A stretch of DNA of 32,880 bases from an uncultured bacterium (GTDB lineage Bacteria; Verrucomicrobiota; Kiritimatiellia; PWTM01): positions 1-32,880 of the forward strand of contig CAKZPT010000044.1 of the NCBI GenBank assembly GCA_937139365.1, given 5' to 3'. The notes under the pieces are model-generated. The model was not told where the DNA came from. It searched no databases and saw only the letters and a list, made by a program, of their open reading frames with translations. Of the stretch, positions 1 through 32,880 are shown one piece after another. Each line of letters begins with the position of its first letter. Within the stretch, counting starts at the first letter, position 1. Both the position numbers and the translations under genes were made by a program.

Positions 1-1
1 C

Positions 2-2095
2 GGCCGGTCGCCGGACCGGCTGGGTCGGCGCCTCGAACTTCTGCGCATCGCGGCGCTGGCGATGCTGGCCATCACCTTGCTGCAGCCCGAGCGCGTGCGG
101 CACATCCGCCGCGAGGGCCGAAAGGCGGTCGCCGTCCTGCTCGACGCCTCTGGCAGCATGACGACGCGCGATGTCGCCGTCGGCGCGGGCCCGCCCGTAT
201 CGCGTGCCGATTGGGTGGAGCAGGCGCGCAGCAACGGTCTATGGACGCCGTTGTCGGCCCAGTACGAGGTGATCGAACGCCCCATCTGCGCTCCGCCGGC
301 GGACGTCGACGGCGGGGAGACCGGCACCGACCTCCATGCGGCGCTCGAGGAGGTGGTTGCCTCCCTCCCCGGGCTGCGCGCCGTCCTGCTCCTCTCCGAC
401 GGCGACTGGAACGTGGGCCATCCGCCAGTGGCCGCGGCCGCCCGCATGCGCGCAATGCGCATCCCGATCTACGCGGTGGCCGTCGGCAGCGGCCGCCATC
501 TGCCGGACCTCGCCATCGAGTTGGTTGCAGCTCCGGCCTACGGTCTGGTGGAGGAGAACCTCGGCATCCCCATCGAGATCCGCAGTCGGATGGACCGCGA
601 GGTCCGCACGGACGTGCGCCTGTTGAAGGGGGGCGTCGAGGTCGCGCGCGCTCCCCTCGTCCTGCCGCCGCAGTCCGTGGTCCGGACCCGCCTCGCCCAC
701 CGCGCCGAGGAGCCGGGGGAGGCGGACTTCGAAGTTGTGCTGCCGGTGGAGGGCGGGGAGGCCCGGGAGGATAACAACCGACGGGCCTTTCGGATCGCCT
801 TCCGCCGCGAGGTGGTGCGGGTGCTGTTGGTGGACACGCTGCCGCGGTGGGAATACCGCTACCTGCGAAATGCACTGATCCGCGATCCCGGCACAGAGGT
901 CCGCTGTCTTCTCTTTCACCCGGATCTGCCGCGCGGCAGCGGGCGCGACTATCTGCCGGCGTTTCCGGCGAGCCGACAGGAGTTGTCGCAATTCGATGTG
1001 GTGTTTCTGGGCGACGTCGGCATCGGGCCGGAGGGTCTGACGGCGGAACAGGCCGGCGAGGTGCGCGGTCTGGTGGAGCAACAGGGCAGCGGTCTGGTGT
1101 TTCTGCCGGGCCGTTTGGGGCGGCAATTGTCTCTGACGAACTCCCCTCTGGCGGACCTCCTGCCGGTCGCGTACGACCCGGCGCGGCCGGCGGGCGTGGC
1201 CTCGGCGGTCGAGTCGCGGATCGCCCTGACGAGTGCGGGCCGCGGGCATCTGCTGACGCAGCTTGCCCCGACGCCGGAGGAAAGCGACCTGGTGTGGCGC
1301 TCGCTGCCGGGTTTTTTCTGGCACGCGGCCGTGCAGCGGGCCCGCGCGGGTTCGGAGGTGCTCGGCGTGCACTCGCTGGTCGCCAACGAATCCGGACGTC
1401 TTCCGCTGCTGGTCGTGCGCGCGGCCGGCAACGGGAAGGTCCTCTATCTGGGCGTGGACAGCGCGTGGCGATGGCGGCGGGGTGTCGAGGACACCTACCA
1501 CTACCGTTTCTGGGGGCAGGTGGCGCGCTGGATGGCCCATCAACGGCTGTTGGCCCACGTCGAAGGGCTGAGGGTCTTCTTTGCGCCCGAGCAGCCTTCG
1601 GTCGGCGACCGGGTGCGCATCCACGCGACGGCACTCGATGCCGCCGGGGCGCCGCTCGAGGGAGGCGCGGTCGAAACCCGCGTGGTGGCGCCGGCGGGCG
1701 AGGGGATGGCGATTGCGCTGGCGCCCGTCGCCGGAGGATGGGGGTTGTACGAGGGGGCCTTCACCCCAGCGACCTCCGGCGTTCATCGCGTTCGCGTCCG
1801 CGTGCCGGCCGCGGGGCGGGAGGTGGAGACCCAGCTGGAGGTCTCGCGTCGGCGCATCGAGCGCGTCGGCGAGCCCGCGCGGCCGGATGTACTGCGAGAG
1901 CTGGCCGCCGTCAGCGGCGGCGCGTTCGCTCCGGCCGCGTCGGCAGCGGAGTTGATCGAGCGCATCCGGCTGCTGCCCGAACCGGACCCGGTGGAGCAGC
2001 GGTTTCGTCTCTGGTGCCATCCCGGCTGGGGCGCGGCACTGGCGCTGCTGTTGACGGTCTACTGGTGCGGGCGGAAACTTGCGGGGAGGATCTGA
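2..2095 (+). CDS. vWA-domain membrane protein with glutamine-amidotransferase-like domain (5' partial)
   Basis: The reading frame is already open at base 2, so the true start lies upstream; the first in-window ATG is at 62. Counting from that Met, a hydrophobic segment (residues ~1-9, continuing upstream as LRIAALAMLA) is followed by a von Willebrand A domain with the MIDAS motif DASGSM (D28, S30, S32), a TGTDL segment and LLSDGD. A middle part (~residues 255-400, containing FDVVFLGDVG and GLVFLPG) resembles the class-I glutamine-amidotransferase-like fold, but I see no convincing catalytic Cys. A C-terminal membrane segment (ALALLLTVYWCG) ends the protein. This BatA-like architecture is known from MoxR-DUF58-vWA clusters of planctomycetes and verrucomicrobia. 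Its neighbour starts 2 bp after the stop. Function is unknown; metal-dependent protein binding at the membrane is the family-based guess. Confidence 0.8.
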   Translation, partial: GRSPDRLGRRLELLRIAALAMLAITLLQPERVRHIRREGRKAVAVLLDASGSMTTRDVAVGAGPPVSRADWVEQARSNGLWTPLSAQYEVIERPICAPPADVDGGETGTDLHAALEEVVASLPGLRAVLLLSDGDWNVGHPPVAAAARMRAMRIPIYAVAVGSGRHLPDLAIELVAAPAYGLVEENLGIPIEIRSRMDREVRTDVRLLKGGVEVARAPLVLPPQSVVRTRLAHRAEEPGEADFEVVLPVEGGEAREDNNRRAFRIAFRREVVRVLLVDTLPRWEYRYLRNALIRDPGTEVRCLLFHPDLPRGSGRDYLPAFPASRQELSQFDVVFLGDVGIGPEGLTAEQAGEVRGLVEQQGSGLVFLPGRLGRQLSLTNSPLADLLPVAYDPARPAGVASAVESRIALTSAGRGHLLTQLAPTPEESDLVWRSLPGFFWHAAVQRARAGSEVLGVHSLVANESGRLPLLVVRAAGNGKVLYLGVDSAWRWRRGVEDTYHYRFWGQVARWMAHQRLLAHVEGLRVFFAPEQPSVGDRVRIHATALDAAGAPLEGGAVETRVVAPAGEGMAIALAPVAGGWGLYEGAFTPATSGVHRVRVRVPAAGREVETQLEVSRRRIERVGEPARPDVLRELAAVSGGAFAPAASAAELIERIRLLPEPDPVEQRFRLWCHPGWGAALALLLTVYWCGRKLAGRI

Positions 2096-2097
2096 TC

Positions 2098-5000
2098 TTG
2101 CCGCCGACGTCCTCCATGGGCGGAAACGTGGCGGGCTCCTCGGTGCCCTTCCCGCTGCCGGACGTTCTTCGCCGTCGGCTCGCCGCGTACGAGCGGCGGC
2201 TGCGCGGCGTCGAGACCCTTGCGGCGTCCAGCGTTGCCGTCGCCTGCGCGCTCGGCGCCTTCCTGCTCCAGTTCCTGTCCGATCGCGGCTGGGACACGCC
2301 GGTGGCGATCCGGCTTGCGTTGGCGGCCATCGGCGTCGGCGGCGTGCTGGCGGCGGGGATCGCATGGCTGCGCCGCTGGTGGTGGAACCGGCCCGACCAC
2401 CGGCATTTGGCGCGAATGGTGCAACGACGGCTGCCGGCGCTGGGCGACCGCCTTCTGGGGGCAGTGGAGCTGGCCGAGGGGAGCGCGCCGGTAGGTTCGG
2501 AGGCGCTCCGACGGGCGGCGGTGGAACAGGTGGCGCGCGAGATGAGAAGCGTCGACTTCCGCGCGGCCGTGCCCGTCCGTCCGGCCCGCCGCGCCGCGGA
2601 GTCGGCGGCGGTGCTGGCCGCGTTGGCGGCATTGGCGGCCTGGCGGTTTCCCGACGCAGCCCGTAACGCGCTCGACCGCTGGCTGCGGCCGGCCGCGCCG
2701 ATCCCACGCTATACGTTCGTCCGGCTGTCCGACCTTCCACCGGAGCTGGTGGTGGCCCATGGCGAGCCGTTCGAGATCGAGTGCGCCGCCAGCGCCACCG
2801 CGGGATGGCAACCGGAGCGGGCCACCTGCCGCGTCGGACGCGCCCGCTGGACGCGCCCGCTTGGCCCCCAGGGCCGGGCAAGGTTTCGCATCCCGGGGCA
2901 GACGCAGCCGGCCGCGCTCACCCTCCGCATCGGCGACGCCGTCCGCTCGACCCGGCTCCGCCCGGAATACCGCCCGGCCCTCCTCTCCCTAACGGCCGCC
3001 GTGAGCCCCCCGCCATGGCTGCCCGGACCCCTCCGCGAAACGGCGGTGGAAGCCGGCTGGCTACGCGTGGTCGAGCAATCCAGCGTATCGCTCGAGGGCC
3101 GCGTCTCCCGCGACCTGACGTCGGCGCTGCTGCATGCGCCCGGACCTCGCCCGCTCGAGACGACCGGGGCGGTCTTCCGCACGCCAGCGTTTGTCGCCGA
3201 CCGCGCCGCCTCCAATGGCCTGCCGGAAGCGATGACGTTGACCTGGCGCGACGTGTACGGGTTCGAGCCGGCCGAGCCGGTCCGCCTGCGGGTCGAGATC
3301 GTGCCCGACGCGCCGCCGACGCTGCGGGTGGAAGGACTTCAAGGGTCGGTGGCCCTACTTGAGGAGGAAACGCTGACGTTCGAGGCCGTGGCGTCCGACG
3401 ATCACGGGGTGCGCCGGCTGTGGGTGGTCTGGCGCCGAGTCGAGGACGCCGGCGGCGAAGCCGCGCCGTTGACGAAGACGCTGGCCGAGGGCGGGCCGAA
3501 CCAGGCCGAGCTGCGCGCGCCCTACACGATCTCCGCCGAGGGGTTGCGGCTGCCGCCGGATTCGTCGGCCGACCTGTGGTTGGCGGCCGTGGACCACCGT
3601 CCGGGGCGCGAGCCGGTGGTCTCGCCGGCGTACCGAATCCACATCCTGAGCCGCACCCGCCATGCCCAACTGCTCGAGGAGATGGCCCGCGCCATTCAGG
3701 CCCGCATCGAGGAACTGAGGAGGGAGGAGGAAACGCGGCTCGAGCGCAGCACGGAGCTGGCCGGGGCCGCCGACCGCGCCCTCGAGGCGGAACGCGCGTC
3801 GGAGCAGATCGGGGAATCCGAACAGGGCGAGCGGCGCGACGCCTCCGCCGCCGAGCGGCTGGCCCGCGACGCCGAGCGGCTGGCGAGGGAGGCCGTGCGC
3901 AACCGCGATGTGCCGGAGTCGACCGTCCTCGAATGGAGCCGGCTCGCCGAGCGGCTCGAACGGCTCTCGGCCGGGCCCATGGCTGAGGCCGCTCGCCGTC
4001 TGGGCCAAGCCCGCCGCGTGACCTCCGCCGCCGAGCGCCGCCCGCTGGTCGCGGAGGCCGGCGAACGCCAGCGCGAGGCCGTGCGGGAAATGGGCGGGAT
4101 GCTACGCGACTCCGCCGCCGCGGCGGACGAGCTGGCGTCGCGCGCCTTCGTCCAGCGACTGCGCGACGTTGCCCGCCGCCAGGAGGAGATCAACGAGCGC
4201 CTGCGCGCCGATGCCCCCCGGCTCGCCGGCCTGCCGGCCGGCCGGCTGGCTCCGGCCGACCGGGACGTGCTCGAGCGGCTAGCCGGCGCGCAGCAGCGCA
4301 ACCGCCGCCAGGCGCAATACATCCGCGACGACCTCGTCGGCTTTGCGCAGCGCAGCGGGCGGGAGATCTATGCGGAGATCGCGCGTGACATGTCCGCCCC
4401 GGACGTGCTCGAGGCGATGTCCGCCGTGCGCGGACACCTCACCGGCAACCTTACGTTCCTCTCGATGGAATCGTCGGCGGAGCTCGCCGCCCGGTTCCAG
4501 GAGTGGGCCGACCGGCTGGAGCCTCACGCGGGCGGCGGGGGAAGCGGCGCCGGCGGCGGAGGCGGCGCGCCGCCGCTGCCGGCGGAGGTTTTGCTGGGCT
4601 TGCTGCGGGCCCGCGCCCGTCAGGAGGCGCTGCGAGAATCGACGCGCCACCTGGACGAGCAGCGGACCGAGCTGGCCGACTACGCCGCGGCCGCCCGGCG
4701 GCTGGCCGCCCGGCAGGACGACATCGAGGGCGACCTCCGCCGCCTGAACGACGCCGCTCCCGGCCAAATTCGCGCCTGGATGGAGGCGATCGAGCAGGAC
4801 ATGCTGGTCTCCTCCGCCACCCTCCGCGAACCGCAGACCGACGCCGAGGCCATCGCGATTCAGACGGGCATCATCGAGGCGATCGCCGAGGCGCTCGAGG
4901 GCGGACAGCGGGAGTCGTCCGGCGAAACGGCACCCTCGGCCGAGGCGATGGCGGCCCTGACGCGACTGATGCGGATGCTGAACCAGTCGGGCGGCGGCAG

Positions 5001-5175
5001 CCTGGCCGGGGGCACGACCTCTCGGCCCAACGCGCCGCCGGCGGGGCCCGGTGTCGGGGCGGCGTCGGGGCGGCGCGCGCCCGGGCGCGGCGGCGGGGAG
5101 GAGACGCTGGCCGCGCCGGCGGAGTTTCACGACCTGTTGGAAGGATATTTCGATGGGCTGGAACAATACCGGTAA
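2098..5175 (+). CDS. DUF4175-like membrane and coiled-coil protein
   Basis: A protein of about 1025 aa. I chose TTG 2098 because GGGGAGGA (2082-2089) sits eight bases upstream; ATG 2116 is the alternative. The open frame extends far upstream (to 847), but that part is a shadow of the vWA gene. The N-terminus has two membrane segments (VAVACALGAFLLQFL; ALAAIGVGGVLAAGI) and a third hydrophobic stretch near residue 170. Ig-like/beta-rich sequence follows, then a long Arg/Glu/Ala-rich region (~residues 520-745) with strong coiled-coil character, and Gly-rich linkers (nt ~4530-4575 and ~4985-5100) near the C-terminus. This layout matches DUF4175-type proteins found beside vWA genes. Probably a membrane-anchored scaffold; no enzymatic motif seen. 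It overlaps the next gene by 23 bp. Confidence 0.75.
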   Translation: MPPTSSMGGNVAGSSVPFPLPDVLRRRLAAYERRLRGVETLAASSVAVACALGAFLLQFLSDRGWDTPVAIRLALAAIGVGGVLAAGIAWLRRWWWNRPDHRHLARMVQRRLPALGDRLLGAVELAEGSAPVGSEALRRAAVEQVAREMRSVDFRAAVPVRPARRAAESAAVLAALAALAAWRFPDAARNALDRWLRPAAPIPRYTFVRLSDLPPELVVAHGEPFEIECAASATAGWQPERATCRVGRARWTRPLGPQGRARFRIPGQTQPAALTLRIGDAVRSTRLRPEYRPALLSLTAAVSPPPWLPGPLRETAVEAGWLRVVEQSSVSLEGRVSRDLTSALLHAPGPRPLETTGAVFRTPAFVADRAASNGLPEAMTLTWRDVYGFEPAEPVRLRVEIVPDAPPTLRVEGLQGSVALLEEETLTFEAVASDDHGVRRLWVVWRRVEDAGGEAAPLTKTLAEGGPNQAELRAPYTISAEGLRLPPDSSADLWLAAVDHRPGREPVVSPAYRIHILSRTRHAQLLEEMARAIQARIEELRREEETRLERSTELAGAADRALEAERASEQIGESEQGERRDASAAERLARDAERLAREAVRNRDVPESTVLEWSRLAERLERLSAGPMAEAARRLGQARRVTSAAERRPLVAEAGERQREAVREMGGMLRDSAAAADELASRAFVQRLRDVARRQEEINERLRADAPRLAGLPAGRLAPADRDVLERLAGAQQRNRRQAQYIRDDLVGFAQRSGREIYAEIARDMSAPDVLEAMSAVRGHLTGNLTFLSMESSAELAARFQEWADRLEPHAGGGGSGAGGGGGAPPLPAEVLLGLLRARARQEALRESTRHLDEQRTELADYAAAARRLAARQDDIEGDLRRLNDAAPGQIRAWMEAIEQDMLVSSATLREPQTDAEAIAIQTGIIEAIAEALEGGQRESSGETAPSAEAMAALTRLMRMLNQSGGGSLAGGTTSRPNAPPAGPGVGAASGRRAPGRGGGEETLAAPAEFHDLLEGYFDGLEQYR

Positions 5176-6160
5176 CCGCCGCTCCGTCGCCGTGATCCTC
5201 GTGTGGCTGGTGATCACCGGCCGCGCCACGGCGCAGGGGTGGGGGGCTGTCCACGGCGATCCCATCCCTCCGGCGCTCGACGCCGCCTACGTTCGCGGAC
5301 TCCAGTTTCTCGCGCGAACGCAGACCGCCTCCGGACAGTGGAGCGAGGGGGAGACCGGCCCGGGCGTGATCGGGCTGGCGGTGCTCGCGATGCTGGCCCG
5401 CGGCGACGATCCGGAGGCCGGCCCCTGGGCGGTGCCGATCCGCCGCGGGCTCGATGCGATCCTGCGCGCTCAGCGGCCGGACAACGGCTACATCGGCCCC
5501 TCCATGTACCACCACGGCTTGGCGACGCTCGCGCTGGCCGAGGCCTACGGCGCAGTGGACGACCCTCGGCTGGGGCCGGCGCTGAAAAGGGCCGCCGACC
5601 TGATCCTGACCAGCCAGACGCTCAACCCGCAGGGCGGCTGGCGCTATTCGCCGGATTCCCGCGACGCCGACACCACCGTCAGCGGCGCGCAGGTCGTCGC
5701 GCTCCTGGCCGTGCGCAACGCGGGCATCGGCATTCCCGACACCGCGATCGCGCGCGCCCTTCAGTTCTATCAGGAGTGCCAGGGCGCCGACGGGCAGATC
5801 GGCTACACCGGCCGCGAGGGCGGCAGCGCGCCCCGCAACGCGATCGGCGTCACCGTCGCCGCGCTCGCCCGGGAGCGGGACAGCCGCCTGTTCCGCCGCG
5901 CATTCGACGCGCTGCGGCGGGCGGGCGACGACGAGGGCGGGGGGTACTTTTTCTACTACATCTATTATGCCGCCCAGGCGTTCTTTCACGCCGACCCGGC
6001 GGCCTGGCGAGACTGGAACGCTCGCAACGTCGCGCGGCTCCTCGACGCCCAAGGGGCCGACGGAAGCTGGACCGGGCCGCACGGAAAGGCCTTCAGCACC
6101 AGCGCCGCCCTGCTTTCGCTGGCGGTGAATTACCGCTTGCTGCCCATCTACGAGCGATGA
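5153..6160 (+). CDS. Secreted alpha-alpha-toroid (prenyltransferase/squalene-oxidase repeat) protein
   Basis: 335 aa. ATG 5153 is chosen because a signal peptide begins there (SVAVILVWLVITGRATA) and GGAAGGA (5139-5145) precedes it; earlier in-frame codons are shadow sequence of the upstream gene. At least five repeats with the Q...G.W / G.G...A.LAL pattern are visible: FLARTQTASGQWSEG, ILRAQRPDNGYIG, ILTSQTLNPQGGWRYS, YQECQGADGQIGY and LLDAQGADGSWTG. This is the alpha/alpha-toroid fold of terpene cyclases, prenyltransferases and complement TED domains. It is half the length of a squalene-hopene cyclase and lacks the DxDD acid motif, so cyclase activity is unlikely; protein-protein interaction in the periplasm is the better guess. 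It is coupled to the DUF4175-like gene by overlap. Confidence 0.75.
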   Translation: MGWNNTGNRRSVAVILVWLVITGRATAQGWGAVHGDPIPPALDAAYVRGLQFLARTQTASGQWSEGETGPGVIGLAVLAMLARGDDPEAGPWAVPIRRGLDAILRAQRPDNGYIGPSMYHHGLATLALAEAYGAVDDPRLGPALKRAADLILTSQTLNPQGGWRYSPDSRDADTTVSGAQVVALLAVRNAGIGIPDTAIARALQFYQECQGADGQIGYTGREGGSAPRNAIGVTVAALARERDSRLFRRAFDALRRAGDDEGGGYFFYYIYYAAQAFFHADPAAWRDWNARNVARLLDAQGADGSWTGPHGKAFSTSAALLSLAVNYRLLPIYER

Positions 6161-6173
6161 AAGGATGGATCGC

Positions 6174-7592
6174 ATGAAGACAAGTCAAAGGATCGCCGCC
6201 GCGCTGCTCGCCGCGGCCTGGTCGGTTCGAGCGGAGATCGTCGTGGGGCCGGCCGTTCCGCCGCCGGTCGCCGCCGTGGCGACGGGAACGGTGGGAGCGG
6301 CCGTCTCGGGGGAGGTCGCGCCGACGGGCGCGGTGGACCGCCTGGTGCTGCTGGGCGGCGAGTGGTTGCGGGGGATGCTGGTTTGCATGGACCCCGTATC
6401 CGGCATGGCGGTGTGGCGGCACCCGGCGGTGGCCGAGCCGATCCGGTTTCATGTCTCGAGCCTCGCGGAGGTGCAGCTCGGGCCGAGGGGAGGACGCACG
6501 TCGCCGGACGTCGGCGGATTGGTCCGGCTGACCAATGGCGACGAGATTCGCGGCGAGGTGCGTTCGCTGGACGGGGCCCTTCTCTTGCTGGCGAACACGC
6601 CCGCCGGCGACCTGCGCCTGCGCCGCGAAATGATCGTCGAGATCGTGCCCGGCGGCACGGCCGACGTCCTCTACGAGGGCCCGAATTCGCTCGAGGAGTG
6701 GACCTGCCGGGGCGATCGCACCCGCGGCTGGCAGTACCGCGACGGCGCACTCTGGCCGCTGATGCCGATGCCGCTCGGCCTGCGCGTGGAGAACATGGGC
6801 GACGCGGTTCGCATCGACTTCACCGTGGATTGGCGATCCACCCCCGGCTACTTCAGCTTCTGGTTTTTCCATGAGAAGCCGGAGGACCCGCAGGGCGATG
6901 CGTACATGCTCAACCTCGTCGCGGGCCAGCGCATGGACCTCAACCGGATGCGCGCCAGCGGCGGCGCGCAGAACCTCGGGGCAGTCGAGATGGGGGAGAC
7001 GGCGATGCTCAACCAGTCCATGCGGGTCAGCCTCTTCGCCCACCGTGGCCTCGGGGAGGTCGCCGTGATGATCAACGGCAAGCTCGTCCGGCAGTGGAAG
7101 GACCCCCGCGAGTTCAAGGGCCGAGGGAACGCCGTCACGTTCATGCCTCAGGGGGCGCGAGATTTCCGGCTCACCGAGATCCGCGTCGCGCGGTGGAGCG
7201 GAGTGTTGCCGCAGACCGCCCCCTCTACCTCGCGGCGCGACGTCGACACGATCGTCCTGGCCAACGGGGACCAGATGTCCGGCGCGCTGGAGCGGGTTGC
7301 GGACGGCCGGTTCGTCGTGCAGACGCCCTTCACGCCGGTGGAGGTGCCCGCCGATCGCGTGGTGCAGGCCGTGCTGGCGCCGTCGAAGGCGGCGCGAGCC
7401 CGGCGCAGGAGCGGAGACGTGCGGTTGCGGCTGGTCGGAGGCGGCATCGTCACGATGGAGCTGGCCGGTCTCGACGGCCGTTGGATCACCGGGTCGAGCG
7501 AGAACTTCGGGGAGACGCGCTGGCCGGTGGCCGCCGTTCGGCGAATCGAATTCAACCTCTATGGGGAACGGCACGGATCAAGCGATGACTAA
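6174..7592 (+). CDS. Secreted beta-module protein with central lectin-like domain
   Basis: 472 aa. ATG 6174 is preferred over ATG 6165 because AAGGA (6161-6165) is then eight bases upstream. A signal peptide (RIAAALLAAAWSVRA) is followed by several short beta modules built on the pattern 'V.L.nGD...G.l..ld': LLGGEWLRGMLVCMD, RLTNGDEIRGEVRSLD, VLANGDQMSGALERV and a degenerate last copy near the C-terminus. Between copies two and three lies a ~150-residue beta-rich domain (SLEEWTCRGDRTRGW to FRLTEIRVARWSG) resembling LamG/concanavalin-type or DUF1080-like jelly rolls. Such proteins are common and uncharacterised in planctomycetes and verrucomicrobia. Probably exported and ligand-binding. No catalytic residues recognised. 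It overlaps the next gene by 8 bp. Confidence 0.65.
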   Translation: MKTSQRIAAALLAAAWSVRAEIVVGPAVPPPVAAVATGTVGAAVSGEVAPTGAVDRLVLLGGEWLRGMLVCMDPVSGMAVWRHPAVAEPIRFHVSSLAEVQLGPRGGRTSPDVGGLVRLTNGDEIRGEVRSLDGALLLLANTPAGDLRLRREMIVEIVPGGTADVLYEGPNSLEEWTCRGDRTRGWQYRDGALWPLMPMPLGLRVENMGDAVRIDFTVDWRSTPGYFSFWFFHEKPEDPQGDAYMLNLVAGQRMDLNRMRASGGAQNLGAVEMGETAMLNQSMRVSLFAHRGLGEVAVMINGKLVRQWKDPREFKGRGNAVTFMPQGARDFRLTEIRVARWSGVLPQTAPSTSRRDVDTIVLANGDQMSGALERVADGRFVVQTPFTPVEVPADRVVQAVLAPSKAARARRRSGDVRLRLVGGGIVTMELAGLDGRWITGSSENFGETRWPVAAVRRIEFNLYGERHGSSDD

Positions 7593-8337
7593 GGTCGCCT
7601 GGATGCTGCTGGCCGCCGTCGGGACCGCGGAGCCGCCGGCGGAGCGCGTCATTGCGCTTCCGGCGGCGCTCGACATCGTGGCGGCCGTCCCGAGGTTTCG
7701 CTTTGAGGCGGTCAACGGCGTGGTGGCGCACCTGGATGCGGCCAGCCTCGGCGCGCTGGCCCTGGCCGACCTGGTGGTCCGCATTCCGACGCCGCCCGCC
7801 TCCGCGGTGCCGCCGATGGGCATGCCGGGCTCGCGCGACGAACCGGGCGCCATGGTCGTGGATTGGTCGCCTACGGCCGGGCGGCTCGAAGTGCGGATGG
7901 GCACGGTTCCGTTGACCGCCATTGCGTTGCCGCCCGGCGTGGCGCCCCGTCGGCTGGCCGTCGTCCAGCAGGACCGCCTGGCGCTTTTGGTGTTCCCGGC
8001 CGTCGGCGGGCCTGGCACGTGGGTCTGGAGCGGCGGCCTGGACTACGTGCTGCGGCTTCCCGAGTCCGAGCAGTACGCCTTGTGCCGCGAAATGACCGCG
8101 CGGGCGGGCGATCGGCGGCTCGAGCGCTCCGAGGTGCTGCAGGGCATTCGGTGGGACCAGGTGGACCGGATCGCCCCTGTCCGGGTGGAGGGTGTGTCGC
8201 CCGGTGGGGATCGGTTCGTCCATGTCTATCCTCTCGATCCTGCGGAGCTGGAGGATCGGGCCGTCCGGGCCTTGGGCGAGTTGGTGCGGACATTACGCGC
8301 CGGCGCATGGCCGGCCGGCGCGGCCGGAGGACGTTGA
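7585..8337 (+). CDS. Exported protein of unknown function
   Basis: 250 aa. ATG 7585 gives a short hydrophobic N-terminus (VAWMLLAAVGTAEPP) that could be a signal peptide. ATG 7561 is an alternative in-frame start, and neither has a strong ribosome-binding site, so expression probably depends on coupling to the upstream gene, which it overlaps by 8 bp. The sequence is beta-rich with no recognised motif or family. Its stop is separated from the next start by a single base. I infer an accessory component of the same envelope operon from position only. Confidence 0.65.
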   Translation: MTKVAWMLLAAVGTAEPPAERVIALPAALDIVAAVPRFRFEAVNGVVAHLDAASLGALALADLVVRIPTPPASAVPPMGMPGSRDEPGAMVVDWSPTAGRLEVRMGTVPLTAIALPPGVAPRRLAVVQQDRLALLVFPAVGGPGTWVWSGGLDYVLRLPESEQYALCREMTARAGDRRLERSEVLQGIRWDQVDRIAPVRVEGVSPGGDRFVHVYPLDPAELEDRAVRALGELVRTLRAGAWPAGAAGGR

Positions 8338-8338
8338 A

Positions 8339-9736
8339 ATGGGTGTTCGCGGATGGCGCGTCGCCGTCGTTCCGATCGCGACGCTGGTGTGGGCGGCGGC
8401 GCCGGAGGCGCCCCGGAGGGCGGCCGCACCGGCCGACCTAGGGTCCGAACTGGTTCGCCGGCTGGCGGACGGCGACGTCGGCGGCGCCGTCGAGTTGGCC
8501 CGGGCGGCGGGTCCCGCCGGCGCCACCGTACTGCGGGATCTGGCGGTGAGCGGTCCGCCCGACGTCGTGCCCGTCGCGATGCATGCGTGGAACGCGGCGC
8601 GCTGGGAGATCGGCCCGGGCCGAGCCGCCGACGTGGTCCCGCTGCTGGGATCGTTCGGGGCCGCATCGGTCCGCGCGGCGTGGGATGGGTTCCTCGCCTC
8701 GCGCGGTCCCGGGACGCTGGCGGTGGTGGCGCGGCTGATGGATACGGCCGGTTTTCAGGAGGGGGCGTTTCGGGTTGTGCCGCTGGTCCTGTCCGCGATG
8801 CCTCCGATCGAGTTCGCCTCGTGGCTGGCGGCGTGCGAGGACCCGGCCGTCCTCGCGGCCGTCCGACGCCTGCTCAGGGAGTCCGCCGAACGCGTCCCCG
8901 ACGCCGGCGCCCTGGCCCGGATGTGCGAGACGATGCTGCTGCTGTGGTGGTACGCCGATGTGCCGTCGGTGGCCGTGCGCGGCTGGGCGTTCTCCCGCGA
9001 CGACGCATTCGTCCGTTTCGCCGCCGCCGCTGTGCGCCGCGGCGGCCTGGAGCCCGTCATCGCCGAGGCCCTTCGCCGTCTGCGGGAGGGGCGCGCGGAC
9101 CGCGCGGCGCGTGGCGACGAGATCCTGTTCTGGGTCCGTGTGGCGGCGGCCGCGGGCGCGGGCGATCGCATCCGAGGGGCGCTGCGGCCCCTGGATGTCG
9201 CCCGGCTGCCCGCCCGCGACGCCGCCGAATTGATCCTCGAATGCCGGCGCCTCGGACTGGCCGACGAGGCCCTCCGCCTCCTCGAGGGCACAAACGTTCC
9301 GTGGCTGCTCTACTTGCGCTCCAGCCTTTGCCGCGAGGCCGGCGACGTCGCCGGGGCCGACGCCCATCTCGAGGCCGCGTTCGCGCGGATTGGACGCGGC
9401 GAGGACCTGGACCAGGCCGCCGCCTTCGAGACCGGCGAGGTGATGGACCGTGCCGGCGACGTGGAGGCCGCCGTCCGCGTATGGTCACTCATCATCGACC
9501 GGCCACCGCACGGGCAGATCCAGGATGTCAACGCCCTGCTCCGCCTGGCGCGTGTCGCGGAGACGCGCGGGGATTTCGCCGCCGCCCTCGCGCACAGCGA
9601 GCGGGCGCTCGAGATCAGCCGCGACCTGGGCGCCGAGCAGACGCTCATCGGTCCGGCCGGCCAGCGCGGCACCGAGTGGCTGATGCGGGCCATCCTCGAG
9701 CTACGCCGCCGCGCCGGCGGCGCGGCCCGCAACTGA
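8339..9736 (+). CDS. Exported helical-repeat (HEAT/TPR-like) protein
   Basis: 465 aa. ATG 8339 has GGAGG (8326-8330) eight bases upstream and starts one base after the previous stop. A weak signal peptide (VAVVPIATLVWAAAPEA) is followed by almost entirely alpha-helical, Ala/Arg-rich sequence. The last ~130 residues have TPR-like spacing (AGDVEAAVRVWSLIID; RGDFAAALAHSERALEIS). No catalytic residues recognised. As the last gene of the coupled series, it is likely a protein-interaction platform of the envelope operon. Confidence 0.65.
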   Translation: MGVRGWRVAVVPIATLVWAAAPEAPRRAAAPADLGSELVRRLADGDVGGAVELARAAGPAGATVLRDLAVSGPPDVVPVAMHAWNAARWEIGPGRAADVVPLLGSFGAASVRAAWDGFLASRGPGTLAVVARLMDTAGFQEGAFRVVPLVLSAMPPIEFASWLAACEDPAVLAAVRRLLRESAERVPDAGALARMCETMLLLWWYADVPSVAVRGWAFSRDDAFVRFAAAAVRRGGLEPVIAEALRRLREGRADRAARGDEILFWVRVAAAAGAGDRIRGALRPLDVARLPARDAAELILECRRLGLADEALRLLEGTNVPWLLYLRSSLCREAGDVAGADAHLEAAFARIGRGEDLDQAAAFETGEVMDRAGDVEAAVRVWSLIIDRPPHGQIQDVNALLRLARVAETRGDFAAALAHSERALEISRDLGAEQTLIGPAGQRGTEWLMRAILELRRRAGGAARN

Positions 9737-9746
9737 TCCCCGTTCG

Positions 9747-11233
9747 ATGGAGCTGTCGCTCGTTTTTCCCCATCAGTTGTTCGAACGCCATCCCGCCGTC
9801 CGACGCGGCCGGTCGCGCTGATCGAAGATTCCCTTGTTTTCGGCGACCCCCATGCGCCGGCGGCCTTTCACCGTCAAAAGCTCGCGTTTCACCGAGCCAG
9901 CCTGCGGCGCTACGCCGCCCGGCTGTCCGCCCTGGGTCACGACGTGCGGATCGCCGAATGGCGGGCCGGGGTGACCTGCGTGCCGATCCTCGAGGAGTTG
10001 GCGCGGCATGGCTTCGACCGCTGGGTGGTCGTCGAACCCGTGGACCATCTGCTCGAGCGGCGGATCCGCCGCGCGGCCGGCCGCGTCGGCGCCCGCGTCC
10101 AATGGTTGGACACGCCGATGTTCCTCTCGTCCAAGGATTGGAACATGTCATGGCTGGGGGAACGATCCCGGCCGCGGATGGCCGACTACTACATCGCCCA
10201 GCGGCAGCGGCTCGGCGTGCTGCTGGAGGAAGGCGGCGGCCGCCCGGTCGGCGGGCGATGGAGCTTCGACACGATGAATCGGCGCCGTCTGCCCCGCGGC
10301 CTCGAGCCGCCCCCGCCGCCGGCCTTTTCCTGGACGGCGCCGGACCTCGTGGAGGCCGCTGCGTGGGCCGACGCGACGTTCCCTGGCCACCCCGGCTCCG
10401 CGCGTGACGCGTGGCTGCCAGTGGACTCCGACGGCGCGCGGGCATGGCTGGAGGAGTTTCTGGCGCGGCGCCTCGCGAGGTTCGGCGACTACCAGGACGC
10501 AATCTCGTCCCGCCACGACGTGCTGTTTCATTCCGCCCTCTCGCCGTTGATCAACGCCGGTCTCCTCACCCCCCGCGAGACGCTCGACTGGGTCCTCGAG
10601 GCGGCGAGGGAATTCCGCGTTCCGCTGAATTCGGCCGAGGGGTTCCTGCGGCAGTTGATCGGCTGGCGGGAATTCGTGCGGGCGATCTACGAGCGTGATG
10701 GCGTGGCCGTGCGGAACGCGAATCATTGGGGCCATGCGGGACGGTTGTCGGCCGCCTGGGATGGGGCGCGTACCGGTCTGTCGCCGCTGGACGCAGCCCT
10801 GGAACGGGTCGACCGGCGCGGCTGGTGCCACCACATCGAGCGACTGATGGTGATCGGCAACGCGATGCTCTTGGCCGGCGTGGCGCCGAACGAGGCCTAC
10901 CGCTGGTTCATGGAGCGGTTTCTCGACGCCTACGACTGGGTGATGGTACCCAACGTCTACGGGATGAGCCAGTACGCCGACGGCGGCGGCTTCGCGACCA
11001 AACCCTACATCGCGGGCTCGAATTATCTGCGCAAGATGAGCGATTTTGAGGCGGGGCCGTGGACGGAGGAGTGGGACGGGCTGTTTTGGACGTTCGTCGG
11101 GAGGTGGGGCGCGCGGCTGCGGCGCGAGCCGCGACTCGCCGTGCTCGCGCTACAGTGGACCCGCATGCCGGCATCGCGCCGCCGGGCGCTCGAACGCGCG
11201 GCCGACGCCGCCCGCTCGCGGCTGCTGGCGTGA
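9747..11233 (+). pseudogene. Cryptochrome/photolyase-family protein with one frameshift near codon 20
   Basis: A deoxyribodipyrimidine photolyase-related (COG3046-type) flavoprotein. The N-terminus starts at ATG 9747 (MELSLVFPHQLFERHPAV) but hits a stop after RRGRSR. The rest (PVALIEDSLVFGDP, FHRQKLAFHRASL and onward) continues one frame back to 11233, so about one base is missing near 9800-9810. The total length (1487 nt) fits a 495-aa protein missing one base. Family landmarks include GWREFVRAIYE, HHIERLMVIGNAMLL, YDWVMVPNVYGMSQYADGG and FATKPYIAGSNYL (FAD/DNA-binding C-terminal domain). Where iron-sulfur photolyases have MSDYCxGC...CPF, this one has MSDFEAGPWTEEWDGLFW, so those cluster cysteines are absent. 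GTG 9944 could start an N-truncated product. It borders carotenoid genes, consistent with a light-response locus. Real lesion or sequencing error cannot be told apart. Confidence 0.75.
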
Positions 11234-11428
11234 GCCGCTGAAAGCCCACGGTTGGGGATGCCCGCCGCGGACGGAGGCCGCGCCTGCCGAGGCACGTAGT
11301 TCGTCCGGCGCCGGGCTTGGGGCGGAGGTGTGGCGGCCGCGGGCTGCATCGGGGGGTTGGCCCTGCGCGGGGATTGGGGTAGGTTGGCTCCGCTTGGCGT
11401 GCGTAGGCGCGGCGCTGGGGCCAACCGC

Positions 11429-12517
11429 GTGGCATTCATCTTCGTCATCGCCGTCGGCGTCCTGCTGCTGGTCCTCTGGAATGCGGCGGCATGGCCACAA
11501 CTCGGGCCTGCGGCGGAGACGACCCCGGAGGACGTATCCATCCTGATCCCGGCGCGGGACGAGGCGGCGAACATCGTGCCGTGCCTGGAGGCCTTGCGCG
11601 GGCAGGCCGGTGTCCGCGAGATCCTCGTCTACGACGACGAGTCCCGCGACGGCACGCCCGACCAGGTGCGTCGGCTCGCGTCCGGTTGGCCCCGCGTGCG
11701 ACTGATCGGTCCCGAACCGCTTCCGGAGGGCTGGACGGGCAAAACCCATGCCTGCGCGCGATTGGCCGACGCGGCGACGGGCCGATGGCTGCTGTTTCTC
11801 GATGCGGATGCGCGGCTGGCGCGCGACGCCGTCGCGCGCATCCGGGCGGAGGCCGAACGGCGGCAGGCCACGCTGCTCTCCTGCTGGCCGGGCCTGGAGA
11901 TGCATGGCTTCTGGGAACGGGCGCTGATGCCGTTGCTGAACTTCGTCGTGTTCACCCTGTACCCCGCTCCGCTCGCGTTCCGAATGCAACTGCCGTCCCT
12001 GGGCCTCGCCCACGGCGCCTGTGTTCTGTGCCGCCGCGACGCGTACCTCCGGATCGGCGGCCACGCGCGCGTCCGCGGCGAGCTGTTCGAGGACACCGCG
12101 CTGGCGCGGGCGTGGCGGGCGGCGGGGGAAGTCGCCCATTGCGTGGACGGCCAGTCGGCCGTTCGAACGCGAATGTACGATTCGTTCTCCTCGATCTGGC
12201 GCGGCTTCCAAAAGAACATCTATCCCGCCTTTCGTCGCGAGTTGAGTTTCTGGCTGTTCTGGTGGTTCCACGCGGCGGTCTTCGTCGCGCCGTTTGCGGC
12301 GGTCGTCGTCGCCCCCACCGCGGCGGCCTGGGGCGCGGCGGCGTGCGCGTGGGCCGCCCGCGGCCGGCTGGCGAGGCGTTTCCGGCAGCCGGCGTGGTCC
12401 GTGGCCCTTCACCCGCTGGCGGAGGCGCTGATGCTGGCGCTGGCCCTGGTCTCGTGGCATCGATGCCGGACGGGGCATGGGGTCGAATGGAAGGGGCGCA
12501 GGTGGCGTGGGCGGTAA
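11429..12517 (+). CDS. Family 2 glycosyltransferase, carotenoid-type (CruC/CrtQ-like)
   Basis: 362 aa. GTG 11429 has GCTGGGG (11414-11420) eight bases upstream and starts directly with a membrane segment (VAFIFVIAVGVLLLVLW). The GT-A core shows VSILIPARDEAANI, VYDDESRDGT, GWTGKTHACARLA and the DxD-type LFLDADAR, then FEDTALARAW and a WRGFQKN segment. Two or three C-terminal membrane helices (FWLFWWFHAAVFVAPF; PLAEALMLALALV) end in EWKGRRW. GWTGKTHAC and the WKGR ending are typical of GT2 enzymes in carotenoid or hopanoid clusters. Likely job: sugar transfer to the hydroxylated end of a carotenoid, since CrtD-like and CruF-like genes follow in overlapping frames. Exact acceptor and sugar are unknown. 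The 195 bp upstream is GC-rich with only a weak promoter candidate (TTGGCC-N17-TAGGTT, 11357-11385). Confidence 0.75.
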   Translation: MAFIFVIAVGVLLLVLWNAAAWPQLGPAAETTPEDVSILIPARDEAANIVPCLEALRGQAGVREILVYDDESRDGTPDQVRRLASGWPRVRLIGPEPLPEGWTGKTHACARLADAATGRWLLFLDADARLARDAVARIRAEAERRQATLLSCWPGLEMHGFWERALMPLLNFVVFTLYPAPLAFRMQLPSLGLAHGACVLCRRDAYLRIGGHARVRGELFEDTALARAWRAAGEVAHCVDGQSAVRTRMYDSFSSIWRGFQKNIYPAFRRELSFWLFWWFHAAVFVAPFAAVVVAPTAAAWGAAACAWAARGRLARRFRQPAWSVALHPLAEALMLALALVSWHRCRTGHGVEWKGRRWRGR

Positions 12518-13985
12518 CGGCAAAGCCGTTGTCATCGGCGGTGGACTGGGCGGGCTGGCCGTCGCGGCGCGGCTGGCCCGCGCGGGCTGGCGCGTAACGC
12601 TGGTGGAGCAGGGGCCGACCCTTGGCGGCAAGATGAATTTGTGGGAGTGGGACGGCTATCGTTTCGACACCGGCCCCTCGCTGCTGACGATGCCGTGGGT
12701 GTTCGAGGACCTGTTCGCGGCCTGCGGCGAGCGAATGTCGGACCATCTGGAGCTGATCCGGGTCGATCCGCTGGCGGAGTACGTCTTCGACGACGGCGAG
12801 CGGTTCCGGCATACCGCGTCGCTGCCCGAGTGGCTGAGGGCGGTGCGCCGACTCGAGGGCGGGGACGCCTCCGGGTTCTGGGGTTTCATGCACCTCGGCG
12901 CGCGATTGTACGAGCTGTCCCGGGCGACGTTTTTCGTCTCCTCGCCGTTCGAACGTCCGGCGGCCGGCACGGCGCGAAGGACGCTGGCGGCGCGGCCTCC
13001 GCTGCGGCGCGCGTGGGGCAACTACGCGGCCGCGGTGCGCCATTATTTCCGGTCGCCACATCTGCGTCGGATGTACGACCGCTACACGACCTACGTCGGC
13101 TCGTCGCCGTGGCTGGCCCCCGCGACGCTGGCCGTGATTCCGTACCTCGAATGGACCGAAGGTGTGTGGCACGTGCGCGGCGGCATGTACCGCATGGTCG
13201 AGGCGGTCGCACGCCTTTGCGGGCGAGGCGGGGTTGAGCTGCGGACCAACGCTCGCGCCGTCCGCATCGAGCTTCGCGAAGGAAGGGTGGCCGCCGTCGC
13301 GCTGGAGTCCGGCGACCGCCTCGCGGCCGACGTCGTCGTCATGAACGGGGACGCCTCGAGGACCCCGGCGCTTCTGGGCGAGGCCGGCGGCGGCCTGCCG
13401 GAGCGGGAGCGTTCGTTGTCGGGGTTGGTCTTCCTCTTTGCGCTGCGGGACGAGTTGCCCGGCTGTCCCCACCACTCCGTGTTTTTCTCGGCCGACTACC
13501 GGGCGGAGTTCGACGAGCTGTTTGCGCGGCGGACGTTTCCCTCCGACCCGACGGTCTACGTGAACGTGCCCAGCCGGACGGATCGTTCGGTGACGCCGGG
13601 CCGCGGCGAGGTGATGTTCGTGATGGCCAATGCGCCGGCCAACGACGCCGACGCGTGGGACGTGGCGGCGGTGGAGGAGGCCCGCCGGCGCGTGCTCGGC
13701 CGTCTGCAACGTGGCGGATTTCCGGAATTTCGGGAGAAGGTAGCGGCATCCGCGGTCTGGACGCCGCGGGACATGGCGCGACGCTACGACATGCCCGGCG
13801 GCGCGATCTACGGACGCAGCTCGCACGGCTGGCGAGGTGCGTTTCTGCGTCCGCCGAACCGCAACCGGGCTGTCGGCGGTCTGTACCACGTCGGCGGCAG
13901 CACCCATCCGGGGGGAGGTACGCCGACGGTGCTGCTGTCGGCGCGGATCGTCGCGGAGCTGGTCGAACGCTATGAACGCGCGTGA
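12507..13985 (+). CDS. Carotenoid desaturase/oxidase of the CrtI/CrtD superfamily (CrtD-like)
   Basis: 492 aa from GTG 12507, which follows GGAAGGGG (12489-12496) and overlaps the glycosyltransferase stop; ATG 12477 is an alternative. The FAD-binding Rossmann motif VVIGGGLGGLAVAARL is at the very N-terminus, followed by YRFDTGPSLLTMPWVFEDLF typical of CrtI-type enzymes. The C-terminal flavin-binding region reads AFLRPPNRN...GLYHVGGSTHPGGGTPTVLLSA. The GGSTHPGGG form, rather than GASTVPGTG, is what I associate with CrtD/CrtP-type enzymes that act on already hydroxylated or desaturated chains, while the second homologue (16255-17724) looks like the phytoene desaturase. Assignment as 1-hydroxycarotenoid 3,4-desaturase is inference supported by the adjacent CruF-like gene, which it overlaps by 14 bp. 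Confidence 0.8.
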   Translation: MGGNGKAVVIGGGLGGLAVAARLARAGWRVTLVEQGPTLGGKMNLWEWDGYRFDTGPSLLTMPWVFEDLFAACGERMSDHLELIRVDPLAEYVFDDGERFRHTASLPEWLRAVRRLEGGDASGFWGFMHLGARLYELSRATFFVSSPFERPAAGTARRTLAARPPLRRAWGNYAAAVRHYFRSPHLRRMYDRYTTYVGSSPWLAPATLAVIPYLEWTEGVWHVRGGMYRMVEAVARLCGRGGVELRTNARAVRIELREGRVAAVALESGDRLAADVVVMNGDASRTPALLGEAGGGLPERERSLSGLVFLFALRDELPGCPHHSVFFSADYRAEFDELFARRTFPSDPTVYVNVPSRTDRSVTPGRGEVMFVMANAPANDADAWDVAAVEEARRRVLGRLQRGGFPEFREKVAASAVWTPRDMARRYDMPGGAIYGRSSHGWRGAFLRPPNRNRAVGGLYHVGGSTHPGGGTPTVLLSARIVAELVERYERA

Positions 13986-14805
13986 GGTGGGGCTGCGCGC
14001 TCTGGCCGCGGTGGCGGCCCTGTTGGCGGCCGGCGGGACGGCGTCCTACGTCGGGCTGGTGTCGTCGCCGACGGCGGCGGTTCCGTGGATCGCGACGCTG
14101 ACGATCCTGTGCGCCGCGGCGCTGGTGCTGGTCTCGCTACCCGCTGGCGAACGTCGGTGGGCGGCGCTGGCGGGGGTGGGAGGCTTCGCGGCGGAGCTGT
14201 TGGGCGTGCACTTTCATTTTCCGTTCGGCGTGGACTATCGGTACACCGACCGCCTTGCGTTGCAGGTGGCGTCGGTGCCGGTGGCGCTGGCGGGCTGCTG
14301 GGTCATTCTGCTCTGCTATGCGCGCGAGATGGCCGCCGGCGTGGCAGGTTCCCCGTGGTCCGGCGTCGTGGTGCAAGCGGCGTGGATGATGGCGATCGAT
14401 CTCGTCCTCGATCCCGTGGCCACCCGCGTGATGGGGTTGTGGGAGTGGGGCGCTGGCGGGGCGTGGTACGGCGTGCCGTTGAACAATTTCGCCTGGTGGT
14501 TTGCGGTGAGCCTCTGCCTGGCGGCGGTCCAGCGGCCGCCGGCTGGCGCCAACCGGTGGGTGGCCGGCACGGGGCTGGGCACCGTCGCGTTTTTCACGGC
14601 GATCGCGCTGGGACGGGGCATGAGGGGCGCGGCCGCGGTCGGCCTGGCCCTCGTGGGCCTGCATGCGTTGGTCCGCGGCCGTCTCAATCGGCTCCGGGCG
14701 ACCCCAGAAGCCTGTCGATCCGCCGGAAACATGCCTCGAGCGCCTCGGGCGTCGCCGCTCCGTCGTATCGGTGCTCGATCGCGCCGTCCGGACGCAGCAC
14801 CATGA
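13972..14805 (+). CDS. cruF: CruF-like carotenoid 1,2-hydratase (DUF422 family)
   Basis: 277-aa membrane protein with about seven hydrophobic segments. ATG 13972 overlaps the CrtD-like gene by 14 bp. Family hallmarks: AAELLGVHFHFPFGVDYRYT, LDPVATRVMGLWEWG and GVPLNNFAWWF, matching the conserved E..G...PFG.Y.Y, D..LDP.A and GVP..NF.GW pattern of CruF (gamma-carotene 1'-hydroxylase / bisanhydrobacterioruberin hydratase). Reaction: addition of water to the terminal C1-C2 double bond of an acyclic carotenoid end. The last ~40 residues (after LVRGRLNRL) are Arg/Pro-rich and overlap the convergent redoxin gene by 122 bp; the family normally ends near LVRGR, so the tail may be a read-through extension. 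Confidence 0.75.
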   Translation: MNAREVGLRALAAVAALLAAGGTASYVGLVSSPTAAVPWIATLTILCAAALVLVSLPAGERRWAALAGVGGFAAELLGVHFHFPFGVDYRYTDRLALQVASVPVALAGCWVILLCYAREMAAGVAGSPWSGVVVQAAWMMAIDLVLDPVATRVMGLWEWGAGGAWYGVPLNNFAWWFAVSLCLAAVQRPPAGANRWVAGTGLGTVAFFTAIALGRGMRGAAAVGLALVGLHALVRGRLNRLRATPEACRSAGNMPRAPRASPLRRIGARSRRPDAAP

Positions 14806-15193
14806 CGTTCGCTACCCCCGGCCGGCCGCCGTACCTGTCAAAGACCTCGCCGCTCCAGTCGAGCAGGACCGGATGGTCCGGCACGTGGCGGCGGAACATT
14901 GCGCGGATCCAGCCGCGCAGGACCTCCGGAACGCCCTGAAGGCGGGCGACGCCCTCGATCACGACTGCGCCGCGGTAGCGGGCGTAGATCGGCCCGATCC
15001 ACCCCTCGATCTGTTCCGAGCCGCGCCGGTCGGCGAGCACGAGCACGCCCACCCGGGTCCGCGGGAACCGAACGACGTGGAGGCGGCCGAACTGATCGTG
15101 CAGCTCGAACACGACGCCGCGCGGCATCGAGTCCGCGGCCGCGACGAATGCGGCGGCGCCACAGACCGCAGCCGTCCACGTTGGAAATCTCAT
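14684..15193 (-). CDS. Exported redoxin-like protein lacking catalytic cysteines
   Basis: 169 aa, ATG at 15193, with a signal peptide (WTAAVCGAAAFVAAADS). The remainder has the thioredoxin-like layout of YtfJ/redoxin proteins: FELHDQFGRLHVVRF, VGVLVLADRRGSEQIEGW, PVLLDWSGEVFDRYG and VMVLRPDGAIEHRYDG. No CxxC is present at the expected position after the first beta strand (LADRRGSE instead), so it is unlikely to be a classical disulfide enzyme. It sits on the opposite strand, splitting the carotenoid genes into two blocks, and shares a 53-bp divergent promoter region with phytoene synthase. Role unknown. Confidence 0.65.
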   Translation of the reverse strand: MRFPTWTAAVCGAAAFVAAADSMPRGVVFELHDQFGRLHVVRFPRTRVGVLVLADRRGSEQIEGWIGPIYARYRGAVVIEGVARLQGVPEVLRGWIRAMFRRHVPDHPVLLDWSGEVFDRYGGRPGVANVMVLRPDGAIEHRYDGAATPEALEACFRRIDRLLGSPGAD

Positions 15194-15232
15194 GTGGTGG
15201 GGTACATTATGTGTCCAATGGCGGCCCGTAAA
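15181..15232. promoter_or_regulatory. Divergent overlapping promoters, redoxin-like gene / crtB
   Basis: On the + strand TTGGAA (15181-15186), 16 bp, TACATT (15203-15208) faces crtB. On the - strand TTTACG (15227-15232), 15 bp, CATAAT (15206-15211) faces the redoxin-like gene. The two -10 elements overlap, so the two transcription units probably compete or share a regulator. Matches to the sigma-70 consensus are moderate (4-5 of 6); no operator was identified. Confidence 0.4.
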
Positions 15233-15246
15233 GCGCAGGAGCGGTG

Positions 15247-16251
15247 ATGGGGATCAAGACCAACGAAGCGGCCGCCTGGCCGGAGTCGCGTTGGATCGAA
15301 TTCGATGCGCGACTGCGGCGGCGTGCGCTGGGCGCCTCCGATGCCGCTGCATGGTCGTGGATCGTCCGCGCCGCGCGGTGCGTGATGCGTTCGTTCACGA
15401 CGAGTTTTTTCATCGTCAGCCGGTTTCTCCCGCGCGCCAAGCGCGACATGGTCGAGGTGGTGTACGCGGCCGTCCGCCAGCCGGACGAGGTGGTGGACAG
15501 TTTTCCCCTCGACGCCGCCGGCAGGCTGCAGCGGCTGGAGGCGTGGGGCGCCGGTTACGAGACGGCGCGGGCGGCCGGCGGCCTTCGCGCCGCGCTGGCG
15601 GCCGGCGCGCCGTGTTTTCTGGCCGGCTTCGCCGAGGTGATGCGCCGCACCGGCATTCCCGCGGATCACTATCGAGCGTTTCTGCAAGCGATGCGGCAGG
15701 ACGTGCAGCCGCAGCCGTTCTCGACGATGGACGATCTGGTGGATTCGTACGTCTACGGGAGCGCCGTCGTGGTCGGCTATTTTCTCACCCACATCTATGG
15801 CGCGAGCGCGCCGGGTCGATTCGACACGGCTTTGCGGGTCGCGCGCCATCTCGGGATTGCCTTGCAGCTCACGAATTTTGCCCGCGACGTATCGGAGGAT
15901 CTCCAGCGCGGCCGGGTCTATCTCCCGCTGGACATGCTGCACGCCGAGGGGGTGACAGATCCGTTCGCCAGAGACGCGGCGACCAGGGACGGTCTCGGAC
16001 GCGCGGCCCGGCGGCTGGCGGCGGCGGCGGCCGATGGCTACCGGCGTGCCAGCGAAGGGCTGGACGCATTTGCCGCGGACAGCCGCGTGGCGATCCGGGC
16101 CTGCATGGACGTGTACGGCCTGCTGAACCGGCGGATTCTCGAGAGTCGCGACGGCATCGACCGGCGGGAAAGCGTGCCGTTGCGGGAGAAGCTCCGTCCT
16201 CTCCCCATCAGCAAGTACTGGCGCATCCCGCTGGGCTATCTGGGGGCCTGA
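15247..16251 (+). CDS. crtB: Phytoene synthase (squalene/phytoene synthase family)
   Basis: 334 aa. ATG 15247 follows AGGAG (15237-15241) at five bases; GTG 15244 is too close to it. The enzyme condenses two prenyl diphosphates (GGPP to phytoene, or FPP to a C30 dehydrosqualene) at the start of carotenoid synthesis. Visible motifs are the first Asp-rich site QPDEVVDSF (DExxD), the second Asp-rich site NFARDVSEDL followed by GRVYLPLD, and the N-terminal SFTTSFFIVSRFLP. Length is normal for the family. Chain length (C30 or C40) cannot be told from the sequence. The next gene starts 3 bp after the stop, so crtB, crtI and the hydrolase form one unit. Confidence 0.9.
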   Translation: MGIKTNEAAAWPESRWIEFDARLRRRALGASDAAAWSWIVRAARCVMRSFTTSFFIVSRFLPRAKRDMVEVVYAAVRQPDEVVDSFPLDAAGRLQRLEAWGAGYETARAAGGLRAALAAGAPCFLAGFAEVMRRTGIPADHYRAFLQAMRQDVQPQPFSTMDDLVDSYVYGSAVVVGYFLTHIYGASAPGRFDTALRVARHLGIALQLTNFARDVSEDLQRGRVYLPLDMLHAEGVTDPFARDAATRDGLGRAARRLAAAAADGYRRASEGLDAFAADSRVAIRACMDVYGLLNRRILESRDGIDRRESVPLREKLRPLPISKYWRIPLGYLGA

Positions 16252-16254
16252 CCC

Positions 16255-17724
16255 ATGGTCCGACCGCGGCGCGCGGTGATCGTGGGCGGGGGCATGGGCG
16301 GGCTCGCCCTCGCTGCGCGGCTGCGGGCAAACGGCTGGGCGGTTGCCGTGTACGAGGCGGGCCCGCGAACGGGCGGTCGGGCCAACCGGATCGAACGCGA
16401 CGGCTACCGTTTCGACACCGGCCCGACCCTGCTGAACTATCCATGGGTCTTCGAGCAACTGTTCGCGGTGGCCGGACGGCGGCTGGCCGACTACGTCGAG
16501 CTGGCCGAAGTGGATCCCTCGATTCGCTTTATCTGGCCGGATGGCGCGGAACTAACCCTCTCGAGCCGCATCGGCCTCCTTCTTCGCGAGTTCGAACGGT
16601 TCGAGCCTGGCGTCGGACCTCGCGTGATGGCCTTCATGACGGATGCGGAACGCAAATACCGGCTCGCGTTCGATCGCCTGGCGACGCGCAACGCGGACGG
16701 GATCCTGAGCTGGCTCAGGGGCCTGACGCCGGCGGATCTGCTGCGCTCGGCCGTCTGGCGCTCGCTCGACGGCGAACTGCGCCGATGTTTCCGCAGCCCG
16801 CGGCTGCGGCAGGCGCTCGGATCGTACGCGATGTACCTCGGAGGCTCGCCGTGGGACCTGCCGGGCCTGTTCTCGATTCTGCCCTACGGCGAGCTGGCCC
16901 ACGGTCTGTGGCTGCCGAGGGGCGGCATGTACGCCCTGGTGGAAGGCGTCGAGCGGCTCGCCCGCGAACTGGGCGCTGAAATCCATACCAATGCCCGCGT
17001 GGCCCGCATCCGCGTCGCGGGCGGGCGGGCCGAGGGCGTCGAACTTGCCGGCGGTCGGTTCGAGCCGGCGGACGCCGTCGTCTCGAACGTGGACGTGCCG
17101 ACGACGTGGCGCGAGCTGCTCGACCGCGATCGCCGGCCGCCGCGGATGACGCCGGGCGTGGTCACCTTCTACTGGGGGTTGCGCGACTCGATCGGCGGTC
17201 TCGACCACCACACGATTTTTCTGCCGGACAACGTCCGCGCGACCTACGGCGACCTGTTGAGGCGCGGGCGGATCCCCGACCAACTGGCGTTCTATGTCTG
17301 CGTGGCCTCCGCGCGCGATCGCTCGCTGGCGCCGCCCGGCGGATCGACCGTGTTCGCCCTCGTGCCCGTTCCGCGGTTGAGCGAACTGGGGCCGATCGAC
17401 TGGCCGCACGCCACGGCGGACCTGCGGCGGCGGGTGCGGGAGCGCCTGCGCCGCCACGGGGCGGACTTTGACGCCGGCCGGATCGAGGTCGAGGAGGTTT
17501 GGACACCGGAAGTCTGGCGTGCGCGGTACGGCCTGTGGGACGGCTCGGCCTTCGGCGCCGCGCACGGGCTGTTCGAGCTGGGCCCCTTTCGGTCGCCCAA
17601 CCGCGACCCTGATGTGCGCGGGCTCTACTACGTCGGCGCCAGCACGGTGCCAGGCACGGGCGTGCCGCTGGTGACGCTCGGCGCCGCGATGACTGCGGAG
17701 CGGATGCTGGCCGATGCACATTGA
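16255..17724 (+). CDS. crtI: Phytoene desaturase (CrtI/CrtN type)
   Basis: 489 aa, ATG 16255. An FAD-dependent enzyme that introduces double bonds into phytoene or dehydrosqualene. The N-terminal Rossmann motif is VIVGGGMGGLALAARL, followed by GGRANRIERDGYRFDTGPTLLN. The C-terminal substrate/FAD region reads GPFRSPNRDP...GLYYVGASTVPGTGVPLV, the classic form for bacterial phytoene desaturases. It follows crtB by 3 bp and overlaps the hydrolase by 11 bp. It is paralogous to the gene at 12507-13985, but the C-terminal motif differs, so the two probably catalyse successive rather than identical steps. Confidence 0.88.
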   Translation: MVRPRRAVIVGGGMGGLALAARLRANGWAVAVYEAGPRTGGRANRIERDGYRFDTGPTLLNYPWVFEQLFAVAGRRLADYVELAEVDPSIRFIWPDGAELTLSSRIGLLLREFERFEPGVGPRVMAFMTDAERKYRLAFDRLATRNADGILSWLRGLTPADLLRSAVWRSLDGELRRCFRSPRLRQALGSYAMYLGGSPWDLPGLFSILPYGELAHGLWLPRGGMYALVEGVERLARELGAEIHTNARVARIRVAGGRAEGVELAGGRFEPADAVVSNVDVPTTWRELLDRDRRPPRMTPGVVTFYWGLRDSIGGLDHHTIFLPDNVRATYGDLLRRGRIPDQLAFYVCVASARDRSLAPPGGSTVFALVPVPRLSELGPIDWPHATADLRRRVRERLRRHGADFDAGRIEVEEVWTPEVWRARYGLWDGSAFGAAHGLFELGPFRSPNRDPDVRGLYYVGASTVPGTGVPLVTLGAAMTAERMLADAH

Positions 17725-18481
17725 GATCTGGGGAGACGGCCGGCGCCGGTTCCTTGCCGTCCACGGGTGGGGCGGCACCCACCGGGACTTTGCCGCGCTT
17801 GCCGCCAAGGCACCTGCCGACGTGCGGATGGCGGCGGTGGATCTCCCCGGCCACGGGCAGTCCCCGCCACCGGCGCGGTGGGACATCGGTCCCATCGTGG
17901 AGGAGCTCGCGGAGTTGATCGTCGAGGAGGAAGACGGGCCGACGACCCTCATCGGCTTCTGCAGCGGGTCGATCCTGGCGGCCCTGGCGGCCGTCCATGC
18001 CCCGCACCATGTGGCGCGGCTGGTGGCCGTGGAACCCTTCGCCTTTGTCCCGTGGTATTTCCGGTTGTTCACCTTGGGAGGGGTCGGTCGGCGGGCCTAC
18101 GAGGCGGCGTTCCTCAGCCGCGCCGGCCGGCGTCTGGTCAACTTGGTCCTGCGGCGGCGACAGGCCACAGATGCGGATTTCACCGCGGCGTTCGGCGCGC
18201 TGAACGCCGACGTGGCGTTGAACTACATGCGAATGTTCACGCGCATCCGGTTGGAGGACCTCCGACCCGTCGCGGCGCCGGTGGACATTGCGGTGGGCGA
18301 TCGAACCTTCGGCGCCGTCCAGCGGTCCGTCGAAATGTTGCGTTCCCTCTGGCCCGCTGCGCGGGTTCGCCGGCTCGTCGAGGTGGGACATCTGCCGCTG
18401 GTTCGCGGCGCCCGCCAGTTGGCGGCGCTGGCGTTTGGAGGCCGTCCCCGGAGGAGGGAGGGGTCAGGGGGCGCGCGGTAG
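17714..18481 (+). CDS. Alpha/beta hydrolase with Cys at the nucleophile position
   Basis: 255 aa, ATG 17714, overlapping crtI by 11 bp. The alpha/beta-hydrolase fold is shown by FLAVHGWGGTHRDF (oxyanion loop), AAVDLPGHGQS, the nucleophile elbow IGFCSGS, AVGDRTFG (acid) and EVGHLPLV (catalytic His). In the G-x-Nu-x-G motif the nucleophile is Cys83 (codon TGC) instead of the usual Ser. Cys nucleophiles occur in dienelactone-hydrolase-like enzymes, so the protein may still be active. The operon position suggests a role in carotenoid tailoring, such as acyl-ester handling, but this is only inference. The last residues are Arg/Gly-rich and overlap the convergent broken gene by 18 bp. Confidence 0.75.
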   Translation: MHIEIWGDGRRRFLAVHGWGGTHRDFAALAAKAPADVRMAAVDLPGHGQSPPPARWDIGPIVEELAELIVEEEDGPTTLIGFCSGSILAALAAVHAPHHVARLVAVEPFAFVPWYFRLFTLGGVGRRAYEAAFLSRAGRRLVNLVLRRRQATDADFTAAFGALNADVALNYMRMFTRIRLEDLRPVAAPVDIAVGDRTFGAVQRSVEMLRSLWPAARVRRLVEVGHLPLVRGARQLAALAFGGRPRRREGSGGAR

Positions 18482-19099
18482 GTCCGACGCCGCCCCCGTT
18501 CCGACGGTGTCCGTGCGGAGCCGGCCCATCGCGATCGAATGGCGGGTCAGCAGGGCGTCGGCCAGCGATCGTGTTCCAAGCCGCGTGGGCCGCCGGTCCG
18601 GATTCACCCACCCACACGGCGCCGCGTCCGACTCCGCCGGGGCCGCCCTCGGGCCGGGTGTCCTCGGCGTGAGGACGGATCGTGGCATCGATGACGACGA
18701 TCCGCCAGATTCCGTTGCTCTCGAACCGGGGCGGACGGTCGAGGATCATCACGTGTTCGGTGCTCTCCCCGGCCTTCCGCGACGGTCTGCGCCATGCGAT
18801 GAAGTCGCCGGGCTGCAGGTCGTCCACGCGCGCCACCCGCGTCCAGCATGAGGTGGCCGGCCCCGTGGATGGTGGAGCGGCCGCAAACGCCTCATGGTAG
18901 GCAAATGCGCGGGGAGGGCGCGCGCGGATCGCGGGCGGCCACCTCATTCGAGCGCGGTGGGCGCGACGGCGCCCAGCACGAGTGCGACCAGGCCCGAACA
19001 GTCCAGACGGTATCGGCCGGCGGAAGGGTCCACGTCGGTCCTGTGTTGATAGGCGGTGTGCCGGGCATTGGCGAAGATCCTCCGCGTTTCGAAGTGCAT
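18464..19099 (-). pseudogene. NlpC/P60-like cysteine peptidase with two frameshifts
   Basis: Reading leftward from ATG at 19099: HFETRRIFANARHTAY, then GRYRLDCSGLVALVLG. This is the NlpC/P60-type N-terminal part with the putative catalytic Cys34 in DCSG. The frame breaks near 18945; the next frame continues PRAFAYHEAF, VDDLQPGDFIAWRR, STEHVMILDRPPR (likely catalytic His) and WRIVVIDATI. It breaks back near 18610, in the GGGTGGGTG repeat after GAVWV, and ends NPDRRPTRLGTRSLADALL to the stop at 18464. The two shifts cancel, so either a slightly decayed gene or two sequencing errors would explain it. No signal peptide remains. Confidence 0.6.
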
Positions 19100-19140
19100 C
19101 GGCGGGATGCCCTCGGCGGCGGAGGAGGCCTCCCGGCCGA

Positions 19141-19430
19141 GGATCTCGCCCGTGTCGGGCGGCATCGAGAGGTGCCAGTCGCGGAGCATTCCCGTCAACC
19201 GTCGCACGATCTCGGGGCGCGCGCTCGCGAGGTGGCACGTCTCGACCTCGTCGGACGCCACGTCGTATAGCTCCACCCGGCTGCCGTCGCAGTCGCAGAG
19301 GAGCTTCCACCGTCCGTTGCGAACGGCGAGGTCCGGGAGGGCGGGCGGCGTCCGCCATCCACCTTTTTGTGGTCGGGCGGGCGCCGCCAAAGAAGAGGTC
19401 GGCGCTCCCAACGATCCGGCTGGTCTTGCA
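19141..19430 (-). pseudogene. Sulfatase C-terminal fragment
   Basis: Only the C-terminal subdomain of a type-I sulfatase is present: RRPLLWRRPPDHKK in one frame, then after an A5 run LPDLAVRNGRWKLL, SRVELYDVASDEVE and EIVRRLTGMLRDWH in the next. The AVR.GRWKLL...LYD...D..E signature is characteristic of arylsulfatase-like enzymes of PVC bacteria. The catalytic N-terminal domain (C/S-x-P-S-R) is absent: upstream the sequence becomes a CsgG-like fragment. Its downstream edge runs in frame into the NlpC-like piece. It is non-functional as it stands. Confidence 0.65.
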
Positions 19431-19926
19431 TTCGATCCGGCGCAGGGACACGCCGACGACGGCGAAGGTCCGCCCGGCGTGCGCCGGCAGGGAGCATTCG
19501 TTCACCGTGCCCAAGACGATCCCCTCGGCGCCGAGCATCTGGGCGACCTCGACGGCGCGGTTCACCGAAAGGCCGGCCATGGTCAGTTCGATTTCGCTAA
19601 GGACGCCCGCCATCTGGCTGCGCTCGACAAGCGTATAGCGCCTTGCGCGCAACAACTCGGTGACGACCATGTCCGACCCCGAGGCTCCAATCAGCTCCGT
19701 CGGCGCCTTGAACGGAAGGACGGTTACCTTTTGGATGGCGACCTGTCCCGGCGCGACGTAAACATTGGCGGCCGTTTGGCGTTGGAAAACCGGGGCTCCG
19801 ACTCGCCGGACCATGTCGGCCAGTCGGGCGCGGGCCTCTCCGATCCGTCAGCGCGGCTGCGGCCATCAGTCGGGCGCGAAGGCGTCCTCCCGCCGCCAGG
19901 CCGGTTCGTGTCCCACCGCTTAAAAC
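19425..19926 (-). pseudogene. CsgG-like (curli assembly/lipoprotein type) fragment
   Basis: The main frame (from ATG 19814) reads VAIQKVTVLPFKAP, ASGSDMVVTELL, RRYTLVERSQMAGVLSEI and QMLGAEGIVLGTVNE, the alpha/beta pattern of CsgG/HfaB-type domains (FxG..l...L....r..vveR..l..il.E). Upstream the sequence seems to belong to another frame (MAAAALTD joined to RIGEARARLADM), so a frameshift lies near 19848. At the 3' side the domain stops near ECKTSRIVGSAD and sulfatase sequence begins. Family function: outer-membrane or periplasmic assembly lipoproteins. Here it is truncated, and the original start is unclear. Confidence 0.5.
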
Positions 19927-20007
19927 CGCGTCATCGGTAGTTGGCCGTCCTCGCGGTAGGCCGGACGCGGCGGGGGGGGTGGGATTCTGCGGACGGGCTC
20001 GGGGCGC

Positions 20008-20119
20008 TTGATGCGCCGCCGAAAGGCGGCATACTGGGAAGGTTAGCCGTATGCCGTTCCGACCCGTCCCCGGGCTTGCGCGGCGTGCGGCGAGAGCCCG
20101 AAGGGGCGGGAGCCGAGCG
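20008..20119 (+). promoter_or_regulatory. Promoter candidate and structured 5' leader of gpmI
   Basis: TTGATG (20008-20013), 16 bp, CATACT (20030-20035) is a plausible promoter. Three perfect inverted repeats are present: GCCGCC-GAAA-GGCGGC (20015-20030); CGGCATAC (20027-20034) with GTATGCCG (20049-20056); and CGGGCT (20071-20076) with AGCCCG (20095-20100). The first two share bases 20027-20030 and cannot form together. The ribosome-binding site GGGGCGGGAG (20103-20112) follows the third stem. If the promoter is real, the first hairpin lies in its spacer as DNA, not in the RNA. Confidence 0.4.
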
Positions 20120-20120
20120 C

Positions 20121-21782
20121 ATGGTTGACGCGTTGAAGCGGCGGGCGCGGTATCGCGGACCGAAGGGGCCAGTGGTCCTGCTCATCATGGATGGCATCGG
20201 CATCGGCCGGTACCCGGACGGCGACCTGGTCCGCGCCGCCCACAAGCCCAACCTCGAGCGGCTGGCGCGGCTGTCGGTGACCAGCACGCTCAAGGCCCAC
20301 GGCACGGCCGTCGGCATGCCCAGCGATGAGGACATGGGCAACAGCGAGGTCGGGCACAACGCGATCGGGTGCGGCCGGGTGTTCGCCCAGGGCGCGCGGC
20401 TGGTGAACGAGGCCATCGCCTCGCGCCGCCTCTTCGAAGGCAAGGCGTGGGGGGAAGTGGTCGACAACGTCCGGGCGCACGACTCGCAACTCCATTTCAT
20501 CGGGTTGCTGTCCGACGGCAACGTGCACAGCCACATCGACCACCTCGAGGCGCTGCTCAAGGAGGCGAAGGCGGCGGGGGTGCGCCGGGCGCGAGTGCAT
20601 GCGCTGCTCGACGGCCGGGACGTGCCGCCGACCAGCGCGCACATCTACGTTCGCCGGTTGGAGGAGTTTCTGGCCGGCCTCAACGCCGATGGAACCGTGG
20701 ACTTCGCGATCGCCTCCGGCGGCGGTCGGATGAAGGTGACGATGGACCGCTACGAGGCGAACTGGAAGATTGTCGAGACGGGGTGGAAGGCCCACGTTCG
20801 CGGCGAGGGGGCGGCGTTCGAGTCGGCCTCGGCCGCGCTCGAGGGCCTGCGGGCGGCGCATCCGGGCGCCATCGACCAGGACTTGCCGGCGTTCGTGATC
20901 CATCGCGGCGGCCGCCCCGTGGGGCCGGTCCGCGACGGCGACAGCGTCGTGCTCTTCAACTTTCGCGGCGACCGCGCGATCGAGATCTCCCGCGCGTTCG
21001 AGGAGGAGACGTTCGACAAATTCGATCGAGGACCGCGTCCGGACGTCGTGTTTGCCGGCATGATGGAGTACGACGGCGACCTCCACATCCCCAAACGCTA
21101 CCTCGTGGAGCCGCCCGCGATCGACCGGACGATGGGCGAGTACCTGGCCGCCAGCGGCGTCCGGCAGCTCGCCTGTAGCGAAACGCAGAAGTTCGGCCAC
21201 GTCACCTATTTCTTCAACGGCAATCGCTCGGGAAAATTCGACGATGCGCTGGAGGACTACATCGAAGTGCCGTCCGACCGCGTGCCGTTCGAGGAGCGCC
21301 CCTGGATGAAGGCGGCCGAGATCACCGACGTGGTGGTGCGCGCCATCCGGGAGAACCGCCACCCCTTCATCCGGCTGAACTACGCCAACGGCGACATGGT
21401 TGGGCACACCGGGGTCTTCCAGGCGGTGCGGATCGCGGTGGAGGCGGTGGACCTGGGCGTCGGGCGCGTGATGAGGGCCGTCCGCGAGGCCGGCGGCATC
21501 CTCGTGGTCTCAGCCGACCACGGCAACGCGGACGACATGTACGAGCGCGATCGCAAGACCGGCGAGCCGGTGATGGATCCGGCCACCGGCGAGCCCAAGC
21601 CGCGCACGGCCCATTCGCTGAACCCGGTGCCGGTTCACGTGTACGACCCTGCCGGGACCGCCCGGGTGAGGTTGTCGGGGGCGTCGAACCTGGGCATCAG
21701 CAGCCTGGCGGCGACCTGCCTGCTGCTGATGGGGTTCGAGCCGCCGGAGGACTACACGCCGAGCGTGGTGGACGTGGGCTGA
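20121..21782 (+). CDS. gpmI: 2,3-bisphosphoglycerate-independent phosphoglycerate mutase
   Basis: 553 aa from ATG 20121; the open frame extends upstream but only from here does it match the family. It interconverts 3- and 2-phosphoglycerate in glycolysis in the cytoplasm, using two Mn ions and a phosphoserine intermediate. Visible: VVLLIMDGIGIG (metal Asp ~24), the nucleophile Ser75 in MGNSEVGHN, LLSDGNVHSHIDH, LLDGRDVPP, ASGGGRMKVTMDRY, FNFRGDRA, NYANGDMVGHTG and SADHGNAD. It is slightly longer than the usual ~510-550 aa. A metabolic core gene flanked by accessory ones; its leader is unusually structured. Confidence 0.93.
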   Translation: MVDALKRRARYRGPKGPVVLLIMDGIGIGRYPDGDLVRAAHKPNLERLARLSVTSTLKAHGTAVGMPSDEDMGNSEVGHNAIGCGRVFAQGARLVNEAIASRRLFEGKAWGEVVDNVRAHDSQLHFIGLLSDGNVHSHIDHLEALLKEAKAAGVRRARVHALLDGRDVPPTSAHIYVRRLEEFLAGLNADGTVDFAIASGGGRMKVTMDRYEANWKIVETGWKAHVRGEGAAFESASAALEGLRAAHPGAIDQDLPAFVIHRGGRPVGPVRDGDSVVLFNFRGDRAIEISRAFEEETFDKFDRGPRPDVVFAGMMEYDGDLHIPKRYLVEPPAIDRTMGEYLAASGVRQLACSETQKFGHVTYFFNGNRSGKFDDALEDYIEVPSDRVPFEERPWMKAAEITDVVVRAIRENRHPFIRLNYANGDMVGHTGVFQAVRIAVEAVDLGVGRVMRAVREAGGILVVSADHGNADDMYERDRKTGEPVMDPATGEPKPRTAHSLNPVPVHVYDPAGTARVRLSGASNLGISSLAATCLLLMGFEPPEDYTPSVVDVG

Positions 21783-21783
21783 A

Positions 21784-21809
21784 CGGCCGCGGGCGTGCGC
21801 GTGCGGCCG
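21784..21809 (+). other. Intergenic hairpin between gpmI and the next gene
   Basis: CGGCCGC (21784-21790) is a perfect 7-bp inverted repeat of GCGGCCG (21803-21809), with a 12-nt loop. There is no T-run, so it is not a classical terminator. It ends where the next gene's ribosome-binding site (GGGGAGG) begins, so it could damp read-through or translation, or stabilise the gpmI 3' end. Confidence 0.35.
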
Positions 21810-21820
21810 GGGAGGCGGAC

Positions 21821-24800
21821 ATGCGGGCGGCACGACGATGGGCGGCATGTGCGCTGGCGCTGGCGGCGACCGCCATGGCCCGGTGGGTGTCCGATTCCGA
21901 AACCGGCCGCGTTGCCCGCCCCGAGCTCGATCTGCGTCAAGCCGGCCTTTTTCGCCTCCCCGACGGCGGCCTCGTCCTGCGCGTCCGCTGCGCGGCCCTG
22001 CCTCCGACTGGGGCACTGCGAGTCCTGTTGGGCGAACGGGCGGAATCCGGCGAGGTCGAGCCAAGGTGGATGATCGAGGGCGACGCGCTATTCCGCCGGC
22101 CCATGACCGCCCGCGGCTGGACCTGGGATGAAAGCGGCGGCGTCGCCGTCGCGGACTCCGCCTTTGGTGTGCGCAGTTTTCTGCTTCCGGTGGAGCTGTC
22201 CGGGCGCCCTTGGTTGTGGGCGGTGGAGACGCTTGACCCTGGCTGGCGGCTCGTCGACCGGCTGCCCGACGCCGGGTGGGTGGCGGCGCAACCGGAGCAG
22301 GTGGCCGAGATGGCGCGGGACTCGGCCCCGCCTGCAGATCAACGGACCGCCCCCACCAACCCGCCGGCGCTCGCCATTCGATGGCCCCTGCTGGCCGACG
22401 GCGATCGGTGGGCGATCACCGAAGGGGCGCCACCGCGCGTGCCGCTGCCCAATGGGACGGCGGCCCAGCTCCGCCTGTCGGTCCGCCGGCCGGAGGGGGC
22501 CGCGCCGACGGAGCTTCATTCCACTTCCCATGCCCGCGACGAGGCCCGGGAACGATGGGCCGGTTCGACGGACGGGCTGGATTGGACCCTCGTCGCCTCA
22601 CCGGGTCCCAACGGCGAGGTCTGGTTCGGCCTGGAGATCCGTTCGGACGCCGAGGCGCGCCTGGAGGTGGCGGTCGAGGCGCGCTTGCCGGACGGCGAAT
22701 GGTACGCGCCCGGGTTGGACGGCAGCGCCTGTTCGTTGGACGGGGCGTGGGCGGGACCGGAGTGGAGCGCGGAGTCGCCGATCGGCCTGGCCGGCCGCAT
22801 CGCCCTCTGGCCGCTCGCCACCGTCGCCGCGGATGGCGCAGCCCTGACCTTGGCGAACGATCCGGAGGAGCCGCATCCGTGCCGATTCGAGGGCCGGCGA
22901 ACTCCGCCGTCGATGACCATGGTGTTTCCGGTGGCGGTCTCCGCCGCCTCGGCAAAGTTCCCCGGCCGGGCGTGCATCGCCTGGTATGCGCGGGGTACCG
23001 CTCCGCAGGAGGGCGGTCTGCGCCCGGCCATGGCGTGGTGGCATTCGTTGTCGCCCCCGCCTGCAACGCCTCTGCTGCCCCGCCAATGGGTCGCCACCGC
23101 CGTGGAAGCGGCGGCCGCCCGGGTGCTCGTCGGCGATCCGGTCGCCGTCGAGCGGTATCGACGCGACGAGCCGGAGCCGGCATCCGCCTCGTGGCGGTTT
23201 GTTCGGCTCCGTCCGTGGGTTTGCGAGTTGCCGAAGCCAAAGGGATGGGACGAATCCGCGGCGACCGTCCTGCGACTTCTTCGCTTCCATGCGGCGGTTG
23301 GCGGCGCCGCGTCCTGGAACGCGCAGGCCGCCCTGCTCGGCGCGGTGCGATCGGCGGACGACGCCCTCGCGCCGTCGGCCGCCGGCGCCCCCCTCCCCGC
23401 GTTGCGCGTGCCGGTGTCGGCCGATCCCGATTTGCTGACGACGCCCGACGCGGCGTGGAACCGCGCGATGCTCGACTGGGCCTGCGCCTTGCACTTCCTC
23501 GACACCCCCGGGTTGCGGGCGTTCCTGTTCGACGCGCTCGAGGCGACGACCGGCTTGGACTACAACCGCGCCTCCCTTGCGGCGGCCGATCGCGCCTTGT
23601 GCTGGGGTCCGACCGCACCGCGCCCCGCGGTGGCGCGGTCGCTGGATGCCTGGGAATTTGTGTCCTCGTTTCGGCACACGCTTGGCGATCGTCGGCCCGC
23701 GTTGGCGATGGTCAATCCCATGGAGAGTCACGCCGTGCTGGCCCCAGCGGCCGACCTCGTGCTGTTTGAGGACGCGCTGGACGCCGATCCGCGGTCCGCG
23801 CGGGGGCTGCGGTACCGCCTGCTCTCCGGGCGGCGCCCCTGCCTTCGTGTCCTGTCGGGGGATTTCGAATGGAGCGAGGCCGGCGGAATTGAATCCGCGC
23901 TGGCGGCGACCGCGGCGATGGGATTCATCCCGGTCATGGGCCGCGATCCGGCCGGCCGGCCGTACTGGAGCGTGCCCGCGTGGGCGGCGCGCGACGCGGC
24001 GGCGTTGCGCGTCTGGGTGCCGCTGGCCGCGCGCTGGGCGGCTGCCGGTTGGAACGCGGTCGCGGGCGGCCTTCGGGTGACCGGGGGAGGGCGCATCGAG
24101 ACCTTCGGCGGCGGGCCGCTGCGCCACGTGGTCATCCACAACGACGGGGCCGCCCCACGGGAGATCGAGGTCTCGTGGCCGGCGGGGGAGGGGGCCTGCT
24201 GGGTGTCGCTTTTTTCGGGCGAGTGCGGACGGACCGCGACCACCGGACAGCTCGCGATCGCGCGTTGGCGCGTGGGGCCGGGAGAAGTGGCGGCCGTGGA
24301 CCTCGTCGAGCGCGACGCGCTGGACGATGAGCTGGCCTGGCTGGATGGGTGGGCGATCGAGCGCGGATGCGGTCCGTCCGCGGCCGCGAATTTGCGGGCC
24401 CTGGGAACCGAAGCGGCGGCTGGCGTAAGCGTGGAACTCCGCGCCCCGACCGCATGGATCCTTGGCCGCTCCGCCCTCGTACGGGCTGTCGTCCACAACC
24501 GTTCGGTCGATCCCCTCGTGATCGCCGACGTCCGGTGGTCCGAGCCCGCCGCCGCGGCCGCGCCGCTGTTGCCGGAGCCCCGCGTGCTGGGCGGGGGCGA
24601 GTCGGTGGAACTGGACTTGCCCGTGGACGAGGCGAAGGCCGGCCGCGCGGCGTGGCTCACCGCATCCTGGCGGTTCCAGCGCGGCGACCGCGAATGGGCG
24701 GTCCAGCGCCGGGTTGCGTCGTCGTGGGGGCCGGTGGTCGAGGTGGGTGCGCCGCGGGTTCGGCGCGGCGGCGGGACCGTCGCCGAGATCGAGCTGCGGC

Positions 24801-25036
24801 TGCGCAACCGCTCCGACGAGCGCCAAACGGTGACCCTCGAATGGTCCGGCGATTTTCCCGGCGACTCGCTGGAGACGATCCTCGAGCCGTTCGAAGCCCG
24901 CGCGTTCGCCCTGCCCGTGGTCGGCGTGGCCGGCCGCGCCGGCCGCATGGAGGTGCGGGCACGGCTGGGCGGACGCGAGGTGCACCGCGCCGACGTTCGT
25001 CTGCGGTTCCCGGCTTCCGCGCCCGAAGGTCCATGA
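21821..25036 (+). CDS. Large secreted protein with a glycoside-hydrolase-like TIM-barrel region
   Basis: 1071 aa, ATG 21821 with GGGGAGG six bases upstream and a signal peptide (ACALALAATAMARW). The N-terminal ~400 residues are beta-rich. The middle (~residues 410-720) has a pattern I associate with uncharacterised PVC glycosidase-like barrels: NRAMLDWACALHFLDT, LDAWEFVSSFRHTLGDRRPALAMVN, DLVLFEDALD, GLRYRLLSGRRPCLRVLSGDFE and AAMGFIPVMG. The C-terminus holds two beta-sandwich-like domains with CARDB-type spacing (ALVRAVVHNRSVDPLVIADV; EIELRLRNRSDERQTVTLEW). No catalytic pair can be named. It overlaps the SNF2 gene by 4 bp (ATGA), an odd pairing of an exported protein with a nuclear-type ATPase. 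Confidence 0.6.
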   Translation: MRAARRWAACALALAATAMARWVSDSETGRVARPELDLRQAGLFRLPDGGLVLRVRCAALPPTGALRVLLGERAESGEVEPRWMIEGDALFRRPMTARGWTWDESGGVAVADSAFGVRSFLLPVELSGRPWLWAVETLDPGWRLVDRLPDAGWVAAQPEQVAEMARDSAPPADQRTAPTNPPALAIRWPLLADGDRWAITEGAPPRVPLPNGTAAQLRLSVRRPEGAAPTELHSTSHARDEARERWAGSTDGLDWTLVASPGPNGEVWFGLEIRSDAEARLEVAVEARLPDGEWYAPGLDGSACSLDGAWAGPEWSAESPIGLAGRIALWPLATVAADGAALTLANDPEEPHPCRFEGRRTPPSMTMVFPVAVSAASAKFPGRACIAWYARGTAPQEGGLRPAMAWWHSLSPPPATPLLPRQWVATAVEAAAARVLVGDPVAVERYRRDEPEPASASWRFVRLRPWVCELPKPKGWDESAATVLRLLRFHAAVGGAASWNAQAALLGAVRSADDALAPSAAGAPLPALRVPVSADPDLLTTPDAAWNRAMLDWACALHFLDTPGLRAFLFDALEATTGLDYNRASLAAADRALCWGPTAPRPAVARSLDAWEFVSSFRHTLGDRRPALAMVNPMESHAVLAPAADLVLFEDALDADPRSARGLRYRLLSGRRPCLRVLSGDFEWSEAGGIESALAATAAMGFIPVMGRDPAGRPYWSVPAWAARDAAALRVWVPLAARWAAAGWNAVAGGLRVTGGGRIETFGGGPLRHVVIHNDGAAPREIEVSWPAGEGACWVSLFSGECGRTATTGQLAIARWRVGPGEVAAVDLVERDALDDELAWLDGWAIERGCGPSAAANLRALGTEAAAGVSVELRAPTAWILGRSALVRAVVHNRSVDPLVIADVRWSEPAAAAAPLLPEPRVLGGGESVELDLPVDEAKAGRAAWLTASWRFQRGDREWAVQRRVASSWGPVVEVGAPRVRRGGGTVAEIELRLRNRSDERQTVTLEWSGDFPGDSLETILEPFEARAFALPVVGVAGRAGRMEVRARLGGREVHRADVRLRFPASAPEGP

Positions 25037-28000
25037 TTACGTTGACGGAACGGATGCTGCTGGAGTGGGGCGGGGAACGAAAATACCTCGAGGCGCGCCG
25101 GCTGCTCGAGTGCGAAGTCATCGAGGACCTTGAGATCGATCCCCCCTTCGTGCGCGGTACGCTGCGCAACTCCACGCGGACGCTTCGGACGGGGTTTCGC
25201 ATTGTCGGACCCCATTGCGTGGAAAGCCTGTGCCCGTGCTACGAAAACCGCGAACGCGGCATCGTCTGCTCGCACGTAATCGCCCTCGCGCTTGAGGTTC
25301 GGCGGCGTCTGGCCGATCCGGACGAGGCCCTGCGCCGCGAGGAGGAACAGCGGCGGGCCGCGGCGCGGCAGGCCCTTCCGCCGGCGGAATTCCTCCGGCG
25401 GGCCGGCCCGGGGGAGGTCGGAGTGCCCGCCGGGATCGACGTGGAGTTCCCGGCCGACTGGTCGGAACAGTGGCGCGGGGGACGTGTCCGGGTCCGCCCC
25501 TTTGCGCGTCTGGCCGGCCGCCGTGTTCCGCTCGGGGACGTGCCCCGCAACATCTCGCTCGCGCTTCCGCCGGCGGACGACTCGCTGCTGGTGGTCCTCG
25601 AGGACATCGGCGCGGGCGCGCGCTCCGAACTCGAGCTGGGGGCGGCAGATCTCCTCAACCTGTTTGACTTGCGGCGATCGTGGCCGCTCGACGGCGGGGC
25701 GGGGCGGCTCGAGCTCAGGACTGACGAGCGCCTTTCGTCGCGCCTGACGCTGGACATGGATCCCGAAAACGGGGAGTTAATCCTCTCGCTCGCCACGCCG
25801 CTGCCCGAGGGCGAGGTGGCGACGGTGCAGATCGTGGCGGGCCGGCGCGGCTGGGCGGGATCGCCGACGTGTCTGCGGCCGCTCGCGGCGCTGCTGCCGG
25901 AGCCGTTGCGGGCCCTCTATGCCGGCCCTGTGCGCGTGCCGCGCCTGGCCGTGCCGCAGTTTCTGCAGGTGGAATGGCCCCGCCTTGCCGCGGGTTTTCA
26001 GGCGGAGGCGGGGATCTCCGCGGACATGCTCGACCTTCGTCCCGCCTCGCCGGTCTTCCATCTGCACGTGCGAGGCAGCCTGGCCTCCCTCAGCGCGACG
26101 CTGTACGCGGTCTACGACGGGACCCGCCTGGTCGCCGGCAAGTCCGACCCAGCCGGGCGCTTCGCGATCCCCGATCCGGACGATGTACTGCGGTTTCGCG
26201 TCCGCAATCCGGCGGCCGAGGCGGCCGGCCTGGCCCGGCTGGCCCGCGCGGGCATGTCGGGGGAGGTCGGCGACCGGCTGTCGGCCGTCATGGGCGAACG
26301 CGCCGTGTTGAACTTTCTCGCGCGCGAGGTGCCCGCCCTGCGCCGGATCGGCTGGAAAGTCACGATCGAGGGACGCGCCGCCAGCGCGATGGAGGAGGCG
26401 GTGTGGGCCACCCCCGTGGTCCAGATCCGACCCGCCGCCGACGGCCGCACGTTCGAGGTGGATCTGCGGTTCGAAGACTCGAGCGGCGCCGTCGTCCCGG
26501 CCGCTGAGATTCGGCGGGCCATGCTGAAGGGCGAGTCCTGCCTCTCGTACGGCGGCCGCCTCCTCTGGTTTGACGCCGGCGCGGTCGAGGCGATCGACGA
26601 CATCTTCGCCGACTGTGGTTCGACCGACGGCTCCCGCCCGGGCACGTTCCGGCTGCACGCCGTTCACGCCGCCTATGTGCGCGACGCGCTTCACGCCCTG
26701 GATGGCACCGACATCGAGGCGCCGCCGTCGTGGCTGGAGCAGGCCGCCCGGGCGATGTCCGGCCGGGCGGCGGCCAACGATGCCTCGCTGGTCCTCGTCG
26801 AGCCGCCGGAGGGTGTCCTGCGCCCCTACCAGCGCGAAGGTGTCGAGTGGCTGCGCTCGCTCGAGCGGTGCGGATTCGCCGGCATCCTGGCCGACGACAT
26901 GGGCCTCGGCAAGACCGTACAGACGCTGGCGTGGCTGCGGCTGGAACGCCTCCACCCCGACGCCCGCGGCCGCCCCTCGCTTATCGTCTGTCCCACTAGC
27001 CTCATCGAAAACTGGGCCGAGGAGGCGGCGCGGTTCACGCCGTCGCTGCGGGTGCGCATCGTCGCCGGGGCGGGACGGCACGAGGTGTGGGACCGGCTGG
27101 ACGAGGCGGACCTCCTGATCACCTCGTACGCGCTGCTGCGCCGCGACCTCGAGCGCTGGCGGCCCGTTCGTTTCGCGGTGGTCGTCCTCGACGAGGCCCA
27201 ACACATCAAAAACCGGTCCACGAAAAACGCGATCGCGGCCAAGGGGCTGCAGGCCGTCCACCGGCTCGTCCTCACCGGCACGCCAATGGAAAACTCCGTT
27301 GGCGATCTGTGGTCCATCATGGACTTTTTGATGCCGGGCTACCTGGGCCCGGCGGAGGCCTTCCGGCAGCGGTACGAGCAGCCGATCGCCCAGGGGGGCG
27401 ACGCCGGCGAGGCCGCGCTCGTTCGCCTGCGGCGGAAGCTGCGCCCGTTTCTGCTGCGCCGCCTGAAGCGGGACGTGGCCCGCGACCTGCCGCCCAAGAT
27501 CGAGCGCACCGCCTGGTGCACCCTCACGCCTGACCAGATCCACATCTACCGGGAGATCCATGACGCCTCCCGCCGGCGCATCCGCGATCTGGTCGCGGAA
27601 CGGGGGTTCGACGCCGCACGCATGGAGATCCTCCGGACCCTTCTGAGGTTGCGGCAGGTCTGCTGCCACCTCGACCTGTTGCGCCTGCCGGACGCCCGAT
27701 TCGAGGCGCCGTCGGCCAAGATGGACCTCCTGTTCGAACTGCTCGACGAGGCGGTCGATGGCGGCCATCGGGCGCTGATCTTCAGCCAGTTCGTCTCGAT
27801 GCTTTCGATCCTCCGCGCGGAACTCGACCGGCGCGGCTTGCGCTACGCCTACCTCGACGGGGCCACCCAGGACCGTCTCGAAGTCACGCGACGATTCAAT
27901 TCGGACCGTGGCATTCCCGTCTTCCTGATCAGCCTCAAGGCCGGCGGTACGGGCCTCAACCTCGTCGGCGCCGACACGGTGATCCTCTACGACCCCTGGT

Positions 28001-28221
28001 GGAATCCGGCGGTCGAGAATCAGGCGATCGATCGAACCTATCGGATCGGCCAGGTCCGCACCGTTTACAGCGTGCGGCTGATCGCCCGCGGCACCGTGGA
28101 GGAGCGCGTCGTGGCGCTGCAGGAGCGCAAGCGGCGTCAGATCGAGGCGGCCGTCCAGGCCGGTGGGGCGGCGATCGAGCGGATGAGCTGGGAGGATGTA
28201 CGAGAAATCCTCGAACTCTGA
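25033..28221 (+). CDS. SWIM zinc-finger SNF2-family helicase/ATPase
   Basis: 1062 aa, ATG 25033 inside the ATGA overlap with the upstream stop; earlier in-frame sequence is shadow. Domains: an N-terminal SWIM zinc finger (CPCYENRERGIVCSHV, ~residues 66-81, CxC...CxH), a ~500-residue linker region of unknown fold, then a full SNF2 ATPase. This has LRPYQREGVEWL, the Walker A GILADDMGLGKT (~616), VVLDEAQHIKN (~718, DEAQ form), LTGTPMENSVGDLWSIMDFL, RRLKRDVARDLPPK, FSQFVSMLSIL, SLKAGGTGLNLVGAD and QAIDRTYRIGQ. Family role: ATP-driven translocation on duplex DNA, remodelling protein-DNA complexes such as stalled RNA polymerase. All motor motifs look intact. Cytoplasmic. Confidence 0.9.
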   Translation: MITLTERMLLEWGGERKYLEARRLLECEVIEDLEIDPPFVRGTLRNSTRTLRTGFRIVGPHCVESLCPCYENRERGIVCSHVIALALEVRRRLADPDEALRREEEQRRAAARQALPPAEFLRRAGPGEVGVPAGIDVEFPADWSEQWRGGRVRVRPFARLAGRRVPLGDVPRNISLALPPADDSLLVVLEDIGAGARSELELGAADLLNLFDLRRSWPLDGGAGRLELRTDERLSSRLTLDMDPENGELILSLATPLPEGEVATVQIVAGRRGWAGSPTCLRPLAALLPEPLRALYAGPVRVPRLAVPQFLQVEWPRLAAGFQAEAGISADMLDLRPASPVFHLHVRGSLASLSATLYAVYDGTRLVAGKSDPAGRFAIPDPDDVLRFRVRNPAAEAAGLARLARAGMSGEVGDRLSAVMGERAVLNFLAREVPALRRIGWKVTIEGRAASAMEEAVWATPVVQIRPAADGRTFEVDLRFEDSSGAVVPAAEIRRAMLKGESCLSYGGRLLWFDAGAVEAIDDIFADCGSTDGSRPGTFRLHAVHAAYVRDALHALDGTDIEAPPSWLEQAARAMSGRAAANDASLVLVEPPEGVLRPYQREGVEWLRSLERCGFAGILADDMGLGKTVQTLAWLRLERLHPDARGRPSLIVCPTSLIENWAEEAARFTPSLRVRIVAGAGRHEVWDRLDEADLLITSYALLRRDLERWRPVRFAVVVLDEAQHIKNRSTKNAIAAKGLQAVHRLVLTGTPMENSVGDLWSIMDFLMPGYLGPAEAFRQRYEQPIAQGGDAGEAALVRLRRKLRPFLLRRLKRDVARDLPPKIERTAWCTLTPDQIHIYREIHDASRRRIRDLVAERGFDAARMEILRTLLRLRQVCCHLDLLRLPDARFEAPSAKMDLLFELLDEAVDGGHRALIFSQFVSMLSILRAELDRRGLRYAYLDGATQDRLEVTRRFNSDRGIPVFLISLKAGGTGLNLVGADTVILYDPWWNPAVENQAIDRTYRIGQVRTVYSVRLIARGTVEERVVALQERKRRQIEAAVQAGGAAIERMSWEDVREILEL

Positions 28222-28232
28222 GGAAGGTCCGG

Positions 28233-28961
28233 TCAGCGGCGCTTCGCGGGCGACTCGGGCACCATCGGGACGAACCGCACCGGCAGCTCGTCCTCCGTCA
28301 TCGTGCGTCCACCCTCCTTGCGCAGCGTGACGAGCCGCTGGGTGTCGCCGATGGGGCCCACCGGGATCACGATGCGACCGCCCTCGCGCAGTTGCTCCAG
28401 CAGCCGAGGCGGCACCGCCTCGGGCGCGCAGGTGACGATGATCCCGTCGAACGGCGCCTCCTCCGGCCAGCCCTGATAACCGTCGCCGCAGCGCACCTGC
28501 ACGTCCCCAAATCCCTCCGCCGCCAGCGCGCGCCGCGCGTGGGCCGCCAGTTCCGGGATGATCTCGATCGTGAACACCTTCGCGCCCAGCGCCGCGAGCA
28601 CCGCCGCCTGGTAGCCGGAACCGGTGCCGATCTCCAGCACCTTCATGCCGGCGGTGACTCGCAGCCGGTCCGTCATGTACGCGACGATGAACGGCTGGGA
28701 GATCGTTTGCCCGTGGCCGATGGGAAGCGGATGGTCGCCGTACGCGTGGCGGGTGCTCTGTCCAAACGGGATGAAGGCATGCCGACGGACGCGTTCCATC
28801 GCCCTCAGCACGACCTCGTTGGTCACGCCATGCGCACGGATGTCGCGCACCATCCGCGCCCGTTCCTCCGCGCGGTCCTCCGCGGCGTCCGCCTCTCCCC
28901 CCGCGACCTCGCCCAGGTGGCCCAACGCCGTCATGATGGCCAGCCAATAGCCTGCCCTCAT
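28233..28961 (-). CDS. pcm: Protein-L-isoaspartate O-methyltransferase
   Basis: 242 aa from ATG at 28961; ATG at 29063 would add 34 non-conserved residues and ATG at 28935 would remove nine. Repairs L-isoaspartyl residues in aged proteins using S-adenosylmethionine. The N-terminal segment (YWLAIMTALGHLGEV) is hydrophobic, hinting at export or a weak anchor. The conserved core follows: VLRAMERVRRHAFIPF, HPLPIGHGQTISQPFIVAYMT, the SAM motif VLEIGTGSGYQAAVLAALG, VFTIEIIPELA, FDGIIVTCAPEAVP and GGRIVIPVGP. Convergent with the helicase gene, 11 bp between stops, with no terminator hairpin visible. Confidence 0.88.
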   Translation of the reverse strand: MRAGYWLAIMTALGHLGEVAGGEADAAEDRAEERARMVRDIRAHGVTNEVVLRAMERVRRHAFIPFGQSTRHAYGDHPLPIGHGQTISQPFIVAYMTDRLRVTAGMKVLEIGTGSGYQAAVLAALGAKVFTIEIIPELAAHARRALAAEGFGDVQVRCGDGYQGWPEEAPFDGIIVTCAPEAVPPRLLEQLREGGRIVIPVGPIGDTQRLVTLRKEGGRTMTEDELPVRFVPMVPESPAKRR

Positions 28962-29269
28962 GGCCAACACAAGTCTGCCCTCGTCCGAGTCCGCGTCAAG
29001 TTCCGCGACGCGACCGGTCGACCGCGAAGCCGTTTCCGACGCATACCGCAGAACTGGGGTCATTCGCCGCCGTCGGCTACGGCCTCCACGACGGGGGGGC
29101 CGTGGATAACGCCGCGGTGGCGGAGACCCGCCGTTAGACCCTGGTCTCGGGGCGTCCAGGCGTTGGACAACCCGCCTACGGCGGCCGGCCGGCGACGCGC
29201 CTGCCAGCGACTGGGCCGAGCCCACGGTCGGATGGTTGCGCTGGCGCCGGAATGTGCCACACTGCGCCC
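28962..29269. other. Intergenic region between divergent genes
   Basis: About 308 bp between the methyltransferase and the exported unknown gene. No gene is supported. A weak candidate promoter, TTGCGC (29236-29241), 16 bp, CACACT (29258-29263), would start transcription at or near ATG 29270, giving a leaderless message; indeed no ribosome-binding site precedes that ATG. A run of seven G (29094-29100) is the only other notable feature. Confidence 0.35.
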
Positions 29270-30338
29270 ATGACCACGCGCATCTGGATCGCCGTGGGAC
29301 TGGCCGCCGCTTTCGCCGCGGGGGCGGGGGACGAGGTGGCCGACGCCGCCCGACTGGAACGATGGTGGCGTTCGGTCGCCACGCCCCACCTCCGGTTCGG
29401 CACCCGGGATTTCTATGCCTTCGCCCTGGAGGCCGTCGCGGCGGGCGTGCCTGCCGAGCGGATCGACACCGCCCTCCGTCACGGCGCGGCGAAACAGGAT
29501 CGCGATCCTGCCAGCAAGACCTTCGGAAACTTCGCCGGGTACTGGGAAGATGCCCGCCCCGACGATCGCAACTGCGTCGAGTTCTCGATGCAGCGCGCCT
29601 CGCTGATCGCGCTCCTCTTTCGCGACCGCCTCTCGCCTGCCGCCCACCATCTGCCGGACGAAACCTTTCCGGAAACCATGGACAAGGCGCTCGGGGTCCT
29701 GTTTTCCGGCACGAACCGGCCCTCGTTCCTGATTGACGCCCGCGCGGATCCGTACGGCCAGATGCGTCATCCGACTGGCGGAGGTCACCTGAAGGCCCAC
29801 CACGTCTACCCGTTCCTGGCCAGCCTACAGAACGGACCGGATGCGCTCCGCGCCGCGGCCGCGCAGGCGGGCGGCGAGGCATTCCGCGATGAGCCCGTCT
29901 TCCTCCGCGACGGCGAAGCCGCTGCGGCAGTCCGGTTCTTGCTCGGGACGACAGCTCCTGGGGAGCCGCCCACGGTCGAAATCGTCGACGACGGCCGGAA
30001 GTGGATGGCTGACCTCCGTGCACTCGCGACGTCCGCCGGTCGGGCGGACTGGGATCGTCCTTCATGTCCGCGTGGCCGAGGGCATGGACGGGGCCGGTTT
30101 CGAGGCGTTTCGCGCGGCGTTCTGCACCGCGGCGGCGGTCGCGCGGCTTGACGGGACCGGTTGACGGCCGCAGTCGACGCCGGACGCGCGACGCTGCGCC
30201 TGGAAATGGACGTAAAGGAGTCCCGGAGGGTGGTTTGGGGGGGCGGATCCCGGCGCGGGCCATGCGCTGATCCGGGTCGACGGGGAGGAACTCGGCCGGC
30301 CGCTCCTGGAACGCGCCTTGTCGGCAGCCAAGGATTGA
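29270..30338 (+). pseudogene. Exported protein of unknown function, interrupted by three frameshifts
   Basis: ATG 29270 begins a signal peptide (IWIAVGLAAAFAAGAG). Coherent sequence then runs ~260 residues: RLERWWRSVATPHLRF, FGNFAGYWEDARPDDRNCVEF, RASLIALLFRDRLSPAA and FLRDGEAAAAVRFLLG. From ~30050 the likely frame is the next one (VLHVRVAEGMDGAGFEAFRAAF), then back (AVDAGRATLRLEMDVKES). Finally, after a G7 run (30237-30243), it shifts again to ADPGAGHALIRVDGEELGRP and a stop at 30336-30338. I do not recognise the family. The shifts, one at a homopolymer, suggest either decay or assembly indels. The stop overlaps the tRNA promoter's -35 element. Confidence 0.5.
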
Positions 30339-30362
30339 CTTGCTACGGAGGCGGGATACAAT
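30335..30362 (+). promoter_or_regulatory. Sigma-70-type promoter of tRNA-Asn
   Basis: TTGACT (30335-30340), 16 bp, TACAAT (30357-30362): five of six matches in each box, the best promoter in the window. Transcription would begin near 30369, about 44 bases before the mature tRNA, leaving a normal 5' leader for RNase P. Confidence 0.7.
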
Positions 30363-30412
30363 TCCGGTGCCGTCGACGGCCCGACGAGCGGCCCGCGGCT
30401 GTGTGTTTCGGT

Positions 30413-30487
30413 TCCGGTGTAGCGCAGCGGTAGCGCAGGTGACTGTTAATCACTTGGTCGTAGGTTCGAATCCTACCACCGGAGCCA
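30413..30487 (+). tRNA. tRNA-Asn (GTT)
   Basis: A complete cloverleaf can be drawn by eye: acceptor TCCGGTG/CACCGGA, D stem GCGC/GCGC with loop AGCGGTA, anticodon stem GGTGA/TCACT around CTGTTAA (anticodon GTT), a 5-nt variable loop and T arm GTAGG-TTCGAAT-CCTAC. The discriminator is G, and CCA is encoded in the gene (30485-30487). tRNA genes are frequent integration sites, and accessory DNA (a gene-free stretch, IS remnant and CRISPR) lies downstream, but I found no second copy of the tRNA 3' end in the window. Confidence 0.96.
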
Positions 30488-31237
30488 TCGTTATCGGGGC
30501 TCGGGCACGCCCCTCACCTAAGATCGTCACGAACGATGAAGCCTGCGCTCGCCCGCGGATTTAAACTTGGCCTACGTTGGTAAGCGGTCTCCCGCAGGCG
30601 AGGAAAGAGCGGACTAGGGCACGATCGGACGGCTGCGGGGCGAACACGGTCCACGAGCGGCGCTCTTACCCCATGCCCCGCGTGGTCATGAAGGCAGCAA
30701 ACAGGCTGGGGCCGGTAGGGAACCTTCAGCAGTTTCGAGAAGTGTTGCGTTCGGAAGGCGCGCGGCCTGTCTGAAGACTGGCTGAAGAGGAGCCGGATTT
30801 CTCCGATGTGCAGGAAATGAACGAGAGCGCGGTAAACGTTCAGCTAACCGTATGCGTTGTTCAGAAAAGTCCGGGTTACTGCGGCGGACAGGGAGGCGTT
30901 CGAAAAACATGGGCCCAAAAGGGCGAAAAGTTCTTGCGAAAGCAGCGACCGAGGAAGCCGGCTGCTCGGACCGGGACACCAGCGACGGGCAAAGGTCGAT
31001 CGTTCTTCGCCGGCGGAGCGCCGGTGAGGTAGTGTCGACTTGGCGCCAGATTGTGGATGTACCGGTCGCTTGCCGGAATTCGTGGTTCCGCCGCTCTGTC
31101 GGCGCAAAAGCAGCGGCCCATCGCATCGGCATGGCTTTGCATCTTTGGCGGCGAAGCGCCTGAGCCACAGTTGGACCCACCGCGTATCCATCGGGGCCGC
31201 CTAGTGCCAACGCCTTGAGCTCTCCGCCGTCAGCAGT
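30488..31237. other. 750-bp stretch without a supported gene, lower GC, hairpin-rich
   Basis: No reading frame here has the codon use of the neighbouring genes; the longest (174 codons, - strand, 30686-31210) has mixed third positions and no recognisable motif. Inverted repeats include GGGGC/GCCCC (30496-30513), GCCTGCG (30541-30547) with CGCAGGC (30593-30599), GCCC-AAAA-GGGC (30913-30924), AGCAGC (30941-30946) with GCTGCT (30961-30966), CCGGCG-GAG-CGCCGG (31010-31024) and GGCG-GCGAAG-CGCC (31147-31160). Could be a non-coding RNA, a decayed mobile element or plain spacer. No known RNA family recognised. Confidence 0.4.
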
Positions 31238-32164
31238 TCAAGGCGCAGGGTCGGCTTGCGAAGAGGCCGCGGACCCGCGGGACCGACGCAGCCAGGCCTC
31301 GTACATGGCGTCGGCGCGATAGCTAGATCGCACCCATGGGCCCGATTCGCAGGCGGCAAAGCCGCGGCTCAACGCCTCCTCCCTCAGCTCGGCAAATTCT
31401 TCGGGTGTGTAGTAACGTTGCACCGGCAGTTGCCCGCGCGTGGGCTGCAGATACTGGCAGATCGTCAGCAGGTCCACCCCCGCCGCGCGCAAATCGTCCA
31501 TCGCCTGCACGATCTCGTGCCGCTCTTCGCCGAACCCGAGCAGTATGGCGGATTTGATAGCCGAATGCGGGGCCATCTCCCTTGCCATGCGCAAAACGCC
31601 GAGCGACCGGTCATAATCGGCGGTGCGTCGGACGAAGCGCGAAAGACGCCGAACCGTTTCGATGTTGTGCCCATAGACTTCAGGCGCGGCGCCGGCGAGC
31701 GTGGCCACCGAGTCCGGGCGCCCTCGGAAATCGGAGGCCAGTATCTCCACCCGGCAACCCGGCACATGTCGTCGGATAGCCCGCACCGCCTCGGCCATGA
31801 TGGCCGCCCCCCCATCGTGCAGATCATCGCGAGCGGTCATGGTGATCACGGCGTACCGGAGCCCCAAATCCGCCACCGCCCGCGCGACGCGCTCAGGCTC
31901 CTCCGCGTCCACAGGGAGTGGGCGTCCCTTGGTCACCGAGCAAAACCGGCAGTTGCGGGTGCATATGCTGCCCAGCAACATGAAGGTGGCCGTGCGATGT
32001 GTTCCCCAACACTCGTGCCGGTTGGGACATCGCGCCTCTTCACAGACGGTGTTAAGGGCGTGCCGGCGCACGATCCGCCGGACTTCGCTGTTGCCATGGA
32101 CGAGGGGTTTTCGCAGCCAGGCGGGTTTGGGCCCGGCGGGGCGCGGCACGACGGTATCAGTCAA
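31238..32164 (-). CDS. lipA: Lipoyl synthase
   Basis: 308 aa. The start is TTG at 32164 (an in-frame stop lies five codons upstream). A radical-SAM enzyme that inserts two sulfurs into octanoyl groups on E2/GcvH proteins. Visible: auxiliary cluster cysteines C-x4-C-x5-C (CEEARCPNRHEC), the radical-SAM motif CTRNCRFC (C-x3-C-x2-C), the domain motif ILASDFRG, GHNIETVRRL, LLGFGEERHEI, LTICQYLQPT and the C-terminal auxiliary-cluster Ser in GPWVRSSYRAD. The usual VTSVDRDDLPDGG reads ITMTARDDLHDGG here. No lipB is adjacent. A weak promoter (TTGAAG-N16-TACGTT, - strand, 32213-32186) may drive it. Confidence 0.93.
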   Translation of the reverse strand: MTDTVVPRPAGPKPAWLRKPLVHGNSEVRRIVRRHALNTVCEEARCPNRHECWGTHRTATFMLLGSICTRNCRFCSVTKGRPLPVDAEEPERVARAVADLGLRYAVITMTARDDLHDGGAAIMAEAVRAIRRHVPGCRVEILASDFRGRPDSVATLAGAAPEVYGHNIETVRRLSRFVRRTADYDRSLGVLRMAREMAPHSAIKSAILLGFGEERHEIVQAMDDLRAAGVDLLTICQYLQPTRGQLPVQRYYTPEEFAELREEALSRGFAACESGPWVRSSYRADAMYEAWLRRSRGSAASSQADPAP

Positions 32165-32371
32165 GTCGAAAAAAGCTCATGGGGCAACGTACGACCATCT
32201 TCGGAATCTTCAAATATGCGCCGTTCAGCCACGAAGGCCGGGCGGATCCGGTACGTGACGAACATGTGCCTTCCCCGCCAATCGGCAAACACGGCGGGAA
32301 GGGATTGTTGCTTGGTATGGTGGTCAGGGTTTCGTGCGTTATGCACCGAAAGAGGACCGCCCATGAATACG

Positions 32372-32530
32372 ATCCGCCGGCGGTTCTCCTTTTCCAATCC
32401 CTTTAGCCGCCGGGGATCGGTGATCTCCATCCCGCCGTACTTCGCCTTCCAAAGGTTCCCACCGCGAGCCCGTACTTCCGAAGCAGGTCCGCAGCGGTAA
32501 CCCTGCTTCTGCCTCTTTCAATATCCCGGT
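32372..32530 (-). mobile_element. Remnant of an IS3-family transposase OrfA, frameshifted
   Basis: Reading leftward from ~32530, three frames together give the OrfA pattern: ILKEAEAG, then TAADLLRKYGLAVGT, then LWKAKYGGMEITDPRRLKGL followed by EKENRRR. This corresponds to the helix-turn-helix and leucine-zipper start of IS3-family OrfA (…YRWKxKYGGMxxSDxKRLKxLExEN). At least two frameshifts break it; sequence left of ~32372 no longer matches, and OrfB and terminal inverted repeats are not seen. Its right edge coincides with the start of CRISPR-derived sequence at ~32531. Confidence 0.65.
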
Positions 32531-32550
32531 GACCAGCCGACGCGATCCGG
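32531..32550. repeat. Truncated, degenerate CRISPR repeat
   Basis: This 20-bp stretch matches the right-hand half of the CRISPR repeat except at positions near both edges (CAGCCGACGCGATCCG is identical). The left half of the expected repeat is replaced by IS3-like OrfA sequence. It is separated by 25 bp from the next repeat copy. It is best read as an array-end repeat cut by the insertion or deletion. Confidence 0.55.
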
Positions 32551-32575
32551 ACTGGGCGGCGCCGAGAAGTCGGAC

Positions 32576-32880
32576 GAGTCAGCCCATCACCAGCGAGCCG
32601 ACGCGATCCGCCGAGGCCGGCACGGCGAATGTTGTTCTGGGGTACACGTGTCAGTCGATCATTAGCGAGCCGACGCGATCCGCATCATGCCGCACCCAAA
32701 TGCATTTCTGGACAACCCAGTGTCAGTCGATCATTAGCGAGCCGACGCGATCCGCGCCATCCACGCCGCCAGCGTAGTCCAGCAGATCGTCGTGTCAGTC
32801 GATCATTAGCGAGCCGACGCGATCCGCCACCGCCGATGGCCGCAGATACTGGCTCCTTCCGGTGTCAGTCGATCATTAGC
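32576..32880 (-). CRISPR. CRISPR array, degenerate (leader-distal) end, continues beyond the window
   Basis: A 36-bp repeat (+ strand GTGTCAGTCGATCATTAG, then CGAGCCGACGCGATCCGC) occurs identically at 32648-32683, 32720-32755 and 32792-32827. It occurs with five mismatches at 32576-32611 and as a 19-bp stub at 32862-32880 where the window ends. Spacers are unique and 36, 36, 36 and 34 bp long. The most degenerate copies are at the left, and in them the + strand left half is the altered part, as expected for the 3' side of terminal repeats if the array is transcribed right to left. Leader and cas genes should therefore be to the right. Type cannot be assigned from the repeat alone. Confidence 0.9.

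Follow-up and report, generated by a model that had tools for sequence, protein, structure and literature searches.

A MoxR-vWA gene cassette with a DUF4175-like protein and an exported squalene-cyclase-fold toroid, conserved in Verrucomicrobiota and beyond

The window analysed here, a stretch of 32,880 nucleotides, is the whole of contig C44 in a source genome of 2.82 Mb and 117 contigs. Six genes, all on the + strand, span positions 1-9736: a membrane vWA protein with a MIDAS motif (<1-2095), a DUF4175-like protein (2116-5175), an exported alpha6/alpha6 toroid with the squalene-cyclase fold (5153-6160), an exported beta protein (6165-7592), an unknown protein of 250 aa (7585-8337), and a helical-repeat protein (8339-9736). 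The gaps between them are +20, -23, +4, -8 and +1 bases, the first of which assumes that an ATG start is preferred for the DUF4175-like gene. A first-pass annotation had described all six genes as overlapping or lying 1-13 bp apart; the tight packing on a single strand stands, whereas the first gap, at 20, is wider than stated. A scan of positions 1900-10200 for promoters and terminators yielded nothing above chance level. Directly after 9736 lies a photolyase-related gene (PF04244), and GT2, CrtD/CrtI, CruF-like and phytoene/squalene synthase-like genes are also found among the right-hand neighbours in the window. A carotenoid or isoprenoid link through these right-hand genes was considered and rejected, as none of 121 related loci matched six of their proteins at 1e-10.

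At its left end the set appears to continue onto another contig, C97. Bases 1-29 of the window recur at 97% identity at the end of C97, on the opposite strand, and the frame of the vWA gene runs on across this 29-base overlap. With C97 turned to the window's orientation, it carries a MoxR gene at 505-1497 (PF07726, AAA_3, 1e-58; Walker A GLPGLGKT), a DUF58 gene at 1501-2418 (DUF58 3.2e-46; VWA_2 1.1e-8; MIDAS DASAS), a BatA-type gene at 2415-4382 (PF07584 1.8e-16; TIGR02226 1e-16; MIDAS DRSAS) and, from 4379, the start of the vWA coding sequence, whose frame agrees with that of the first gene in the window. Since the two contigs overlap, the frame stays open and relatives show this gene order, the three complete genes of C97 and the six of the window are best taken as one nine-gene operon split by a contig end. 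The genes had been likened to MoxR-vWA clusters, and a check for MoxR/DUF58 genes to the left of the window had been suggested; the finding of both on C97, with BatA as well, and the gene order kept in relatives bear out this likeness.

The vWA protein of the window (PF00092, 9e-4 at residues 106-163) has the MIDAS motif DASGS, in agreement with its description as a MIDAS vWA membrane protein, and its D48, S52 and D133 are invariant across 22 alignment rows. Its middle part, which has no model match, is presumably glutamine-amidotransferase-like. Across relatives, DxSxS is found in 26/27 DUF58, 27/29 BatA and 31/34 vWA proteins. The DUF4175-like protein has two N-terminal hydrophobic segments (32-55 and 61-86), after which it reads as a long periplasmic part with coiled-coil segments. 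Its label is weak: one of the 17 relatives in its alignment matches PF13779 (6e-5), but the window protein itself has no family match in Pfam (PF13779 none at 0.1).

The toroid has an N-terminus that reads as signal-peptide-like, and it matches SQHop_cyclase_C (PF13243) at 4.7e-9, which upholds the fold originally proposed for it. In its AlphaFold2 model (pLDDT 91.7) the closest solved fold is squalene-hopene cyclase (2sqc_A; Z 26.2, rmsd 2.7, 274 aligned, 18% identity), and the stretch GYxGxSMYxHGFATLAL matches residues 606-624 of that enzyme. The catalytic DXDD motif is missing from all 81 toroid rows, consistent with the earlier remark that cyclase residues are lacking, and the pattern occurs somewhere in one of 15 toroid paralogues (L223). 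A DxDTT stretch aligns weakly with squalene-hopene cyclase near residue 70, a position that we take to be outside the acid motif. Residues Y46, M118, Y119, H121, W163, R164, Y165, D173, Y218, Y268, Y271, Y272 and Q275 are present in 81/81 toroids, as are a C-terminal N-Y-R and P-I-Y-E. In a 39-sequence set that includes paralogues down to 31% mean identity, Y119, H121, W163, Y165, Y218, Y268 and Y272 are found in 39/39 and D173 in 38/39. Many invariant residues are kept in the paralogues, with T175 changed to S and E334 to Q in 15/15. Because the invariant positions fall near the starts of inner helices, they may line a pocket.

From the lack of cyclase residues it had been concluded that the toroid is probably a binding protein. 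DXDD is indeed absent, but the conclusion goes too far, since a strongly invariant residue set remains and leaves room for an enzyme of another kind. An enzymatic role for the toroid in the periplasm, based on the invariant Tyr/His/Trp/Arg/Asp residues and with the MoxR-vWA proteins maturing it, e.g., by metal insertion, is nonetheless unlikely, given the absence of DXDD, a weakly aligned DxDTT stretch that presumably falls outside the acid motif, and a toroid with no evident metal ligand set. What keeps this proposal under consideration is the persistence of the invariant residues across the 39 sequences, paralogues included, and the presence of glycosidases and epimerases among the folds related to the toroid. 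Stimulation of metal insertion by MoxR-vWA pairs elsewhere, as described in the available part of one report (PMC8926400), also favours it.

The beta protein is predicted (AlphaFold2, pLDDT 84.8) to consist of two small five-stranded barrels, a lectin-like jelly roll at residues 168-343, and two more barrels. The jelly roll resembles CBM66 4b1m_C (TM 0.74 by target length), and the predicted fold thereby supports the lectin-like centre seen at first pass. Weak SH3/Sm-type Pfam matches among beta proteins involve two families, with 4/50 members each. Matches of the beta protein to botulinum-toxin binding domains (TM 0.22-0.27 by query length) can be attributed to the jelly-roll fold that they have in common and were discarded as a sign of a toxin. 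Beta genes occur 2-4 in tandem in four close-relative loci. The unknown protein, which has a signal-peptide-like start, has orthologues in three close-relative loci (L023, L024 and L027). The helical protein also has a signal-peptide-like start, and a single weak TPR stretch near its C-terminus (TPR_12 2.4e-4) agrees with its description as a helical-repeat protein; its gene is found in four loci, namely the same three and, as a 30% match, L030. Because the unknown and helical genes are confined to close relatives, they lie outside the conserved core, a point on which the earlier description of the set needs tightening.

Gene order is conserved well beyond the source genome. Within the order (nine genomes, the window's own included), MoxR-DUF58-BatA-vWA-DUF4175-like-toroid-beta is kept in the loci fetched as far as contigs extend, and the DUF4175-like gene is present in 8/9 genomes, the missing one being 68% complete. 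The toroid is the best conserved exported protein in the order, at 54-80% identity versus 33-51% for the DUF4175-like protein. When a toroid profile was run on the class (193 genomes), 34 genomes had strong matches (~1e-84 or better; fragments in two cases), and all others were at 6e-69 or weaker. The DUF4175-like gene precedes the toroid in 20/20 strong class loci that were fetched, in two cases with an intervening beta gene; 14 of these loci have all of MoxR, DUF58, BatA and vWA, and five stop at a contig edge. Class locus L067 has 4.4 kb upstream without a vWA gene. A scan of named genomes was assessed on the best 80 of 563 confirmed toroid matches, almost all of which bear labels of Verrucomicrobiota groups, including the isolate Rubritalea profundi; the labels of L107 and L124 (Proteobacteria) and L128 (Planctomycetota) are to be taken cautiously. 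Among these best 80, the DUF4175-like gene stands before the toroid in 78, a beta gene follows it in 76, and 26 loci show the complete upstream order. The order recurs in other genera, other families and one other phylum, which speaks for more than chance and answers the question of its conservation raised at first pass.

The order can nevertheless be broken. Where at least 9 kb of upstream sequence was available among the best 80 named loci (n=44), vWA was found in 30 and was lacking in 14. For 16 toroid loci without vWA, an orthologue was located elsewhere in 15/16 genomes (5e-205 or better), G194 being the exception. The 15 unlinked sites that were fetched comprised 10 with MoxR-DUF58-BatA-vWA, two with BatA-vWA and three with vWA alone. 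The MoxR-to-vWA and DUF4175-like-toroid-beta blocks can therefore part, as in Rubritalea profundi, where both are on one 4.16 Mb scaffold, ~0.4 Mb apart. In the genome G285, which we take to be the type strain of Akkermansia muciniphila (ATCC BAA-835), the DUF4175-like gene (2410521-2413810) and the toroid gene (2413863-2414867) are followed by beta genes, and a BatA-vWA pair is at 165259-169433. No DUF58 gene was found beside this pair, so linkage to MoxR/DUF58 is not universal. A further arrangement is seen on plasmid pPL62-3 of Planctomyces sp. SH-PL62, where toroid, MoxR, DUF58, BatA, vWA and DUF4175-like genes follow in this order across the origin; the matches to toroid, MoxR and DUF58 are broken over frames in the record.

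Linked or not, the genes are inherited together. In a phylum set of 193 genomes of 90% completeness or more, orthologues of the toroid, vWA and DUF4175-like proteins were each found in the same 31 genomes (15 of 107 genera), even though the operon's halves are frequently distant from each other; the cut-offs of 1e-75, 1e-120 and 1e-30, respectively, were placed in gaps observed earlier. Such co-occurrence counts, taken genome by genome, are inflated by shared descent. In the class set of 193 genomes, a vWA orthologue is present in 32/34 toroid genomes and vWA alone in none, the two exceptions being G002 (68% complete) and G100. Distances among MoxR, DUF58, vWA and toroid proteins run parallel over 39 cassettes (r 0.83-0.96), which is partly due to shared descent. 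Paralogous sets have similar arrangements. For at least 33 of the 50 rows of vWA paralogues, a toroid among the matches listed is on the same contig. Of 18 paralogous loci (L219-L236), 10 have MoxR-DUF58-BatA-vWA-DUF4175-like-toroid, the toroid comes first in three, and the other five are truncated or are without a detected member; as these loci were chosen for having vWA and toroid paralogues on one contig, they cannot show how frequent that linkage is. No cassette surrounds two further toroids from the genome of the window, L217 (at a contig end) and L218. Overall, the six core proteins (MoxR, DUF58, BatA-type, vWA, DUF4175-like and toroid) very probably act together.

This joint inheritance bears directly on a second alternative, in which the locus is a general envelope-integrity system like the Rhizobium cmd or Bat operon and the toroid and lectin-like proteins are incidental passengers. 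Its first genes (MoxR, DUF58, BatA domain) do fit such operons, and mutants of the Rhizobium operon are described in the available parts of two reports as having envelope and shape defects (PMC3893208, PMC5700661). However, the genomes that have the toroid, the DUF4175-like and the vWA genes are identical, unlinked cases included, so the toroid and DUF4175-like proteins are poor candidates for passengers, and we regard this alternative as improbable.

The explanation that we prefer, with a probability of about 0.55, is that the cassette encodes a remodelling machine of the MoxR-vWA kind whose periplasmic half is new, in which the toroid would be a client or effector. It draws on analogy: the accessible parts of published reports describe MoxR-vWA pairs as acting in a chaperone-like manner (PMC3893208, PMC8926400, PMC7159879) and state that envelope integrity in Rhizobium depends on a MoxR operon (PMC3893208, PMC5700661). 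A cytosolic MoxR ring, with DUF58 as a vWA co-chaperone, would spend ATP on remodelling a membrane complex formed by the two membrane vWA proteins, which may grip their partners through metal-dependent MIDAS contacts. Held by its two-helix anchor, the DUF4175-like protein would pass this action, and with it presumably force, into the periplasm. There the toroid would be a dedicated client or effector rather than a sensor, loaded or positioned by the machine, and its conserved pocket would bind a common ligand, with lectin-like beta proteins as variable glycan-facing partners.

The two remaining alternatives are less probable still. The toroid could be a carrier of a cobalamin-like or isoprenoid small molecule, in an operon for uptake or lipid handling, as its fold binds isoprenoids in cyclases and B12 in transcobalamin (PMC1796856, seen in part); this is very unlikely for an operon in which no transporter or SLBB/DUF4430 domain was found (Pfam), and the carotenoid genes that follow it here are unlinked in the 121 related loci. 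A MoxR-vWA ternary system for conflict or defence, suggested by a match of MoxR to the bpMoxR model (1.9e-11), is hardly credible given the far better AAA_3 match (1e-58), nine operon proteins without a defence model save for a generic AAA match, and exported proteins that are conserved and not diversifying effectors.

Taken more broadly, the cassette is probably a previously undescribed, modular, ATP-driven envelope machine, with diverged versions in one genome that each have their own toroid, present in Verrucomicrobiota (Akkermansia included) and Planctomycetota, and joined in one version by lectin-like beta proteins as additional partners. No prior description of the gene set was found in the open-access literature. 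Few clients are known for the widespread MoxR ATPases, and a toroid that is present or absent together with the MoxR-vWA set, also where the genes are unlinked, makes the client question directly testable. If G285 is the A. muciniphila type strain, as we take it to be, a cultured bacterium of broad interest also carries the set.

Several known systems share parts of this arrangement. The ternary conflict systems have the same MoxR and vWA core in the available part of their description (PMC7159879), but no match to their VMAP, iSTAND/STAND, FtsH or beta-propeller components was obtained here with Pfam or PADLOC. Unlike transcobalamin-like carriers, the toroid has no SLBB/DUF4430 domain match. 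Class II terpene cyclases such as squalene-hopene cyclase share its alpha6/alpha6 fold, whereas the toroid is single-domain, exported by reading, and without DXDD. The Bat (aerotolerance) operon also has MoxR, DUF58 and the BatA N-terminal domain, but none of the nine operon proteins has a BatD/BatE-type Pfam match; in Leptospira biflexa, removal of the Bat genes had no oxidative phenotype according to the part of that study available (PMC3557215). The cmdA-D operon of Rhizobium leguminosarum (RL3499-RL3502) is, according to citing papers, likewise widely conserved, contains MoxR and has a role in the envelope; the available parts of those papers mention no toroid or lectin-like protein. MoxR-vWA pairs, e.g., RavA-ViaA, have in common with the present locus a MoxR AAA+ ATPase gene beside vWA/MIDAS proteins, and CbbQ/O and NorQ/D are further pairs of this kind. 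In contrast to these pairs, the present cassette combines three MIDAS proteins, two of them in the membrane, with a conserved exported toroid and a DUF4175-like protein.

In two close relatives of the window, a gene for a 154 aa membrane protein (L023:16246-16710 and L024:2908-3372 (-)) follows the helical gene that ends the operon, and it is absent from that place in the window. The middle of this protein, as judged by reading its sequence, is lipoyl/biotinyl-like. Directly after the operon in the window, and on the same (+) strand, lies a carotenoid-type cluster (9748-17724), encoding a photolyase-related protein, a glycosyltransferase of family 2, one CrtD-like and one CrtI-like desaturase, a hydratase resembling CruF and a protein similar to phytoene/squalene synthases; no linkage of this cluster to the operon was found among 121 related loci. 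Farther right, a SNF2-type helicase-like protein (PF00176) with a long N-terminal extension is encoded at 24349-28221 (+), and a protein isoaspartate methyltransferase (PF01135) is encoded on the opposite strand, inside 28233-30263. The sole Rfam match of the window is a tRNA-Asn (gtt) at 30413-30487.

One of the paralogous cassettes carries two toroid genes in tandem (L234:12101-14247). On the Planctomyces sp. SH-PL62 plasmid pPL62-3 (NZ_CP011276.1; cassette parts L238 with L237), the toroid, MoxR and DUF58 are spread across several frames, reflecting either sequencing error or decay.

Follow-up and report, generated by a model that had tools for sequence, protein, structure and literature searches.

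The trailer end of a CRISPR array in an uncultured Kiritimatiellia bacterium, with repeats of a family tied to cas12b loci, very probably belongs to a type V-B system

Background

In type V-B CRISPR systems, the tracrRNA is positioned between Cas12b and the array, and the PAMs of Cas12b are T-rich (PMC6342934). In the phylum studied here (Verrucomicrobiota), three related V-B loci, L153 (genome G269), L165 (G224) and L170 (G416), have minus-strand cas genes to the right of the array, in which a cas4-cas1 fusion is followed by Cas12b. PADLOC identified the Cas4-Cas1 fusion in the three loci, Cas2 in L165, and Cas12b in L153 and in L154, the second of the two contigs (with L165) over which the G224 effector is split. 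The V-B system of Alicyclobacillus acidoterrestris (AacCas12b, PDB 5u30/5wqe) resembles the array described here in having a 36-bp repeat that ends in GxCAC in the crRNA sense. With what we take to be the A. acidoterrestris repeat, the similarity was weak when gaps were allowed (p about 0.007 by shuffling), and the ungapped identity of 14/36 was at chance level, placing it in a different branch of V-B repeats.

Results and Discussion

The window, that is, the whole stretch of DNA analysed (32,880 nucleotides), is the complete contig C44 of a 2.82 Mb MAG of 117 contigs and 96.95% completeness, and it ends inside the array at base 32880. The repeat unit (36 bp; GTGTCAGTCGATCATTAGCGAGCCGACGCGATCCGC on the plus strand) is present in three exact copies, R1 (32648-32683; GCGGATCGCGTCGGCTCGCTAATGATCGACTGACAC in the crRNA sense), R2 (32720-32755) and R3 (32792-32827). 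They are flanked by a degenerate terminal copy at the trailer end, R0 (32576-32611, 31/36), and by R4 (32862-32880), which the end of C44 cuts after the first 19 nt (plus strand). Between them lie the spacers S0 (32612-32647), S1 (32684-32719) and S2 (32756-32791), of 36 nt each, and S3 (32828-32861), of 34 nt; all these elements are assigned to the minus strand, and the spacers are without mutual similarity. A sequence-only reading of this DNA had described three identical 36-bp repeats, one degenerate and one cut copy with spacers of 34-36 bp, and all were found at the positions it gave. To these we add the oldest copy, strongly eroded (about 32515-32550, minus strand, 23/36), which retains an exact 15-mer, AGCCGACGCGATCCG, at 32535-32549 and lies outside the stretch that the sequence-only reading had assigned to the array. 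With identical direct repeats and unique spacers of similar length between them, this is a genuine CRISPR array, and chance cannot account for three perfect 36-mers spaced regularly at 72 bp. In its own genome, the repeat occurred (with up to 3 mismatches) at these array positions only, and a separate search with the two halves yielded the array itself plus chance matches, with no further array, continuing contig or anti-repeat in that genome. Similarly, an Rfam scan for CRISPR repeat families gave no hit, exact pieces of the repeat were absent from the viral contigs and genome contigs searched, and the stability of the repeat hairpin was not above that of shuffled sequences.

Repeat decay is usual at the array end that is away from the leader. 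Both eroded copies (32515-32550 and R0) have lost the left half and retained the right one, and in R0 the mismatches (5/5) fall within the left 16 nt, in the half that is 3' in the crRNA. Because the eroded copies are at the left end and the loss affects the 3' half in the crRNA sense, the leader is placed to the right of the array. Transcription from right to left, with C44 carrying the leader-distal (trailer) end, is supported by these observations. L153, L165 and L170 share this layout, since in the three of them the leftmost repeat has lost its left half to erosion and the minus-strand cas operon follows on the right side. This supports the direction of transcription proposed before, and the presence of cas4-cas1 and cas12b to the right of these arrays bears out the related proposal that leader and cas genes are to be expected beyond base 32880.

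The array was typed by comparing its repeat with those of relatives. The search for Cas12b started from a sequence that we took to be that of AacCas12b, which was confirmed over its full length against PDB 5wqe, 5u34 and 5u30 and led to the NCBIfam family NF033949, used in the scans. Cas12b was above the cut-off in 11 of 388 genomes of the phylum and in 7 of 346 of the class, one of the latter (G006) being from the same family as the genome studied here; G006 is a V-B member, with its Cas12b cut by a contig end. Without gaps, the repeat matched that of G269, present in 27 exact copies in L153, and that of G224 (L165) at 27/36 positions each, a score that 20,000 shuffles never reached, and that of G416 at 19/36 (p 0.0014). 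Accordingly, the repeat is homologous to repeats that adjoin cas12b in G269 and G224. When the 388 phylum genomes were scanned with the motif GTGTCMGTYGATCW-N18-CNNC, several copies were found in only four of them (the genome studied here, G000, plus G224, G269 and G157), and single matches in 5 others, as chance predicts. G224 and G269 have a Cas12b above the cut-off, and G157 displayed a weak Cas12b match (C1:1851965-1852060) no more than about 50 bases away from its repeats. For Cas12b or its remnant to be present in 3/3 multi-copy relatives by chance, the probability is about 4e-5 if genomes are treated as independent. In G157, the region C1:1851965-1852188 contains two GTGTC-type repeats 48 bp apart together with this short match, and it seems to be the relic of a decayed V-B locus.

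Taken as sequence evidence, these comparisons show that the repeat belongs to a family tied to cas12b loci, although a likeness between repeats speaks to the type only indirectly. The hint of type V-B in the sequence-only reading is thus borne out by the 27/36 identity, while its labels of an array of unassigned type and of an effector most likely to be new are not supported: the repeat family is tied to Cas12b loci, and the expected effector would be Cas12b, a known family. The earlier assignment is corrected here to type V-B. We consider it very probable that the array of C44 is of type V-B and is represented here by its trailer end, the leader being beyond 32880, with a tracrRNA and cas genes like those of the homologues located there.

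Like the array of C44, those of L153, L165/L154 and L170 have 36-bp repeats with the end GTGTC(A/C)GT(C/T)GATC(A/T), and in L153, L165 and L170 the repeat unit (about 70-72 bp), the erosion of the left half of the leftmost repeat and the polarity are also the same. The repeats nevertheless differ at 9/36 positions from those of G269 and G224 and at 17/36 from that of G416, and the likeness concerns the array only, as C44 ends before it reaches a leader, a tracrRNA or cas genes. Between array and cas4-1, L153 (5527-5547), L165 (8246-8266) and L170 (6304-6324) carry on the minus strand a conserved tracrRNA-like element, ACGTGTC...CCCTTCRATGGG..T.GCACC....GTCGAT. It includes GTCGAT(CA), the complement of the conserved core of the repeats. 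In L153 and L165 it ends in GTCGATCA and in L170 in GTCGATTT, complementary to the core TGATCGAC, which the repeat of C44 retains. The duplex energy between repeat and region was -46.7 in L153 (shuffled mean -38.1 +/- 2.6) and -44.1 in L165 (shuffled mean -35.2 +/- 2.8), and the effect was weaker in L170. As judged from its conservation and pairing, the element fits a tracrRNA. It was absent from the other loci fetched, other V-B systems included, and also from the window, which stops short of its expected place. The other V-B repeats of the phylum are likewise of 36 bp and adjoin Cas12b, in G099, G270, G049, G203 and G431 (CCGCCTCA...) and in G190 (GTGCCACTC...), but they matched the repeat of C44 at 12-17 of 36 positions, that is, with little or no similarity. 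The V-B repeats of the phylum form at least two groups, and the GTGTC-type repeats with their shared tracrRNA-like element a small V-B sub-group, which may help to type orphan or contig-cut arrays by the repeat alone. Moreover, Cas12b relatives from high-GC uncultured bacteria are possible candidates for nuclease tests.

No cas gene was found among the likely window genes that were scanned, and neither Cas1 nor Cas12b was detected in the 96.95%-complete assembly. By analogy with L153, L165 and L170, a cas4-cas1 fusion is expected to follow past base 32880, and the break inside the array means that the missing genes may be outside the assembly; compositional islands, we presume, tend to drop out in binning. 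The same negative results could nonetheless reflect an orphan or decaying V-B array that has lost cas12b and the adaptation genes and is either unserved or served in trans. This explanation keeps the V-B typing and departs from the preferred one solely in the fate of the cas genes, lost or retained; it has an apparent precedent in G157, with its two repeat copies and short Cas12b remnant, and agrees with the two eroded copies at the trailer end. We regard it as unlikely, although with a weight that is not trivial. Against it, R1-R3 do not differ from one another or from what is visible of R4, as in a maintained array. There is only a slight probability that the missing effector is a strongly divergent or catalytically inactive Cas12b relative using a repeat of the V-B family.

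An array of another CRISPR type with a chance likeness to V-B is suggested by the cas loci of family relatives, which are of types I-C, I-G, III-B and II. The Cas1 loci of these relatives were compared and rejected, their repeats being unrelated. Those that were read in the family, from I-C and type II arrays and from one array of unassigned type, matched the repeat of C44 about as expected by chance (14-15 positions at best), against 27/36 for two V-B repeats, and the multi-copy motif was confined to G000 and genomes with Cas12b or its remnant, so that another type (I-C, II, III-B or I-G) is highly improbable. Finally, an ordinary dispersed or tandem repeat, to which only the small copy number would lend some credit, has a negligible probability in view of the exact 36-bp repeats, the regular unique 34-36-bp spacers, the single genomic locus and the homologous repeats in arrays adjoining cas genes.

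We believe that an ordinary V-B system is the most likely explanation for these results, and its operation can be proposed by analogy with the homologous loci. Transcription would proceed from right to left from the leader beyond base 32880, where the tracrRNA gene, cas2, the cas4-cas1 fusion and cas12b would be found on the same strand. Processing of the array transcript would yield crRNAs that have the conserved 3' repeat end ...TGATCGACTGACAC, whose core TGATCGAC would pair with the anti-repeat core GTCGATCA of the tracrRNA. This dual RNA would guide Cas12b, and invading DNA would be cut beside a T-rich PAM. The data show the array, its polarity and its repeat family, and from the homologues we infer that the missing cas genes and tracrRNA exist and are intact and active.

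With regard to the surroundings of the array, tetranucleotide use of C44 as a whole was consistent with its own genome (0.97 with contig C14). The GC content falls from about 70% to 61-66% directly after a tRNA-Asn gene (30413-30487) and does not recover before the contig end. This stretch includes a second lipoyl synthase gene (lipA; 31241-32164, minus strand), with 62% identity to the copy on C14 and a best match (68%) in G005, from another genus of the family, whereas the C14 copy is closest (74%) to that of G003, from the same genus. Since GC drops after the tRNA-Asn and the second lipA is nearest to that of another genus, the array is probably on an acquired island beside tRNA-Asn (30413-32880), and this location might be the cause of its continuation being unassembled or unbinned. 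No integrase was identified. In family relatives, the neighbourhood of lipA was used to follow the gene order to the right, and no other window gene was near lipA in the regions fetched, so that the gene order gave no indication of what adjoins the array on that side. None of the spacers matched a phage, plasmid or viral contig beyond chance E-values. A match of S3 to the neighbouring lipA (15/16 bases, 31443-31458) was considered as self-targeting and discarded, as it amounted to 20/34 over the full spacer. Elsewhere in the window, positions 12477-18478 hold a carotenoid- or squalene-type cluster in which a squalene/phytoene synthase gene stands between two phytoene-desaturase-like oxidase genes, and genes for a glycosyltransferase and an alpha/beta hydrolase, together with a photolyase-related gene, are located nearby.
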